In this document: in pieces, positions 1 through 64,000 of the stretch
Numbering within the stretch: position 1 is the first letter of the stretch
How the letters are laid out: every line of letters begins with the position of its first letter
Assembly: GCA_002070215.1 (NCBI GenBank)
Contig: MWCV01000008.1
Coordinates: 1 to 64,000, forward strand
Reading direction: 5' to 3'
From: Chloroflexi bacterium ADurb.Bin180
GTDB lineage: Bacteria > Chloroflexota > Anaerolineae > UBA2200
Length of the DNA stretch: 64,000 nt
Position numbers and translations under genes: made by a program
The notes under the pieces: model-generated
Seen by the model: the letters and a program-made list of their open reading frames with translations, nothing else
Databases searched by the model: none
Told to the model about the DNA's origin: nothing

Positions 1-195
1 CGCCGTGGCACCATACCCAGTGTACCGGATTCACCGCCTGCACACAAAACGCCAGGTCGTTTTTCAACACTCTCAAGTGCTTGACAATAGCTCTCACTTG
101 GGAGTATATTGTGTGGGAGAGTCAAGCCAGTTGTCGAGGCTCGCCGTATCTTCCACTACCCCGCCACGTCTTCAAGAGAGGAGAGCGGCCCTGGG
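1..195. other. Upstream region of the ECF sigma gene
   Basis: I see no credible gene in the first 195 bases. The right part holds the promoter and leader of the sigma factor gene. The first 60 bases show nothing I can assign and may be the end of an intergenic region continuing to the left. Confidence 0.5.
81..110 (+). promoter_or_regulatory. Sigma70-type promoter of the ECF sigma operon
   Basis: TTGACA at 81-86 and TATATT at 105-110 are separated by 18 bp. An imperfect dyad, CAAGTG at 74-79 and CACTTG at 95-100, flanks the -35 box and could be an operator. Transcription would start near 117, giving a leader of about 80 nt. Confidence 0.65.
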
Positions 196-738
196 ATGCA
201 GCCGATTGACGAAGCGGCACTCCTGAGCAGGGCTAGAGAGTACGATCAGGCCGCCATAGCGGAGATCTATGATCGTTACTCCCTACGCATCTACAACTAC
301 ATATATCACCGCCTGGGCAATGCCCACCTGGCTGAGGACCTGACGGCCACTGTCTTCCTGCGCATGCTGGAAGCGATCCGTTCGTCGCGGGCCTGGCAGA
401 GTTCCTTCTCTGGCTGGCTCTACCGCATCGCGCACAACCTGGTGGTCGACTACTTCCGGGCCGGGCGGCAGGAGGAGTTGCCCCTTGAGGAGTGGCCTGT
501 GCCGCCCAAAGAGCACCCGGCGGACATTGCCGAGCGTTCCATCGCCCAGCAGCGCCTGAGGTCGGCCATTGACCAGCTTACCGGGGAGCAGAACGTGGTC
601 ATCACGCTCAAGTTCCTGGAAGGCTTTAGCAATGCTGAGGTGGCCAGGGCGATTGGCAAGTCGGAAGGTGCGGTGAAATCGTTGCAGTTTAGAGCGTTGG
701 CGGCGCTACGTCGAATCATCGGCGGAGAAGAGCTATGA
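196..738 (+). CDS. ECF-type RNA polymerase sigma factor
   Basis: This 180-residue protein has the two-domain layout of an extracytoplasmic-function sigma factor. Region 2 (about residues 15-90) includes the stretch YDRYSLRIYNYIYHRLG and the GWLYRIAHNLVVDYFR segment. Region 4 (about 120-175) has a helix-turn-helix around SNAEVARAIGKSEGAVKS. It should direct core polymerase to a small regulon. I chose ATG 196 because a GAGAGGAGAG ribosome site lies about 12 nt upstream; the longer frame from 109 overlaps the likely transcription start. The stop overlaps the next start by ATGA, so the membrane protein that follows is probably its cognate anti-sigma factor. The exact ECF group and its signal cannot be read from the sequence. 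Confidence 0.92.
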   Translation: MQPIDEAALLSRAREYDQAAIAEIYDRYSLRIYNYIYHRLGNAHLAEDLTATVFLRMLEAIRSSRAWQSSFSGWLYRIAHNLVVDYFRAGRQEELPLEEWPVPPKEHPADIAERSIAQQRLRSAIDQLTGEQNVVITLKFLEGFSNAEVARAIGKSEGAVKSLQFRALAALRRIIGGEEL

Positions 739-2348
739 GGAAAAGCCTCGAAGCCACTTTGGACAAAGGCCTGAATCGAATTACGGCGAGTGCGGGGCAG
801 AACGCCCAGAGCGAGCTCGAGTCGTTCATTGAACAACACCCGGAGCAGGAGCGGGATGTGCGGCCCCTGCTTCAGCTTGCCGTGGATCTGGCGGCGATGC
901 GCGCTGACGCGCCTCCTCCGCCGGGCGGCCTCAAGGCCGGCAGGCAGCGGCTGCTGCAGGAAGCAGCGCGCCTGAATATCGCCGAGCACGACCGCCTGAA
1001 CGCACGCCGGCCAGTTGGCTGGCTGAGCCTTCAGGCATTGATGCGGCGTAGTGCCATTGTGGTTACATTGGCCAGCATCCTGCTGGTCATTCTGCTGGGA
1101 CGCGGCACCATCGCCGCCTCGGCCAACAGTCTGCCCGGAGACGCTCTCTATCCGGTCAAGAGGATGGCCGAAGAGTTCCAACTGGTCTTTACCGTCAACC
1201 CGCAGGCCAAAGCGCAATTGCAGCAGGAGCTGGACCAACGGCGGCGCGATGAGGCTGTGGCCGTGGTGTCCAGCCACCGCGTGGCCGACCTGTCCTTCCG
1301 CGGCAGTGTGGAAGAGGCATCTCCCTCTCAGTGGGTGGTCAGCGGGGTGGTCGTCTTCATCTCGCCGCAGACGACCATCGAAGGGGATTTCGGCTGGGGA
1401 GATCTGGTGCGAGTTGACGCGCGGTCGATGAGCGACGGCAGTCTGTGGGCCACGCGCATCGCGGCGGCGCCTCCGCTGGTCATCATACCGGCGCCATCCG
1501 ATACACCCGAGCCGAGCGCTACCCGAGTGCCGACCCGTGAGCCGCCGACGGAAGTGCCCACCATTCCCCCGGCCAAGCCAACAGTAGCTCCTGGCGAGGT
1601 GCCCGCAACCCCCACTGCCAGCCGCATGCCGACCAAGGTGCCGAGCGCCACCGCAACGTCGACCGAAACGCCAGTGCCGCCTACTGCTACCCCGCCACGC
1701 GAGATCAAGGTGCGCATCCGGGGCCGCATCGACAGCATGACGGCCAAGGTCTGGACCGTTGACGGGGTGGTGATTCAGATCACGCGCACGACCAGGATCG
1801 ACGAAGCAGAGGCCCGGGCGGCTGTCGGCGCGATGGCGTCCGTGGTGGCCCTTCGCAACGAGGACGATACCCTGAGCGCGGTCGAGATCAAGGTCGAGGC
1901 GTCGGAACCAGCCCAGGAACAGCCAGTCGAGTTCCAGGGGCTGATCGAGAGCTGGAGCGACACACGCTGGGTCGTTGGCGGACACGAGCTTATCGTCAAC
2001 CCCTACACACTCATCAGTGGCAGCCCCCAGAAGGGCCTGCTGGCCGAGGTCAAGGCCGTCCGCCTGAGCGATGGCACCACTCTGGCACGCCAGATCGTCA
2101 TCCACCTGCCCAGTGAAGAGGTGCAGTTCGAGGGGCTCATCCAGTCCATCAGCGCTGGCGAGTGGGTCGTCGAAGGGGTGGTGGTGCGCCTCGACAGTCA
2201 GACGGTGGTGCTGGGAACGCCTCAAGTCGGAGCCGAGGCAGAGGTGCAGGGTCTGTTGCTGCCAGATGGTGCGGTGCTGGGTCGGCGCATCGTCGTCCAG
2301 CCCGCTGCAGTGGCTACGCCTGGTGCGGAGCCGACGGTCGGGCAGTAG
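735..2348 (+). CDS. Membrane anti-sigma-like protein with DUF5667 and four DUF5666-like repeats
   Basis: The 537-residue protein overlaps the sigma gene by 4 nt. Residues 1-100 are cytoplasmic and resemble an anti-sigma region (FIEQHPEQERDVRPLLQLA). One membrane helix lies near residues 105-125. Just outside it is the DUF5667 signature NSLPGDALYPVKRMAEE. The exterior has four copies of a roughly 55-residue beta-rich module, each with a W-V-V-x-G core and an ending like LARxIVI. Copy one is separated from the rest by a Thr/Pro-rich linker (about 245-325). No zinc-binding HxxxCxxC motif is present, so it is not a zinc anti-sigma factor. Probable role: hold the ECF sigma factor until an envelope signal is sensed. 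That role is inferred from position and topology. Confidence 0.75.
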   Translation: MRKSLEATLDKGLNRITASAGQNAQSELESFIEQHPEQERDVRPLLQLAVDLAAMRADAPPPPGGLKAGRQRLLQEAARLNIAEHDRLNARRPVGWLSLQALMRRSAIVVTLASILLVILLGRGTIAASANSLPGDALYPVKRMAEEFQLVFTVNPQAKAQLQQELDQRRRDEAVAVVSSHRVADLSFRGSVEEASPSQWVVSGVVVFISPQTTIEGDFGWGDLVRVDARSMSDGSLWATRIAAAPPLVIIPAPSDTPEPSATRVPTREPPTEVPTIPPAKPTVAPGEVPATPTASRMPTKVPSATATSTETPVPPTATPPREIKVRIRGRIDSMTAKVWTVDGVVIQITRTTRIDEAEARAAVGAMASVVALRNEDDTLSAVEIKVEASEPAQEQPVEFQGLIESWSDTRWVVGGHELIVNPYTLISGSPQKGLLAEVKAVRLSDGTTLARQIVIHLPSEEVQFEGLIQSISAGEWVVEGVVVRLDSQTVVLGTPQVGAEAEVQGLLLPDGAVLGRRIVVQPAAVATPGAEPTVGQ

Positions 2349-2375
2349 CCCGGCGAAGAGAGGTTGCGCCGTCTC

Positions 2376-3341
2376 ATGGATGAGCGAAGGTGCCGCTCGT
2401 TTGGCCGAGGCGCGGCCGCTAGGCGTCTCGCCTCAGGCGAGACTCTGCTGATCGCAGCCGTGCTGTTCCTGGCCTGCTTTGCGGCAGGCTTTACCCCCGT
2501 CGCAGCCGATGGTCCGTGGCGCCGCCCTTTGGTCAAGCTCTCCGGTCCCGTTGAATTGCTCCATCCCAACCAGTGGTGGGTTGACGGGCTGCCTCTGCGT
2601 ATCGATCCGGCCACTGCCCCTGCGGCCGCCACGGTCCGGGGAGCCGAGGCACTGGTCGTGGCCAGCGTGGACGATGGCGGCCTATTGGCAGCGAGGAGCG
2701 TTGCCCTGCGGCCCGACGCGGGCGAGCTGGGCAGCACCGTTGAGTTCCGCTGCGTGATCGATGAACTCGAGCCCAAGTACTGGATCGTCTGCAACCGCAT
2801 CATTCTGGTCACCGAACGCACCGTGGTGGAAGGGCGCCCCGAAGTTGGCTATCTGGCCACGGTCAAGGCGGTGCGCTTGAGCCGCGATTCCCTGCTGGCC
2901 AGGTCCATCAAAGTGAGCTATCCAGACGCCTACGCCGAGGTCGAGTTCGAAGGCCCCATTCAGGGCCTCGGCGCGGAGAGCTGGACCGTGAACGACATCA
3001 CCGTCCTCATCAGCCCCGTCACTGAGATCCGTGGCACGCCGCAGGTAGGCCAGACCAGCCAGGTCAAGGGGGTGCTCCAGCCCTCCGGAGCCGTGCTGGC
3101 GCTGGTGATTGTGGTGAAGGGTGCCGGCTCTGGCTCCCAGGTGGACCTGGAAGGCCTGGTGGAGTCAATCGCCAGCGACCAGTGGGTGGTAGGCGGCGTG
3201 ACTGTGGCCATTGGACCGCAGACATTCATCGATGAAAGTCGCGCACCGGCAGAGGTTGGCGCCAAAGCTCAGGTGCGCGCACTCAGGCTGCAGAGCGGCT
3301 CTCTCCTCGCTCTGCGCATTCGTCTCTTGCGACCGGACTAG
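2376..3341 (+). CDS. Exported protein with four DUF5666-like repeats
   Basis: About 321 residues: a signal or anchor helix (LLIAAVLFLACFAAGF) followed by four copies of the same roughly 55-residue beta-rich module seen in the preceding gene, including QWWVDG, YWIVCN, SWTVND and QWVVGG cores. The two genes look like relatives that share a duplicated module. ATG 2376 lies about 12 nt after GAAGAGAGG; a TTG at 2364 is an alternative but sits directly against that site. It is 27 nt downstream of the anti-sigma gene and is probably in the same operon. Function unknown; it may be an extracytoplasmic partner of the sigma system. It has no catalytic motif I can recognise. Confidence 0.7.
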   Translation: MDERRCRSFGRGAAARRLASGETLLIAAVLFLACFAAGFTPVAADGPWRRPLVKLSGPVELLHPNQWWVDGLPLRIDPATAPAAATVRGAEALVVASVDDGGLLAARSVALRPDAGELGSTVEFRCVIDELEPKYWIVCNRIILVTERTVVEGRPEVGYLATVKAVRLSRDSLLARSIKVSYPDAYAEVEFEGPIQGLGAESWTVNDITVLISPVTEIRGTPQVGQTSQVKGVLQPSGAVLALVIVVKGAGSGSQVDLEGLVESIASDQWVVGGVTVAIGPQTFIDESRAPAEVGAKAQVRALRLQSGSLLALRIRLLRPD

Positions 3342-3415
3342 ACGGCGCCGTCGCGCCGCCTCCCGAACCCGCCTTGCTCCGTCCGACTGATGTACCCCTT
3401 TGTCTCCGGGTGGGG

Positions 3416-3421
3416 TATAAT
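3416..3421 (+). promoter_or_regulatory. Possible -10 element of the beta-propeller gene
   Basis: A perfect TATAAT lies 22 nt before the chosen ATG. No convincing -35 box lies 16-18 bp upstream, so it could depend on an activator or another sigma factor, or be fortuitous. Confidence 0.35.
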
Positions 3422-3443
3422 CAGCCCTGGCGGAAACGGGCAT

Positions 3444-4673
3444 ATGGCGAGGCATCAGGTGCGGCAGGGGTTGTGCAATAGGGCCCCTCGGGCCAGGGGC
3501 TGGTTGGTCAAGTTCCTGGTCCTGCTGGCCTGTGTGCCTGTCTCTTCTGTCTCAGCGTCCGGCAGAGTCCCCTTGCTGTCTTCGCCGGTTGCACGGTACC
3601 AGTCGGCAGTTCCGCCCTCTGCCTTCAATGTCTCTGACTCTCCGGCCAGTTCGCGCGCTCCGGCACTGGCCGTCTACGGCAGCAGCGTGCACGTGGCCTG
3701 GGAAGAGGGCACCCGCATCTACCATCGCGCCCTGATCCAGGGTGCATGGACGACCAGCCGCAGCGTGGCCACAGGTGAGCAGCCCGCCCTGGCGGTCGAT
3801 GCTTCTGGCGTGGCTCACCTGGTGCTGGTGAACGAGTTCGCCGAGAACTATGAGATCTACTACTGCCGCTGGAACGGCTCGACCTGGAGCCTGCCGCGCA
3901 ACGTGTCCAATACCAGTGGCGTGTCCTCTTCGCCCGACATCGCTCTGGGCCCCGATGGCGTGCTGCACGTCGTCTGGGCCGACAATACGCCCGGCTACAG
4001 CGTGATCTACCACGGCTACTGGAATGGCACCTACTGGCTCAACGAGCCTATTCCTCACGCCGTGGGCGGCGCTCCAGCAATCAGCGTCAGCCCGGCCAAT
4101 GTGGTCCACGTGGTCTGGCAGGACCGCGATGCGGTGGGCGCTCCCTACGAGATCTACCATTCTCAGCTCTTGCAGGGGGCCTGGTCTCTGCCCGAGAACC
4201 TGTCCGACTCGCCTGGCGCCACCTCGGTCATTGCCAGCCTGGCCTCGGATCGCGATGAACACACCCACGTCACCTGGCAAGAGCGAGTAGGGCCGCGCAA
4301 CGCCGTCTATTACACCTACGGCTGGGTTGGCTACTGGTCGGTTCCCGAATGCATTTCCAGCCAGGGGGCGGACGCCTATGTTCCCAGCGAGGCAGTCGGT
4401 CCGGGCGCAGCGGTGTACATCGGCTGGGATGAAGGGGTTCGGGCCGTCTACCGCCAGAGGGCTGGCGGCAGGGACGAGTGGTCGCAGCCCGCCACGGTGA
4501 AGAGCGACCCGTCCGGGGTGACCGACCTGGTTCTGGCGATCGACTCTCAGGGGCAGTTCCACGCCGTGTGGTCGAATCGGGTGACGACGGACAACTGGGA
4601 CGTGTACTACCAGCGCCTGTCGTCGCGGTTGGTGCTGCCCGTGCTGATCAAGGGTCGGTTGGTCGAGGACTAG
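3444..4673 (+). CDS. Secreted sialidase/BNR-like beta-propeller protein
   Basis: About 409 residues with an N-terminal export signal (WLVKFLVLLACVPVSSVSA). The rest is a series of roughly 50-60-residue repeats with the pattern hVVW-x-D/E...IYH...W, for example LHVVWADN, VHVVWQDRD and FHAVWSNR, typical of BNR/sialidase-fold propellers. No complete sialidase active site (Arg triad) is evident, so a binding or structural role is as likely as hydrolysis. It ends with RLVLPVLIK plus six residues, a C-terminal motif resembling that of another exported protein in this window (29141-31429). ATG 3444 was chosen over 3390 because the longer frame would place the -10 box inside the coding region. The stop abuts the convergent mnmG stop. 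Confidence 0.7.
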   Translation: MARHQVRQGLCNRAPRARGWLVKFLVLLACVPVSSVSASGRVPLLSSPVARYQSAVPPSAFNVSDSPASSRAPALAVYGSSVHVAWEEGTRIYHRALIQGAWTTSRSVATGEQPALAVDASGVAHLVLVNEFAENYEIYYCRWNGSTWSLPRNVSNTSGVSSSPDIALGPDGVLHVVWADNTPGYSVIYHGYWNGTYWLNEPIPHAVGGAPAISVSPANVVHVVWQDRDAVGAPYEIYHSQLLQGAWSLPENLSDSPGATSVIASLASDRDEHTHVTWQERVGPRNAVYYTYGWVGYWSVPECISSQGADAYVPSEAVGPGAAVYIGWDEGVRAVYRQRAGGRDEWSQPATVKSDPSGVTDLVLAIDSQGQFHAVWSNRVTTDNWDVYYQRLSSRLVLPVLIKGRLVED

Positions 4674-6611
4674 CTACTTTTCGCCGCGCAGTCGAGTCAG
4701 GTGCACCAGCAGCACCGAGATGTCGGCGGGATTGACGCCTTCGACGCGGCTGGCCTGGCCAACGGTGGCCGGACGGAAGCGCGACAGCTTTTCCACTGCC
4801 TCTGTCCGCAGTCCCGTCAGCCGGCCATAGTCAATGCCATCCGGGATCCGCCACTCTTCCAGTCGCCGCTGACGTTCCACTTCGGCGGCCTCGCGGGCGA
4901 TGTAACCCTCGTACTTGGCCTCCACCTCCAGCGACTCGGCCTCTTCCGGTTCCAGCAAGCTCGCGGGGGGCGAGAGCTGTTCGATGAGTGAGTAGTTCAC
5001 CTCCGGCCGCCGCAGGAGCTGCAGCAGGTTCACGTCTTGTGTCGGGGCATCGTAGCCCAGGCGGCACATCGTCTCGGCCACCCCGGCAGAAGGGGGCAAC
5101 GCGGTGTCGGCCAGCCGTCTGATCTCGTCTGACAGCCGTTGTCTCCTGGCCTCGACGCGCTGGAGCCGTTCCGCACTGATCAGCCCCAGCTCGTGGCCCA
5201 GGGGCGTCAGCCGCAGGTCGGCGTTGTCGTGTCGCAGCAGCAGCCGGTGCTCGGCACGGGCAGTAAAGATGCGGTACGGCTCGTGTTGCTCCCTGGTCAC
5301 CAGGTCGTCGATCAGCACGCCGATGTAGGCCTGATCGCGCCGCAGGATGACCCCTGCCTTGCCCTGCACCTGGCGCGCGGCGTTGATGCCGGCCAGCAGC
5401 CCCTGAGCCGCCGCTTCCTCATAGCCCGACGTGCCATTGATCTGTCCGGCCAGGAACAGGCCGCCGACCCGTTTGCTCTCCAGCGTGGCCAGGATCTGCG
5501 CCGACGGCACATAGTCGTACTCGACGGCATAGCCAGCGCGCATGATTCGGGCTGCGGCCAGTGCCGGGATGGTGTGCAGCATCTGGAGCTGTACGTCCTC
5601 CGGCAGGCTGGTGAATAGCCCCTGCACATAGACTTCCGCTGTGGCCAGGCCCTCTGGTTCCAGAAAGAGCTGATGATCCCGCTTGTCGGGGAAGCGAACG
5701 ACCTTGTCCTCGATCGATGGGCAGTAGCGCGGACCGGCGCCGTGGATCGTTCCCGAGGCAATCGGCGAGCGGCTGAGATTCTCACGCACCACACGGTGCG
5801 TTTCCTCATTGGTTCGCACCAGGTAGGAAGGCACCTGCAGCCGCCACTGACCCCGCCGGACAGCGGGATAGATCGGGTTGAGCCATTTCTCGGCGTCGAC
5901 CACGAGTGGGTCGCGGTCAGCGCGCGATTCGTGGCTGAAGTAGAGCGGCACGTCGCTGCCCTGCTGCGGCTCGGTCTGGCCGAAATCGATGGTTCGCGCG
6001 TCGACCCGCGGCGGGGTGTTGGTCTGCAGACGGCCCAGCTCCAGGCCGAGCTCGCGCAGCGATGCCGACAGGCCCACCGCGGCGAACTCGCCGGAGCGGC
6101 CCGCGGCAAACGAAGACTCGCCGGAGAGGATGCGCCCGTTGAGGAACGTGCCCGCAGTAAGCACCACCGCCGGCGCGGCGAACGCCTGGCCGAGTGCGGT
6201 GACCACACCGGTCACGCGGTCGCCCCTGACGAGCAGCCCTTCCACTTGCCCCTGGGCCAGGTCGAGGTGCTCCGTCTGCTCCAGGGTGTGCTTCATGGTC
6301 AGCGAGTAGAGGCGCTTGTCGGCCTGCGCGCGCAGGGCGCGCACCGCCGGTCCGCGCGACAGGTTGAGCATTCTCACCTGCACAAAGGTGCGGTCGGTGT
6401 TGCGTCCCATTTCGCCGCCCAGCGCATCGATCTCGCGCACCAGGTGACCCTTGCCCGGCCCGCCAACGCTGGGATTGCACGGCATCTGGGCGATGAGGTC
6501 GAGGTTCATCGTCAACAGGAGGGTGCTGGCACCGAGGCGTGCCGCAGCGAGGGCGGCCTCACAGCCAGCGTGGCCAGCGCCTACCACGATGACGTCGTAT
6601 TGTTTGAGCAT
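4674..6611 (-). CDS. mnmG: tRNA uridine-5-carboxymethylaminomethyl modification enzyme MnmG (GidA)
   Basis: The 645-residue protein has the length and motifs of MnmG, which with MnmE modifies the wobble uridine of certain tRNAs using FAD. The FAD-binding [10 protein letters not shown] motif is at residues 10-19, followed by [14 protein letters not shown] near residue 45, both diagnostic. The C-terminal helical region that contacts MnmE and tRNA is complete ([19 protein letters not shown]). ATG 6611 places the FAD motif at the usual distance from the N-terminus; no good Shine-Dalgarno site precedes it, and the frame stays open for 15 more codons. It lies 66 nt downstream of a zinc-ribbon gene, so it may be cotranscribed with it. 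mnmE is not in the window. Confidence 0.97.
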
Positions 6612-6677
6612 AGGTGGGGAAGAGAAGAGGGGAGTGAGCGCGGGCAGCCAGTGCAAGCCGGCTGCCCGCGCGATGGA

Positions 6678-7265
6678 TCACTTGGTGAGAGCCGCCCCGC
6701 AGCCCTCACAGAACCGGGCCTGAGGGCGCACGGGCTTGCCGCACTTGGGACAGGTGTTGGAGGCGGCCGGCGCGGCAGCCGCGGGAATCGCACTGCCGCA
6801 AACCTCGCAGAACCTGGCTCCCGGTTTGACCAGGCGCTGGCAGGATGGGCAGCGCGGCGCCGCCGCCACGGCAGGTCCTTTTGACGTGCCACCGCCGTCG
6901 AGAAGGTCGGACAGGCTGCCCTTGACGTCGCTGCCAAAGGACGAGAGAGCACCGGTGGCCGCCGCTACCTTGTCCTTCACCATGGCCTGGCCCTGGGTGA
7001 GGCTCTGCTGGATCACGCGGCTAAAGTAGCCCTCGTTCCAGAGCTGGATCACCCGGCGGAGAACCAGCACGGCGACGATGAGGATCAGGTTGGTGAAAAA
7101 CGGCGAGAGCAGCGACGACGCCACGACCAAACCGCCTCGCCACATAAGATAGACGTTGAGCGCCGTGAGAGGCAGCAGGATCATCAGCAGCCACAGCGCC
7201 CAGTGGCGCAGCAAGAACCTCAATAGTCGTCCTTTTCCACCGGGTTTCTTTGGCTTGGCGGCCAT
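6678..7265 (-). CDS. Membrane protein with two C-terminal zinc ribbons
   Basis: This 195-residue protein has a basic N-terminus, two membrane helices (about residues 20-42 and 48-72), a roughly 60-residue linker, and two zinc-ribbon modules at the C-terminus: CPSC...CEVCG and CPKC...CEGCG, each CxxC-(12-14)-CxxC. AGGAGG 5 nt before ATG gives a strong ribosome site. It belongs to a minus-strand run with another double zinc-ribbon gene just upstream. The ribbons resemble those of DUF7577/DZR-type bacterial proteins that bind protein or RNA partners, but I cannot name a function. Likely a membrane-anchored scaffold. The related ribbon modules in the neighbour suggest that the two proteins act together. 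Confidence 0.75.
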   Translation of the reverse strand: MAAKPKKPGGKGRLLRFLLRHWALWLLMILLPLTALNVYLMWRGGLVVASSLLSPFFTNLILIVAVLVLRRVIQLWNEGYFSRVIQQSLTQGQAMVKDKVAAATGALSSFGSDVKGSLSDLLDGGGTSKGPAVAAAPRCPSCQRLVKPGARFCEVCGSAIPAAAAPAASNTCPKCGKPVRPQARFCEGCGAALTK

Positions 7266-7301
7266 GTGTACCTCCTCTGTCGCCGCACTCCCTGCGCCGG
7301 A

Positions 7302-7913
7302 CTATTGGACCGGTGCGCCGCAGCTTTCACAGAACCTGGCCCCCGGATTCAGCGCTGCACCACACTTGCTGCATTTGAGGTCCAGCGAGGCGCCGCAGTG
7401 TTCGCAGAACTTGGCGCCGACCTTGATCGGCTTTTTGCAGTTGGGGCAAGGGACCATCGCCGAGGCGGGCGCTGCCGGCGCCGCGCCAGGCGCGGCCACG
7501 GGCCTCACAGCGGGTGCGGGAGCCGGCGCGGCGCCGCCAAGGTATTGCTCGACATAGCTGAACACCTTTCGCGGCATCTGAGTCTGCTCCCAGGTGCCGT
7601 AAGCCGCCGGAATCAGCGCCGGCCAGAAGAGCACGATGCCCGCTGCTGCTCCAATGGCCTTGTCGGCCCATTTGGCAGCCGCGGTCTGTACCGTGAGCAT
7701 GTCGTTAGCCGGGGTCAGGGTCACCATCAGCGTCGACGTGGCACCCATGACAACGCGCACCGTATCTGCCTTGCGCACCTGCACGGCGACGGAGCCTCCG
7801 GCACCTGGCAAAACCTGCGTCTGGAAACCCTGGCCGGAAAAGTACTCGGCCATCGACTGGGCGAGCTGATTGACGTCCAGTCCTGGAGCATTGTAGGTCT
7901 TTTGGTCTGCCAT
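7302..7913 (-). CDS. Double zinc-ribbon protein with a small N-terminal alpha/beta domain
   Basis: The 203-residue protein begins with a roughly 100-residue domain (MADQKTYNAPGLDV...), then a hydrophobic stretch (IGAAAGIVLFWPALIPAAYG, about 95-115) that may be a membrane helix, an Ala/Pro linker, and two zinc ribbons, CPNC...CEHCG and CSKC...CESCG. The start ATG lies immediately after the TAG stop of the upstream gene, so translation is probably coupled; a GGGAGG site lies inside the end of that gene. The N-terminal domain has no motif I recognise. Context suggests a partner of the next zinc-ribbon membrane protein. Confidence 0.72.
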   Translation of the reverse strand: MADQKTYNAPGLDVNQLAQSMAEYFSGQGFQTQVLPGAGGSVAVQVRKADTVRVVMGATSTLMVTLTPANDMLTVQTAAAKWADKAIGAAAGIVLFWPALIPAAYGTWEQTQMPRKVFSYVEQYLGGAAPAPAPAVRPVAAPGAAPAAPASAMVPCPNCKKPIKVGAKFCEHCGASLDLKCSKCGAALNPGARFCESCGAPVQ

Positions 7914-8192
7914 CTATTCTTGTCCTCCCGCGGCTGCAAGGTCGGCGATGCGCTGCATGCCGTAGAACACGGTGAGTTCGAGGAAGATGCGGGTGAGCTC
8001 TTCGTGCTGGGCGTCGCTCAGCTTGGGTTCGAACGCCCGCAGCAGATCTTCAACCCGTCGAGCCTGTCGCAAGAGCTCATCCGGCTCGATCTTGCCGTCG
8101 GCCATAGCCTCACGCCAACTGGCCATCTGCGTCATGTACTGGTCGAATTGCATTGAGTTAGATCGTTCGTCAAACCAGCTTGATCGTGGCAC
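7914..8192 (-). CDS. Small helical protein of unknown function, first gene of the zinc-ribbon operon
   Basis: A 92-residue, highly charged, probably all-helical protein (for example PDELLRQARRVEDLLRAFEP). I do not recognise a family. I chose GTG 8192 because AAGGAGG lies 5 nt before it; an in-frame ATG at 8153 has no ribosome site. A strong promoter is 70-100 bp upstream and the stop directly precedes the next start. It is therefore the leader gene of an operon with two zinc-ribbon proteins and perhaps mnmG. Confidence 0.68.
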   Translation of the reverse strand: MPRSSWFDERSNSMQFDQYMTQMASWREAMADGKIEPDELLRQARRVEDLLRAFEPKLSDAQHEELTRIFLELTVFYGMQRIADLAAAGGQE

Positions 8193-8261
8193 TCCATCCT
8201 CCTTGTTCAGTTTTACGGGGGTGGAATTCCGCCCGCGTACCACCAGTTGAAACCCGCTGGT

Positions 8262-8290
8262 ATTCTAGCCTACCGCGTGCGTGGTGTCAA
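8262..8290 (-). promoter_or_regulatory. Strong sigma70 promoter of the zinc-ribbon operon
   Basis: Read on the minus strand, TTGACA (8285-8290) and TAGAAT (8262-8267) are spaced by 17 bp. It lies just after the rtcB stop, so this operon is transcribed independently of the cluster upstream. Transcription would begin near 8255, about 60 nt before the GTG start. Confidence 0.8.
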
Positions 8291-8307
8291 TCCCGCAGAT
8301 GCGGTGC

Positions 8308-9756
8308 CTACCCCTTGATCACACCCATAGGCACCACCCTGGCCACCCTGCGCGCCAGGCCAGCCCGGTCCACCACGTCGACCACGCTGTCAATGTCCTT
8401 GTATGCGTCTGGGGCTTCCTCGGCCAGGCCCTTCCAGGGTCCGCGCACAAGGATGCCCTTGAGCTCCAACGAACGCTGTACGTCCTCGCCCCGCACCTGG
8501 CGCTTGACCGCGTGCCGGCTCATCACCCGACCCGCACCATGACAGGTGGACGAAAATGATTTGTCCGCAGCGCCAGTGGTTCCCACGAGCACGTAGGAGC
8601 CGGTGCCCATATCGCCGGGCACCAGCACCGGCTGGCCCACGGCCCGGTAAGCCTCGGGCAGCTCGGGGCGGCCCGGACCCAGCGAGCGCGTGGCTCCCTT
8701 GCGGTGCACCACTACGCGCATAGGTTTGCCGTCCACGACGTGCTCTTCGACCTTGGCGATGTTGTGCGCGATGTCATAGACCAGCGCCAGGTCAAACCGG
8801 CCGAAGCGTGGCGCGAGCAGCTCTCTGAGCACGCGCTGCACGCGGACCATCAGCACCTGCCGATTGGCCCAGGCAAAGTTGGCCGCGCCAGCCATAGCGG
8901 CCAGGTACTGCTGGCCTTCGTCGGAATAGAACGGAGCGCAGACCAGTTCACGGTCGGGCAACTTGATGCCGTACTTTTGCACCGCGCTCTGCATGGACTG
9001 CACATAATCATCGCACACCTGGTGACCGAGTCCGCGCGAACCAGAGTGCACCCACACGACGAGTTGCCCCGGAAAGAGCCCGAAGGCTCCGGCCGCGTCG
9101 GCGTCGTAGACCTCCTTCACCTCGCCCAGCTCGATAAAGTGGTTGCCCGCGCCGAGCGTCCCGAGCTGATCCGTTCCGCGCTCTTTGGCCTTACGGCTCA
9201 CCGCCGAGGGGCGGGCCGCCTCCATCTGTCCGTTTTCTTCCGTGTGTTGCAAGTCCTCCTGGGTGCCATAGCCCCGGGCCACCGCCCAAGCCGAGCCGCG
9301 CTCAAGCAGGTCGTCCATCTCCTTTCGGGAGAGGGCGATATCACCGCCGCGGCCGACACCGCTCGGCACACGGCTGTAGATGGCATCTACCAGGTCGGCC
9401 ATGAGTGGCCTGACCTGGTCGGCAGTTAGGCTGGAGCGCACCAGGCGCACGCCGCAGTTGATGTCATAGCCTACGGCGCCAGGAGAAAGCACCCCGTCCT
9501 TGAGCGACATCGCTACCACGCCGCCGATCGGCGGGCCGTAGCCCTGGTGAATGTCGGGCATGGCCAGGGCGTACCTGACTACCCCGGGCAGGCACGCCGT
9601 GTTGATGAGCTGCTCGACCGATTTGTCCCCCAGCGCTGCTTCCAGCAGCGGTTCGCTGGCAAAGATGCGCGCTGGAACCCTCATATCCGCCCGGTGCTCC
9701 CGGGGGATCTCCCACACGCACTCGTCAACGCGTCTGAATGTAGACATGGTTACCAT
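8308..9756 (-). CDS. rtcB: RNA-splicing ligase RtcB
   Basis: The 482-residue protein is a full-length RtcB, the GTP-dependent ligase that joins 2',3'-cyclic phosphate or 3'-phosphate RNA ends to 5'-OH ends. Visible family motifs include MPDIHQGYGPPIGG near the N-terminus, the metal-binding DINCGVR, GNHFIE, HSGSRGLGHQ, and the C-terminal CHGAGR segment that carries the guanylylated histidine. ATG 9756 is preceded by GGGAGG at a spacing of 8; a later ATG at 9747 is possible. Archease, which activates RtcB for multiple turnover, is encoded 41 nt upstream, so the pair forms a functional RNA repair or tRNA-ligation module downstream of ribF. Confidence 0.97.
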   Translation of the reverse strand: MVTMSTFRRVDECVWEIPREHRADMRVPARIFASEPLLEAALGDKSVEQLINTACLPGVVRYALAMPDIHQGYGPPIGGVVAMSLKDGVLSPGAVGYDINCGVRLVRSSLTADQVRPLMADLVDAIYSRVPSGVGRGGDIALSRKEMDDLLERGSAWAVARGYGTQEDLQHTEENGQMEAARPSAVSRKAKERGTDQLGTLGAGNHFIELGEVKEVYDADAAGAFGLFPGQLVVWVHSGSRGLGHQVCDDYVQSMQSAVQKYGIKLPDRELVCAPFYSDEGQQYLAAMAGAANFAWANRQVLMVRVQRVLRELLAPRFGRFDLALVYDIAHNIAKVEEHVVDGKPMRVVVHRKGATRSLGPGRPELPEAYRAVGQPVLVPGDMGTGSYVLVGTTGAADKSFSSTCHGAGRVMSRHAVKRQVRGEDVQRSLELKGILVRGPWKGLAEEAPDAYKDIDSVVDVVDRAGLARRVARVVPMGVIKG

Positions 9757-9797
9757 TGGCTTACCTCCCTTCCAGGCAGGCGACACACAGTGCCCGC

Positions 9798-10211
9798 CTA
9801 GACATCCAGGACCACCGTGGCCTGGAACCCTTCCGGGCCGGCCTCGACGGTCAGGTTGTGAAAAGTGGCGCTCTTGATCAACAGGTCGAGTTCGGCGGAT
9901 GGCCCGCCTTTCACGGTGGCTCTCAGCTCCCGGGCGGACAGCGAGTGAATCTGAAAACCGCTGTAGACTTCGCGTTTGGTCTCGGACAGGAACAGCAGCT
10001 CGTTGAGCCAGGCCACCAGCAGCGACTCGACGTCGATTCCGGTCACCCTTACGCGGCGCTTGACGGCGGGTTGGCCCGGCTCCTGGTCGGTCATCTGGGC
10101 GAACATAGCGCGGGCGGCGTTGACAAACAGCTCGGGCAGGGTGGCGCCGCGGATGAGCAGGGCCAGGTCAGCCGTGTGGTCGAGCTCTTCGAACGCCGGC
10201 GGCCGCACCAC
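9798..10211 (-). CDS. Archease, RtcB-activating protein
   Basis: The 137-residue protein has the archease hallmarks: EELDHTADLAL near the N-terminus with its metal-binding acidic residues, a central DVESLLVAWLNELLFLSE stretch, and a conserved C-terminal strand. Archease speeds guanylylation of RtcB and widens its nucleotide use. GTG at 10211 shares one base with the ribF stop (TAGTG), indicating coupled translation. It precedes rtcB in the same direction, the expected pairing. A second GTG lies one codon later. Confidence 0.93.
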   Translation of the reverse strand: MVRPPAFEELDHTADLALLIRGATLPELFVNAARAMFAQMTDQEPGQPAVKRRVRVTGIDVESLLVAWLNELLFLSETKREVYSGFQIHSLSARELRATVKGGPSAELDLLIKSATFHNLTVEAGPEGFQATVVLDV

Positions 10212-11149
10212 TAGAGGAGCTCTTTCGCCCTGGCGATGTCGCGGCGTATCTGCTTGCTCAGCTCATCGACACTGGCAAAGTGCCGCTCGTCGCGCAGCCG
10301 TTCTACGAACTGAAGGCGCACCCGCTGCCCCTGCAGGTCACCGGCAAAGTCGAGCAAGTGCACCGCCACCGTGGGCGCAGGGCACTCGCCGCAAGGCTGG
10401 CCGGGGACCGCTGACTCTGGCCTGGGCGCGATGTTGGCCACGGCACGAAAGACTCCCGCATCGGTTGCCGCATAGACGGCATAGACACCGCTGGCCGGCA
10501 GGGTGCAGATGTCGACCATGCTCAGGCGGGCCGTCGGCAGGCCGGCCTTGCCCTCGCCGGGAGCCGCAGTGGGAACGATGCCCCTGAGCTGATAATACCG
10601 CCCTAGCATCTCTGCTGCCTCGCGCACCCGACCCGAGGCAAGCAGGTGCCGTATCTGGGTGCTGCTGACCGGGACCGCACCATCGCTCACCGGCTCGATC
10701 ACCTGCAGACGGTAGCCCAGCTCCTGGCCCAGTCTCCGCAGGTGGTCGACGTTGCCTTCCCTGCCGCGCCCCAGGGCAAAGTTCCAACCCACCCAGAGCT
10801 CGGTCATCCTGGCGCGCTCCCGCAGTCGCAGGACAAAGTCCCTGGCGGCGGTGTTGGCCACCTCCATCGTGAAGGGGATAATGATCAGAACGTCAACGCC
10901 CCAGTCACCCAGCAGCTCTATCTTGTCTTCGCTGGTGGTCAGACAGATGAACGAGTTGTCCGGGGCCAGCACGGTGCGCGGCAGGGGATCGAAGGTGACC
11001 ACACCGCTGAGCCGCGAGCTCTCCCTGGCACTGCGGATCAGGCGACGCACCAGCTCCTGGTGGCCCAGATGCAGTCCGTCGAAGGCACCGATGGTCAGCA
11101 CCGAATCCTGTTCGAGCCGGGCCTGCGATAGATCACGGATGACTAGCAT
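10211..11149 (-). CDS. ribF: Bifunctional riboflavin kinase / FAD synthetase
   Basis: The 312-residue protein makes FMN and FAD from riboflavin. Residues 1-180 form the nucleotidyltransferase (FAD synthetase) domain with TIGAFDGLHLGHQELV, and residues 185-312 form the riboflavin kinase barrel (GKAGLPTARLSM, GVYAVYA, NIAPRPES). The kinase motif usually reads G-x-P-T-A-N; here Asn is replaced by Arg (PTARL) and the NIG-x-RPTF motif is divergent, so kinase activity is a little less certain. It lies at the end of the nusA-infB cluster after truB, as in many bacteria, and overlaps archease by one base. Confidence 0.92.
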   Translation of the reverse strand: MLVIRDLSQARLEQDSVLTIGAFDGLHLGHQELVRRLIRSARESSRLSGVVTFDPLPRTVLAPDNSFICLTTSEDKIELLGDWGVDVLIIIPFTMEVANTAARDFVLRLRERARMTELWVGWNFALGRGREGNVDHLRRLGQELGYRLQVIEPVSDGAVPVSSTQIRHLLASGRVREAAEMLGRYYQLRGIVPTAAPGEGKAGLPTARLSMVDICTLPASGVYAVYAATDAGVFRAVANIAPRPESAVPGQPCGECPAPTVAVHLLDFAGDLQGQRVRLQFVERLRDERHFASVDELSKQIRRDIARAKELL

Positions 11150-11192
11150 ACCTGCTCCCCGATAGCGTCTGGCGGTTGAAGCGGTGACCCGC

Positions 11193-12188
11193 CTAGACTT
11201 TGGTCTGTGCAGAACGACCTGGCCCGGGCTGTGCCGCGCGAAATACCTTGTGCGGCCACCAGGAGCCCTCGTCGTCCGGCTTGATCAGGGCCAGCAGCCG
11301 GCCCTGTGGGTCGTAGGCCCGTGCCAGGCTGGTGCCCGCTGCGAGGCCCGCGCCAGCCTGACTCGGCGCAATCTTGCGGCCATTGGCCAGAGCGTCCGTT
11401 GCGGCCTGGTCCAGATGCACTGCCGGAAGCGCCTCCAGCGCTGTGTCTGACGGCAGCAGCAGCGATTCACCGACGCCGGCGGCAAAGGCCTCGGTCAGTT
11501 GCTCCAGGGTGACCGCCTGCTCGAGCCGAAACTGACCGCAGACCGTGCGAACGAGGCCGCTCAGGTGGGCACCGCAGCCCAGTCTGGCGCCAATCTCGTG
11601 GGCCAGACTGCGGATGTAGGTCCCTTTGCCGCATTGTACCTCGATCTGCAGTTCCGGTGCCTGCCAGCTCACCAGCCGCAGCGACGAGATCTCGACCAGC
11701 CGGGGCGCCAGCTCGACCGTCTCGCCCCGCCGGGCCAGCTTGTAGAGCGGCGTTCCATCACGCTTGAGGGCCGAGTACATCGGCGGAGTCTGCTCGACGA
11801 AACCAGTCAGCTCGGCCAGTACTCGGGCGATCTCGTCCTGCTGAACGTCGACGGGGGCTTCTGAGACGACGTGTCCCTCCCGGTCGTAGGTCTCGGTCTC
11901 GATGCCGAGGCGAATGGTGGCCTGGTAGGTCTTGGCCCCGGACATCAAGTAGGAGGATACGCGAGTAGCCTGTCCCAGGCACAGCAGCAGCACGCCGGTG
12001 GCCAGAGGATCGAGCGTGCCGGCGTGGCCGACCTTGCGCTGGCCGGTGATCCGGCGCACGCGGTAGACCACGTCGTGTGAGGAGAGGCCTTCCGGTTTGT
12101 TGATGTTGAGTATGCCGTCAAGTTCCGACGGCGCCGCAGCGGGCCGCACAACCGAGTCCTGACGAGTCACAGGGGGGCTCTGGATCAT
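11193..12188 (-). CDS. truB: tRNA pseudouridine-55 synthase TruB
   Basis: The 331-residue protein has the TruB catalytic motif GHAGTLDPLATGVL with the nucleophilic Asp, preceded by LNINKPEGLSSHDVV. It converts U55 in the T-loop of tRNAs to pseudouridine. An extra N-terminal stretch of about 25 residues (MIQSPPVTRQDSVV) precedes the core and might be untranslated. The C-terminal PUA-like region is present. It lies 18 nt downstream of nrnA and 43 nt upstream of ribF, the usual order. Confidence 0.96.
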   Translation of the reverse strand: MIQSPPVTRQDSVVRPAAAPSELDGILNINKPEGLSSHDVVYRVRRITGQRKVGHAGTLDPLATGVLLLCLGQATRVSSYLMSGAKTYQATIRLGIETETYDREGHVVSEAPVDVQQDEIARVLAELTGFVEQTPPMYSALKRDGTPLYKLARRGETVELAPRLVEISSLRLVSWQAPELQIEVQCGKGTYIRSLAHEIGARLGCGAHLSGLVRTVCGQFRLEQAVTLEQLTEAFAAGVGESLLLPSDTALEALPAVHLDQAATDALANGRKIAPSQAGAGLAAGTSLARAYDPQGRLLALIKPDDEGSWWPHKVFRAAQPGPGRSAQTKV

Positions 12189-12206
12189 CCGGCATTCTCC
12201 CCGGTC

Positions 12207-13166
12207 CTAGGCGCGGCCGGCTTGCTCACGCAAGGCTTGCTGCACGGCCGCGAGCACGAGTGGCGCGGCCTGACTCAGCGGGCCCGGAACAGTGCATCCA
12301 GCCGCGCGGGGATGCCCGCCGCCGCCCAGGGAGACGGCCACTCCGGACAGGTCTCGGCCAGGTGCAGCGCGCATCGAGACTTCTATCTGCCCGTCGTCCT
12401 GTTCGCGGAATACCAGCGCGGCCTGCATCTCCGCGGTGCTGGCCAGAAAGCTGGATAGTCCGTCGGCATCGCTCGGGTCAGCATCGCAGCGGCGCATCAT
12501 CTCCTGGCTGATCTCGGCCCAGATCACTCCGTCGCTGGTCTGCACGGCGGCCAGGGCCTGCCCCCACAGCCGCACCGTGGAGAGGGGCTCGCGGTTAAAG
12601 AGCTGTTCGGTCAGGCTGGCCATAGGGGCGCCGGCCTTGATGAGGGCGATAGCAGTGCGCAACTGGCGGGCGGTGACATTGCCGGTGCGAAAGCAGCGCG
12701 TGTCGGTGATCAGACCCATCAGCAGCGCCGACGCGATCTCCTCATCCACTGGCACACCGAGCCGTCGGATCAGCCCCAGCACCACTTCGCAGGTCGACGG
12801 CAGAGGGCGGATCACGTTCACGGTGCCAAAGCGCGTATTGGTGACGTGATGGTCCACGTTGATCACTGGCCGGCGCTCAAATGCGGCGGGCTGGTAGACT
12901 GAGCCGAGCCGGTTGACGTCGCTGACGTCGACCGTGACGATGGTGTCCTCACTGGTCGGCGGACGGGTTACTACCAGGCTCGCCGAGGGCAGGAAGGCCA
13001 GCTTGGCCGGCAGCGGGTCAGCGCAGGCCAGGGTGCGCTTTTTGCCCAGGCGCTTGAGGGCAGCGCCCATGGCCAGAAGGGCACCGATGGCGTCGCCGTC
13101 GGGCATGATGTGACAGACGATATAGACGTGCTTTGCTGCCAGCAATCGCTGCTTTGCCTGCTCCAT
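12207..13166 (-). CDS. nrnA: DHH-family phosphoesterase, NrnA-like oligoribonuclease / pAp phosphatase
   Basis: The 319-residue protein has the DHH and DHHA1 domains of NrnA. Motif I is HIMPDGDAIGA, the DHH motif is VDHHVTNTRFG near residue 105, and the C-terminal RNA-binding motif GGGGHPRAAGC is near residue 280. NrnA degrades very short RNAs (and in some species pAp or cyclic dinucleotide products). Its place between rbfA and truB is common in bacteria. It could also act on linear di-AMP, which would fit with the cyclic-di-AMP receptor at 40287, but that is speculation. Confidence 0.93.
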   Translation of the reverse strand: MEQAKQRLLAAKHVYIVCHIMPDGDAIGALLAMGAALKRLGKKRTLACADPLPAKLAFLPSASLVVTRPPTSEDTIVTVDVSDVNRLGSVYQPAAFERRPVINVDHHVTNTRFGTVNVIRPLPSTCEVVLGLIRRLGVPVDEEIASALLMGLITDTRCFRTGNVTARQLRTAIALIKAGAPMASLTEQLFNREPLSTVRLWGQALAAVQTSDGVIWAEISQEMMRRCDADPSDADGLSSFLASTAEMQAALVFREQDDGQIEVSMRAAPGRDLSGVAVSLGGGGHPRAAGCTVPGPLSQAAPLVLAAVQQALREQAGRA

Positions 13167-13188
13167 TGTCTCATCCAGCGCGGTCTAG

Positions 13189-13578
13189 CTATTCTTGAGC
13201 CGGGTCCTCGTCTTCTAAAGACGTTTCCGGCGGGCGTTCGTCACGCAGCCGGTCCAGCAGAGCGTCAACCCGGGCTCCCCTCAGCCAGGACTCGTCCAGC
13301 ACAAAGCGCACCGCCGGAGTGGTGCGCATGCCCAGCCGGGCAGCCAGCTCGCGGCGAACGTAGCCGGCAGCGCCCTCCAGTGCCTTGAGAGCGGTTTGCC
13401 TGGCCTCGCTGTCGCCCAGTGCGCTCACATAAATTGTAGCCAGTTCGAGGTCCGGGCTCACCTTGACGCCCGTGACCGTCACGAACTCGATGCGCGGGTC
13501 GCGGATCTGCTTCAAGAGCAGATCACTCACTTCCTCCTGGATGCGGTCACTGACCCGCTCCACGCGATGTTTTACCAT
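13189..13578 (-). CDS. rbfA: Ribosome-binding factor A
   Basis: The 129-residue protein is a typical RbfA: KHRVERVSDRIQEEVSDLL at the N-terminus, RDPRIEFVTVTGVKVSPDL in the KH-like core, and a C-terminal acidic tail. RbfA helps mature the 30S subunit, acting on the 5' end of 16S rRNA. ATG 13578 is preceded by AGAGGAAAGCT. A longer frame up to 13758 overlaps infB and is rejected. It sits between infB and nrnA. Confidence 0.95.
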   Translation of the reverse strand: MVKHRVERVSDRIQEEVSDLLLKQIRDPRIEFVTVTGVKVSPDLELATIYVSALGDSEARQTALKALEGAAGYVRRELAARLGMRTTPAVRFVLDESWLRGARVDALLDRLRDERPPETSLEDEDPAQE

Positions 13579-13615
13579 AGCTTTCCTCTGCTCAGCGCCG
13601 TGCCTCAGAGCACGG

Positions 13616-15898
13616 CTAGGCGACCTGTTCCTTGCGGTAGAACTCGAGGATATCGCCGACGGCCAGACCGCTAAAGCCTTCCACTCCGATGCCGCATTCG
13701 ATTCCCGCCGTGACCTCGCGCACATCGTCCTTAAAGCGCTTGAGCGACGCCACCGCACCTTCGTGCAGCACCTTCCCTGCCCTCAGCACACGAACCGTGG
13801 CGTTCCTTGCGGCAATGCCATCGGTCACGACACTTCCCGCGGCCTGCTTCTTGTCGGGCAGCTTGAAGATGGCCTTGACCTCGGCATGGCCAACCACGAC
13901 ATCGTGGAAGGTGGGCTCCAGGAGACCCTTGAGCGCCTTGTCGACATCGTCGATCAGGCGGTAGATGATGTTGTACAGGCGCACGTCGATGCCGGCGCCC
14001 TCAGCACTGCGGCTGGCGGCCGGATCTACCTGCACCGAAAAGCCGATGACAATGGCCCGCGAGGCCACAGCGAGGTTGATGTCCGATTCAGAGATGTTGC
14101 CGATGCCCGAATGGATGATGTGCACCTTGATCTTGTCATCACCCAGCTTGTCCAGCGAGTTGACGATGGGCTCGATAGAGCCCTGAACGTCGGCCTTGAG
14201 GATGATGTTGAGCTCGCGCACCTGGCCGGCCTGGGCCTGGGCAAAGAACTCTTCCAGACTGACGGCGCGCGACTTTTGGTCGGCCGTTGCCTGGCGGCGC
14301 GTGGCTTCCTCGCTGGCCAGGGCCCGCGCTGAGCGCTCGTCGGCGACCACGCGAAAAGTCTCGCCGGGGTTCGGAACTCCGGTCAGGCCCAGCACCACTG
14401 CCGGCCATGCCGGCTGTGCGGCTTCGAGCCGCTTGCCCTTGTCATCGAACATGGCGCGGACCTTGCCAACCATATCGCCAATGACCAGATAGTCGCCGGT
14501 CTTGAGGGTGCCCTCCTGTACCAGCAGAGTGGCCAGTGGGCCCTTGGCCTTGTCCATCCGGCTCTCCACCACTGTGCCGCTGGCCGCTGCGTCAGGGTCG
14601 GCCCGCAGGTCGGCCATCTCGGCCACCAGCAGGATCATATCCAGCAGCGTATCCAGGTTGGTCTTGAGCTTGGCCGAGACGGGGACGCAGATCACGTCGC
14701 CGCCATATTCCTCGATGAGCACACCCGCGTCTGACAACTCGCGTTTGACAGCATCCTGGTTAGCGTTAGGCTTGTCGATCTTGTTCAGCGCGACCACGAT
14801 GGGCACCTGGGCAGCTCTGGCATGGCTGATGGCCTCGATTGTCTGCGGCTGCACGCCGTCGTCCGCGGCGACCACCAGCACGGCGATGTCGGTGACCATT
14901 GCCCCTCGCGCGCGCATTGAGGTAAAGGCCTCGTGGCCAGGCGTGTCGAGGAAAGTGATCAGCTTGCCCTGCTTGCGCACCTGGTAGGCGCCGATGTGCT
15001 GCGTGATGGCGCCGGCTTCACTGGCCGCCACGTTGCTCGAGCGAATGTTGTCCAGCAGCGAGGTCTTGCCGTGGTCGACGTGGCCCATGATGGTGACCAC
15101 TGGCGGTCGAGTGGTCAGCCGCGCCTTTTCCTCAGCGCTGTACTCCTTGCGCTTGCGCGCCACGGGCTGTTCTGGCTCGACCGGTTCTGGTTCTGGCGGC
15201 CTGGCCTCTTCGACCTCAAAGCCCAGGTCGGCCGCGACAATGGCCGACGTTTCATAGTCGATTTCCTGGTTGATGTTGGCCATCACGCCGTTCTTCATCA
15301 GCTCGCGAATGATGTTGATCGGGCTGCTGCTCAACAGAGTGGACAGGTCACGCACCGTGATCACGTTGGGCAGGGTGATGCGCCTGGCGCCAGTCGCCGA
15401 GGGCCTGGCAGCGCCCGGAGTGGCCGGACCCGTAGTTCCTGGCGCTGCGGCTGCCGTGGCTGGGGCCGCGGCAGGCGTCGGCGTCGCTGGAGGCGGCTCG
15501 GCATTGCGGAATGCCGCGGCGCGGCCGCGTCTGCCGGAAGAACGCCCGCGCTGCGGGCCACGGTAGCCACCACCGTAGGGCTTGTTCCTGCTGCCGCTGC
15601 TGGGAGCTCCGCCCGTGCCCGTCTGCACCCGGCCACGAGGGTCGGATCTGCCGCTGGCCGGCTTGGCCGTCGGAGCGGCCGGTTTGGGAGCAGGAGGCGG
15701 TGGAGTCGTGGCTGGCTGCGGCTTGGACGTTGGCGTGGCCCTGGGCTCTGGCTTGGGGCTCGTTGGAGCGGTAGGCCTGGCCGCCGGCTGTGGTTTTGGC
15801 GCGGCCGGAGCTGGTTTGCGCTCCGCCGCCGTCGTGGCTGTGGTCTTGGTCCCGTGAGCGGGACCGGATGTGGTTCGAGTCGGTTTCGTCTTGTCCAT
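13616..15898 (-). CDS. infB: Translation initiation factor IF-2
   Basis: The 760-residue protein is IF-2, the GTPase that places initiator tRNA on the 30S subunit. A Pro/Ala/Thr-rich, disordered N-terminus of about 180 residues precedes an IF2 N-domain ([20 protein letters not shown]). The GTPase has G1 [12 protein letters not shown] (near residue 270), G3 DTPGHEAF and G4 NKIDKPNAN. Domains II-IV follow and end at [12 protein letters not shown] 15898 follows a GAAAGGG stretch. The frame stays open upstream to 16270 through a set of 24-bp repeats, but that extension has no IF-2 character. The 451-nt leader is unusually long. Confidence 0.97.
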
Positions 15899-15937
15899 AA
15901 ACGTGCCCTTTCTCGCCCGTCGTTGCGCCTCGCCGCC

Positions 15938-16033
15938 GGCCCTGTCTGCGCAGGGCGGTGCGGCCCTGTCTGCGCAGGGCGGTGCGGCCCTGTCTACGCA
16001 GGGCGGTGCGGCCCTGTCTGCGCAGGGCAGTGC
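15938..16033. repeat. Four tandem 24-bp repeats, each a hairpin
   Basis: The unit begins GGCCCTGTCTGCGCAGGGC and is repeated exactly four times without spacers at 15938, 15962, 15986 and 16010. Only two substitutions are seen, one each in units 3 and 4. Each unit contains GCCCTG and CAGGGC, which can pair with a 6-nt loop. The array ends 40 bp before the infB start on the minus strand. Confidence 0.9.
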
Positions 16034-16177
16034 GGCCCCGGCCTTGGGGCGCGGTGCTGTTGGCTGACCGGAATGAGAGCAAGGGTAACCGATGGCCAGA
16101 CGCGCTGGTTGCCGCGGCGAGTGAACTGCCCGGCGACAATGCTCCGGTAGGTAGCGACACGTGAGAGAAACGATCAT

Positions 16178-16193
16178 CCGCCCGCGCGGGCGG
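16178..16193. repeat. 16-bp perfect palindrome
   Basis: CCGCCCGC followed directly by its reverse complement GCGGGCGG. It lies in the infB leader and could form a tight hairpin or bind a dimeric protein. Confidence 0.6.
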
Positions 16194-16349
16194 GGTAGAG
16201 CGGGGAGACGAGCGAGGGGGTGGCCTGTACGGCTGTGCCAATGGCTAATTGGCCATGTGTTTCCCCTCACGGTTCGTCGTGCCCGGCGCTCCGTGTCGCG
16301 CCCCTATTGGGTTGCGGTGCATAACGGTCTTGAGCATAGCTTTGCGCGT

Positions 16350-16685
16350 CTAGCTCTCAGCCAAAGCGGCTGCCCTCTCTCCTTTCTCTCGATCAGCAGG
16401 TTCTTGTTCCACGGCCGGGAACCGGCACGAGTACTCGGCGAGACGCTCTCTGTCCGTCGCGCTGATCTTGATCTCAAGCGCGTGGCCCAGCCGGTCGCCG
16501 GCCAGCGCCCGTTCCCAGCAAACGCGGTTCCGGCACAGGTATGCTCCCCGTCCGGCCGCTTTTCCTCTTTCGTCAACCTCTACTGTCCCCTGCGGACTGC
16601 GAACAACGCGAACCAGCTCGCGTTTTGGCTTCACCTGCCGACACTGGACGCAGGTCCGCAGGGGGATATGCTTGGGCGACATCAT
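16350..16685 (-). CDS. ylxR: YlxR (DUF448) nucleic-acid-binding protein
   Basis: The 111-residue protein matches YlxR: RTCVQCRQVKPKRELVRVVR near the N-terminus, GRGAYLCRNRVCWERA in the middle. YlxR is a small RNA-binding protein encoded between nusA and infB in most Gram-positive bacteria and Chloroflexota. Its longer C-terminal tail after residue 85 is less conserved. ATG 16685 and the next codon, also ATG, are both possible starts. It is 19 nt downstream of nusA. Confidence 0.9.
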   Translation of the reverse strand: MMSPKHIPLRTCVQCRQVKPKRELVRVVRSPQGTVEVDERGKAAGRGAYLCRNRVCWERALAGDRLGHALEIKISATDRERLAEYSCRFPAVEQEPADREKGERAAALAES

Positions 16686-16704
16686 TCATCGCGAACTCGG
16701 AGTG

Positions 16705-18180
16705 TTACCACTCGGCGAGTTCGTCCTCCCATTCGTGGCGCCTCTTGGCGCGGCCCTTCTGAGTGCGGCTCTTCTTGGCTGGCTTGCCCTTCTTGCGCTT
16801 GTCGTCCAGCTCCAAGTCCTCTTCCTCTTCGGTCTCCGACTTGAGTCCGGCGATGGCCGTAGCTACGGCAGCCTCCTCCGGCGCGGCCTGACCTGGCTCT
16901 GGCTCGGCCTCGACAGCGGGTACGGCGACCAGGGGCTCTGGCTCAGTGGGAACGTGCACCGGCTCTGGCTCACCGGCCACTGGCGCCACCGTCGCGGCCT
17001 CCACTGCAGCGGCAGCCTTTTCTTCTTCGGCCAGAGCGCGCTCGGCCTCGGCCAGCAGCGCGGCGGCCGCCTCACGCTTGGCAGCCAGCTCGGCGGCCTG
17101 GGCAGCGGCCGCAGCCGCCTCCTGCGCCCTGCGCTCAGCCTCGCCGGCCGACTCGGTCACGCTCTTGATGTCGATTCTCCAGCCGGTCAGCTTGGCTGCC
17201 AGCCGGGCGTTCTGCCCTTCTTTGCCGATGGCCAGCGAAAGCTGGTTGTCGGGCACGACCACGGTGGCGGTCTTGCTCTCTTCGTTCAGCCACACCTGCT
17301 CGACCTTGGCCGGGCTGAGGGAGTTCGCTACGAAATCGGTCTCCTTCGGCGCCCACGCCACAACGTCGATCTTTTCGCCGTTGAGCTCGTTGACAATGTT
17401 CTGAATGCGCACGCCGCGCATGCCCACGCAGGAGCCCACCGGGTCAACACCGGCCTGGGTCGCCGACACGGCAACCTTGGAGCGCGAGCCTGGTTCACGG
17501 GCGATGGCTTTGATCTCCACCGTGCCCTGAAAGATCTCCGGGACTTCGTTTTCCAGCAGCCGGCGCAGCAGCTTTTGGTGCGAGCGCGAGACCTTGATAC
17601 GCGGACCGCGACTGGTTCGCTCGACCTCATAGATGTAGGTGCGGAGCCGGGCGTTCACCGAGTAGTGCTCGGTGGGGATCTGCTCGCTGCGCGGCATCAC
17701 CGCCTCGGCGCGGCCCAGCGATAGAACCACGTTGCCGGCCGCATCGATGTTGCGAATCGTGCCCAGCACATCTTCGCCCACCCGGTCGGACCAGTCGGCG
17801 TATTGTGTTTCGCGCTCGGCCTCGCGGATGCGCTGCAAGATGACCTGCTTGGCCGTCTGAGCGGCGATGCGGCCAAAGTTGCTGGGGGTCATCTCCACGC
17901 GCACCGTCCCGCCAACTTGAGCCGTCGGATCCACCGCCAGCGCTTCTTTCAGCGAGATGTCGGTCTGGGCATCCACCACCGGGTCGACAATGGTCTTGTC
18001 AGCGAAAACGCGTGCCTTGCCTGTCTGGGGGTCGATCTTGACCTGCATATTCAAGCCCGGTCCAAAGTTTCGCTTGTAGGCCAGGACCAGCGCCTGCTCA
18101 ATGGCATCCAGCACCACTTCTTTGGGCAGACGGCGTTCGGCACACACCTGAGTTATGGCGATGAGAAACTCGTTCTTCAA
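16705..18180 (-). CDS. nusA: Transcription termination/antitermination factor NusA
   Basis: The 491-residue protein has the N-terminal polymerase-binding domain (1-125), the S1 domain (about 130-200; [17 protein letters not shown]), and two KH domains with [17 protein letters not shown] and [18 protein letters not shown]. After residue 345 a low-complexity Ala/Glu-rich tail of about 140 residues ends in basic residues; this is an extra element compared with B. subtilis NusA. NusA modulates pausing, termination and antitermination. The gene has its own promoter and a structured leader, and the usual upstream neighbour rimP is missing. Confidence 0.97.
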
Positions 18181-18356
18181 GGGTCAACCCCTCCCGCAAA
18201 CTCGCGCGACCTCAAACACATCCACTGCTGATGACAGAGGCGGGTCTCTCTGCCCGCCCCCGCGTTCTTGTTCCCTCTCCGCGGGTGATGGACACCCATT
18301 ACAAGAAGAAAAGTGGGCACAACCCACTTTTCAGCGGAGACTCTCTAGCTGGCCCG
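18181..18356 (-). promoter_or_regulatory. Structured nusA leader
   Basis: The leader from the predicted start near 18350 to the nusA ATG holds three potential hairpins: AAAAGTGGG/CCCACTTTT (18309-18331), CCCGCG/CGCGGG near 18270-18295, and GGCGGG/CCCGCC near 18240-18260. The first is followed on the minus strand by a U-rich tract and looks like an intrinsic terminator or attenuator. Confidence 0.5.
18304..18331 (-). terminator. Intrinsic terminator between proS and nusA, or nusA attenuator
   Basis: A 9-bp perfect stem (AAAAGTGGG, loop of 5, CCCACTTTT) is followed by CTTCTTG on the minus strand. It lies 58 nt after the proS stop and about 20 nt after the predicted nusA transcription start, so it could serve either purpose. 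Confidence 0.55.
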
Positions 18357-18385
18357 ATTATAGCACCGTTATCCAATTTGTGCAA
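18357..18385 (-). promoter_or_regulatory. Extended -10 promoter of the nusA-infB operon
   Basis: On the minus strand TTGCAC (18380-18385) and TATAAT (18357-18362) are 17 bp apart, and TGC directly precedes TATAAT, giving an extended -10. It sits just after the proS stop codon. Confidence 0.78.
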
Positions 18386-18388
18386 ATG

Positions 18389-20104
18389 TCAATCCTTTCG
18401 GGGCACTATTCCGGCGGCGGAAAGGGCGTTTTCCAGCTCGCTGGCAGCGAGCAGTCGCGGAGCGGCATCTCGGCGGCCTTTAAGCTCGACGCTCTGCGCG
18501 GCAACGGTCTTGCGGCTGACCGTGATCCGCCAGGGCAGGCCAATCAAGTCGGCATCGTTGAACTTGACGCCGGCGCTCTCGTCGCGCTCGTCATAAAGCA
18601 CCTCGAAACCGCCGTTCACGAGCCGGGCGTAGAGCTCGTCGCTGGCCTGCACTACCTCGGGCTGGGTCATCCCCAGGGCCACCAGATGCACCTGGTAGGG
18701 AGCCACAGCGGGCGGCCAGATGATGCCATGCTCGTCGTGGTTCTGCTCGATGATGCCCTGCATCAGCCGGCCCGTGCCGATGCCGTAAGAGCCCATCACC
18801 ACCGGCCGCGACTGGCCGTCGCGGTCCAGAAATCGCGCTCCCAGAGCCTCGCTGTAGCGGGTGCCCAGCTTGAACAGGTGCCCGGCCTCGATGCCCTGGG
18901 CCATACTCAGCGGTGCCCCGCACTCGGGGCAGGCGTCTCCCGAGCGGGCCGCAGCGATGTCGGCTACTACCGTCACCTGAAAATCTCGCGGGTAGTTGAC
19001 GTTGCGCAGGTGATAGCCGGCGCGGTTGGCCCCGGCCACCCAGTTGCTGCCCGGGGTGAGCGAGTCGTCGCCGACCACGCGCAGGTTGAGCCCAATGGGC
19101 GAGGCATAGCCGGCCACGATGCCGGCCTTGGTCAACTCCTCGTCGGTGGACAGGCGCAGCTCGGCGCCGCCCAGCGCGTTCGACAGTTTGGTCAGGTTCG
19201 CTTCCAGGTCGCCGCGGATGACGGCCATCACTACCTCACCCTCTCCGGTGGTGTAAAAGAGGGCTTTGAGCGTACGGTCCGCGGTGATGCCCAGGAGCTG
19301 GCACAGCTCGGCGATGGTCCTGGTGTCGGGAGTCGAGATTTCTTCCATCGGCGCTGGCGGCTCAACCACCCTCGGCTGCTTGCGAAAGGTGGCCCGCTCC
19401 AGGTTGGCGGCATAGCCGCAGGCCGGGCAGAGGGCCAGTGTGTCCTCGCCCTGCTCCGATAGCAGCATAAACTCGTGCGAGGTGCTGCCGCCCATCACCC
19501 CCGAATCGGCCGGCACGGGCACGGCCTGAACGCCGCAGCGCGCAAAGATATTGACATAAGCTTCATACATCTGCGGATAGTATTCGTCCAGCGAGGCGGC
19601 GTCCGTGTGGCAGCTATAGGCGTCCTTCATGGTGAATTCGCGCGCCCGCATCAGGCCGCCGCGCGGCCGGGGCTCGTCGCGGAACTTGGTTTGAATGTGA
19701 TAGATCATCAGCGGCAGTTGGCGGTAGGAGCGGATCTCCTGGCGCAGCAGGTCGGCCACGACCTCCTCGTGGGTCATCGCCAGCACCAGGTCGTGCTCGG
19801 TCCGGTCCTGAAAGCGCACCAGCGCCGCTCCGGGCGCCGGGGCCTGGTAGCGGCCGGTAGCCTGCCAGAGCTCGGCCGGATTGACCACCGGCATGTTGAT
19901 TTCCTGCCCGCCGATGGCGTCCATCTCCTGGCGCATGATCTGCTCGATTCGCTGCAGCACGCGCCAGCCCAGCGGCAGGTAGCTGTAGATGCCGGCCGCC
20001 AGCGGCCGGATCAGGCCAGCGCGCAGCGCCAGCCGGTGACTGACCAGCTCGGCCTCTGCCGGCACCTCGCGCTGCGTTCGGCCGAACAGGTTCGACATCC
20101 TCAT
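18389..20104 (-). CDS. proS: Prolyl-tRNA synthetase (bacterial type)
   Basis: The 571-residue protein is a bacterial-type ProRS. Class II motifs are visible: LGWRVLQRIEQIMRQEMD (motif 1), TKFRDEPRPRGGLMRAREF (motif 2) and MGSYGIGTGRLMQ (motif 3). An INS editing domain that removes mischarged alanine lies between motifs 2 and 3 (about 225-390), and the anticodon-binding domain is C-terminal. ATG 20104 is chosen because GGAGG lies 8 nt before it; the longer start at 20119 would sit about 8 nt from the transcription start. proS upstream of nusA matches the order in Bacillus, minus polC and rimP. Confidence 0.96.
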   Translation of the reverse strand: MRMSNLFGRTQREVPAEAELVSHRLALRAGLIRPLAAGIYSYLPLGWRVLQRIEQIMRQEMDAIGGQEINMPVVNPAELWQATGRYQAPAPGAALVRFQDRTEHDLVLAMTHEEVVADLLRQEIRSYRQLPLMIYHIQTKFRDEPRPRGGLMRAREFTMKDAYSCHTDAASLDEYYPQMYEAYVNIFARCGVQAVPVPADSGVMGGSTSHEFMLLSEQGEDTLALCPACGYAANLERATFRKQPRVVEPPAPMEEISTPDTRTIAELCQLLGITADRTLKALFYTTGEGEVVMAVIRGDLEANLTKLSNALGGAELRLSTDEELTKAGIVAGYASPIGLNLRVVGDDSLTPGSNWVAGANRAGYHLRNVNYPRDFQVTVVADIAAARSGDACPECGAPLSMAQGIEAGHLFKLGTRYSEALGARFLDRDGQSRPVVMGSYGIGTGRLMQGIIEQNHDEHGIIWPPAVAPYQVHLVALGMTQPEVVQASDELYARLVNGGFEVLYDERDESAGVKFNDADLIGLPWRITVSRKTVAAQSVELKGRRDAAPRLLAASELENALSAAGIVPRKD

Positions 20105-20133
20105 ACTCGCGCCCTCCATCGACGAATTGGGCT

Positions 20134-20161
20134 ATTATACCTCGATCCGCTGCTCTGTCAG
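20134..20161 (-). promoter_or_regulatory. proS promoter
   Basis: On the minus strand CTGACA (20156-20161) and TATAAT (20134-20139) are 16 bp apart. The predicted start lies about 23 nt before the proS ATG. It is back to back with the promoter of the MBL hydrolase. Confidence 0.75.
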
Positions 20162-20170
20162 CGGCAGCGG

Positions 20171-20199
20171 TTGCGGGCTCCTGGGCTCTATGGTATACT
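20171..20199 (+). promoter_or_regulatory. Promoter of the MBL hydrolase gene
   Basis: TTGCGG (20171-20176) and TATACT (20194-20199) are 17 bp apart, with TGG in front of the -10 box, an extended -10. Transcription would start about 34 nt before the GTG codon. Confidence 0.7.
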
Positions 20200-20239
20200 C
20201 CCACTCGTAATCAGTTCCTGCCCTGTTGAGGAGGCCTCT

Positions 20240-20866
20240 GTGCGCATCGAGACCCTCGCCGTAGGCGACCTGCAAACCAACTGCTACATCGTGGCCGACG
20301 ACCAGAGCCGCGAAGCCATCGTCATCGACCCGGGCGGAGATGCCGCGCTGATCCTGGATACCATCAAGCGGCACAAGTGGACGGTCAAGATGATCGTCAA
20401 CACGCACGGCCATTTTGACCATATTATGGCCAACAAAGCCCTGGTTGAGGCTACCGGAGCGCCCCTGGCCGTGCATCCGGACGATGCGCCCATGCTGACC
20501 AACCCGCTGCGCAGCTTTTCCGTTTTCGCCGGCGCGCTGAGTCCCAGCCAGGCACCGGAGGTCGAGCTGGTCGAGGGGTCGGTCGTCCAGGTGGGCAGCA
20601 TTCAGTTCACGGTGCTGCACACTCCCGGGCACTCCCCGGGCAGCATCAGCCTCTACAACGCCGAGGAAAAGGTCGTCTTTAGCGGCGATGTCCTCTTCAA
20701 TATGGGCATCGGCCGCGCCGATTTCCCCGGCGGCAGCATGCCGGTGCTGCTCAAATCCATCCGCGAGCGGCTGTTCACCCTGCCTGACGACACGGTCGTC
20801 TACTCGGGCCACGGCCCGGAGACCACGATTGGTTATGAGCGCGCCAACAACCCCTGGCTCTCCTGA
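20240..20866 (+). CDS. Metallo-beta-lactamase-fold hydrolase, glyoxalase II-like
   Basis: The 208-residue protein has the MBL fold: the metal-binding THGHFDHI motif near residue 58, HTPGHSPGS near 130, SGDVLF near 150 and the final GHGPET histidine near 195. N-terminal LQTNCYIVADD matches the YcbL/GloB-like subfamily that hydrolyses thioesters such as S-lactoylglutathione; the true substrate is unknown. GTG 20240 has AGGAGG 6-7 nt upstream. A frame opening at 19475 overlaps proS and is rejected. It overlaps the next gene by 32 nt. Confidence 0.88.
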   Translation: MRIETLAVGDLQTNCYIVADDQSREAIVIDPGGDAALILDTIKRHKWTVKMIVNTHGHFDHIMANKALVEATGAPLAVHPDDAPMLTNPLRSFSVFAGALSPSQAPEVELVEGSVVQVGSIQFTVLHTPGHSPGSISLYNAEEKVVFSGDVLFNMGIGRADFPGGSMPVLLKSIRERLFTLPDDTVVYSGHGPETTIGYERANNPWLS

Positions 20867-21800
20867 GCCGGTCTCCCTCAAGCTGCAAACCCTGGATGAC
20901 TGGCGCAACGAGCGCTACCGCCGGCGCCCCGACCTGCGGCTGCGCAGCCGCGACCAGGCCCTGGCCTTTATCAACGATGTGGGCTTTTGCTTCACCTTCC
21001 ACGGCCGCGATGCCGAGGCACCCAGCCTGTTCGAGGCGGTCTGCGGCGAGCGCCGCGCCATTGTGACCGTGCACGACGACGCGGACCTGGGGCGCACCTG
21101 GCACTGGAAGGACGAGCTGCCGGCGAGCGGCGCCGTCTACTACGCCAAGCTGCTGCGCAAGAGGCCGACCCTCATCTCGCTGGACTTGCTGCCGTACTTT
21201 TACGCCCTGTCGCCCAACTATGGGGACATCGAGGACTATATCCTCGAGTACCAGGAGGGCCACCTCAGCGACGAGGCGCGGCGAGTCTACGAGACCCTGC
21301 TAAGCGAGGGCGCGATGCCCACGAGCCACCTGCGCCGCAAGGCCGGGCTGGAAGGCGAGCGGAACGCGTTGCGCTTTGACCGCGCGGTGCGCGAGCTTCA
21401 GATCAGCATGAAGATCGCCGTGGCCGGAATCTCCGACGCCAACCGCTGGGGCTACTGCTTCGTCTACGATGTGGTGCTGCGGCGCTGGCCCGACCTGCCC
21501 AAACAGGCCGGAGCGATCTCGAGCCGCGAGGCCAAACACCGCCTGACGCTGGCGCACCTGCGGAACGTCGGCGCGGCACGCCTGAGCGACCTGACCTCGC
21601 TCTTTGGCTGGGACAAGGCCGAGTTCACCCCTCTGGTATCTGCCTGGGTGGCAACGGGAGAGCTCCTCACCGGCGGCAGAATGGACGGCTTTCACGGCGA
21701 GTACCTGGTGTGGCCAGAGCTGATCCAGGCTGCACTTCCCCGGCCCAAACGCCGTTCTCGCTGCGCCGGGCTGCTTGCCAAACCGGCCGCCCACGGCTAG
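20835..21800 (+). CDS. AlkZ/YcaQ-like winged-helix protein (tentative)
   Basis: The 321-residue protein has a central SDEARRVYETLLSEGAMPTSHLRR helical segment and a C-terminal part resembling winged-helix domains of AlkZ-related DNA glycosylases (LRNVGAARLSDLTSLFGW). Early it carries DVGFCFTFHGRDAEAPSLFE. The catalytic QxQ/QxD pair of true AlkZ/YcaQ is not obvious, so it may be a related but non-glycosylase protein. ATG 20835 is the only canonical start before the conserved region and overlaps the MBL gene by 32 nt, suggesting coupling. Function is uncertain. Confidence 0.55.
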   Translation: MSAPTTPGSPEPVSLKLQTLDDWRNERYRRRPDLRLRSRDQALAFINDVGFCFTFHGRDAEAPSLFEAVCGERRAIVTVHDDADLGRTWHWKDELPASGAVYYAKLLRKRPTLISLDLLPYFYALSPNYGDIEDYILEYQEGHLSDEARRVYETLLSEGAMPTSHLRRKAGLEGERNALRFDRAVRELQISMKIAVAGISDANRWGYCFVYDVVLRRWPDLPKQAGAISSREAKHRLTLAHLRNVGAARLSDLTSLFGWDKAEFTPLVSAWVATGELLTGGRMDGFHGEYLVWPELIQAALPRPKRRSRCAGLLAKPAAHG

Positions 21801-21803
21801 AAT
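21775..21803 (+). promoter_or_regulatory. Promoter of the translin-family gene
   Basis: TTGCCA (21775-21780) and TAGAAT (21798-21803) are 17 bp apart, at the very end of the preceding gene. The predicted start lies about 22 nt before the TTG start codon. Confidence 0.75.
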
Positions 21804-21831
21804 CACCCAATCCCGAACAGAGGAGTTGCTC

Positions 21832-22539
21832 TTGGACAGGTTGGACGGCATCGCTGAACGCGCTCGTCTCTATCTCGATGGCAAGAACGCGGCGCGGGAC
21901 GTGGCTCTGGCCCGCTCGCGCGAGCTGATTCGCTACTGCGCCAACACCATCCGCGCTACCCACCGTGGCGAGTTCGATGAAGCGGAGAACCTGCTCGCTA
22001 CTGCGCGGCAGGCGGCGGCCAATATGGTGGCCGGGCTCGAAGGTCACGCGGACCTCTACCACGCCGGCTACACTCAGGACGCCCTCAAAGAGTTCGCCGA
22101 GGCTAGCATCACGTTCTGCCTGATCACCGATCGTCCGTTGCCCACACCGGAAGAACTGGCTGTATTGCCAGACACGTACCTCAACGGCCTGGGCGAGGCG
22201 GCCGGCGAGCTGCGCCGTTACGTGCTCGACGTGGTCCGCCACGGCAAGGTCGAGCGCTGCGAGTCGATGCTGCAGGCGATGGAGGACATCTACAGCCTGC
22301 TGGTGACAATGGACTATCCCGACGCCGTGACCAGCGGCCTGCGCCGCACCACCGATATGGTGCGGGGCGTGCTCGAGCGAACGCGCGGCGACCTCACCGT
22401 GGCCGCTAGACAGGATTCATTGCAGCGCGCTCTGGCCAGACTGGAGCGCAAGGTCAGCCCGTCGTCCGATGCCGCCTGGCCCGCCGCGGGAGGCCTGACC
22501 GGCAGCCACGGCGACGACGAAGATGAGAACGATGCCTGA
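21832..22539 (+). CDS. Translin-family nucleic-acid-binding protein
   Basis: The 235-residue, mostly helical protein resembles the archaeal/bacterial translin group (COG2178): DVALARSRELIRYCANTIRA early, GEFDEAENLLATARQ, then a helical core with EASITFCLITDRPLPTPEEL and DTYLNGLGEAAGELRRYVLD. Eukaryotic translin binds RNA and DNA ends and forms C3PO with TRAX; its bacterial role is unknown. TTG 21832 has AGGAG 6 nt upstream and follows a strong promoter. Bacterial copies are often misnamed as haloacid dehalogenases; no HAD motif is present here. Confidence 0.75.
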   Translation: MDRLDGIAERARLYLDGKNAARDVALARSRELIRYCANTIRATHRGEFDEAENLLATARQAAANMVAGLEGHADLYHAGYTQDALKEFAEASITFCLITDRPLPTPEELAVLPDTYLNGLGEAAGELRRYVLDVVRHGKVERCESMLQAMEDIYSLLVTMDYPDAVTSGLRRTTDMVRGVLERTRGDLTVAARQDSLQRALARLERKVSPSSDAAWPAAGGLTGSHGDDEDENDA

Positions 22540-22540
22540 G

Positions 22541-23173
22541 ATGCGTTCTCTGCGGCGATCCTGGCTGCTGGCACTGCTTGGTCTGGTGCTGTTGATGGGC
22601 TGCGTGGTCGATCCTCCGACGCCGCCCCCGACTCTTGAGCCTACACCCGCGCCCACGGCCCTGCCCAGCGCCACCGCCACTGCCACTCCAACCCACACGC
22701 CAGAGCCGACGCCCACCGAGACTCCTGTGCCCTCGCCCATGCCCACGCGCGGGCCGGAGGCCTACTACAAACGCCTGGTACTCGTGGATCAGGACCTGCA
22801 GACGATGTATGTCTACCAGGACGGTGTGCTGATCCGCACCATCCCGGTAAGCACTGGCCGACCCGACCAGCCCGAGACGATCACTCCCGCCTGGGAGGGA
22901 GAAGTGGGCCGCTACGTGGGCACTTTCTTCTCCTTTGGGACGTACCAGGATGAAGGCTGGTATCTCTTTTACCACTATGGCGGCATGCTGATCCACGGGA
23001 ACCCCTACATCAAAGAAGGGGACCAGAAGGTCTACCAGGAGCTCGATGCTCTGGGCACGCGGCCAGCCTCCCACGGCTGCATCCGCCTGCCGCCAGACGA
23101 GGCGGTCTGGTTCACCTCCTGGCAGCCGCAGGGCGCGCATATGATCATCCGCGCGCTCACCAAAAGCTTCTGA
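22541..23173 (+). CDS. L,D-transpeptidase (YkuD) lipoprotein
   Basis: About 210 residues. A lipoprotein signal ends LLMGC, then a Thr/Pro-rich linker of about 55 residues leads to a YkuD domain with HGNPY and the catalytic SHGCIRLP motif. Such enzymes form 3-3 peptidoglycan cross-links or attach proteins to the wall, at the outer face of the membrane. Three in-frame ATGs (22523, 22532, 22541) are possible; 22541 follows the upstream stop as TGAGATG. It is cotranscribed with the translin gene. Confidence 0.9.
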   Translation: MRSLRRSWLLALLGLVLLMGCVVDPPTPPPTLEPTPAPTALPSATATATPTHTPEPTPTETPVPSPMPTRGPEAYYKRLVLVDQDLQTMYVYQDGVLIRTIPVSTGRPDQPETITPAWEGEVGRYVGTFFSFGTYQDEGWYLFYHYGGMLIHGNPYIKEGDQKVYQELDALGTRPASHGCIRLPPDEAVWFTSWQPQGAHMIIRALTKSF

Positions 23174-23218
23174 CGGCGCCACGGGCCGCCATCCTTTTCT
23201 GGCCGTACTCAGCCAAGC

Positions 23219-23224
23219 TATAAT
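23219..23224 (+). promoter_or_regulatory. -10 element of NAD kinase gene
   Basis: A perfect TATAAT lies 11-14 nt before the likely ATG, with only a weak -35 (TTTTCT, 18 bp upstream). The transcript would be almost leaderless. Confidence 0.45.
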
Positions 23225-23237
23225 GACGGGGCAGATG

Positions 23238-24080
23238 ATGAAACGAGTCGGACTGGTTTGCCACCCCAAAATCGATGCCGCGCACCGCCTGGCGCAGGCC
23301 GCCACCGACCGTCTGGCCGGGCTCGGCATATCCGCCTGGAGCGGCTCCGCGTGGCAGGAAAAGGAGCTGCTCGAGCGGCTCAAGGGAACGGACCTGCTCA
23401 TTTCCCTGGGCGGCGACGGCACCCTGGTCCGCCTGGCGCGGCTCACGGCTGGAGCCGACACTCCGATTCTGGGGGTGAACCTGGGGCGGGTTGGTTTCCT
23501 GGCCGAGCTGCAGCCGGACCAGGTCATCGACAGCCTGCCGGCACTGGCCGAGGGACGCTTCTGGCTCGAGGAACGAATGATGCTGCGCGCCAGCCTGGAA
23601 CAGGACGGTCGCTCTGCTGAGCAGAACGCCACCCACGCCCACCAATTCGAGGCCATCAACGAGGTGGTGGTAAGCCGCGGCCGGGTGGCGCGCATCGTGC
23701 GCATCGCCGCCCACGTCGACGGACAGTACCTGACCACCTACGCCGCCGACGGCCTGATTGTGGCCACCCCCACCGGTTCCACTGCCTACGCCCTGGCAGC
23801 GGGCGGGCCGATCCTCAACCCGCAACTGGCCAACCTCGTTGTGGTGCCCATCGCGCCGCACCTGACCGTCGACACGGCCCTGGTGCTGCCGGCCAGGGCC
23901 CGGGTGCGCCTGGTGCTCTCCTGTGAAGAAGAAGGCACTCTCACCGTCGACGGCCAGGTGGACCACCCGCTCTGCAACGGCGACGCGGTGGTGGTGACCG
24001 CCAGTGAGCACCTCTGCCGGTTAGTGCGTCTGGGTGAGCACAACTATTTCTACAAGACCCTGATGCAGAAACTCAAGTAG
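23238..24080 (+). CDS. nadK: NAD kinase
   Basis: The 280-residue protein phosphorylates NAD to NADP. It has the family motifs SLGGDGTLVRLAR with the catalytic GGDG near residue 60, LGVNLGRVGFLAEL, and the NE/D plus TPTGSTAYALAAGGP motif near residue 180. The start is placed at 23238 (ATG ATG at 23235 and 23238) because the upstream ATG at 23223 overlaps a TATAAT box. Short or missing leader. nadK beside recN is a common arrangement in Gram-positive bacteria. Confidence 0.95.
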   Translation: MKRVGLVCHPKIDAAHRLAQAATDRLAGLGISAWSGSAWQEKELLERLKGTDLLISLGGDGTLVRLARLTAGADTPILGVNLGRVGFLAELQPDQVIDSLPALAEGRFWLEERMMLRASLEQDGRSAEQNATHAHQFEAINEVVVSRGRVARIVRIAAHVDGQYLTTYAADGLIVATPTGSTAYALAAGGPILNPQLANLVVVPIAPHLTVDTALVLPARARVRLVLSCEEEGTLTVDGQVDHPLCNGDAVVVTASEHLCRLVRLGEHNYFYKTLMQKLK

Positions 24081-24136
24081 CCTCGTCCTGCAGGTCAGTC
24101 GGCAGAGTCCCGCGTGGTTCGCGGGGAGGGAGCGGC

Positions 24137-25909
24137 ATGCTATCCGAACTCTACATCTCGAACCTGGCCATCATTGACGCGCTTCGCCTGACCTTTGCCC
24201 CCGGGCTCAACGTTCTGACCGGCGAGACCGGCGCCGGCAAGTCGATTATCATCGACGCCGTCAGCACTCTCCTTGGCGGGCGTGCCGACGTCGACCTCAT
24301 CCGTTCCGGCACCGACACGGCCCGTGTCGAAGGCTCCTTCGCTCTGTCCCCCGAGCTGCACCAGCGCCTGGCCGGCTATCTGCGGGAGCAGGGTCTGGAG
24401 AGCGACACGACGGAGCTGATCCTGACCCGCGAGCTCAAGCGCAACGGCCGCCACGTCTGCCGCGTCAACGGCCGCGCGGTGACCCTGGCTACCTTTGCCC
24501 AGGTCGGCGAGCGTCTGGTGGACATCCACGGCCAGAGCGAGCACCTGTCGTTGCTGCGCGTGCGGGAGCACCTCGAGTTCCTCGACCGTTACGGTAACCT
24601 GCTGGAGCAGCGGGCTGGCGTGGCCGAGCTGGTTAGCGGGCTGCGCGCCGTACGCGACGAGCTGGCTGCGCTGCGGCGCGACGAGAGAGAGCTGGTCCGG
24701 CGCGCTGACATGCTGCAGTACCAGGTGCGTGAGATCCAGGATGCGCGCCTGAAGGCTGGCGAAGAGGAAGAGCTGGCCGCCGAGCGGCGCGTGCTGGCCA
24801 ACGCCGAACGGCTTTCGGCACTGGCCAACGCGGCCTTTGAGCGATTGGCCGGCGGCGGCGAGGACCAGCGTGCCGTGATCGACCAGTTGCAGGCGGTGTT
24901 GGAGAACCTGAACGAGCTGGCCCGGCTCGACCCTCCGGCTGCCGCCCACCGCAAGCTGGTGGAGGACGCCTCCTACCAGCTCGATGACCTGTCTCGCACG
25001 CTGCGCGAGTACCGCGACGGCATCGAGGCGGATCCCGACCGCCTCCAGTCTATCGACGACCGCCTGGACCTGATCCACAACCTCAAGCGCAAGTACGGCA
25101 GCTCGATCCCCGAGGTGCTGCGCTACGGTGAGGACAAGGCCCGCGAGCTCTATGCCATAACGCACAACGAGGAGCGCCTGGTCGAGCTGGAGAAGGACGA
25201 GGCGCGGTTGCTGGTCGCAGCGGGGCAGCAGGCGGCCGCTCTGTCGCAGGCGCGGCGCGCCGCCGCCGAGGCCCTGGCCTCGTCTGTGGAGTGCGAGCTG
25301 CACGACCTGAGTATGGCCAAGGCACGGTTCGTGGTCGATATTGGCTGGAAAGAGGATGCGTCTGGTCTGGTGGTCGATGGCAAACGCTATGCCTTTGACT
25401 CCAGCGGCATCGACCAGGTCGAGTTCCTCATCTCGCCCAACGTCGGCGAGCCGCCCAAGCCCCTGGCCAAGATTGCTTCGGGCGGCGAAACCTCGCGGCT
25501 CATGCTGGCGCTCAAGACCGTGCTGGCCAACGCCGACCAGGTGCCCACGCTGATCTTTGACGAAATCGACCAGGGCATTGGGGGGCGGGCCGGCGGCGTG
25601 GTGGGAAAAAAGCTGTGGGGCCTCACCTCGGCACACCAGGTGCTCTGCGTAACGCACCTGCCCCAGCTCGCCTGCTACGGAGACGTGCACCTCAAGGTGG
25701 ACAAGGTCGAGCAGGAGGGCCGCACGGTGACCCGCGTGGCCGAGCTGGCCGACGAGGCGCGCGTGGACGAGCTGGCGCAGATGCTGGGCGGCCCGGCCGG
25801 CGCGGCTCGCCAGCAGAGCGCCCGTGAGATGCTGGCTGAGAGTGTGGCGGCCAAACACACCGCCGTGCTCGGAGCCCCGCCGCCGACCGGCAAGCGCAAG
25901 AAGCAGTAG
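24137..25909 (+). CDS. recN: DNA repair protein RecN
   Basis: The 590-residue protein is an SMC-like ATPase for double-strand break repair. Walker A GETGAGKSIIIDA is near residue 32, a long coiled-coil region covers about 160-380, and the ABC signature SGGETSRLMLALK and Walker B LIFDEIDQGIGG are at 450-490. The C-terminus is complete and ends in a basic GKRKKQ tail. GGGAGGGAGCGGC before ATG gives a strong ribosome site, partly next to a CCCGCG/CGCGGG hairpin (24109-24125). It is convergent with galT; 22 nt separate the stops. Confidence 0.96.
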   Translation: MLSELYISNLAIIDALRLTFAPGLNVLTGETGAGKSIIIDAVSTLLGGRADVDLIRSGTDTARVEGSFALSPELHQRLAGYLREQGLESDTTELILTRELKRNGRHVCRVNGRAVTLATFAQVGERLVDIHGQSEHLSLLRVREHLEFLDRYGNLLEQRAGVAELVSGLRAVRDELAALRRDERELVRRADMLQYQVREIQDARLKAGEEEELAAERRVLANAERLSALANAAFERLAGGGEDQRAVIDQLQAVLENLNELARLDPPAAAHRKLVEDASYQLDDLSRTLREYRDGIEADPDRLQSIDDRLDLIHNLKRKYGSSIPEVLRYGEDKARELYAITHNEERLVELEKDEARLLVAAGQQAAALSQARRAAAEALASSVECELHDLSMAKARFVVDIGWKEDASGLVVDGKRYAFDSSGIDQVEFLISPNVGEPPKPLAKIASGGETSRLMLALKTVLANADQVPTLIFDEIDQGIGGRAGGVVGKKLWGLTSAHQVLCVTHLPQLACYGDVHLKVDKVEQEGRTVTRVAELADEARVDELAQMLGGPAGAARQQSAREMLAESVAAKHTAVLGAPPPTGKRKKQ

Positions 25910-25931
25910 CCTTGCCGCGTTCGCGGTTGAG

Positions 25932-26975
25932 CTAGTCCTCTGGGGTTTCCCTCAACCGGTCTGCCGCTGCCTCTGGTGTCAGGTCGCGCTGCGGCTGGGC
26001 CAGCATCTCGTAGCCGACCATGAATTTGCGTACCGTGGCCGAGCGCAGCAGCGGCGGGTAAAAGTGCAGGTGCAGGTGCCAGGCGCGGTGGTCGTCCCCG
26101 TCCGTTGGCTGCTGGTGCAGGCCCATCGAGTAGGGGAAGGGCACCCCGAACAGGCGGTCGTAACGCGTGGTCAGCCGCTTGAGGATGCTGGCCAGGCCGT
26201 CGCGTTCTGGCTCGGTGAGGTGCAGCAAAGACGGCGCGTGGCGCTTGCTCAACACCATCGTCTCAAAGGGCCACACCGCCCAGAAAGGCACCAGCGCCAG
26301 CCACTGGTCGTTCTCGATGACCACCCGCTCCCCGATGGTGATCTCCTGCGCCAGATAATCGCACAAGAGACAGCTCTCGGCCTCCATCAGGTACTCGTTC
26401 TGCGCCTGGTGCTCCTTGGCCGGTTCGGTGGGTATGCTCTCATTGGCCCAGATCTGGCCGTGCGGGTGCGGGTTGGAGGCGCCCATCATCTCGCCCTTGT
26501 TCTCAAAGATCTGCACATAGCTGATGAAAGGCAGGCTGCCCAGCTCATAGTACTGCTGAGTCCAGGTGTCCACCACGCGTCGCACCTGCTCCACTGGCAG
26601 GTGGGCCAGACCCAGGTCGTGCCGCGGCGAGAAGCATACCACGCGGCAGATGCCCCGCTCGGGGTGGCTCACCAGCAGGGCCGGCATGGCGCGCGGGCCG
26701 TCTGGCGAGGCGGGCTTGCGCGGCAGCAGGGCGCCATAGTCGTTATCAAAGACAAAAGTGCCCTGATAGTCGGGGTTGCGCTCGCCGTTGGAGCGCGCAT
26801 TGCCGGGGCACAGGTAGCAGTCGGGATCATATGCCGGGAGATCGACCTGCGGCAGGGCCTCTACCTGTCCCTGCCAGGGGCGCTCCATCCGGTGGGGCGA
26901 AACCAGCACCCATTCGCGGGTGAGAGGATTGTAGCGGCGATGTACTCCGGTCGGAACGCTCCATTGGGCTGCCAT
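25932..26975 (-). CDS. galT: Galactose-1-phosphate uridylyltransferase
   Basis: The 347-residue protein is a class I GalT, which swaps UMP between UDP-glucose and galactose-1-phosphate. The active-site motif [11 protein letters not shown] with the nucleophilic His is near residue 160; an N-terminal zinc site is suggested by CYLCPGN; the C-terminal HLHLHFYPP motif is also typical. GGAGGT lies 5 nt before ATG 26975; the longer frame to 27161 overlaps the divergent HIT gene. No other Leloir genes are seen, so it may feed UDP-hexose pools for surface glycans. Confidence 0.95.
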
Positions 26976-26991
26976 GGCCACCTCCGCGCCA

Positions 26992-27020
26992 ATGATACGG
27001 GACGCGAGGCTGCTGGCCAA
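26992..27020 (-). promoter_or_regulatory. galT promoter
   Basis: On the minus strand TTGGCC (27015-27020) and TATCAT (26992-26997) are 17 bp apart, starting transcription roughly 10 nt before the galT ATG; the short leader makes this moderately certain. Confidence 0.5.
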
Positions 27021-27043
27021 ATGGCCGTTCAAGCGCAACGCAT

Positions 27044-27072
27044 TTGACCGTCCAGGGGCTCCACGGTACACT
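27044..27072 (+). promoter_or_regulatory. Promoter of the HIT-family gene
   Basis: TTGACC (27044-27049) and TACACT (27067-27072) are 17 bp apart, about 20 nt upstream of the predicted ribosome site. It diverges from the galT promoter. Confidence 0.7.
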
Positions 27073-27099
27073 CTCGACCAGTGTAGAAAGGAGCCAGGG

Positions 27100-27552
27100 A
27101 TGGAACACCAGGAGACGTCGAGCGACAGACCATGCATCTTTTGCCGGATTCTGGCGGGCAAGGCGCCAGCCGTGCGGGTCTATGAGGACGAGTACACCCT
27201 GGCCTTTATGGACATCAACCCGTCGACGCGCGGCCACGTGCTGGTGGTCCCCAAAGTGCATGCGCGCGACCTGCTGGACGTCAGCGAAGAGGACCTGCGC
27301 CACGTGATCAGCACGGTGCAGCGAGTGGCTCTGGCCGTGGAAAAAGCGCTCCACCCTGACGGCATCAACCTCTTTCACGCCACGCGCCGGGCTGCTTTCC
27401 AGAGCGTCTTTCACTTCCACATCCATGTCGTACCGCGCTGGTGGAACGACGGGCTGCGGGCACCGTGGAGCGTTCGCGCGGGCGACCCGGCAGAGATCGA
27501 GGCAGTGGGCGCGCTGATCAGGCAGGTACTCGAGAGCCCGCCGCCAGCCTAG
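27100..27552 (+). CDS. HIT-family nucleotide hydrolase/transferase
   Basis: The 150-residue protein has the histidine triad HFHIHVVPR near residue 110, plus CIFCRILAG at the N-terminus, a pair of cysteines typical of HINT/HinT-like proteins that often bind zinc. Such proteins hydrolyse nucleoside phosphoramidates or related nucleotides. AAGGAG precedes ATG 27100. The tail after the triad (about 35 residues) is longer than in minimal HinT. It is divergent from galT, another HIT-superfamily enzyme, which may be coincidence. Confidence 0.93.
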
Positions 27553-27564
27553 CCAACCAGCCAG

Positions 27565-29136
27565 CTACCGGGCCTTGCCCCAGAGCGCGCCATCGCTCCA
27601 CTGGCCCAGGTAGTCCAGCGGGCAGAGGGAGAGCAGCTCCTCTTTGGTTCCGTACTGCCAGCGGCCTTGAACCTGGTACAGGTAGACCACGACGGCTCGC
27701 CCCTCGCGGCACTCCCGGCAGACCCGGTCCAGCTCTTGCTCATAGACAGGATTGGCGATCAGGCTGGTCGGATCGTACAGCCTGGGCAGATACTCGGTCT
27801 CTCGGCCGGTCACGTACTGGATCGCCTCGGCGACATTTGAGTAAAGCACCAGCCCGGAGGGGAGAGAGCGGACCGCGGCCACGGTGGGTGACTCAGCCCA
27901 GGCCTGGCCGGAGTACCCGTGCCCGACGGCTCGCAGCTCCTGCGCCCACCGCAATCCCTCCTGGCCGTTGCGCACCAGGGACAGCGCCAGGCAGAGCAGC
28001 ACTCCCCACCAGAGGGCCGACCGGCCCTTCCCCGTCAGTTGGTAGACTGCCGCCAGTGCCGCCATGCCCACCATGGTGTAGGGAATCAGCACGAAGCGTC
28101 CGCCCATGATGGAGGCGTCGAGGAAGGTCAGTGACAATAGCAGCACGCCAACGTACGACAATGCCAGAATCAGCAGCACCGCGATCAATTCAACGGCTGG
28201 CGGCGCTGCCCGAGCGCGAGGCGGTTCTGTTCTGGCCTTTCGCAGCCAGAAGGCAATACTGCCAAGGGCCAACGCCAGCCCTCCGACGGTGAGCAAGGTC
28301 TGAACCAGCCCTGGCAGCGACAAACCGGGCAGGATCAGCTCGCTGAGCGCTGCCTGAAACTCGCGCAGCCGCTCCAAATCCACGGGGTGGTAGGCCAGGG
28401 TGCGGTTCGTCGCGGGCAGACGCAGGGCAACATTGCGCGCCACCCACGCCGCCGCCGGTGCCGCAGAGCACGCCAGCGCCAGCACCGTCGTCCGGACGCG
28501 CCGGTTCTGCGGCGTGTACTTCCATGCGACCCACAGCAGGGGCAGGAGCAGGGCCACGCCAACGTAGCGCGTGGTGATGGCCAGCCCGCCGGCCAGGGCT
28601 GCTGCCAGGAGCCAGCCGCTCCTGCGCCGCAGCAGATACTGACCGGCCAGCACCAGACTGGTCAGGGTGAAGGCGAGGAACAGCGGCTCGGAGGCCACGT
28701 TCAGGTGGCTGCGCAATGTCTGAGCCGATACCCCCAGCAGCAGCATCCCGGCGACAGTGGCCGATCCGCTGCCCCCAGAGCAGAGATAGGCCAGCAGTGC
28801 GGCCAGGACTAGGTTGCAGGCAAAGAGCAGGACGTGCAGGTAGCGGGCCGCGGTGAACGGCCCGGTGTGCAGCAGCCGGGCAGCGGCGGCAAGGGCAATG
28901 GGGTATGCTGGCGGAAAGTGCGTCAGTGGGACGCCGCGATTCGACAGACCCTTCCCCTTCAGCATGCTCTGCGCGGCGCCGAGGTAAACCGTCGAATCAG
29001 GCGTCATGGCCAGGCCGTAGGTCGGCGTGCTCAACCAGAGGGCAAGGGCTGCGGCCAGGCCCAGCGCCAGACAGAGCAGCCAGAGGACAGCACTGCTTTT
29101 TCCGGGCACTACTGGTCGACCGCCGCCGCGGACCAT
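27565..29136 (-). CDS. GT39/ArnT-like membrane glycosyltransferase
   Basis: The 523-residue protein has about ten membrane helices and a C-terminal soluble domain. After the first helix it has TPDSTVYLGAAQSML, resembling the acidic first-loop motif of dolichyl-phosphate-mannose-type (GT-C fold) enzymes, and later HFPPAYP. Such enzymes transfer a sugar from a polyprenyl-phosphate carrier on the outer side of the membrane. ATG 29136 lies only 4 nt after the stop of the secreted Thr/Pro-rich protein, so the two are translated from one message. That coupling suggests the upstream protein could be its acceptor. Substrate is not known. Confidence 0.75.
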   Translation of the reverse strand: MVRGGGRPVVPGKSSAVLWLLCLALGLAAALALWLSTPTYGLAMTPDSTVYLGAAQSMLKGKGLSNRGVPLTHFPPAYPIALAAAARLLHTGPFTAARYLHVLLFACNLVLAALLAYLCSGGSGSATVAGMLLLGVSAQTLRSHLNVASEPLFLAFTLTSLVLAGQYLLRRRSGWLLAAALAGGLAITTRYVGVALLLPLLWVAWKYTPQNRRVRTTVLALACSAAPAAAWVARNVALRLPATNRTLAYHPVDLERLREFQAALSELILPGLSLPGLVQTLLTVGGLALALGSIAFWLRKARTEPPRARAAPPAVELIAVLLILALSYVGVLLLSLTFLDASIMGGRFVLIPYTMVGMAALAAVYQLTGKGRSALWWGVLLCLALSLVRNGQEGLRWAQELRAVGHGYSGQAWAESPTVAAVRSLPSGLVLYSNVAEAIQYVTGRETEYLPRLYDPTSLIANPVYEQELDRVCRECREGRAVVVYLYQVQGRWQYGTKEELLSLCPLDYLGQWSDGALWGKAR

Positions 29137-29140
29137 CGGA

Positions 29141-31429
29141 CTAGGGCCCGCCAGGCAAGAACCGGTCGCCCTCGAGGTGCTTGACCACCAGTGGCAGCAG
29201 CGCGACATAATGCTGCGGCGTTGCCGTCGCGGTAAATGTGGGACCCGGCGTCTCCGTCACAGTGATCGTGGGCGTCGGGGTGTCCGTGTGGGTAGCGGTG
29301 GGCGTCAGCGTGCTGGTCGCCGTAAGAGTCGCCGTCGGTGTTGGCGTCTGGGTCGGCGTCTGGCTGGGAGTGGCGGTTGGGGTCGCCGTTGCCGTGGCGC
29401 TCGCCGTGGGCGTCGGGCTGTTGGTTGGCGTAGGGCTGGTCGTCGGGGTAGGAGTCAGGGTCGGGCTGGCCGTCGGCGTGGGGCTGGTGGTCGAGGTAGC
29501 AGTCAGCGTCGGGCTGGGCGTGGCAATCTGCGTTGGCGTGGCCGCCTGAGGTATGCCGGCAGGCCGGAACTCGAGCCGGTCCAGTCGCGCTCCCGCCTCG
29601 CGGGCTTTGATCCTGACGCGGTGCCAGCCGAGCGTCAGGAAATAGACTTCGGCCTTGGGTTGCGGAGGACCGCTGAGGGCCACAAAGGCCCAGCGCCAGG
29701 GCCCCAGCGGCAGGTCCCAGCGGCCCTCGGCGCCCCTGTCCACGGTGACCCAGAACGAGTCCGAGCCCACCGTATCCGCCGAGATGCGTCCCCACAGCTC
29801 GTAATTGCCCTGAACGGTGATGTAATAGTCGAGGTCGACAAACCCCTCGTACGAGATGGGCGAGGCGACGTAGGCGCCGTTGGAGGCAGTGGCATCAGTC
29901 ACTACCGCCATCGGCGGGGTGATGCGGCCGAGCTCGGCTTCCACCGACAGGATGGCCGACTCTGGTGTGGCGGTCGGCGTGGGGGTGGGGATCTCGGTTG
30001 CCGTTGGCGTCGCACTTGGCGTAGGCGTCAGCGTGCCAGTGGCCGTCGGCGCGCCGATCTCGGTCGCGGTGGGAGTGGGCGACACAGTGGGGGTCTGTGT
30101 CGGCGTGGGGGTAATCGTTGGCACGAGCGGCGCTGCGCAGTAGGTGACCTCGAGCCTGGGCCGATAGGCGGCAGCGGGATAGTCGCTGGAGTAGAAATGG
30201 AACTCTTGGCTCGAGCCCTCGCCGATGAGCAGCAGGCCGGCGTTGGAACCCGGGTCGTTGACCCAGGCCTGTACGGCGTCCTTGACCGGCAAGGCGCGCC
30301 ACTGCCAGACGTCGATGGCACCGATGACCAGACTGCTCAGCACTGTCTGTGCGCGGTCGGCCGGGGCGTTCGCTCCACCGCTGGACCAGGGCACGAGGCT
30401 GGTGGCCTGGAGCCAGGTGGCCTGCCCGCCGATCCACGGCCGCAGCATCTGGTAGATGCTGACCGTCGATACAAAGAGGTCATTCTTGCGGTAGGTGTCC
30501 TGAGCCAGGTACAGGGTTGCGCCGTCCACACGCGAGCCGGTGGGGATGCGGCTGACGTCGAATCGCAAGAGGGGCCGCTTGCCCCCGCTGTTGTCGTTTT
30601 TCATCTGCAGCGTAGTATTGCCATCGTGCGTGACGGCTGGCGAGTCGATACTGAGGAACGTGTCGACCACGCCGTAGTAAGAAGGCTCTGGCAGATTGCC
30701 CGCCTGGAAGGAGATGGTCATCGGCGTGCACTGCGGGGTGGCGGTGGCGGTGGCACTGGCCGTAGGGGTGGGCGTGACGGTGGGGCTGGCAGTGAGGGTG
30801 GGTGTAGGGGTGAGCGGTGGCTCTTCACCGCTGATGGTGATATGGCCGTCCTCCACCCCGCCGAGCACCGAGCTGCCGCCGCTGGTCACGTCGGTCTTGA
30901 AGGGGACTTTGGTCCCAAAGGTCAGGGCCGTGGTTCCGCCGCCCGTACCCCACAGTGCCCTGAAGCGCACCGTGGCCACGGTAAAGGTGCCACTCGGCCG
31001 GGGCTCCTCCGGGTCGTAGATGCCGGCGGCAAAGTGGATCCGGCCCGTCTCGGTATAGATCTTGTTGCGCAGGATCTGGCTCAGGATGCCGCTCGAGGTG
31101 AGGCGGTCGGTGGGATTGCCGTCGGCATCGACCGGCAGCAAAAAGACCCGGTCATAGTTGAGGTGGATCTCGGCGCCGTCGATGAGCTCGCTGCCTGCGG
31201 CCAGCCGAATCTCGAGGGTGATGACGTCGCCGCGGGCCACGGTTGGCGCGGACGGCGAGAGGCTCACCCAGACCGAGCCGCTGGTCGCACTCACGCGGCC
31301 GGCAGTCGAGAGGCTCCGGGCGGACACGTTCATCTGGCTGGCCAGGGCGGTCAGCAGAAGCAGGGCCAGCAGCAGCGCAACAGTCCACAGAAGATGTCGG
31401 CGCACCGTATGCTCGTATGAGGTAGTCAG
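29141..31429 (-). CDS. Secreted multidomain protein: cohesin-like domain, DNRLRE domain, Thr/Pro linkers
   Basis: About 762 residues. A signal helix (LLWTVALLLALLLLTALA) is followed by a cohesin-like domain (about 40-185; VSLSPSAPTVARGDVITLEI), a Thr/Pro linker, a DNRLRE-type domain (about 225-430; ending YRPRLEVTYC), a second linker, a beta-sandwich that may bind carbohydrate (about 490-600), a roughly 115-residue Thr/Pro-rich tail, and a terminal ALLPLVVK motif. I place the start at an unusual CTG (31429), because AGGAGG lies 6 nt upstream; the only canonical alternative, TTG 31474, has no ribosome site. No dockerin is present in the window. Probably an adhesive surface protein. The linkers are rich in potential O-glycosylation sites. 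Confidence 0.72.
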   Translation of the reverse strand: MTTSYEHTVRRHLLWTVALLLALLLLTALASQMNVSARSLSTAGRVSATSGSVWVSLSPSAPTVARGDVITLEIRLAAGSELIDGAEIHLNYDRVFLLPVDADGNPTDRLTSSGILSQILRNKIYTETGRIHFAAGIYDPEEPRPSGTFTVATVRFRALWGTGGGTTALTFGTKVPFKTDVTSGGSSVLGGVEDGHITISGEEPPLTPTPTLTASPTVTPTPTASATATATPQCTPMTISFQAGNLPEPSYYGVVDTFLSIDSPAVTHDGNTTLQMKNDNSGGKRPLLRFDVSRIPTGSRVDGATLYLAQDTYRKNDLFVSTVSIYQMLRPWIGGQATWLQATSLVPWSSGGANAPADRAQTVLSSLVIGAIDVWQWRALPVKDAVQAWVNDPGSNAGLLLIGEGSSQEFHFYSSDYPAAAYRPRLEVTYCAAPLVPTITPTPTQTPTVSPTPTATEIGAPTATGTLTPTPSATPTATEIPTPTPTATPESAILSVEAELGRITPPMAVVTDATASNGAYVASPISYEGFVDLDYYITVQGNYELWGRISADTVGSDSFWVTVDRGAEGRWDLPLGPWRWAFVALSGPPQPKAEVYFLTLGWHRVRIKAREAGARLDRLEFRPAGIPQAATPTQIATPSPTLTATSTTSPTPTASPTLTPTPTTSPTPTNSPTPTASATATATPTATPSQTPTQTPTPTATLTATSTLTPTATHTDTPTPTITVTETPGPTFTATATPQHYVALLPLVVKHLEGDRFLPGGP

Positions 31430-31534
31430 GGGACACCTCCTCCCGGTTTGCTGGTCATCGCGCTCGTACTGCAACTATGACGACCTGGGCCTCCATCGCT
31501 GACGGGCCGGTGATTGGCGCCGGTTGACAAGTGA

Positions 31535-31563
31535 ATGGTAGTCCAGGCGAGGGGTTTTGCCAA
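31535..31563 (-). promoter_or_regulatory. Possible promoter of the secreted-protein/GT39 operon
   Basis: On the minus strand TTGGCA (31558-31563) and TACCAT (31535-31540) are 17 bp apart. The leader would be about 100 nt. Confidence 0.4.
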
Positions 31564-31594
31564 GTTGGCCCAGGAACCCTCGCCGGCCGGGATG

Positions 31595-31645
31595 TAAGAA
31601 AAGACAAGACCAGAGGCCGCTGCTAACTTGACCTCTGGACCTTGC
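31595..31645 (-). terminator. Second, distal copy of the tRNA-Pro terminator
   Basis: A 7-bp stem CCAGAGG/CCTCTGG followed on the minus strand by TTGTCTTTTCTT. It is a near-identical copy of the terminator next to tRNA-Pro, 129 bp further downstream. Confidence 0.6.
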
Positions 31646-31670
31646 TGTCGGGGCGGCCGGGTTTGCGACC
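31605..31670. repeat. Direct repeat of the tRNA-Pro 3' end plus terminator
   Basis: The segment is a direct repeat of 31734-31799, about 90 percent identical, offset by 129 bp. The part 31646-31670 corresponds to the tRNA acceptor and T-arm but has a damaged T-loop and no matching 5' half, so it is a tRNA relic. A further stem TCCTGAC/GTCAGGA lies at 31679-31701. Confidence 0.75.
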
Positions 31671-31722
31671 GCAGGGAGTCCTGACTGCAGAGCGGTCAGG
31701 AAACCGTCGACCACGCGTCAGC

Positions 31723-31774
31723 AAAAAAAAAGGCAAGACCAGAGGCCGCTGCTAACTTGACCTCTGGTCCTTGC
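31723..31774 (-). terminator. Rho-independent terminator of tRNA-Pro
   Basis: On the minus strand, GCAAGGACCAGAGG pairs with CCTCTGGTCTTGC (one bulge), followed by CTTTTTTTTT, with nine U residues. It begins about 2 nt after the tRNA 3' end. Confidence 0.9.
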
Positions 31775-31776
31775 TG

Positions 31777-31850
31777 TCGGGGCGGACGGATTTGAACCGT
31801 CGACCACTTGAACCCCATTCAAGTGCGCTACCGGGCTGCGCTACGCCCCG
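31777..31850 (-). tRNA. tRNA-Pro (anticodon GGG)
   Basis: A 74-nt cloverleaf on the minus strand. The acceptor is CGGGGCG/CGCCCCG with discriminator A, the anticodon stem is CTTGA/TCAAG with loop ATGGGGT, giving anticodon GGG, and the T-arm contains GGTTCAAATCC. CCA is not encoded. A promoter lies directly upstream and a terminator directly downstream. Confidence 0.95.
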
Positions 31851-31861
31851 AACTCGCCGCC

Positions 31862-31890
31862 AGTATAAGCACGTCCCGCAGTTTTGGCAA
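31862..31890 (-). promoter_or_regulatory. tRNA-Pro promoter
   Basis: On the minus strand TTGCCA (31885-31890) and TATACT (31862-31867) are 17 bp apart, the -10 box ending 11 bp before the mature 5' end. Confidence 0.78.
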
Positions 31891-31902
31891 ATGCTGCCCG
31901 GA

Positions 31903-31931
31903 TTGACCAACCGCGCCACATCCGCTAGAAT
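31903..31931 (+). promoter_or_regulatory. ffh promoter
   Basis: TTGACC (31903-31908) and TAGAAT (31926-31931) are 17 bp apart. It is back to back with the tRNA-Pro promoter, the -35 boxes being 12 bp apart. Confidence 0.8.
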
Positions 31932-31975
31932 CACCAACACTGTGCGGCGGCACAGCAACAGCGAGACCGAGAGCC

Positions 31976-33304
31976 ATGTTCGAAAACCTGTCCAACAAAC
32001 TGCAAGAAGTATTCAAAAAGCTGTCCGGCAAGGGGCGCCTCTCTGAAGCCGACGTTGACACCGCCCTGCGCGAGGTGCGCCTGGCGCTGCTCGAGGCGGA
32101 CGTCAACTTTAAAGTGGTCAAGGATTTCATCACCCGTGTGCGCGAGAGGGCCATCGGCGCCGACGTGATGAAGAGCCTCAGCCCGGCGCAGATGGTGATC
32201 AAGATCGTTCATCAGGAGCTGATCGCCACCCTGGGCGAGGCGCGCCAGCTCAACCTGTCGGGCAATCCGCCGCACATCATTATGCTGGCCGGTCTTCAGG
32301 GCTCGGGCAAGACCACCATGGCCGCCAAGCTGGCCCAACGTTTGCGCCAGTCCGGTCAGCGTTCTCTGCTGGTGGCGGCTGATACCCGCCGGCCCGCGGC
32401 CATCACCCAGCTCGAGGTCCTCGGACGCCAGCTCGACATCACCGTGCACAGCGAGGGCGACCAGGTGCCCCCACCGCGCATCTGCGCCAATGCCATAGAG
32501 CATGCCCGCAAGAGCGGCTACTCGGTGGTGCTGCTGGACACGGCCGGCCGCCTGCACATCGACGACGAGATGATGCACGAGCTGGAAGAAGTGGTGCGCC
32601 TGACCAAACCGCAGGAGGTCCTGCTGGTGGTCGATGCGATGACCGGCCAGGACGCGGTGCGGGTGGCCGAAGAGTTCAACCGCCGTGTGCCCCTCACCGG
32701 TCTGATCCTGACCAAGATCGATGGCGATGCCCGCGGCGGCGCGGCCCTCTCCATCCGCTCCGTGACCGGCGTGCCGATTCTGTTCCTGGGCACGGGCGAA
32801 AAGACCGACGCGGTCGAGCCCTTCCAGCCGGACCGCCTGGCCTCGCGCATCCTGGGCATGGGCGACATGCTCACCCTGATCGAAAAAGCCGAGGCGGCCT
32901 TTGATCAGGAACAGGCCCAGAAGATGGAGCTCAAGCTGCGCACGGCCAGTTTCGACCTGGAGGATTTCCTGGAGCAGATGCAGCAGCTCAAAAAGATGGG
33001 CCCGCTGCAGCAGATCCTGGAGATGGTGCCGGGCTTGGCCAGCCTCAAAGGCCAGGTGACCGAGGACCTCACCGAAAAGCAGATGAGGCGCAGTGAGGCT
33101 ATCATCCGCTCGATGACGCCCGCCGAGCGCCGGGACCCGCGCATCATCGACGGCAGCCGCAAGCGGCGCATCGCGCGCGGCTCTGGTGCGTCAGTGGTGG
33201 AGATCAACCAGCTCTTGAACCAGTTCCGCCAGATGCAGCGCATGATGAAGCAGGTCTCTACCGGCCGGGGGGCCTCTGGCCTGCTGGGCCGTTTTGGGTT
33301 GTGA
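31976..33304 (+). CDS. ffh: Signal recognition particle protein Ffh (SRP54)
   Basis: The 442-residue protein has the N domain (1-90), the G domain with GLQGSGKTTMAAKLAQ, DTAGRL and TKIDGDARGG, and the Met-rich M domain (about 300-442) that binds 4.5S RNA and signal peptides. It delivers membrane and secreted proteins to the translocon with FtsY. It leads an operon with rpsP, as in many bacteria. ATG 31976 follows a GAGACCGAGAGCC purine-rich stretch. The 4.5S RNA gene is not in this window. Confidence 0.98.
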   Translation: MFENLSNKLQEVFKKLSGKGRLSEADVDTALREVRLALLEADVNFKVVKDFITRVRERAIGADVMKSLSPAQMVIKIVHQELIATLGEARQLNLSGNPPHIIMLAGLQGSGKTTMAAKLAQRLRQSGQRSLLVAADTRRPAAITQLEVLGRQLDITVHSEGDQVPPPRICANAIEHARKSGYSVVLLDTAGRLHIDDEMMHELEEVVRLTKPQEVLLVVDAMTGQDAVRVAEEFNRRVPLTGLILTKIDGDARGGAALSIRSVTGVPILFLGTGEKTDAVEPFQPDRLASRILGMGDMLTLIEKAEAAFDQEQAQKMELKLRTASFDLEDFLEQMQQLKKMGPLQQILEMVPGLASLKGQVTEDLTEKQMRRSEAIIRSMTPAERRDPRIIDGSRKRRIARGSGASVVEINQLLNQFRQMQRMMKQVSTGRGASGLLGRFGL

Positions 33305-33310
33305 TTGACT

Positions 33311-33338
33311 TTGACCTCTGCGCCGATTTGACTAGAAT
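33311..33338 (+). promoter_or_regulatory. rpsP promoter
   Basis: TTGACC (33311-33316) and TAGAAT (33333-33338) are 16 bp apart in the gap between ffh and rpsP, so ribosomal protein S16 can be transcribed separately. Confidence 0.72.
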
Positions 33339-33393
33339 AGCATTTCAGGCCTTTGCGCCTGCACATTGAACTTGATCAGGGAGGAGAGCTTTC

Positions 33394-33711
33394 TTGGCAG
33401 TCCGAATTCGTCTTCGTCGTACAGGTTTGAAGGGTCAGGCCAGCTACCGCATCGTCGTTGCCGACTCGCGTTCACCACGCGATGGCCGCTTTCTGGAGAA
33501 CATTGGCCACTACAATCCGCGCACGGCTCCGGCCACGGTCGAAGTCAATGACGAGCGCGCTCGCTACTGGCTGTCACAGGGTGCTCTGCCCAGCGACGCG
33601 GTAGCTCGGATCCTCGAGAAGAAGGGCCTCATCGCCAACCGACGGCTGCGCCAGAACCAGCCCAAGGTTGTCGAGAAGGAAGCGGACAAGCCCGCGCCCC
33701 CGGCCGCCTAG
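33394..33711 (+). CDS. rpsP: 30S ribosomal protein S16
   Basis: The 105-residue protein starts with VRIRLRRTGLKGQASYRIVV and has the family pattern DSRSPRDGRFLENIGHYNP; a Pro/Ala/Lys tail extends it by about 20 residues. It assembles into the 30S body. The start is TTG 33394, with GGGAGGAGAG about 10 nt upstream. ffh-rpsP-khpA order is widely conserved. Confidence 0.97.
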   Translation: MAVRIRLRRTGLKGQASYRIVVADSRSPRDGRFLENIGHYNPRTAPATVEVNDERARYWLSQGALPSDAVARILEKKGLIANRRLRQNQPKVVEKEADKPAPPAA

Positions 33712-33716
33712 CGCTT

Positions 33717-33962
33717 ATGGCTGCTGATCCCCTTAAGGAACTGGTCGAGTTCATGGCCAAGTCCCTGGTCGACCACCCCGACCAGGTGCGAGTTGAAGAG
33801 GTAATGGGCGCTCGCTCGGTGATCTATGAGCTGCGCGTGGCCCCCTCCGATATGGGCCGCGTCATTGGCAAGGGCGGCAAAGTGGCCACGGCGATGCGCA
33901 GCCTGCTGCGCGTGGCCTGCGCCCAGGCAGGGAAGCGAGCCATCCTCGAAATCGTCGACTAA
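33717..33962 (+). CDS. khpA: KH-domain RNA-binding protein KhpA
   Basis: The 81-residue protein is a single KH domain with the GxxG loop in RVIGKGGKVATAMRSLL. KhpA, with KhpB, is a global RNA chaperone in Gram-positive bacteria and is encoded after rpsP. ATG 33717 starts 6 nt after the rpsP stop. Its end is 11 nt before the proposed dprA start. Confidence 0.95.
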   Translation: MAADPLKELVEFMAKSLVDHPDQVRVEEVMGARSVIYELRVAPSDMGRVIGKGGKVATAMRSLLRVACAQAGKRAILEIVD

Positions 33963-33972
33963 AGGAACAGCC

Positions 33973-35082
33973 ACGGACACCAAGTACTGGATAGGCTTCA
34001 ACATGGTGTCGGGCATCGGCCCGGCACGGCTGAAGCGACTGATCGACCACTTTGGTGATGCCGAAAAGGCCTGGCGGGCTGCCCCGCTCGAGCTGGCTCG
34101 TTCGGGACTCGACCGCAAGTCGCTGCAGGCCCTCCTGGCTGCCCGTGACCGGCTCGATCTGGACGCCGAAATGGCCCGCATCAGCGAGTTCGGCGCTAGG
34201 GTCGTCACCCTGGCGGACGACTCCTACCCCCGGCTGCTGCGTGAGGTGAGTCTTCCTCCCCCGGTACTGTACTACAAGGGCTCGTTGCTGCCCGCCGACG
34301 ATTATGCCGTTGCCGTGGTCGGCACACGTCACGTCAAGACCTACGGCCGGGAGGTGACGCGCTACCTGGCCGGCGAGCTGGCCCGCAACAAGATCACCGT
34401 GGTGAGCGGACTGGCGCTGGGCATCGATGCGGCGGCCCACCAGGCTGCCCTGGACGCCGGGGGGCGGACCATTGCCGTGCTCGGCTCGGGACTTGACGTA
34501 ATCTACCCTGGCGAAAACACGGGCCTGGCCCGTTCGATCGTGGCTTCGGGTGCGGTGGTGACCGAATATCCGCTGGGCACCAAGCCCGACCGGGGCAACT
34601 TTCCCGCGCGCAATCGCATTATCAGCGGCCTGTCGCTGGGCACGCTGGCCACCCAGGCCGGTGAGAGGAGCGGCGCGCTCATCACGGCCTATCACGCCCT
34701 CGAGCAGGGACGAGAGGTCTTTAGCGTGCCGGGCAGCATTCTGGACGGCGGCTGCAGCGGCACGAATCAGCTCATTCAGCGCGGTGAGGCCAAGCTCGTG
34801 CTCAAGGCGGCCGATATCCTGGAGGAGCTGAACCTGAGCATGGTCAGCGCTACTTTCCAGGAGCGCGTGATCGTGCCAGGAGACGCCACCGAGCGCGAGC
34901 TGCTCAAGCAGCTTTCGGATGAGCCGGTGCACGTGGACGAGATCGCCCGCGCGGCCGCCCTGCCCATCGCCCAGGTGACCGGCGCGTTGACCCTGATGGA
35001 ACTCAAGGGCATGGTGCGCCAGGCCGGCGGTATGAGCTTTGTGCTGGCTCACGAAGCCGGCGTCCGCTACGTCGTCGACTAG
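33973..35082 (+). CDS. dprA: DNA-processing protein DprA
   Basis: About 369 residues. N-terminal helix-hairpin-helix (GIGPARLKRLIDHFG), Rossmann-like core with VVGTRHVKTYG, SGLALGIDAAAHQAAL, GSGLDVIYP and FPARNRIISGLS, and a C-terminal winged helix (about 305-369). DprA loads RecA on single-stranded DNA in transformation. The conserved N-terminus TDTKYWIGFN begins with an ACG codon (33973) that has AAAGGA 6 nt before it; no canonical start lies there. ATG 34003 would remove ten conserved residues and has a weak ribosome site. So the start is uncertain. Confidence 0.93.
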   Translation, partial: TDTKYWIGFNMVSGIGPARLKRLIDHFGDAEKAWRAAPLELARSGLDRKSLQALLAARDRLDLDAEMARISEFGARVVTLADDSYPRLLREVSLPPPVLYYKGSLLPADDYAVAVVGTRHVKTYGREVTRYLAGELARNKITVVSGLALGIDAAAHQAALDAGGRTIAVLGSGLDVIYPGENTGLARSIVASGAVVTEYPLGTKPDRGNFPARNRIISGLSLGTLATQAGERSGALITAYHALEQGREVFSVPGSILDGGCSGTNQLIQRGEAKLVLKAADILEELNLSMVSATFQERVIVPGDATERELLKQLSDEPVHVDEIARAAALPIAQVTGALTLMELKGMVRQAGGMSFVLAHEAGVRYVVD

Positions 35083-35125
35083 AACCCAACGGTGTGACCT
35101 ACCGGTGGCGAAAGCAGGAACCGTC

Positions 35126-36211
35126 GTGACCACCAAGCCAGCCCTCTACGTCGTGATTCTCGCCGGCGGCGGCGGAACGCGCCTGTGGCCCTTTAGCCGC
35201 AAGCGACTGCCCAAGCATCTGCTGCCCGTCTGCGGACCCCGCACGCTCCTGGCCGAGACCCATCGCCGGATCCAGCCGCTGGTGGCAGATGATCACGTCA
35301 TGGTCATCACCGTGGCCGAGCATGCCGAGACGGCCCGCTGTCAGCTCGGAGCTGTTCCGGAAGACAACATCGTCGTCGAGCCCCTGGGCCGCGGCACCGG
35401 CCCGGCGGTCGGTCTGATGGCCAAGATCATCCACCAGCGGGAGCCAGATGCGGTGATGATCTCGCTGCACGCCGACCACGCCATCGACGATGAAGAGGGA
35501 TTCCGTTCGGTGCTGCTGGCGGCGGCGCAGGCGGCGCAGGACGGCCACCTGGTGACGCTGGGCATTACGCCAACATCCCCCGAAACTGGCTACGGCTATA
35601 TTCAACGCGGTGTTCGCCTGCGCCAGGCGGACGGGCACGAGCTCTATCGGGTGCTGCGCTTTACCGAAAAGCCCGCCGCCGAGCTGGCCCGTTCCTTTGT
35701 CGAGAGCGGCGACTATTTCTGGAACAGCGGCATCTTTATCTGGCAGGTCAAAGCCTTGCTAGAAGAGTTCCGGCGGCAGCGGCCGGTGTTCTATGCGCAG
35801 CTCCAGTCGCTGGAACCGTTCCTGAACAGCCCTGACCAGGACGCCGCCATCGCACGGCTGTGGCCGCAGGTGGAGAGCACTTCCATCGATGTGGGTATTA
35901 TGGAGGGCGCACGCAACGTGGCCATGATCCCGGCGTCGATCGGCTGGAACGATGTAGGCTGCTGGACTTCTGTCGCCGAGCGGTCGCACCCCGACGCCGC
36001 CGGAAACGTCCTCCAGGGCGCTCCGGTAGCCATCGACTGCAAGGACACCTTTGTGCACAGTTCGGGCTTGCTGGTGGCGGCCCTGGGCGTCGAGGGTCTG
36101 GTCATCGTGGCCACCGAAGATGCCGTGCTGGTGTGCCCCAAAGAGCGGGCGCAGGACGTACGCCAGATTGTCGAGGCCCTGAAGAAACAGGGCCGCGAGG
36201 AGTATCTATAG
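35126..36211 (+). CDS. manC: Mannose-1-phosphate guanylyltransferase
   Basis: The 361-residue protein makes GDP-mannose from GTP and mannose-1-phosphate. The nucleotide-binding signature LAGGGGTRLWPFSR is at the N-terminus, PKHLLPV follows, and the central FTEKP and FWNSGIFIW motifs are typical of GDP-mannose pyrophosphorylases. It lacks the extra C-terminal isomerase domain of bifunctional forms. GTG 35126 has AGGA about 8 nt upstream; GTG 35105 is an alternative without a ribosome site. GDP-mannose would be a precursor for the polyprenyl-phosphate mannose used by GT39-type enzymes encoded further right. Confidence 0.93.
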   Translation: MTTKPALYVVILAGGGGTRLWPFSRKRLPKHLLPVCGPRTLLAETHRRIQPLVADDHVMVITVAEHAETARCQLGAVPEDNIVVEPLGRGTGPAVGLMAKIIHQREPDAVMISLHADHAIDDEEGFRSVLLAAAQAAQDGHLVTLGITPTSPETGYGYIQRGVRLRQADGHELYRVLRFTEKPAAELARSFVESGDYFWNSGIFIWQVKALLEEFRRQRPVFYAQLQSLEPFLNSPDQDAAIARLWPQVESTSIDVGIMEGARNVAMIPASIGWNDVGCWTSVAERSHPDAAGNVLQGAPVAIDCKDTFVHSSGLLVAALGVEGLVIVATEDAVLVCPKERAQDVRQIVEALKKQGREEYL

Positions 36212-36277
36212 TCTCGTTTGTTGGTTGGGAGCAACACGCGTCCAGCGGGCGATGCGGCCCGTCCCCGGAGTACCCCT

Positions 36278-37486
36278 GTGATTGCTGAGATCGTTACCAT
36301 TGGCACCGAGCTCTTGCTGGGCGAGATCGTCGACACCAATTCGGCCCACATTGCCCAGCAGCTTACCGCCATCGGAGTGGACCACTTTTTCAGCACTACC
36401 GTTGGCGACAACCTCGAGCGCATCATGTCGGCGCTGCGCCTGGCTCTGTCGCGCGCTGATGTGGTCATCACCACCGGCGGCCTGGGGCCAACCGTCGACG
36501 ACGTAACGCGCGAGGCGGTGGCTGCGGTGGCGGGGCGCGAGCTCGAGTTCCAGCCGCGGCTGCTGGAGCAAATCGAAGGGTTCTTCCAGCGACGTGGCGC
36601 CACGATGAGCCCCAACAATCGCCGCCAGGCCTATGTTCCCGCCGGCGCGGTGATCATCGAGAACCCGGTGGGCACGGCGCCGGCCTTTGCCGTCGAGCTC
36701 GACCAGAAGGCCATCGTCTCTCTGCCTGGCGTGCCCCACGAAATGGCCTACCTCCTGCGGGAGGTCGTGCTGCCCTACCTGAGCCAGAGGATGGGCGAGC
36801 ACGCCGTGATCCTGGTGCGCCAGGTGCACAGCGTGTGCATCGGCGAGAGCATGGTCGACCAGCAAATCACCGACCTGATGCACCAGCGCAATCCCAGCGT
36901 GGGCACTCGCGCTCATCCGGGGCAGACCGACATCTGCATCACGGCCAAGGCGCCTTCCCGTGAGGAAGCTGCCGCCCTGCTGGACGAGATGGAGGCGCGC
37001 GTGCGGAAGCGGCTGGGCCGGGTCATTTACGGAGTCGATGAGCAGACTCTGGCCGGGGTGGTGGTGGCCGGGCTGCGCCAGGCCGGGCTGCGCCTGGCCG
37101 TGGCCGAGGCCGAGACCCGCGGGCTGGTCGCCCTCAAGCTGCACGAGGCGGACCCCGGGCGAGCCGTGCTGGTTGGCGCCATCCAGACCCTGGACAGTGC
37201 CTCGTTGACCGAAGAAGCCGGGGCGAAAAGCGCCGCCTCCGGTGAGGAGCGAGTCCGCCTGATCGCTGCCGCGGTTCGGTCGCGCTTTGGGGCTGAGCTG
37301 GGCCTGGCCGTGCTGGAGGGCGGTGAGACCCCGCCCCTCCTGCACATTGCGCTGCTCACTCCGGAAGAAGAACGCCTCAGCCGCTGGCCCTCGCGCGGCC
37401 AGAGCGAGACGGGCATCCTCTGGACAGTGCACTATGCGCTGGATGCAGTGCGGCTCTGGCTTGAAGACCGGCCCACAACGGTTTGA
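36278..37486 (+). CDS. cinA: CinA-like protein with degenerate PncC amidase domain
   Basis: The 402-residue protein has an intact N-terminal CinA (COG1058) domain with IGTELLLGEIVDTNS and TGGLGPTVDDVTREAVA, which in other species is a pyrophosphatase for ADP-ribose-type substrates. The C-terminal domain (about 260-402) aligns with the NMN amidase PncC but the S-x-TGG motif is replaced by AEAETRG, so the catalytic Ser is missing, and the GIAGPGG motif is also absent. NMN deamidation is therefore unlikely. GTG 36278 has GGAG about 8 nt upstream. It ends an operon starting at ffh. Confidence 0.85.
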   Translation: MIAEIVTIGTELLLGEIVDTNSAHIAQQLTAIGVDHFFSTTVGDNLERIMSALRLALSRADVVITTGGLGPTVDDVTREAVAAVAGRELEFQPRLLEQIEGFFQRRGATMSPNNRRQAYVPAGAVIIENPVGTAPAFAVELDQKAIVSLPGVPHEMAYLLREVVLPYLSQRMGEHAVILVRQVHSVCIGESMVDQQITDLMHQRNPSVGTRAHPGQTDICITAKAPSREEAAALLDEMEARVRKRLGRVIYGVDEQTLAGVVVAGLRQAGLRLAVAEAETRGLVALKLHEADPGRAVLVGAIQTLDSASLTEEAGAKSAASGEERVRLIAAAVRSRFGAELGLAVLEGGETPPLLHIALLTPEEERLSRWPSRGQSETGILWTVHYALDAVRLWLEDRPTTV

Positions 37487-37510
37487 CAATTCGCCACAAT
37501 GAGCTACAAT
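37483..37510 (+). promoter_or_regulatory. tRNA-Leu promoter
   Basis: TTGACA (37483-37488) and TACAAT (37505-37510) are 16 bp apart; the -35 box overlaps the cinA stop. Mature tRNA starts 14 nt after the -10 box. Confidence 0.82.
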
Positions 37511-37523
37511 TTTGGGGCTAGAC

Positions 37524-37605
37524 GCCCGCGTGGTGGAACTGGTATACACAGCAGGTTGAGGGCCTGTGCCGTTACGGCGTGGAGGTTCGAGTCCTCTCGC
37601 GGGCA
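37524..37605 (+). tRNA. tRNA-Leu (anticodon GAG)
   Basis: An 82-nt cloverleaf with long variable arm. Acceptor GCCCGCG/CGCGGGC with discriminator A, anticodon stem GCAGG/CCTGT with loop TTGAGGG, giving anticodon GAG, variable arm GCCG-TTA-CGGC, and T-arm GGAGGTTCGAGTCCTCT. CCA is not encoded. The gap up to the rho start (37606-37871) holds a short T-run at 37647-37652 and a CCCGC/GCGGG hairpin but no clear terminator. Confidence 0.95.
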
Positions 37606-37871
37606 TGATGATGCGATAGCGCCCCACGATTCGACCCAGGATGCTCTTTTTTGTCCCGCGTATGCGGGAACATCGCTCTGTCGGCCAATCTTCTATTTGC
37701 GCTTGGTGGACTGGTTGACTACCCCAATCAACTGCGCCAAAGTGGTCCATAGACGACGCCTGGAGCGCAACACCGTCCCGACGAGCCTCGTTCACTGTGT
37801 CCCGGGTCTGGCCCGCCCGCCTTTGGGCCGGCAGAACCCTGTGCCAAGTACTTGAACGACGGAGTGTGACT
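37606..37871 (+). other. Intergenic region between tRNA-Leu and rho
   Basis: This 266-bp stretch has no gene. It contains a six-T run (37647-37652), the hairpin TCCCGC-GTAT-GCGGGA (37654-37669) that resembles a single type I-E CRISPR repeat, and a TTGACT (37715-37720) without a good -10. It is probably the rho leader, where rho autoregulation occurs in other bacteria. Confidence 0.45.
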
Positions 37872-39119
37872 GTGAACATTGTTGAGCTGGATACCAAGAC
37901 GCTCGGTCAACTGCGCGACGTGGCCAAAGAGATGAATATCTCGGGCTTTAGCCGCCTGAAAAAGTCCGAGCTCATCATGCGTTTGCTGCGCGCCAATGCC
38001 GAAAGCCAGGGTTTCATCTTTGGCGGCGGCGTGCTGGAAGTCATGCCCGACGGCATCGGCTTTTTGCGTGCGCCGAGCCTCCTGCCAGGACCGGAAGACG
38101 TCTATGTCTCCCAGTCACAGGTGCGCCGCTTTGGCCTGCGCACTGGCGACCTGGTGATCGGCCAGGTCAGGCCGCCGAAGGAATCGGAAAAGTACTTTAG
38201 CCTGCTGCGAGTCGAGGCAGTCAACGGCCTGGATCCGGAAGCAGCCAAGAACCGGCCCAACTTTGACAGTCTCACCCCCATCTTTCCCAATCAGATGTTC
38301 AACCTGGAGACGCGCCCGGAGCTGCTGACCACGCGCCTCATCAACCTCATCGCCCCCATCGGCCGCGGGCAGCGCGGCCTGATCGTATCGCCGCCCAAGG
38401 CGGGCAAGACCACCGTGCTCAAGCACATCGCCAACGCCATCACCTCGAATTATCCCGACGTTCACCTGATGGTCTGCCTCATTGGCGAGCGGCCCGAGGA
38501 AGTCACGGACATGGACCGCTCCATCGACGCCGAGGTGGTGAGCTCGACCTTTGACGAGCCAGTGCAGGCGCACACCCGCGTGGCCGAGCTGGCACTGGAG
38601 CGGGCCAAGCGCCTGGTTGAGTGCGGCAAGGACGTGGTGATCCTCCTGGACAGCATCACCCGTCTCTCCCGGGCCTACAACCTCATCGTGCCGCCGAGCG
38701 GGCGCAGCCTCTCCGGTGGCCTCGACCCTGTCGCCCTCTACCCGCCCAAGCACTTTTTCGGGGCAGCGCGCAAGCTCGAAGAATCCGGCAGCCTCACTAT
38801 CATCGCCACCTGCCTCATCGATACCGGCAGCCGCATGGACGATGTCATCTACGAAGAGTTCAAAGGCACAGGCAACATGGAGCTGCACCTCAATCGCAAG
38901 CTCTCCGAACGCCGCATCTTCCCGGCCTTTGACATCGAGCGCTCCGGCACCCGCCGCGAAGAGCTGCTGCTGCCCGCAGAAGTGCTGTCCAAGGTCTGGA
39001 CCCTGCGCCGTATGATGTCCGCGATTGGCGACGAGGACAGCGTCGAGCTGCTTCTCCAGCGGATGGGCAAGACCAAGACCAACAAAGAATTCCTGGACAC
39101 GATGAGCAAGAGCCTGTAG
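37872..39119 (+). CDS. rho: Transcription termination factor Rho
   Basis: The 415-residue protein is a full-length Rho ATPase. The N-terminal domain ([19 protein letters not shown]) is followed by the cold-shock-like RNA-binding domain with [14 protein letters not shown], then Walker [15 protein letters not shown], Walker [17 protein letters not shown] and the Q/R-loop regions. GTG 37872 has GGAG 7 nt upstream; the longer reading frame from 37797 is not Rho-like. The stop overlaps the next start by one base. Confidence 0.98.
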
Positions 39120-40237
39120 TGAGCACAGAGCCAGACCCGTCCTCAATTGACGCCGAGTTAAAGCAGCTGCCGGCCCGTTTTCGCCGCGCACTCGGTCTGG
39201 TGAAACGCCTGGCCAGCGAAGGTACGCTGGGCCGCTGGGCAGCTCACGCCTGCTTCTTGCTGCTGCTCTGTGCCGGGCTGCGCCTGCTGAGCCTGGACTG
39301 GGGCGCTCTGGCGGCCAGTCTCCCCCGGGCTGCGTCGGGCCGCGTCGCGGCGGCAATGCCAGCCCAGGTCGAGAGCATGCCGGCCCCTGCGGTGTGCAGC
39401 GCGCCCCACTTTGTAGGAGGCACAGGCGGTGAGGATGAGGACGTGCTGGTACAGGCTGTGGTGCCGCATACCATCATCCCACGGCGCTATCGCATCGACC
39501 CCATCACCTACACCGTCCGGTCTGGCGACAACGTCTCGACCATCGCCGACCATTTCGGCGTGAGCGTCAACACGATCCTCTGGAACAACGGCAACCTGGA
39601 GGACAACCCTGACTTTTTGAGTCTGGGCGACGAGCTGATCATCCTGCCCGTATCTGGCGTGTACCATACGGTGGTCAAGGGCGACACACTGGAAAGCATC
39701 GCCAAGAAGTACAAGGTAGAAGTCTCGGCCATCACCGCCTATGAAGGCAACTATCTGGTCGAGCCCTACACCATCACTGTCGGCCAGAAACTGATCGTTC
39801 CCGGCGGTTACCGCCCGTACCAGACGCGCCACGTGGTGGCCTGGTCCGGCACTGTGCCCAGCAATGCCAAGAAGGGCACTGGCACGTTTGGCTGGCCGGT
39901 GAGCGGCTACATCACCCAGCGCTACAGCGAGGCCCACCCGGCAGCCGACATTGGCGTCGTGATCGGTACTCCGGTCAAGGCAGCCGACTCGGGCTATGTG
40001 GCTCTCGTCGGGCGCAGTGACACTGGTTATGGGCTGCATGTGCTCATTGATCATGGCAACGGCTTTCAGACCCTCTACGCTCACCTGAGCGTCATTTACG
40101 TCGAAGTGGGCCAGTCCGTAACGAAGGGCCAGGCCATCGGCGCCTCGGGCAACACGGGCAAGTCCACCGGCCCTCATCTGCATTTTGAAATCAAGTTGAA
40201 CGGCGTGCGACGCAACCCCTTCATCTATCTCAAGTAG
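39119..40237 (+). CDS. LysM/M23 peptidoglycan hydrolase
   Basis: The 372-residue protein has a signal anchor (about 42-60), two LysM modules (YTVRSGDNVSTIADHFG near 128 and YHTVVKGDTLESIAKKYK near 180) and a C-terminal M23 metallopeptidase domain. Zinc ligands are visible as HPAAD near residue 276 and HLHFE near residue 358, with YAHLS between, so it looks active. It would cut peptidoglycan cross-bridges outside the cell, perhaps under control of partner proteins. GTG 39119 shares one base with the rho stop (TAGTG). Confidence 0.93.
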   Translation: MSTEPDPSSIDAELKQLPARFRRALGLVKRLASEGTLGRWAAHACFLLLLCAGLRLLSLDWGALAASLPRAASGRVAAAMPAQVESMPAPAVCSAPHFVGGTGGEDEDVLVQAVVPHTIIPRRYRIDPITYTVRSGDNVSTIADHFGVSVNTILWNNGNLEDNPDFLSLGDELIILPVSGVYHTVVKGDTLESIAKKYKVEVSAITAYEGNYLVEPYTITVGQKLIVPGGYRPYQTRHVVAWSGTVPSNAKKGTGTFGWPVSGYITQRYSEAHPAADIGVVIGTPVKAADSGYVALVGRSDTGYGLHVLIDHGNGFQTLYAHLSVIYVEVGQSVTKGQAIGASGNTGKSTGPHLHFEIKLNGVRRNPFIYLK

Positions 40238-40286
40238 TGGCAGTTGACCGCGTCGGGCGGCGCGCGCCGCGCCGAGGGAGGGTTCG

Positions 40287-40619
40287 ATGAAACTGATCGT
40301 GGCCATTGTTCAGGACGCCGACGCAGGAGCAGTGCTGGACGCGCTGATGGCGCAGGACTTGCGCGCCACCAAGGTCAGCTCCACCGGTGGGTTTTTGGTG
40401 CGTGGCAATGCCACGATACTGATTGGCGTCGCGGACGACCTGGTGGATAGAGTAATCGACCTGTTGAGAAAGCACTGCCACGCGCGCCGCGAGTTCGTCT
40501 CTCCGGTGATGCCGTTGAGCGAAGCCGCCGCCGCCCGCCACTGGGTGCAGCCGCTCGAGGTCGAAGTGGGCGGGGCAACCGTCTTTGTGCTCGACGTCCA
40601 GCGCTTTGAGCAGCTCTGA
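40287..40619 (+). CDS. darA: Cyclic-di-AMP receptor (DarA/PstA-like, PII fold)
   Basis: The 110-residue protein matches the DUF970 PII-like family: MKLIVAIVQDADAGAVLDAL, STGGFLVRGNATILIGV and C-terminal VGGATVFVLDVQRFEQL. In Firmicutes these trimers bind cyclic-di-AMP, a signal tied to cell-wall and osmotic homeostasis. GAGGGAGGG precedes ATG. It lies between the M23 hydrolase and the first GT39 gene, which suggests a link between cyclic-di-AMP sensing and envelope synthesis. No diadenylate cyclase is seen. Confidence 0.88.
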   Translation: MKLIVAIVQDADAGAVLDALMAQDLRATKVSSTGGFLVRGNATILIGVADDLVDRVIDLLRKHCHARREFVSPVMPLSEAAAARHWVQPLEVEVGGATVFVLDVQRFEQL

Positions 40620-40641
40620 TCCCGCCGGCCAGCCGGCCGGC

Positions 40642-42564
40642 GTGGTCCCGGAGCCCCGGCGCAGGGCGGCCTCAGGGCTGTTCCTGCTCGTGCTCCTCGT
40701 GGTCGCCTTCGCCCTGCGCGCCTATGGGCTGAACTGGGACCACGGCCTGTTCTTCCACCCCGACGAGCGCCAGATCCTGATGGTGGCCTCGCGGCTCTCC
40801 TGGCCCTCTAGCCTGGCCGAGTTCCTGAGCCTTTCCAGTCCGCTCAACCCGCACTTTTTCGCCTATGGCTCTGTGCCCATCTACCTGATCCGCGGGCTCT
40901 CGGCACTGGTGAACCTGTGGCAAAAGGGCTGGGCCGATATGCACCGCTACTACCTGCTCGGCCGCCTGCTCTCGGCGGTTTTTGACACGCTCACCGTGCT
41001 GGCCGTGTGGCACCTGGCGCGGCGGTTGTTCGGCCGCCTGGCGGCCGCCCTTGCCGCGGCGTTCCTGACGGTGTCCGTATTGCACATCCAGATGGCCCAC
41101 TTTTACACTGCCGACCCGCTGCTGACGCTCCTCATCGTGCTGGGAGTGAACCAGGCGCTGAACGTCGCCCAGTACGGCCGTCGGCGCGATGCCTGGGGAA
41201 TGGGCCTGGCGCTGGCCCTGGCGCTGGCCACCAAGGTCAGTGTGTTGCCGCTGCTGGTGGTGGCGGCAGTGGCCTGGTGTGCCTTTGCCTGGCCTGTTTC
41301 GGCGGTTGCTGCACCCTCCGCCCGCTGGCCAGCCTCTTTCTCGGCGCGCGAAAAGGCCAGAGCGTTGCTGGCTCGCCTGCTGGCAGCAGGGCGCGAGTTC
41401 GTGGCCGGCCTGCGCACCGCCTGGGCCAGGGCCGGCCGGCGCCTGCTGCTGACCTTTCTGGTCGCTGGCCTGGGTTTTGTGCTGCTCGAGCCCTACGCTC
41501 TGCTCGATGCGGCCCATTTTGTGGCCGCCATTGGCACCGAAGTGACCATGGCCCAGGGCATCTATGACTTTCCCTACACCCGCCAGTACGCCGGCACGCA
41601 GCCCTTTGGCTACCAGATTGGTCAGCTCCTGCTGCACGGGCTAGGCCCCCTGCTCGGCGGCCTGGGCGTGATCGGCCTGGTGCTGTGGGTCTGGCGGGTC
41701 TGGCACCGCCCCACGCGGCTGGAGGTCGTAGCCCTCACCTGGCCCGTGCTGTACACGTGGATGCAGGGCTGGACCTACGCCAAGTTCATGCGCTACATGC
41801 TGCCCCTCACGCCCTTCCTGTGCATCAGCGCCGCAGCCCTCTGGGCGCACGAATGGCGCCTTGCTTCTGGCCAGAGCTCCTCCGGCCGTTCTGCGCCGGC
41901 GGCGATGCGAGCGCTGCTGGTACTCGGGCTGGCCGCCGTGCTGGGCTACACTGGCTTTTATGCTCTGGCCTATCTGAACGTCTACCGCCAGCCGCACCCC
42001 TGGCTCACCGCCACCGCATGGCTGTGCGACCGCGTGCCACGGGGCACGGTGATCCTCACCGAGTACTGGGACGATCCCCTGCCTGCCCAGGGGGCGGACC
42101 GGGAATGCTCGGCCCGCGTCACCGTGGAGATCATCGACATGCACACCCTGGACAGCGAAAAGCGCCGCGACGAGCTGATCCTGGCCCTGCTGCGCGCCGA
42201 CTATGTGGCCCTGTCCAGCCAGCGCCTCTATGCGCCGCTGACCCGCCAGCCGTGGTTCTTTCCTCTGGCGGCCCGCTACTACCAGGCCCTCTTTGCGGGC
42301 GAGCTCGGGTTTGAGTTGGTAGCAGCACCGGCGGTCTACCCCTCTCTGGCGGGGGTGACTTTTATGGACAACCCGCGCGAGGGCCTTGACCTGGCCGCGC
42401 CGCCGCTGCTGCGGTCGGTTCGCCCCTCAGGGCTGGTGCTGGACCTGGGCTATGCCGACGAGAGCTTTACCGTGTACGACCATCCCCAGCCGCTGATCTT
42501 TGCCAAAACCGCCGAGCTCACCCGCGCTCAGTTCCTGCACCTCCTCGATCCGGGCGGCAAGTAG
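40642..42564 (+). CDS. GT39-family membrane glycosyltransferase, stand-alone paralogue
   Basis: About 640 residues with roughly twelve membrane helices. The first outside loop has NWDHGLFFHPDERQ, containing the acidic DE motif typical of polyprenyl-phosphate-sugar (GT-C) transferases. Its C-terminal soluble region ends ESFTVYDHPQPLIFAKT. Both features recur in the N-terminal half of the 49139 protein, so the two are paralogues. Start is uncertain: GTG 40642 and TTG 40606 lack ribosome sites. It would use a lipid-linked sugar outside the membrane; donor and acceptor unknown. Confidence 0.82.
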   Translation: MVPEPRRRAASGLFLLVLLVVAFALRAYGLNWDHGLFFHPDERQILMVASRLSWPSSLAEFLSLSSPLNPHFFAYGSVPIYLIRGLSALVNLWQKGWADMHRYYLLGRLLSAVFDTLTVLAVWHLARRLFGRLAAALAAAFLTVSVLHIQMAHFYTADPLLTLLIVLGVNQALNVAQYGRRRDAWGMGLALALALATKVSVLPLLVVAAVAWCAFAWPVSAVAAPSARWPASFSAREKARALLARLLAAGREFVAGLRTAWARAGRRLLLTFLVAGLGFVLLEPYALLDAAHFVAAIGTEVTMAQGIYDFPYTRQYAGTQPFGYQIGQLLLHGLGPLLGGLGVIGLVLWVWRVWHRPTRLEVVALTWPVLYTWMQGWTYAKFMRYMLPLTPFLCISAAALWAHEWRLASGQSSSGRSAPAAMRALLVLGLAAVLGYTGFYALAYLNVYRQPHPWLTATAWLCDRVPRGTVILTEYWDDPLPAQGADRECSARVTVEIIDMHTLDSEKRRDELILALLRADYVALSSQRLYAPLTRQPWFFPLAARYYQALFAGELGFELVAAPAVYPSLAGVTFMDNPREGLDLAAPPLLRSVRPSGLVLDLGYADESFTVYDHPQPLIFAKTAELTRAQFLHLLDPGGK

Positions 42565-42588
42565 AGCCAGCGCCACAAGCGCCGGCAC

Positions 42589-42617
42589 TTGCCGAGGGCC
42601 CTGGCCAGAGGTATAAT
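42589..42617 (+). promoter_or_regulatory. Promoter of the flippase-like gene (leaderless)
   Basis: TTGCCG (42589-42594) and TATAAT (42612-42617) are 17 bp apart. The ATG at 42626 is only 8 nt after the -10 box, so the transcript probably starts at or next to the start codon. Confidence 0.75.
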
Positions 42618-42625
42618 CTCCCGCA

Positions 42626-43636
42626 ATGAAAAACTGGCGCACGTGGGCGGGAGTGCTCATCAGCCTGCTCTGTATCTTTTGGCTGGTGCGCGGTACAAAT
42701 CCCCGTGTCTTGTACGATACTCTCCGCCGAACAGAGTACCAGTGGCTGATTCCGGTCGTTCTGCTCTATGCCGGCGGTATGTGGGTGCGAGCGGTGCGCT
42801 GGCAATTGCTGCTGCGCAGCAGCGGTAGCGTCGACTTGGGCCGGCTTTTCCGCTGGAGCAACATTGGCTACCTGATCAACAACCTGGCGCCGCTGCGCCT
42901 GGGAGATGTGCTGCGCGGCTACCTCTGCTCGGAGGGCGCGGGCATCAACCTGGTGAGCGTGCTCTTTACACTGGTAGTGGAGCGCCTGGCCGATGTGGTG
43001 GCGCTGGTGTTGATTCTCGTGGCCCTGCTGCCGCGAGTCGACCTGCCCACCCGGTACCTCGCACCAGTGCTATGGATCGCGCTGGCTGCTGCGGCGGCGG
43101 TTGCGGTGATGATCCTGGTTGCCGTCAGGCCACGCTGGTCGCTGGACTGGTTCGACCGCCTCGCCCGGCGGTTTCCCGCGCTGGACCGACCCTGGCTGAG
43201 GCGGGCAGTGCACTCGGCCGTCAAGGGCCTTGCTGTTCTGGGCAGCGGCAACAGCGTCGCCGGGGTGCTGGGCTGGTCGCTGGTGGCCTGGCTGGCCGCC
43301 GGTCTGCAGTATTACTGGACGGCACGGTCGGTCGGGCTGGCACTGCCGGCACCAGCCGCGCTGCTGCTGGTTTGTCTGACGTCGCTGGGTATGGTGGTGC
43401 CAGCGTCGCCCGGGTCGCTCGGCGTTATCGAGTCGATCACAGTGCTGACCCTGGCCCTGTTCGGTGTGGGTCGCGAGGTCGCTCTGGGCTACGCCCTGGT
43501 GCTGCGAGCGGTGAGCTATGTGACCCTGTTCGGCCTGGGGCTGGTTTCGCTGTGGAGCGAAGGCATCGACCTGCAGCACCTGCGCCAGGCGCTGGCCCGT
43601 CCGACCAAACAGCAGGGCGATACGGAGCGGGAGTAG
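42626..43636 (+). CDS. Lysylphosphatidylglycerol-synthase-TM/AglD-like membrane protein
   Basis: The 336-residue protein has about eight helices and belongs to the LPG_synthase_TM (UPF0104) family: LAPLRLGDVLRGYL near residue 90, VERLADVVALVL near 122, and SLGMVVPASPGSLGVIE near 255. Members include the flippase part of MprF and archaeal glycosylation proteins. Here it may flip or help polymerise a lipid-linked sugar. No synthase domain is attached. Transcribed from its own strong, near-leaderless promoter, starting the right-hand glycan block. Confidence 0.85.
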   Translation: MKNWRTWAGVLISLLCIFWLVRGTNPRVLYDTLRRTEYQWLIPVVLLYAGGMWVRAVRWQLLLRSSGSVDLGRLFRWSNIGYLINNLAPLRLGDVLRGYLCSEGAGINLVSVLFTLVVERLADVVALVLILVALLPRVDLPTRYLAPVLWIALAAAAAVAVMILVAVRPRWSLDWFDRLARRFPALDRPWLRRAVHSAVKGLAVLGSGNSVAGVLGWSLVAWLAAGLQYYWTARSVGLALPAPAALLLVCLTSLGMVVPASPGSLGVIESITVLTLALFGVGREVALGYALVLRAVSYVTLFGLGLVSLWSEGIDLQHLRQALARPTKQQGDTERE

Positions 43637-43706
43637 TGGCCGGGCGGCCCGTCCCGGACTGCTGCGGTGTTGCGCCGCGGCAATCTCTTGCGGAGAACTC
43701 GACTCG

Positions 43707-44840
43707 TTGAAGATCCTGGTCGTACTCACCTACTACTACCCGCACTGGACCGGGTTGACTGCCTACGCCAGGCGCCTTTCGGAGGGCTTGGCCCGCCGTG
43801 GCCACCAGGTAACCGTGCTGACAGCGCAGTACTGGAAGACGCTGCCGGCCGAAGAGGTTCACAACGGCGTACGTATCGTGCGGCTGCCGACGATCATGCG
43901 GCTCAGCCGAGGCGTGATTATGCCTGGCTTTCCTGCGGCAGCTAACCGCCTGATCCGCGAGCACGACGTGGTGCAGGTTCACGTGCCGATATTCGAGTCG
44001 CCGCTGGTGACGGGACTGGCCAGGCACTATGGCAAGAAGGTAGTGATCACGCACCACGGCGACCTGGTGATGCCGTCGCGGCCTTTTGATCAGTTCGTGC
44101 AGTTCTTTGTGACCGGCCTGATGCGCCGTGCTCTGTCTCAGTCGGCGCGCATCACCATTCACACGCGCGACTATGCCGAGTGCTCGCCCTTTCTGAGCCA
44201 GTTCTCGGACAAGCTGGTGCAGATCCTGCCGCCGGTGGAGATCCCGCTGCCGCAGCCGGAGCGGGTCAAGGCCTGGCGTCAGGAGCTGGGGCTCGATGGC
44301 GTCAACGTAGTGGGATTCGCCGGCCGGTTCGTCGAAGAAAAGGGCTTTGACTATCTGCTGAAAGCGGTGCCGCTCGTTCTGGAGCAGCTTCCGAATACGC
44401 GCTTTGTGTACGCCGGCGAGGTCAATGTCGTCTATGAACCGTTCTTTGAACAGTGGCGTCACCTGCAGGAGCGCTGGAAGGAGCAGGTGCTGATGCTGGG
44501 CCTGCTGAACGACCAGCAGCAGGTGGCCAACTTTTACGCCCTGTGCGATGTGCTGGCCCTGCCGAGCCGCACCGACTGCTTCCCGATGGTGCAGGTCGAG
44601 TCGATGCTGTGCGGCACACCGACCGTGGCCACGGATATCCCGGGGCTGCGCGTGCCGGTCAAGCTCACCGGAATGGGCCGCCTGGTCAAGCCGATGGACG
44701 AGCAGGCCCTGGCCGAAGGCCTGGTGGACGTGCTGCGCAACAGGAATCAGTACCTGCGGCCTAGGGAGGACATCGCCCGGCTGTTCGACCTGGAGACGAC
44801 CATAGATGGTTATGAGCGCCTGTTTCAGAGTCTCGTGTGA
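43707..44840 (+). CDS. GT4-type glycosyltransferase (GT-B fold)
   Basis: The 377-residue protein is a soluble GT-B enzyme. N-terminal VLTYYYPHWTGLTAYARRL is the typical beta/alpha start, and the C-terminal domain has FAGRFVEEKGFDYLLKAV and the nucleotide-sugar motif LPSRTDCFPMVQVESMLCGTP with the E-x7-E-like pattern. It would transfer sugar from a nucleotide donor to a lipid-linked acceptor on the cytoplasmic side. TTG 43707 has GGAG 11 nt upstream. It follows the flippase-like gene by 70 nt. Confidence 0.9.
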   Translation: MKILVVLTYYYPHWTGLTAYARRLSEGLARRGHQVTVLTAQYWKTLPAEEVHNGVRIVRLPTIMRLSRGVIMPGFPAAANRLIREHDVVQVHVPIFESPLVTGLARHYGKKVVITHHGDLVMPSRPFDQFVQFFVTGLMRRALSQSARITIHTRDYAECSPFLSQFSDKLVQILPPVEIPLPQPERVKAWRQELGLDGVNVVGFAGRFVEEKGFDYLLKAVPLVLEQLPNTRFVYAGEVNVVYEPFFEQWRHLQERWKEQVLMLGLLNDQQQVANFYALCDVLALPSRTDCFPMVQVESMLCGTPTVATDIPGLRVPVKLTGMGRLVKPMDEQALAEGLVDVLRNRNQYLRPREDIARLFDLETTIDGYERLFQSLV

Positions 44841-44888
44841 CCCGGCTGGGCGCCCTCAGGAGCGCCAGCCCTTTGCGGAGGTGGGCCG

Positions 44889-46928
44889 GTGAGAGCCAGA
44901 ATCCGCCCCGTCTGGGGCCTCGTCGCCCTCGCATCGGTGTGGCTGGCCGTTTCGGGCCAGCAGCGCCTTTCGGTGCGCAACTTTCCCGCCGATGGCGTGC
45001 TCTTGCTTGGCGCGGCAGTGGTGCTCTTCCTGCTCGCGGTGGTGTGGAAGGGCCGGGAGAATCCGCCCTTGTGGCCCAACAACTCGGCGCCGCGGGACAA
45101 CTCGCCGCAGGTCAACCTGACGCGAGGCAGGCTGCGCCGGGCACTCTTTGGTCTGGCGGTAGTGCTGGCGGCGGTGGCCTTTGCCTCTCTGGCCAAGAAC
45201 CGCTTTACCGTGCGCGGCGTGGTGTGCTGGGTGGTGGCCACGGTGGCCTGGATTCTGGCTATGGTCCAGGTGTCGCCGCAGGGCATCGTGCAGCCGGTCC
45301 TGTCCCGGGTGCGCTCCTTCATTCGGGAGCGCGGCGTTCAGAAGCGGGTGGACTGGGTGGCGCTGTGCTTTGTCGGTATCCTGGCCCTGTCCTTCTTCTT
45401 TCACCTGTACCGCGTGTCCGAGGTGCCAGCCGAGCCCCAGAGCGACCACGTCGAGGCCTCCGAGGACGTGCGCTCGATTCTCAAGGGCCAGTACATGATC
45501 TACTTCCCCCGCAACACCGGCCGCGAAGGCACCCAGTTCTACCTGACCGCGCTGCTCTCACGCCTCTTTGGCTACGGCTTTACCACGCTCAAGCTGACGA
45601 TGGCCCTGGTAGGCATGCTCAACATCATACCAATGTACTTTCTGGGCAAAGAGCTGGCCGACCGAAAACTCGGCCTGCTGGCAGCGTTTGCCATCGCCGT
45701 GTCCTACTGGCACCTCATCGTCAGCCGCATCGGCTGGCGCATCGTGCTGATGCCCTTCTGGACTACGACCGTGCTGTGGCTGCTCCTGCGGGCTTTACGC
45801 ACCGGCCGCCGCAATGACTATATTTGGACCGGCCTGGCGCTGGGCGCGGGGCTGTACGGCTATATGTCCTTCCGCATCATGCCTTTCCTGGTGATCGTCT
45901 TTTTCGGCATCAAGCTCTTGTTCGACCGCGAGCCGGGCTTTTCCCTCCGCCGGCTGCTGGGCAACCTGGGCGCCCTGGCGGGCACCGCAGCGCTCGTCTA
46001 CCTGCCGCTGATCCGTTACCAGTATGACGAGCCCCGGATGTACTGGTACCGCGTGCTCACTCGCACCACCGACCTGGAGCGGCCGGTGGGCCAGAGCTCG
46101 CTGACCGTCTTTGTCGATAACGTGCGGCGGGCCCTGCTGATGTTCAACTGGACCGGCGATGCCGCCTGGACGGCCAGCGTGCCCACCAGGCCGATTCTCG
46201 ATTACGTGAGCGGCGGACTGTTCGTGCTGGGCGCGGCCTACTTGCTGTACCTGCTGGTGGCCAGGCGTCGGCCTCTGGCCCTCTACTGGCTGGCCGCTGC
46301 CTTCATGACTCTGCTGCCGTCGACGATGTCGGTGGCCTTTCCCATCGAGAACCCCAGCAACATCCGCGCCTCGGGCGTCATCCCGGTGATGTTGGTGCTG
46401 GTAGCGCTGCCGCTCTATCTGGTCGGCCGGCAGGTGGTACGCGTGCTGCGCGGCGGGCTGGGCTGGGCGCTGGTGCTGACCCTGGGCGGGCTGCTCCTCT
46501 ACCGCTCGGCGATGCTCAACTTTCACCTGTTCTATGTAGACTATGACGAGCAATACCGTCGGGCGGCCTGGAATGCCACTGATATGGCCCGGGTGATGAA
46601 CGGTTTTGCCGACACCCTGGGCAGCATCTATGATGCCTACTGCATCGGCACGGCCTACTGGGTGGACCATCGGGCCATTGCCCTGTCCATACCGAACATG
46701 GAATGGAACAACCTGATAATGGATATGAGGGAGGCCGAGCCGCACCTCCTCGAGCCGCGCAACAGGCTCTACATCTACAATCCCTCCAACACAGCGGCCG
46801 AGCGCTGGCTTCTGACCCACTACCCGAACGGCCAGTTGCTGCGCTACCAGGCCTTTCAAGCGGACAAAGACTTTATGGTGTTCTATGCCCCTGCCCAGCA
46901 GAGCCCCGCACCCCTGGCGGGGCAGTGA
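44889..46928 (+). CDS. PMT-like membrane glycosyltransferase, first of a tandem pair
   Basis: The 679-residue protein has an N-terminal block of about four helices (1-145), then the GT-C core with SDHVEASEDVRSILKGQY in the first outside loop, YPRN-type YFPRNTGREGTQFY, and VSYWHLIVSRIGWR. The C-terminal soluble part ends near residue 679. GTG 44889 has GGAGG 7-8 nt upstream. It shares the order and several motifs with the next gene (46936), implying tandem duplication. Likely a glycosyl transfer enzyme acting outside the membrane. Confidence 0.78.
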   Translation: MRARIRPVWGLVALASVWLAVSGQQRLSVRNFPADGVLLLGAAVVLFLLAVVWKGRENPPLWPNNSAPRDNSPQVNLTRGRLRRALFGLAVVLAAVAFASLAKNRFTVRGVVCWVVATVAWILAMVQVSPQGIVQPVLSRVRSFIRERGVQKRVDWVALCFVGILALSFFFHLYRVSEVPAEPQSDHVEASEDVRSILKGQYMIYFPRNTGREGTQFYLTALLSRLFGYGFTTLKLTMALVGMLNIIPMYFLGKELADRKLGLLAAFAIAVSYWHLIVSRIGWRIVLMPFWTTTVLWLLLRALRTGRRNDYIWTGLALGAGLYGYMSFRIMPFLVIVFFGIKLLFDREPGFSLRRLLGNLGALAGTAALVYLPLIRYQYDEPRMYWYRVLTRTTDLERPVGQSSLTVFVDNVRRALLMFNWTGDAAWTASVPTRPILDYVSGGLFVLGAAYLLYLLVARRRPLALYWLAAAFMTLLPSTMSVAFPIENPSNIRASGVIPVMLVLVALPLYLVGRQVVRVLRGGLGWALVLTLGGLLLYRSAMLNFHLFYVDYDEQYRRAAWNATDMARVMNGFADTLGSIYDAYCIGTAYWVDHRAIALSIPNMEWNNLIMDMREAEPHLLEPRNRLYIYNPSNTAAERWLLTHYPNGQLLRYQAFQADKDFMVFYAPAQQSPAPLAGQ

Positions 46929-46935
46929 GCCGCCA

Positions 46936-49029
46936 ATGAGCAGAGACGAAGCCAGTACGCCCATCCGGTGCCGACCCGCTGCCAGCGTGACCAGAGTGCG
47001 GGCGTCGTGGAGCCTGCTCCTGGCCGTGGTCTGCCTGGCTCTGGCGGTCTTTGCCCAGGGCCGCTTTGACCAGCGTCTGCTCAATGCATCGTCCTATCTG
47101 GCCTGTGGCGCGGCGGCGGTGCTCTTCGTAGTAGCCTTTGGCGGCATCGCCCAGGAGCGGGAGCCGTCATCCGCTGAGGCAAGCGGCCAACCGACGGCAA
47201 CACCGCGCGTGTGGGGTGTGCTGCTCGCCTTCCTGGCCGTGTCGCTGCTGGGCTGCCTCGATTTCGGCGGCAACGAGTACCGGAAGGTCGGATTGATTCT
47301 CTGGCTGGGCGGCCTGCTGCTGGCGCTGGGCTGGCTCTACCTCAACGAACGCCTCAGCTGTCCGGCAGCGGTGCAGCCCCGGCCGCAGGCGCGTCGCAAG
47401 TGGTTCACGCCAACGCTGGTGTTGCTGCTGGCCGCGGTCGCGGTCGGCGCGTGGCTGCGCTTGTACCAGCTCGACATCATTCCGGCGGACATTGGCTGGG
47501 ATCTGCCCTACAACTATACCGACGTGCTGTCCATACTGCGCGGGCAGCACAACATCTTTTTCACCGCCAACATGGGTCGCGAGGGACTCTTCTTCTACTG
47601 GGTGGCCTTTCTGACCCGCTTTGGCGAGCTGAGTCACTTTTTGCTCAAGCTTAGTTCCGCCTTGATCGGCATTGCGACCATACCGGTCCTGTACTGGACC
47701 GGGCGCGAGCTCTTCTCCCCGGCGGTGGGCCTGGCTGCTGCTTGGCTGCTGGCAGTCAATCACTGGCACATTGTGCTCAGCCGGCCCGGGTTCCGCGTGA
47801 TCCTGCTGCCGTTGTTCGTTCTCCTTTTCCTCTGGTCCGTGGCTCGGGCTCTGCGTCGCGGCAGGTGGTTCGATTTCGGGCTGGCCGGGGTGGCCATCGG
47901 GCTGGGCATGCAGACCTACACCCCGTTTTTCTTTGCCCCTGTGGCGCTGGCGATAGCTCTGGTCCTGTACCTGCTGACAGAGCGCCGGGCCTGCTGGCGG
48001 CAGTGGGTGGGCGGACTGGTGTTGATGGCGCTCGTAGCGCTGGTGACCTTTGCCCCGCTGGGCCGCTATGCGCTGGAAAACCGTGCCGCCTATCTGAAAC
48101 GTATCGGCCTGCAGTTAGAGCTGGTGCAGGGCGAGCGCAACACGCCCCGGGTGACCACTCCGTTGCTGCTGGAGAACGTGCGCACGAGTCTGCTCATGTT
48201 CAACGTCTATGGCGATTCCAATGCCCGCTTTAACGTACCCGGCTTCAGGCACCTGGGCCAGATCAGCGCACTGCTGCTCGTGCCGGGGCTGGCCTACGCC
48301 CTCTGGCGCTGGCGCAAGGGCAGCAACGCACTGCTGCTGGCCTTTTTCTTGGTGCTGATCGCACCAATGACTCTGGCCATGCTGCCCCACGAGATGCCCA
48401 ACGTCTTTCGCGCCGCCGGCACCATCGGCCCGGCGCTGCTCCTGTGCGCGCTGACCCTCACCGCGGTCTACGAGCAGTTGCGGATCCTCGGCTCTACCTA
48501 TCCGGCGTGGGACCTTCGCCTCAGGCTGCAGGCGGCATCGGCGCAGCGTGAGGGCGCAGTGGAGTGGCTGATCGGCCGGCGCGGCGCGCTGGCGCTAGCC
48601 GGAGTCGCCATCGTCGGTTTGTTCCTGCTGGCCGAGTTCCGCGATACGCGGCAGTTCTACTTTCACGATTTCAAGAACGTTCTGCCGGACAGCCAGAACG
48701 TGTCCATCGCCCGCGAGTTCGCCCGGCAGATCGAGGCCTATGGCGACCGCTCGTCAGTCTACGTCAAGGGTTGGCCGTACTGGTTCGATGGGCGGGCCCT
48801 GCGCACCTACCTGCAAATGGCGCCCGAGGAGCAGGAGCGGGTCTTTATTGACTTGATCGATGGCCAGTGGCCGCTGTCCGACGTGCGACAGCGGGCGTTG
48901 TTCATCCTGCACCCGGAGGACGTGGCGGGGCTGAGCCGTCTGCGACAAGAGTTCCCTCACGTGGTGAGCATTGTTCATTACCTGCCCGGAGGTGTCCCGG
49001 GCTATGTCACTGTCTTTGTCGAGCGGTGA
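46936..49029 (+). CDS. PMT-like membrane glycosyltransferase, second of a tandem pair
   Basis: The 697-residue protein repeats the layout of its neighbour: N-terminal helices, the loop WDLPYNYTDVLSILRGQH, NMGREGLFFY and VNHWHIVLSRPGFR. Between helices it carries fewer acidic residues at the start of the loop than the first paralogue (IGWDLPYNYTD), so donor specificity may differ. ATG 46936 lies 7 nt after the upstream stop without a clear ribosome site, so translation is probably coupled. Function inferred from fold only. Confidence 0.78.
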   Translation: MSRDEASTPIRCRPAASVTRVRASWSLLLAVVCLALAVFAQGRFDQRLLNASSYLACGAAAVLFVVAFGGIAQEREPSSAEASGQPTATPRVWGVLLAFLAVSLLGCLDFGGNEYRKVGLILWLGGLLLALGWLYLNERLSCPAAVQPRPQARRKWFTPTLVLLLAAVAVGAWLRLYQLDIIPADIGWDLPYNYTDVLSILRGQHNIFFTANMGREGLFFYWVAFLTRFGELSHFLLKLSSALIGIATIPVLYWTGRELFSPAVGLAAAWLLAVNHWHIVLSRPGFRVILLPLFVLLFLWSVARALRRGRWFDFGLAGVAIGLGMQTYTPFFFAPVALAIALVLYLLTERRACWRQWVGGLVLMALVALVTFAPLGRYALENRAAYLKRIGLQLELVQGERNTPRVTTPLLLENVRTSLLMFNVYGDSNARFNVPGFRHLGQISALLLVPGLAYALWRWRKGSNALLLAFFLVLIAPMTLAMLPHEMPNVFRAAGTIGPALLLCALTLTAVYEQLRILGSTYPAWDLRLRLQAASAQREGAVEWLIGRRGALALAGVAIVGLFLLAEFRDTRQFYFHDFKNVLPDSQNVSIAREFARQIEAYGDRSSVYVKGWPYWFDGRALRTYLQMAPEEQERVFIDLIDGQWPLSDVRQRALFILHPEDVAGLSRLRQEFPHVVSIVHYLPGGVPGYVTVFVER

Positions 49030-49033
49030 AGCG

Positions 49034-49135
49034 ATGACCGCCGGCAGAGTGCAGTTGAGCTTGGCTGTCAACGGCCCCTACCAGGGCAGAACCCTGGTGA
49101 CCAAGGCCGCTAATCCCCTGACGGAGAGGCAGTAG
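49034..49135 (+). CDS. Possible 33-residue small ORF
   Basis: An ATG-to-TAG frame fits exactly in the gap between two large genes, starting 4 nt after one stop and ending 3 nt before the next start. GGTGA lies 4 nt before ATG. The peptide (MTAGRVQLSLAVNGPY...) has no recognisable feature. It could be a coupling ORF, a relic, or chance. Confidence 0.25.
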   Translation: MTAGRVQLSLAVNGPYQGRTLVTKAANPLTERQ

Positions 49136-49138
49136 TTC

Positions 49139-52100
49139 ATGGATTCAGGATACGAACCAGTACCCGACGGCAACCAACCCGCCGTAACCCCGGACCGGCC
49201 GACGCAGGCCGCGCCCGAGGAAGCTGCGCCGCCACCACCGCCGACGCCGACTCTACTCGGTGAGCGGCTGCGCGCGCTCGCATCGCGCGTCAGGGCCTGG
49301 GTCGAGTCCGGCGGGCTGTCGCGGCTGGTGGACCAACCCTACTTTGTGCCGCTGTGCCTGGTGGCCATTCTGCTGCTGGGTGCCTACTTTCGCTTTACCG
49401 GCGTGAACTGGGATGACTATACCCACCTGCACCCGGATGAGCGCTTTGTGTGGATGGTCGAGCTCTCGCTCAACTGGCCCAAGAGCATCGCCCAGTACTT
49501 TGATACGGCCACTTCGCCGCTGAACCCGTACAACGTCGGCAGCAGCTATATCTATGGCACCCTGCCCCTCTTTGTGACCAAGGCGGCGGGCCAGGCACTG
49601 CATGTCGGCGGCGACAAGATCCACCTGGTCGGCCGGGTGCTGGCCGGCCTGTACGACCTGGCCACCGTCTGGCTGATGTACCTCATTGGCAAAAAGCTCT
49701 ATGGCAAGGTGGCTGGCCTCCTGGCCGCGCTGTTCACCGCCACGCTGGTCATCCACATTCAGCAGTCGCACTTTTTCTCCGCCGATAGCTGCGTGGCGAT
49801 GTTCGTGGTGCTGACCTTTTACTGGTGCATCTGGGTGGTCGAGCGCGGCCGGTGGAGCGACTTCTTCTGGATGGGGTTGAGCTACGGGCTGGCCGTATCC
49901 TCCAAGATCAATGTGGCCCTCTTTGGCGTGGTGATGGCCCTGGCCTGCGTGCTGCGGCTGTACCGCCTGCTGCAGGAACCGGAGCCGGCCGAGCCAGCGC
50001 CGGGGACGCTGCCGGAGAATGAAGTACGTGAGAACGGCGCGGGCCTCAAGCAGGCCCTGATGGAGTGGAAACTGACCCTGGGCGGGGTCCGCTTTGCCTT
50101 CCGCGTCGAGCCGCCGCCGGCAGAAGCAGGCGACGCAGTTGTTACGGAGCTCCCGGCCGCTGAGCGTGTCCAGCCAGAGGCCGCCTCTGCCGAGCCGGTG
50201 GCTGCCCAGCCAGTGGCCGCTGAGCCAGAGCGGGAGGCACTCGCGGAGCCTTCCCGGCCCGACTGGCTCGAGGCAGGCTTTCAGGTCGCGCTGCGCTTTG
50301 CAGTTGCTCTCGTAGTGGCCTTCCTGGCCTTTCGCATTGCCCAGCCCTACAGCTTTCAGGGGCCGGGGTTTTTCGGCATCAAGCTGGCGCCGGCCTGGCT
50401 CAAAGACATCAAGTACTGGGCGCAGGCCGCCGACGGCGTCATTGACCTGCCGTTCAATATGTTCTGGACCAGCCGGGCACCGGTGCTCTACTCGCTGCAG
50501 AATATGGTGCTGTGGGCCGTTGGCGTTCCCCTCAGCCTGGCTGCCTGGGCCGGCTGGCTGCTGGCCTGGTACGAGCTGCTCCGCCACCGCAAGCTGAACC
50601 ACGCGCTGGTGCTGCTCTGGACGACCTTTTTCTTCCTGTACCAGTCGACGCGCTTTGGCAAGCTGTCGCGCTATCTGACGCCGTTCTTCCCCTTTATGGC
50701 CATGCTGGCCGGCTACCTGCTCGTTCAACTGTGGAGGAAGGTCCAGATGTGGAGAGAAGAATGGCCCGCCCGCCGCGCGGGCAGTGGCCGGGCGGTTCGC
50801 TGGCTGACCATTGCTGCGGTGGCGTTCACCCTGTTTGTCACCGTCGGCTCTGTCTCCTGGGCCTATGCTTTCAGCCGGATCTACACCCGGCCGCTCACGC
50901 GCGTTACGGCCTCGCTGTGGGTCTATGACAACATCCCTGCCGGCTCGGCCATCGGCTGTGAGCACTGGGACGACGCCATCCCCTGGGGCGGTGTAGGCGG
51001 GCGCAACGGCTATGCCGACGGCACCTACGGCTGGGTCGAGTTCCACCCCTATGCCGAAGACGAGCCGATCAAGCTGGACTGGTTCGTCGACTGGCTCTCT
51101 CAGGCCGACTATATCATCCTGAGCAGCAACCGCTGCTATGGCTCGATCCCGCGCCTGCCGATGCGCTTTCCGATGACCACGCGCTACTACCGGTATCTGT
51201 TCGCCGGCGACCTGGGCTTTGAGCTGATCAAAGAGTTCACCTCTCGGCCCAACCTGGGCGTGCTCGAGTTTGTCGACGACGACGCCGAAGAGCCCTTTAC
51301 CGTCTACGACCACCCCAAGGTGTCCGTCTTCCGCAAGACGCCCGAGTTTAACCCGGATGAGGTGCGTGCCCTGCTGGGCGACGGCATCGACTGGCTGAAC
51401 ATCGCTCGCATACGCCCTACCGAGGTACCCAACTTTCGCAACGGGCTGCAGTTGAGCGATGACGAAAAGCACGCCCAGCAATCGGGCGGCACCTGGAGCG
51501 GGATCTTTAACCGCAAGAGCCTGGCCAACGCCGCGCCCGTGCTGGTCTGGCTGCTGGTGGTCGAGGTCATCGGCTGGATCACCTTCCCGCTCAGCTACTA
51601 TGTCTTTCGCGGGCTGAAGGATCGCGGGTTCATCTTCTCCAGGACCCTGGGCATCCTCCTGATGGCCTGGCTCACCTGGATGCTGGTCAATGCCGGGCTG
51701 GCTACCTTTACCCGCGGCGCCATCTTGCTGGCCCTGCTCTTGATGGCCGCCGGCTCCGGCTTGATCTTTTGGCGGCGCAAGAACGAGCTGCTGTCCTTCC
51801 TGCGCGAGAACCGGCATCTGCTGGCCTTTAACGTGGTGCTCTACCTGTTGTTCTTTGTCGGCTTCTTGCTCATTCGCTACGGCAACCCCGACCTGTGGCA
51901 CCCGATTATGGGCGGCGAAAAGCCGATGGATTTCGCCTACCTCAATGCGGTTATCCGCAGCACGGTCTTTCCGCCCTACGACCCCTGGTACGCCGGTGGC
52001 TATCTCAACTACTACTATTTCGGGCAGATCATCCTGGCCGTGCTGATCAAGCTCACCGGCATCGTGCCTTGGGTAGCCTACAACCTGTCCATCCCGCTGC

Positions 52101-54169
52101 TGGCGGCCCTCACCGCGATGGGTGCCTTCTCCGTGGTCTACAACCTGACCCTGCCTGCCGACAAAAAGCGCCGGCAGGCGCAGCCTGTTGCCCCTGAGGC
52201 CAGCGAGGCGGCCGCGCCAGAGGGCGGCGCTCAAGCCGTGACCTGGGCCAATCGTCTGCGAACCTGGCTCGGCTCCTGGAACGCGCCGATGACCTATGCC
52301 CTCTTCGGCGCGCTGCTGGTGGCCGTGCTGGGCAACCTGGCCGAGATCGCGGTGCCGCTGCGCGCTCTGTGGGAGCTGGGCACCTCGACCACGCAAAGCT
52401 CGATTCCCCTCGTCTCGGCGGCACTCAAGGTATTGTCGGGCCTGTCGCGGGTGCTGCGCGGGCAAGCCCGGCTGGCCCTGCGGCCCGAGTGGCCCTACTG
52501 GAATCCCTCGCGCGTGATGCCCAACGGCGAGATCAACGAGTTCCCCTTCTTCACCTTCCTCTACGCCGACCTGCACGCGCACCTGATCGCTCTGCCCTTT
52601 ACTCTGCTGGCGCTGGGCCTGGCCGTGGCGGTCATTCGGCGTGCGACCACCCCGAAGGACGCGCACGGCTCGCCGGGCCTGCTGGCACGCTGGAAGAGCC
52701 GCCTGCCGGCCGTCGTGACCCGCCTGCTGGCGCGCATCGACTGGTCCGAGATCCTGATCCTGGGCGTGATCGGCCTGGTGGTCGGCGCGCTGCGCCCGAT
52801 CAACTCGTGGGACTATCCGACCTATCTCCTGGTGGCCGGTGTGGCGCTGCTCTTGCGCGAGCAGGAACGGCGAAAGCGTATCGACCTGGGGCTGTTGTGG
52901 ACGGTAGGCATCAAGTCGCTCATCGTGCTGGGCCTCAGCTTTGTTCTGTACCAACCCTTCCTCTCGCGCTATGCCACGGCCTATACCACCTTTGAACGCT
53001 GGAAGGGCGCCCGCACGGGCCTGGGCAACTACCTGGGCATCCACGGGCTGTTCCTCTTTGTGCTCATCACCTGGATGGGCATCGAGCTGTTCAGCCGCGA
53101 GGTGCGCGAGGGCACGGTGCGCATGCTGCAGCTCTGCGTGCGCTACTGGGATCGTCTGCCGCGCCTCCTGGGGGCCTACAACCGCCTGGTGCGCAAGGGC
53201 CGCCAGTACGACTCGCTGGGCTGGGCCATCGTGCTGCCGCTGGCTCTGGTCGCGCTGTGGCTGGCCCTGGCCAAACAGTGGTTCTTCCTGTTCGTCTGGC
53301 TGCTGATCCTGGGCGCGCTGATGATCGTCCTGCGCCTGAGACTGGAGATCCGACAGCGCTTTGTCTGGCTCCTCTTTGGCATCGGACTGGTCCTGTCGAT
53401 GGCCGTGGACCTGGTGGTGCTCAAGGGCGATATCGGACGCATGAACACCGTGTTCAAGTTCTACCTGCAGTTGTGGGTCTTCTGGTCGGTGGGTGCGGCA
53501 GTGGGGCTGAGCCACATTTTGGAGCGCTTCCGGGCGCGCCAGGGAGCGCCGGCCGTGTGGACGCGTGCGGCAAGGAGCGTTTGGCAAGGGGGCCTGGCCT
53601 TCCTGATCTTCCTGGCGGCGCTCTACCCGGTGATGGCCACCAGAGCCAAGATTTATGACCGCTTTGATGCCACGCTCGGCCCGAGTCTGGACGGAACCGC
53701 CTATATGCACACCGCCGTCTACAATGATGGCGGACAGGAGATTCAGCTCAAGTACGACCTCGAGGCCATCAACTGGCTGCTCGACAACGTGAAGGGTTCG
53801 CCGGTGATCGCCGAGGCCAACACCGAACCGCGCGGACTCTATCGCTGGGGGTCGCGCGTGGCCATCTACACCGGCCTGCCGACCATCATCGGCTGGAGCT
53901 GGCACCAGCGCCAGCAGCGCTCGGCCATGCCGGGCCAGTGGATCGACCAGCGCCTGCGGGACGTGCAGCAGCTCTACTCCGACCCCAGTCCGGAGGCGGC
54001 GATGGAGATCATCAAGCGCTATGACGTGCGCTACATCTATGTGGGCGAGGTCGAACGCATCTACTATCCTGATTTTGGCCTGCGCAAATTCGAGGAGATG
54101 AGGGCCAACGGCCTTCTCGAACTGGCCTACCACAACGAGCAGGTCAGCATCTACCAGGTCAAGGACTGA
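49139..54169 (+). CDS. Fusion of a GT39-like domain with a YYY (DUF2298) domain
   Basis: The 1676-residue protein has two parts. Residues 1-780 are GT39-like, with NWDDYTHLHPDERF in the first loop and EPFTVYDHPKVSVFRKT near 720, paralogous to the gene at 40642. Residues 800-1676 form a DUF2298/YYY domain with NYYYFGQ near 957, preceded by EKPMDFAYLNAVIRS, and GRMNTVFKFYLQLW further on. A Glu/Ala/Pro-rich insertion (about 285-380) separates helices in the first part. It is unusually long for either family. The fusion implies that the GT-C and YYY parts work together on the same lipid-linked substrate. Confidence 0.85.
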   Translation: MDSGYEPVPDGNQPAVTPDRPTQAAPEEAAPPPPPTPTLLGERLRALASRVRAWVESGGLSRLVDQPYFVPLCLVAILLLGAYFRFTGVNWDDYTHLHPDERFVWMVELSLNWPKSIAQYFDTATSPLNPYNVGSSYIYGTLPLFVTKAAGQALHVGGDKIHLVGRVLAGLYDLATVWLMYLIGKKLYGKVAGLLAALFTATLVIHIQQSHFFSADSCVAMFVVLTFYWCIWVVERGRWSDFFWMGLSYGLAVSSKINVALFGVVMALACVLRLYRLLQEPEPAEPAPGTLPENEVRENGAGLKQALMEWKLTLGGVRFAFRVEPPPAEAGDAVVTELPAAERVQPEAASAEPVAAQPVAAEPEREALAEPSRPDWLEAGFQVALRFAVALVVAFLAFRIAQPYSFQGPGFFGIKLAPAWLKDIKYWAQAADGVIDLPFNMFWTSRAPVLYSLQNMVLWAVGVPLSLAAWAGWLLAWYELLRHRKLNHALVLLWTTFFFLYQSTRFGKLSRYLTPFFPFMAMLAGYLLVQLWRKVQMWREEWPARRAGSGRAVRWLTIAAVAFTLFVTVGSVSWAYAFSRIYTRPLTRVTASLWVYDNIPAGSAIGCEHWDDAIPWGGVGGRNGYADGTYGWVEFHPYAEDEPIKLDWFVDWLSQADYIILSSNRCYGSIPRLPMRFPMTTRYYRYLFAGDLGFELIKEFTSRPNLGVLEFVDDDAEEPFTVYDHPKVSVFRKTPEFNPDEVRALLGDGIDWLNIARIRPTEVPNFRNGLQLSDDEKHAQQSGGTWSGIFNRKSLANAAPVLVWLLVVEVIGWITFPLSYYVFRGLKDRGFIFSRTLGILLMAWLTWMLVNAGLATFTRGAILLALLLMAAGSGLIFWRRKNELLSFLRENRHLLAFNVVLYLLFFVGFLLIRYGNPDLWHPIMGGEKPMDFAYLNAVIRSTVFPPYDPWYAGGYLNYYYFGQIILAVLIKLTGIVPWVAYNLSIPLLAALTAMGAFSVVYNLTLPADKKRRQAQPVAPEASEAAAPEGGAQAVTWANRLRTWLGSWNAPMTYALFGALLVAVLGNLAEIAVPLRALWELGTSTTQSSIPLVSAALKVLSGLSRVLRGQARLALRPEWPYWNPSRVMPNGEINEFPFFTFLYADLHAHLIALPFTLLALGLAVAVIRRATTPKDAHGSPGLLARWKSRLPAVVTRLLARIDWSEILILGVIGLVVGALRPINSWDYPTYLLVAGVALLLREQERRKRIDLGLLWTVGIKSLIVLGLSFVLYQPFLSRYATAYTTFERWKGARTGLGNYLGIHGLFLFVLITWMGIELFSREVREGTVRMLQLCVRYWDRLPRLLGAYNRLVRKGRQYDSLGWAIVLPLALVALWLALAKQWFFLFVWLLILGALMIVLRLRLEIRQRFVWLLFGIGLVLSMAVDLVVLKGDIGRMNTVFKFYLQLWVFWSVGAAVGLSHILERFRARQGAPAVWTRAARSVWQGGLAFLIFLAALYPVMATRAKIYDRFDATLGPSLDGTAYMHTAVYNDGGQEIQLKYDLEAINWLLDNVKGSPVIAEANTEPRGLYRWGSRVAIYTGLPTIIGWSWHQRQQRSAMPGQWIDQRLRDVQQLYSDPSPEAAMEIIKRYDVRYIYVGEVERIYYPDFGLRKFEEMRANGLLELAYHNEQVSIYQVKD

Positions 54170-54189
54170 GCCGGGGGACGGAGGAGCTC

Positions 54190-56802
54190 ATGTTGGCGGT
54201 ATTCAGTTGGTGGCTCATCTTGTTGCTGCTGGGGTTGGTGGCCCTGCCGCTCACCCTGCGGCTGTTCCGTTTTCTGCCCGACCGCGGCTATGCCTTTGCC
54301 CGGCCGCTGGGTCTGCTGCTGACCGGTTATGTGCTCTGGCTGGGCGGCAGCCTGGGCCTGCTGAACAACGGGCGCCTGGCCATGCTGGGCATCATCGCCC
54401 TGCTGGCGGCCGTGTCGCTGTGGATCTGGCGGCGCGACGGCGCTGAGCTGCGGCAGTTCCTGCGCGACAACCGCGGACTCATCCTGGCCACGGAGCTGGT
54501 GTTCCTGCTGGCCTTTGCCGGCTGGGCCCTGGTGCGCGCCTACAATCCCGAGATCTCGGCCACCGAAAAGCCGATGGAGATCGCCTTCCTCAACGCCATC
54601 CTGCGCAGCGAGCGTTTCCCGCCGAACGATCCCTGGCTCTCCGGCTATGGCATCAGTTACTACTACTTTGGCTACCTGCTGATCTCCGTCCTCACGCGGC
54701 TATCCGGCGTGGCGGCCAGCGTGGCTTTCAACCTGGCCATCGCGCTCCTGTTCGCCCTGGCGGCAACGGGCTCCTTCAGCCTGGTGTACAACCTGGTGCG
54801 CACCGAGCAGGGGAGCCGCGTGGTCAAGCGCGTTTCGGCTGTCCTGTGGGCTTTGCTCGGGCCGCTTTTTGTGGTGGTGGTCGGCAACCTGGAAGGCGTG
54901 TTCGAGGTGCTGCACACGCGCGGCCTGGGCTCGGCGGCATTCTGGAAATGGCTGGACGTCAACAACCTCGCCGAGGCCGCGGTGAGCGGCCAGTGGGTGC
55001 CGCAGGATATGTGGTGGTGGTGGCGCGCCTCGCGCGTGGTCAACGACCGTGACCTGTACGGGGCGCATATGGAAGTGATCGACGAGTTCCCCCAGTTCAG
55101 CTTTTTGCTGGGCGATATGCATCCCCACGTGCTGGCGCTGCCCTTTGTGCTGCTGACGCTGGCGCTGGCGCTCAACGTGCTGCTGGGGGCAGCGTCCTGG
55201 TGGCAGCAGCGCAGTGACCAGGCATCAGCCGTTCGGACCGGCTCGCGCCGCAGAAAGGCCGCCAGCGCTGAAGAAGCGTTGGCTCAAGTCTCGGCGCCGG
55301 TCAGCGAGTCGACCCTGTCGCGGGCACGGCGGTGGCTCGGCTCGGTCTGGGACTATGCCTGGTTCCTGCTCCGTCAGCGCACTTTCGACATAGGGCTGCT
55401 GGCCTTTGGCCTCGGCGCGCTGGGCTTTCTCAATACCTGGGACCTGCCGATTCACCTGTTTGTGATCTGCGGGGCGTTTCTCGTCGGCCAGCGGGCGCTG
55501 CGCAACGAGCAGTGGCTCAGGCACACTATCGGCTTTACCGGGGCACTCCTGGTTCCGGCGGTGCTCCTGTACCTGCCCTTCTATCTGGGATTCCAGTCTC
55601 AGGCCGGTGGGGTGCTGCCGGTGCTGTTCAACGTGACCCGGGTGCACCAATACCTGCTGATGTTCGGGCTGTTCATCTTTGTGCTGGTCACCCTGACCCT
55701 GTCCGAGCTGATGGGCCTCTTTGGCCGGTCGTCGGCCGAGGAGCGCCGCTTCCTGCCGCTCGACCTGCTGCAGTGGTTCGCCTGGTTCATCCTGGGGCCG
55801 GTGCTGCTGATTCTGGCCAGTGTGGCTTTAGTCCTGGCCACCAAGAACGGCCGCGAGTTCATCCAGGGGGTTCTGGCCGACCAGCGCGTCCAGTCGCTGA
55901 TCGGCTCTCAGGGGGTGCTGGGCTTGCTGCGCCAGTCAGTGCTGCTGCGCCTGGGCAATCCCTGGGTGTTTGTGCTTACCGCCGGCACCCTAGCCGTATT
56001 GGTGCTGCTGCTGGAGCGGTCGTGGCGCGGGGAGCACCAGGAGGGAGAATCCACCCCGGCCCTGCACTTTTCCTATCTGATGGCCGGCACGGGATTCCTG
56101 TTGACGCTGGCCGTCGAGTTCGTCTACCTGCGTGACTCGTTCGGCACGCGGATGAACACGGTGTTCAAGTTCTACTATCAGGCCTGGCTGCTCTTTGCCC
56201 TGGCCTCAGCCTATGGCTGCTATCACCTGCTCGGGCGGCCCAGCATCGCGCCCTCCACCGGCAAGACGGTTGCTCGCGGAGTGTGGGCGGCAGCGCTGGT
56301 GCTGCTGATCTCGGCCAGCCTGGTCTACCCGCTGCTGGGCGTTCCCAGCAAGGCCGGCGATTTCAAAGGCAAGCCGACGCTGGACGGCATGGCCTTTATC
56401 GAGGGGTTCCGCGCCGATGATTACGCCGCCATGCTCTGGCTGCAAAAGAACGTATCCGGCAGCGCACACATCGTCGAATCGACGGGGGGCTCTTACACCG
56501 AAACGGCCTGGGTCTCGGCCTTTACCGGCCTGCCCACCGTGCTGGGCTGGGACTTTCACGAGCATCAATGGCGCGGCAACTCGACCGAGGCCAACCTGCG
56601 CCGCCCGCTCATCGAGCAGATCTACCAGGGCACGGATCGCGAGCAAGTGCTGTCGATTCTGGACAAGTACGACATCGAGTACGTGTACCTCGGGCCGGTG
56701 GAGCGAAGCAAATTCAACCTGCCACCCAACGTGGACGAGCGCCTCGGCCGCTTCCTGGACAAGGTCTTTGAGCAGGGCAGTGTGAGCATCTATCGGCGCT
56801 GA
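54190..56802 (+). CDS. YYY-family (DUF2298) membrane protein
   Basis: The 870-residue protein is a stand-alone YYY domain with about fifteen helices. It has SYYYFGY near residue 156, EKPMEIAFLNAILRS before it, and RMNTVFKFYYQAW near 655, all matched by the second half of the preceding gene. A soluble C-terminal segment ends GPVERSKFNL...SIYRR. The family is found mainly in Chloroflexota and archaea and has no proven function. GGAGG precedes ATG 54190 by about 5 nt. It is 20 nt downstream of the fusion gene. Confidence 0.87.
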   Translation: MLAVFSWWLILLLLGLVALPLTLRLFRFLPDRGYAFARPLGLLLTGYVLWLGGSLGLLNNGRLAMLGIIALLAAVSLWIWRRDGAELRQFLRDNRGLILATELVFLLAFAGWALVRAYNPEISATEKPMEIAFLNAILRSERFPPNDPWLSGYGISYYYFGYLLISVLTRLSGVAASVAFNLAIALLFALAATGSFSLVYNLVRTEQGSRVVKRVSAVLWALLGPLFVVVVGNLEGVFEVLHTRGLGSAAFWKWLDVNNLAEAAVSGQWVPQDMWWWWRASRVVNDRDLYGAHMEVIDEFPQFSFLLGDMHPHVLALPFVLLTLALALNVLLGAASWWQQRSDQASAVRTGSRRRKAASAEEALAQVSAPVSESTLSRARRWLGSVWDYAWFLLRQRTFDIGLLAFGLGALGFLNTWDLPIHLFVICGAFLVGQRALRNEQWLRHTIGFTGALLVPAVLLYLPFYLGFQSQAGGVLPVLFNVTRVHQYLLMFGLFIFVLVTLTLSELMGLFGRSSAEERRFLPLDLLQWFAWFILGPVLLILASVALVLATKNGREFIQGVLADQRVQSLIGSQGVLGLLRQSVLLRLGNPWVFVLTAGTLAVLVLLLERSWRGEHQEGESTPALHFSYLMAGTGFLLTLAVEFVYLRDSFGTRMNTVFKFYYQAWLLFALASAYGCYHLLGRPSIAPSTGKTVARGVWAAALVLLISASLVYPLLGVPSKAGDFKGKPTLDGMAFIEGFRADDYAAMLWLQKNVSGSAHIVESTGGSYTETAWVSAFTGLPTVLGWDFHEHQWRGNSTEANLRRPLIEQIYQGTDREQVLSILDKYDIEYVYLGPVERSKFNLPPNVDERLGRFLDKVFEQGSVSIYRR

Positions 56803-56833
56803 CGTGCCGGGCCTGAACTCTGGGGTAAGGGAT

Positions 56834-58579
56834 ATGACTGTGATGCTTGAAACCAATACTGAATCGCCCAAGCGCTCCTTTACGGTGGAGATGGGGCTCT
56901 ACGGCCTCATCCTGCTGCTGGCGCTGGCGCTGCGCCTGATCAACCTGGGGCGCTGGCCCCTGGTGGACCTGGAAGCAGGGATGGCCCTCTCGGCCTGGCG
57001 CTTTGCCCGTGCACTGCCCTCCTCCCTGCGCGGCTTTAGCCCGCTCTTGTTCAACTGGAGCGCGCTGGTGTCCTTCCTCAGTGGAGGGACCGACGGCCTG
57101 GTGCGCGGCCTGTCGCTACTGGCTGGCAGCGCGATGGTGTTGTGGCCCTTTGGTCTGCGCCGCTATCTGGGCCGCGTGGGCGCTCTGGCCTCGGCCCTGC
57201 TGCTGGCCTTTTCACCGTCGCTCGTCTTTTTCTCGCGCCTCGCCGATGGCACGATCCTGCTGGCTTTCTGCGGACTGGGTCTGGTCTGGGCGACCCTGGG
57301 CTACTGGGAGACCCGGGAGCGGAGCTATCTCATCTGGGCAGCGGTGCTCAAGACCGTCGCCCTTCTTTCCTCACCGCTGGTCTATACGCTGCTGCTCGTG
57401 CTGCTGGCCCTGCCGGCCGCGCTGTGGCTGCACCGCCGCGTGGCTCACGAAGACGAACCGTGGCTCCTCTGGAGTGACTCGGTCAAGGCTATGGTCGCGG
57501 ACCGCGCCGCCTGGTTGCCGGCGTGCGTTGCTGTGGGTCTGGTGCTGCTGGTCGGCGGCCTGGGCTTGCTGATAAATCCGCTGGGCCTGCAGCAGGCGCT
57601 GGACCTGTTCGGGCGCTGGGTGGGCGGCCTGGAGTGGCTGCGCGGAACCTGGTACCGGCTGCCGCTCCTGCTGGTGGCCTACGAGGCGCTGCTCCTCGTG
57701 CTGGGCCTGGCCGGTCTGGTGACCGAGCGCTCGCGACGCGATCTGACCTCCTTCCTTCTGCGTGCCTGGCTGGGGGTGGCGCTGCTCGTGTCCATCGTTC
57801 CCGGCTATCGTCCACCGGCCAGCGTGGTGCTGGTGCTGATTCCGCTGTGCCTGCTGGGCGGGCAGGCCGTCGAGCGGCTGTGGGGGGCCCTGGGTGAGTG
57901 GAAAACACACCCCCTGCTGTGGGCACTGGTGGGCGCGGGCTGCCTGGTGGCCTTTGCCTCACTCATCCAGTTGGTTACTTATCTGGCCAATCCCTCCACG
58001 CCATACCTGCTGCGCATCGCGGCACTGGCGGTGTTCCTGCTCTCACTCTACGCTCTGGCGTGGAGCCTGCGCGGCATCGCCGTTCCCCTGCGGGCCCTGG
58101 TCGTGCTGGCGCTGGTGCTGCTCGCGGTGGGCGGCCTGCGCACGATGGCCAGGGTGAACTATCTCACCGCGCGCGACCCGCTCGAGCCGCTGGTGGGCAG
58201 CACCGTGTCGCCGGAGGTGCTCGACCTGGCGCGCTATGCCGCGCGCTTCTCCAGCGAGACCAAGGGCGACCCGCGCGTGCTCTCCTGGCAGGTCGACGAG
58301 TCGTTGGAAGTGCCCGTGGGCTGGTACCTGCGCCAGTTCGACAACGTGCGCTTTGAGCGGCGCCTGCCGGACGCGCCCACTGCCGATGGACTGATCTTTC
58401 CCGTCGCTGCTGGGCAGCCGGCGCGCTACGTGGGGCTGCGCTTGGCCATTCATTCCTACTACCCCGGCGGCAGCTTTGGCCTCAACGAGTGGGTGCGCTG
58501 GTGGGTAGGGCTCAAGTCGGCTGTGTCGCTCATCACGAATGAAGACGCCGTGCTGTGGGTCAGGGCGCCCCAGCAGTAG
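56834..58579 (+). CDS. GT-C-like membrane protein of the YYY locus
   Basis: The 581-residue protein has about eleven helices and a soluble C-terminus. Its first loop is NLGRWPLVDLEAGMALSAWRF, with D-x-E in the place of the acidic motif of GT-C transferases, followed by FSPLLFNWSAL. This differs from the other members, so it may be a divergent PMT-like enzyme. ATG 56834 (or 56843) follows AAGGG closely; the exact start is unclear. It lies between the YYY and Agl23-like genes, which suggests a role in the same pathway. Confidence 0.7.
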   Translation: MTVMLETNTESPKRSFTVEMGLYGLILLLALALRLINLGRWPLVDLEAGMALSAWRFARALPSSLRGFSPLLFNWSALVSFLSGGTDGLVRGLSLLAGSAMVLWPFGLRRYLGRVGALASALLLAFSPSLVFFSRLADGTILLAFCGLGLVWATLGYWETRERSYLIWAAVLKTVALLSSPLVYTLLLVLLALPAALWLHRRVAHEDEPWLLWSDSVKAMVADRAAWLPACVAVGLVLLVGGLGLLINPLGLQQALDLFGRWVGGLEWLRGTWYRLPLLLVAYEALLLVLGLAGLVTERSRRDLTSFLLRAWLGVALLVSIVPGYRPPASVVLVLIPLCLLGGQAVERLWGALGEWKTHPLLWALVGAGCLVAFASLIQLVTYLANPSTPYLLRIAALAVFLLSLYALAWSLRGIAVPLRALVVLALVLLAVGGLRTMARVNYLTARDPLEPLVGSTVSPEVLDLARYAARFSSETKGDPRVLSWQVDESLEVPVGWYLRQFDNVRFERRLPDAPTADGLIFPVAAGQPARYVGLRLAIHSYYPGGSFGLNEWVRWWVGLKSAVSLITNEDAVLWVRAPQQ

Positions 58580-58591
58580 GAGTGTTGACTT

Positions 58592-61500
58592 ATGGAGTCA
58601 AGTAGTCTCGACAGACCCACCCTCTCAGGCGCGCTCGACAGACCGCTCCTGTCTGTTCTTCGTATCAACGGGTGGAAGATCATTCTGTTGCTACTGGTGG
58701 TGCTGCTGGTCTTTACCCGGCTGTATGACCTGGGCAACCGCGCCTACTGCCACGACGAGAGCACCCACGCCTGGGAGCCCTGGAAGCTGATCACCGGGCA
58801 GGGCTATCGCTTCGACCCGGTCTATCATGGCCCCTTCCTCTATCACGCCACGGCGCTGGTCTACTGGCTGTTCGGTGATTCGGACACCACGGCGCGCATC
58901 GCTTCGGCGCTGCTGGCCATTCTGTCCGTCCTGCTGGTGTGGCCGCTGCGCAAGTGGCTCGGCAAGGCCGGCGCTCTGTTCACGATGTTCCTGCTGACCC
59001 TCTCCCCGAGCATGATGTTCCGCGGGCGGTTCATCCGTCACGATATCTTTGTCATCGCCCCGACCATGGCGGTGGTGGTGGCCTTTTTCCACTATGTCAC
59101 TGACCGCCGCCAGAGGTGGCTCTATGTCATCGCCGGCGGGCTGGCGCTGACGTTCTGTGCCAAGGCCAATTCGTTCATCAACGGGGCCATCTTTGGTGCC
59201 TTCTGGGTGGGGGCGCTGCTGGTCGACTGGTGGAAGACGCGCCGCCCTCTGCGCGAGCTGCCCGAGTTCGACCTGGCCGTACTGATGGCCACCCTGGCCC
59301 TGCCGCTGCTCACGCCGCTGGTGCTGATGGTTCTGAAGCTCAACCCGCGCGACTATAGCGATGCGGGCCTGTGGCGTATCAGGGGCGTGCTGCTGGTGCT
59401 CGTGGCCATTTCGGCGGTGATCGGCCTGTGGTGGAAGCGCAAGGTGTGGCCCATCGCCGCGGCCATCTACTATGCCATCTACATCCCGCTCTACACCACC
59501 ATGTTCACCAACGGGCAGGGCCTCGAGACGGGCTTTACCGGTATGGTCGGCCACTGGCTGGGCGAGCAGGGCGTGGCGCGCGGCGGACAGCCCTGGTTCT
59601 ACTTTTACTTCCTCAACGTGATCTACGAATTCCTGCCGCTCATCCTGGCCCTGCTGGCCATTCTCTACTACCTCTATCGTCTGTTGCGCGAGCTCAGGCC
59701 TCAGGCGGCAGAGGGGGAGAGCCAGACCGTCGCCACCGCTGCGCCGCCCTTTGTCGGTTTTATCCTGTTCTGGGGGCTGGGCACCTTTGCCTTCTGGACC
59801 TGGGCGGCGGAAAAGATGCCCTGGCAGAACATGCACCTGGTGCTCAACCTGTGCCTGGTGGCTGGCTGGTTCCTGGGCCAGGTGTGGCAGCGCGCGGACT
59901 GGCGCAAGCTGCTGAAGGAGGGATTCCTCCCTTGCCTGGTGTTGCTGCCAGTGATGCTTTTCGGCAATGTGGTCTGGGTGGTCACTCTGGCCGGCCGGCC
60001 CAAACCGTTCTCCGGTATGGAGCTCGAACAGCTTTACGTAACGCTGCGCTTTCTGCTGGGATTGATCGTAGAGGTCGTGGCCGGCGCCCTGCTCGTCGCC
60101 GGGTCACGCCGCTTTGGCTGGCGGGGCCTGGGCCGGGTGCTGCTGGCAGCGTTGTTCGTGGTGCTCACGGCGGCCACCATTCGCATTGCGGTGATGCTGA
60201 CGTTCATCAATCAGAACTATGCCACCGAGTTCCTGCAGTATGCCGCCGCTACGCCCGATACCGCCGATGTGATGGCCGAGCTGGGAGAGATCCGCCGCCT
60301 GCTGCCAGACGGCGAGCCGCTGCGCATCGCCTACGACAACGACTCGCAGCAGCCGTTCTTCTGGTATCTGCGTGAGCTACCCAACGTGACCTTCTTTACC
60401 GGCGACGGCGGCCTCTCAGGCGTGCACGATGTGGTCATCATCGGGCTGGACAACGAAACCAAGCTCAAGGCCCAGCTCGCCGGGCGCTACGTTCGGCGGA
60501 ACTATCGCCTGATCTGGTGGCCGTACGAGGATGTCTACCGCAACCTCACCCTGCGCAAGCTGTGGGATGACCTGCGCAGCCCCGAGCGGCTTAAGTTCTG
60601 GTGGAACATCTTCTGGTGGCGCAAGTACCCCGAGTCGACGGCCCTGTGGCCGTCGGTGCACCGCTTTGCTCTCTACGTGCGCAAGGACCTCGCGTCCCGG
60701 CTGTGGGTGCTGGGGCCGGACGTCCCGGGCGTGGATACCTCGCTGCCCGAGGACGACTATGAGAAGCAGCGACTCGACCTGGCCGCCATCCAGGCCTTTG
60801 GCAGCTCGCGGGAGCTCAACGACCCCAAAGGCGTGGCGGTGGACCACCTCGGCCGTGTGTACGTTGTGAACACACGCAATCATCGCGTCGAGGTCTATAG
60901 CGCCGATGGCCAGCTCGTGCAGACCATTGGCAGTCAGGGCACCGGCCCTGGCCAGTTCCAGGAGCCGTGGGGCATCGCGGTGGCCCCGGATGGCCACGTG
61001 TACGTGGCCGACACCTGGAACCACCGCATTGAAAAGTTCGACGCGCAGGGCCGCTTTGTCGCCACGTGGGGCACCTTTGGCGACACGGGTGGACTGCTCG
61101 GCGCGCCCGACGTGCTCTACGGCCCGCGCGACATTGCCGTGACGCCCGATGGCAACCTGATCGTCAGCGATACCGGCAACAAGCGCCTCATCAAGTTCTC
61201 ACCCGAGGGCACGTTCATCGCTCAGTGGGGCGGGGGAGGTTCCCTGCCGGGGCAGTTCCTGGAGCCCTGCGGCGTGGCGGTGGACGCCGCCGGCAACATC
61301 TATGTGGCCGACGTCTGGAACCACCGGATCCAGAAGCTCAGCGCCGACGGAGTCTACCAGTCACAGATAGCGGTCGTGGGCTGGGAGAGCGAATCCCCGG
61401 TGAACAAACCGTACCTGGTGGCGGACCAGTTCGCGTCGGTCTATGTGACTCAGCCGGACTATCACCGCGTGGTCAAGTTCGATAGCTCGGGCCGGGTGCT

Positions 61501-61636
61501 GTCCGTCTGGGGCTTGATGGGCACAGACGAGCGCTCGCTGAACACCCCCTCGGACATCACGCTGGATGCGCAAGGCAACGTCTATGTGGTCGACTCGGGC
61601 AACAACCGCGTGGTCAAGTACCCCGCGCTGCACTAG
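58592..61636 (+). CDS. Agl23-like (TIGR03663) membrane protein with C-terminal NHL propeller
   Basis: The 1014-residue protein has an N-terminal GT-C/Agl23 part with the invariant DE in CHDESTHAWEPW and HGP in VYHGPFLYHATAL, and an RGRFIRHDIF segment. About residues 730-1014 form six NHL repeats (for example GVAVDHLGRVYVVNTRNHRV), likely a six-bladed outside propeller. In archaea Agl23 is linked to flippase function. AGGAG lies 9 nt before ATG. The tandem copy at 61673 has the same architecture. Confidence 0.88.
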   Translation: MESSSLDRPTLSGALDRPLLSVLRINGWKIILLLLVVLLVFTRLYDLGNRAYCHDESTHAWEPWKLITGQGYRFDPVYHGPFLYHATALVYWLFGDSDTTARIASALLAILSVLLVWPLRKWLGKAGALFTMFLLTLSPSMMFRGRFIRHDIFVIAPTMAVVVAFFHYVTDRRQRWLYVIAGGLALTFCAKANSFINGAIFGAFWVGALLVDWWKTRRPLRELPEFDLAVLMATLALPLLTPLVLMVLKLNPRDYSDAGLWRIRGVLLVLVAISAVIGLWWKRKVWPIAAAIYYAIYIPLYTTMFTNGQGLETGFTGMVGHWLGEQGVARGGQPWFYFYFLNVIYEFLPLILALLAILYYLYRLLRELRPQAAEGESQTVATAAPPFVGFILFWGLGTFAFWTWAAEKMPWQNMHLVLNLCLVAGWFLGQVWQRADWRKLLKEGFLPCLVLLPVMLFGNVVWVVTLAGRPKPFSGMELEQLYVTLRFLLGLIVEVVAGALLVAGSRRFGWRGLGRVLLAALFVVLTAATIRIAVMLTFINQNYATEFLQYAAATPDTADVMAELGEIRRLLPDGEPLRIAYDNDSQQPFFWYLRELPNVTFFTGDGGLSGVHDVVIIGLDNETKLKAQLAGRYVRRNYRLIWWPYEDVYRNLTLRKLWDDLRSPERLKFWWNIFWWRKYPESTALWPSVHRFALYVRKDLASRLWVLGPDVPGVDTSLPEDDYEKQRLDLAAIQAFGSSRELNDPKGVAVDHLGRVYVVNTRNHRVEVYSADGQLVQTIGSQGTGPGQFQEPWGIAVAPDGHVYVADTWNHRIEKFDAQGRFVATWGTFGDTGGLLGAPDVLYGPRDIAVTPDGNLIVSDTGNKRLIKFSPEGTFIAQWGGGGSLPGQFLEPCGVAVDAAGNIYVADVWNHRIQKLSADGVYQSQIAVVGWESESPVNKPYLVADQFASVYVTQPDYHRVVKFDSSGRVLSVWGLMGTDERSLNTPSDITLDAQGNVYVVDSGNNRVVKYPALH

Positions 61637-61672
61637 GCCGCGGACCAGAGGAATCTGCAGAGGATGGATGGG

Positions 61673-64000
61673 ATGGAAGAAGTAACCAAGAGGCCTCGCC
61701 GAAAGAGAAGCAGCCCCGTGAAGGCTGTGCCTGTAGCGGTTGCGGAGCCGCGTGAGGCGGGTCGGGACATCGGCCGCTGGGCGGTCGTGCTCGTGCTGAT
61801 CGTCGCCGCGCTGGTGGCCACTCGTTTCTGGGACCTCGGCAACCGCTCCTACGGCCACGACGAGAGCATCCACGCCTGGGAGGCCTGGAAGCTGGTCACG
61901 GGGCAGGGCTATACGCACGACCCGATCTATCACGGGCCCTTTGGCTATCACGTGGTGGCCTTTTTCTTCCTGCTGTTCGGCGTGGGTGAGGTCCAGGCCC
62001 GCTACGCGCCGGCCCTGTTCAGCGTGGCGTTGGTGCTGCTGGTGTGGCCGATGCGCAAGTGGCTCGGCAAGGCGGGCGCGGTGTTGGCCATGGCCCTGCT
62101 GACCATCTCGCCCACGCTGATGCTGCGCGGCCGCTACTTTCGTCACGACATCTGGCTGCTGGTGGCCTTTATGGTCATCACCATTTGCATCTTTCGCTAC
62201 CTGCAAGACCGCAAGGATCACTGGCTCTACCTGATGGCCGGCTCTCTGGCGGTGGCTTTTGCCAGCAAGGCCATTTCTTTCATCACTGGCTTTATCTTTG
62301 GCACCTTCCTGGTAGGCTACCTGCTGGTGGAGTGGTTCCGCACGCGCCGGTCGCTGAAGGAGCTGCCGGCGCTGGACCTGGTGATTCTGCTGGGCACCCT
62401 GGTGCTGCCGCAGTCGGCGCCGCTCCTGCTCAAGCTAGCCAAACTCGATCCCCTCGACTACAGCGGGCCTGCCCTGGTGCGCACGACGGTCATCGTGGTG
62501 CTGCTCATCGTCATCTCGGCGGTGATTGGCACCTGGAACAAGCGCCGGGCCTGGCTGATCTCGGCCGGCATCTACTACCTGCTCTTTATCCTGCTCTACT
62601 CGACGCTGCTGACCAACCCCCGCGGTGTGGCCACGGGCATGGTGGGCATGCTGGGCTACTGGCTCTCGCAGCAGGGCGTGGCCCGTGGCGGCCAGCCGTG
62701 GTACTATTTCTACTTCCTGAACGTGGTCTACGAGTACCTGCCACTGCTCCTGGCCGGGCTGGGCGCTGCCTACTACTTCTGGCGCTCTCGCAAGAACCAG
62801 CCGGGCAAGGAATCGGCCCCGGCCGAAGCTGCGCCAGAGGCTGAGCGGCCGCTGCCCTTTGTGCCCTTCCTGATCTACTGGGTGGCCGGCAACTTTTTCA
62901 TCTGGACCCTGGCCGGCGAAAAGATGCCCTGGCAGAATATGCACCTGGTGGTGCCCCTGGGGCTGCTGGGCGGCTGGTTCCTGGGCAGGATTTGGGACAA
63001 TACCTCCTGGCGCGCGCTCAAGGCCAGGGGCGGGCTGCAGGCGGCGGTCCTTGTGCCCGTGGCGCTGCTCGCGGTGATTGCGCTGCTGTCGGCCGTGCTG
63101 GGGCCGACCCGCCCGTTTGCCGGGATGACCCTGGCTCAGCTCACGGTGACCATGCGCGCGCTGCTGTCGCTGCTGGTGCTGGGCATCTGCCTGGTGCTGC
63201 TGCGCCGGCGCTGCGCCGGCCTGGGCGCCGGCGGCTGGTTCCGGCTGGTGCTGGCCACGGTGGTGCTGGTGCTCGGCGCGATCACCGTGCGCGACGCGCT
63301 GCGGGCCAGCTTTGTGAACCAGGACTATCCGACCGAGTTCCTGATGTACGCCGATTCCAGCCCAGATACGGGCCTGGTCATGGCCGACCTGAAGATGATC
63401 TCCTCTCGACTGGCGGGAGACAGAGAGCTCAAGATTGCCTACGACAACGAATCGAGTTGGCCCTTTGTCTGGCTGCTGCGCGACTATCCCAATACCACCT
63501 TTTTTACCGCCGAGAGCGGCCTTTCGGGCGATCCGCAGGTGGTCATCGTCGGTCCGCCGAACGAGGAAAAGGTCCAGGCCCAGCTCAAGCTCAAATACAT
63601 CAAGCGGCAGTATCGCCTCATCTGGTGGCCGAATCAGGATGTCTATTCGGGCCTGACCCCGGCCAAGATCTGGAAAGACCTGCGCGACCCGGCGCGCCGC
63701 CGCTACTGGTGGGATATCCTCTGGTCGCGCCAGTATCCCCAGCCCACTACCTCGTGGCCTTACGTTCATCCCTTCTCGTTGTACGTGCGCAAGGACGTAG
63801 CTGCGCAGCTCTGGGACTTTGGCCCGGAGATCGCCGGCGCACAGGTCGAGCTGCCGGAGGACGTGTACGAGAAGAAGCGGATCAGTCTGAGCGCAGTGGC
63901 TGCTTTTGGCTCCTCTGGTTCGGGCAACGGGCAGTTCAGCGACCCCAAGGGCCTGGCCCTCGATGCCGCGGGCAACATCTATGTGGTCGATACGCGCAAC
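61673..64000 (+). CDS. Second Agl23-like protein with NHL repeats, cut by the window edge
   Basis: The frame stays open to the last base (776 residues seen). It repeats the layout of the previous gene: GHDESIHAWEAW with DE, IYHGPFGYH with HGP, RGRYFRHDIW, the AGEKMPWQNMHLV segment near 415, and the first NHL repeat (DPKGLALDAAGNIYVVDTRN) at the very end. ATG 61673 has AGAGG 9 nt upstream; ATG 61664 is in frame too. The C-terminal propeller lies beyond the window. Confidence 0.88.
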   Translation, partial: MEEVTKRPRRKRSSPVKAVPVAVAEPREAGRDIGRWAVVLVLIVAALVATRFWDLGNRSYGHDESIHAWEAWKLVTGQGYTHDPIYHGPFGYHVVAFFFLLFGVGEVQARYAPALFSVALVLLVWPMRKWLGKAGAVLAMALLTISPTLMLRGRYFRHDIWLLVAFMVITICIFRYLQDRKDHWLYLMAGSLAVAFASKAISFITGFIFGTFLVGYLLVEWFRTRRSLKELPALDLVILLGTLVLPQSAPLLLKLAKLDPLDYSGPALVRTTVIVVLLIVISAVIGTWNKRRAWLISAGIYYLLFILLYSTLLTNPRGVATGMVGMLGYWLSQQGVARGGQPWYYFYFLNVVYEYLPLLLAGLGAAYYFWRSRKNQPGKESAPAEAAPEAERPLPFVPFLIYWVAGNFFIWTLAGEKMPWQNMHLVVPLGLLGGWFLGRIWDNTSWRALKARGGLQAAVLVPVALLAVIALLSAVLGPTRPFAGMTLAQLTVTMRALLSLLVLGICLVLLRRRCAGLGAGGWFRLVLATVVLVLGAITVRDALRASFVNQDYPTEFLMYADSSPDTGLVMADLKMISSRLAGDRELKIAYDNESSWPFVWLLRDYPNTTFFTAESGLSGDPQVVIVGPPNEEKVQAQLKLKYIKRQYRLIWWPNQDVYSGLTPAKIWKDLRDPARRRYWWDILWSRQYPQPTTSWPYVHPFSLYVRKDVAAQLWDFGPEIAGAQVELPEDVYEKKRISLSAVAAFGSSGSGNGQFSDPKGLALDAAGNIYVVDTRN

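Follow-up and report, generated by a model that had tools for sequence, protein, structure and literature searches.

A Chloroflexota membrane protein predicted to join a PMT_2-type and a YYY-type GT-C glycosyltransferase module in one chain

The gene at 49139..54169 on the forward strand encodes a PMT_2-type GT-C domain that is joined end to end with a complete YYY/DUF2298 domain, and its frame is uninterrupted across 1676 codons. It is located in a 64,000-nucleotide stretch of contig MWCV01000008.1 of Chloroflexi bacterium ADurb.Bin180, hereafter the window. On the basis of predicted structures, this gene probably encodes a covalent pair of GT-C glycosyltransferases, composed of a PMT_2-type enzyme and a second, very divergent YYY enzyme. 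The evidence consists of the fusion itself, its conservation, the GT-C fold predicted for both halves, their conserved residues, and the gene order.

The fused gene and its family assignments

The cluster around the fused gene contains the following genes.

40642..42564, +, free GT39-type paralogue, 640 aa (BLASTP match to the first half of the fusion; nested in fused sequences)
42626..43636, +, LPG_synthase_TM flippase-like protein of the same cluster (PF03706, 1.2e-49; TIGR00374 above its cut-off)
43707..44840, +, GT4-type cytoplasmic glycosyltransferase of the same cluster (PF00534, 3.3e-29)
44889..46928, +, STT3-like PMT_2 protein, conserved upstream neighbour (domain searches; gene order)
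46885..49029, +, paralogue of the 44889 product, conserved upstream neighbour (hhalign, 100% with the 44889 family; gene order)
49139..54169, +, fused GT39-YYY gene, 1676 aa (single open frame; PMT_2 and DUF2298/TIGR03662)
54190..56802, +, single YYY protein of 870 aa, an ancient paralogue of the YYY domain in the fusion (TIGR03662, 571.6 bits; in a clade apart from fused YYY)
56804..58579, +, Agl23-like downstream neighbour (TIGR03663, 82.3 bits, below the cut-off of 126; order conserved)
58592..61636, +, Agl23 family protein with C-terminal NHL repeats (TIGR03663, 245.7 bits, cut-off 126; NHL, 2.2e-44)

An earlier note on this DNA had likened the first half to the free 40642 product, from a shared HPDER loop and FTVYDHP ending, and the second half to the product of the next gene. 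Both likenesses were confirmed by alignment. The first 780 residues matched the 40642 product in BLASTP over two long collinear stretches (122 and 102 bits; 28% and 34% identity; best E 6e-33). This extends far beyond the quoted motifs, which are indeed present in the first half at residues 98–102 and approximately 720–726, and it disposes of the objection raised in the same note that the similarity might end with them. The paralogue described there as nearby does exist, but it ends approximately 6.6 kb upstream of the fusion and is not adjacent. The last 877 residues (800–1676) matched the 54190 product with 294 bits (E 1e-90, 31% identity, 933 columns). They form a full YYY domain, for which NCBIfam TIGR03662 gave 552.7 bits on residues 800–1675 (cut-off 300.25; model positions 4–727) and Pfam gave DUF2298 (PF10060) at 1.4e-110. 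An antisense frame of 1626 aa (49253–54133, −) lies opposite the fusion, whose composition suggests a high-G+C artefact.

For the first half, the Pfam search listed PMT_2 at 7.7e-14 (52.7 bits, cut-off 26.1) and PMT at 2.2e-08 (34.4 bits, cut-off 22.7), and it gave no PMT_4TMC match at E up to 1. Characterized PMTs, the classical GT39 enzymes, possess a C-terminal PMT_4TMC domain. Because this domain was not listed, the first half was filed as a PMT_2-type GT-C module and not as GT39 proper; GT39 is a loose label only for it, and its closest predicted folds include AglB/Stt3 besides Pmt4 and ArnT. It shares with the GT39 enzymes (Pmt1-Pmt2, Pmt4) and ArnT both PMT and PMT_2 matches above cut-off, a DE motif, and the GT-C fold. 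Pmt1-Pmt2 is a complex (entry 6p25), whereas the fusion holds two different GT-C modules in one chain. The YYY domains of the fusion and of the 54190 product are both far above the cut-offs of TIGR03662/PF10060 (Chlor_Arch_YYY, DUF2298), and neither protein was matched by TIGR03663 in the NCBIfam search. Neither library gives a function for the YYY family; the GT-C fold and the motif assignment are additions of the present analysis. A literature search with DUF2298, PF10060, TIGR03662, and TIGR03663 found no functional paper and only incidental mention of DUF2298, though the GT-C assignment is possibly recorded elsewhere.

Predicted fold and conserved loop residues of the two halves

The modules and motifs of the fused chain are located as follows.

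49343..51373, +, first GT-C module (PMT_2 type), approximately residues 69–745, with a C-terminal extracytoplasmic domain (AlphaFold model; GT-C fold)
49430..49444, +, HPDER motif in EL1; D100/E101 are candidate catalytic acids (conservation)
50669..50671, +, Arg511, where the second-last TM helix of the first module begins on the outer side; a candidate for contacting the lipid phosphate (invariant in alignment A2; helix positions from the model)
51296..51316, +, FTVYDHP, close to where the C-terminal domain of the first module ends (sequence; D724 and H725 invariant in A2)
51374..51535, +, linker, approximately residues 746–799, with a GGTW motif (conserved in fusions)
51536..51775, +, three extra TM helices ahead of the YYY GT-C core, residues 800–879 (model helices; the K/R distribution puts the module N-terminus outside)
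51812..53662, +, predicted YYY GT-C membrane core, approximately residues 892–1508 (fold comparison)
51917..51931, +, EKPMD motif in EL1, residues 927–931; E927 is a candidate catalytic or metal-binding acid (conservation)
52010..52018, +, YYY motif, residues 958–960 (first two Y invariant in alignment A1)
52568..52582, +, DxHxH (D1144, H1146, H1148) in EL2, candidate metal site (conservation)
52802..52813, +, NxWD motif in a short outer loop, residues 1222–1225 (N, W, and D invariant in A1)
53438..53440, +, Arg1434 of RMN, where the second-last TM helix begins on the outer side; a candidate for contacting the lipid phosphate (invariant in A1)
53663..54166, +, YYY C-terminal extracytoplasmic domain, residues 1509–1676 (AglB C-terminal domain match; hhalign)

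The AlphaFold model of the first module (pLDDT 88.9, pTM 0.87) matched AglB (Z 31.5), Pmt4 (Z 27.5), and ArnT (27.3), which indicates the GT-C fold. D100 and E101 of its HPDER motif are invariant in the 36 aligned rows of A2, and 102 of 103 GT39-type domains contain the pattern HxDE.

The YYY half is also predicted to have a GT-C glycosyltransferase fold. For the model of the fused YYY domain (pLDDT 86, pTM 0.91), the top VIA-align ranks were all GT-C structures, namely Stt3 (19.0), ALG12 (17.3), AglB (17.0), and DPY19 (16.2), followed by Pmt1-Pmt2 (16.0) and ArnT (15.2) down to AftD (11.6). Below AftD came the AglB C-terminal domain on its own (9.8 and 7.4), and non-GT-C chains appeared only from 5.3. 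The match to GT-C entries spans residues 93–886 of the model, with Z of 12–19 to OST, ALG12, DPY19, PMT, ArnT, and Aft. Foldseek whole-chain TM-scores were low (0.25–0.36); the match is therefore taken as the common GT-C fold with large rearrangements. Among the known systems, Stt3/AglB/PglB, the GT-C catalytic subunit of OST, gave the best structural matches for both halves, and AglB possesses a C-terminal domain like that of YYY (entry 3vu0; Z 9.8, rmsd 2.8, 118 aligned). The YYY C-terminal domain was also aligned with that of the first module by hhalign, and a profile comparison of the two halves gave weak homology at the last helices and the C-terminal domain (P 5.9e-5). In 540–620 aa frames of relatives (e.g., G039:C98, G021:C6, and G011:C70), weak TIGR03662 matches limited to model positions of approximately 594–727 suggest that other membrane proteins have the final helices and the C-terminal domain in common with YYY.

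At the level of sequence, the YYY profile searched against the PDB found no link to any solved GT-C structure, and gave only chance matches to triosephosphate isomerase. It also gave no significant alignment with the STT3-like and Agl23 families, and the low-confidence full-length alignments, in which the active-site residues are not matched, were left out of the active-site assignment.

K/R counts in the YYY loops follow the positive-inside pattern: they broadly show the alternation that 16 TM helices with both termini outside would give. Since the first half would end outside, the three extra helices would return the chain to the inside before the core, which would let both active sites face out.

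The conserved acid and the DxHxH of YYY fall in putative outer loops. E927 (position 137 of A1), K, and M of EKPMD are invariant in the 24 rows of A1, and the pattern EKx[MF][DE] is present in 148 of 154 YYY domains, the other six lacking it. DxHxH, which in the model stands where the next core helix begins, is present in all 154, and R[MLIST]N in 153 of them; D948, E1134, N1222, W1224, and D1225 also belong to the invariant set. Both the EL1 pattern and DxHxH are kept in a YYY protein of a Pseudobutyrivibrio (Firmicutes) plasmid, and a haloarchaeal YYY protein that ends at the edge of its record retains DLHAH. OST metal ligands comprise an EL1 Asp and a DxD/DxE/DxH pair of EL2, and in AglB the metal is coordinated by D47, D161, H163, and R154 (PMC7226087). 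The DxH at EL2 is therefore a known OST variant, which the DxHxH of YYY resembles, and Glu is accepted as the EL1 acid in DPY19 (PMC10154233). Loop order and conservation thus make E927 and DxHxH candidate equivalents of the OST/AglB metal site, while R511 of the first half and R1434 of YYY are candidate equivalents of the lipid-phosphate Arg by topology only. The sequon motif WWDYG of OST was found in none of the 154 YYY domains, and the 1676-aa chain contains no WWD, so that neither half carries it.

Conservation and history of the fusion

In Chloroflexota the fusion is ancient and occurs widely, and it is probably functional. YYY was found in all 41 related genomes, at least 34 of which contain a YYY frame longer than 1300 aa, and in 198 of 301 genomes sampled across the phylum. 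Haloferax volcanii and Methanosarcina acetivorans also possess YYY. Among 80 loci of named Chloroflexota, a set picked for likeness to the fused domain and so biased towards fusions, nearly all complete copies are fused and five are GT39-YYY-YYY triples of approximately 2440–2790 aa. In the triple chains (L032, L035, L036, L092, L109, and L152), the third domain represents a distinct YYY subgroup. A GGTW-like motif is present in 83 of 115 fusions, and the distance from YDHP to the YYY domain has a median of 80 residues (range 64–133). In the family f56, a free GT39 gene is closely followed by a free YYY gene, in the same order as in the fusion. This adjacency and the conserved fusion support the earlier proposal that the two halves work together. 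Separate neighbouring genes of this kind might also be expected if the fusion were a tolerated read-through without functional meaning, but this is very improbable in view of the long frame kept in the related genomes, the narrow range of linker lengths, and the recurrent GGTW.

In a tree of 103 GT39-type domains, nine free 40642-type proteins formed one group (support 77, unstarred) inside the well-supported fused clade, and this nesting was repeated when the tree was rooted on the STT3-like neighbours (supports 87–90). Because of this nesting, the 40642 paralogue is probably derived from the fusion, most likely by loss of the YYY part from a fused copy or by a duplication that left this part out. 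The earlier note had argued from domains that also exist apart; a free GT39-type protein does exist, but the argument is weak because that protein is probably fusion-derived. The single YYY proteins such as 54190 constitute an old clade separate from fused YYY, on which ground 54190 was rejected as the lost YYY half of 40642. A recent fusion of two free domains was also rejected, the fusion being spread across the phylum. The split f56 genes lie outside the fused groups in both the YYY and GT39 trees, where the forks are open, and they stand at an open basal fork in the STT3-like-rooted GT39 tree. When Firmicutes and haloarchaeal sequences were used as the outgroup of the YYY tree, their branches were too long and the direction was not resolved. 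Adjacent genes that fused later are the simplest reading of the f56 pair, though not a proven one.

The GT-C fold alone does not establish that YYY is active, since PIG-U possesses this fold and is described as enzymatically inactive (PMC7801869). Such inactive proteins, the distance of the YYY sequence from all solved GT-C enzymes, and its fusion or adjacency to GT39 in many genomes are consistent with a catalytically dead GT-C-like subunit, which, like the regulatory partner of a pseudo-dimer, would position the carrier lipid or the acceptor so that the GT39 half can act. We consider this unlikely. If YYY had no site, the universal DxHxH and the near-invariant acid of EL1 would be difficult to account for, and YYY occurs where no homologue of the GT39 half was found, namely in genomes G095 and G228 and at the Pseudobutyrivibrio plasmid locus. 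The plasmid gene adjoins an O-antigen ligase and a GT2 gene. In the 1.5-Mb genome G095, YYY is accompanied by Agl23 and an LPG_TM flippase-like gene but by no detectable GT39 half, indicating that YYY is independent of the latter. The YYY half is hence best read as a second GT-C enzyme, probably metal-dependent, rather than an accessory. The earlier note had allowed for either an accessory or a partner of GT39-type transfer; partner is a reasonable description, but accessory is not supported, given the predicted fold of YYY itself, its own conserved loop residues, and its occurrence where no GT39-half homologue was found.

Several loci deserve separate mention. A MAG labelled Deltaproteobacteria (L084) carries a Chloroflexota-type fusion, reflecting either gene transfer or a binning error. 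In a Dehalococcoidia genome, a SMODS nucleotidyltransferase and a Cap17-like gene, forming a CBASS-like pair (L063, 13176–14878, −), are located beside the fusion. YYY homologues were also found in unannotated human-faecal "Bacteriophage sp." records (MT835950.1 and MT835846.1), which are possibly bacterial contigs.

Gene neighbourhood and proposed role

There is strong conservation of the gene order, which runs STT3-like, fusion, single YYY, Agl23-like. An Agl23-like gene lies directly downstream in 37 of the 67 loci with room for it and directly upstream in 0 of 66, while an STT3-like gene lies directly upstream in 27 of 66 and directly downstream in 0 of 67. Agl23 (TIGR03663) is a PMT_2-like membrane protein, and its profile does not align with that of YYY. 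Purified H. hispanica Agl23 translocates the lipid-linked oligosaccharide M5GN2-PP-Dol in liposomes (PMC11182771). The downstream Agl23-type genes and the LPG_TM flippase-like gene suggest that lipid-linked glycans are transferred on the outer side of the membrane. The translocation by a PMT_2-like neighbour also raises the idea that YYY itself is a GT-C-fold flippase or scramblase of lipid-linked sugars, in which case the fusion would couple flipping to transfer by the GT39 half. This is improbable, as the conserved acid and DxHxH occupy the position of the GT-C active site, in loops on the outer side, and not a path through the membrane, and Agl23-type proteins are already encoded next to YYY.

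For a pair of transferases, we infer activity, metal use, and substrates as follows. On the outer side of the membrane, each half would expose loops and a C-terminal domain of its own, and the linker and three extra helices would let both active sites face outside. Each would take its sugar from a carrier, either polyprenyl-phosphate or polyprenyl-diphosphate, and attach it to a glycan or glycoprotein of the cell surface, and the Agl23-type proteins encoded downstream may carry the lipid-linked donor across the membrane. In the YYY half, a divalent metal would be bound by E927 of EL1 and D1144xH1146xH1148 of EL2, like the EL1 Asp and DxH of AglB. The two sites may serve one acceptor or form a fixed dimer. 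A more detailed reading, put at slightly below an even chance, is that YYY constitutes a distinct uncharacterised GT-C glycosyltransferase family, found in bacteria and archaea, whose DxHxH is a metal site like that of AglB, and that Chloroflexota use it in two- and three-headed chains which transfer one sugar after another, outside the membrane, to a single acceptor that is lipid-linked or protein-bound.

If the assignment is true, it provides a family so far annotated as unknown with an enzyme class that can be tested, with candidates for the catalytic residues, and with a gene neighbourhood. Surface glycosylation of Chloroflexota is little known, and the cluster would then represent a concrete candidate pathway comprising two STT3-like proteins, the fused pair, the single YYY protein, Agl23-type proteins, and a flippase-like protein. 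The two- and three-module GT-C chains would also illustrate clearly that membrane transferases can be covalently linked in nature.

The 44889 product exhibits a weak archaeo_STT3 similarity. At 61664–64000 (+) lies a second Agl23-type gene, very like that at 58592, which runs into NHL-type repeats and continues past the end of the window.
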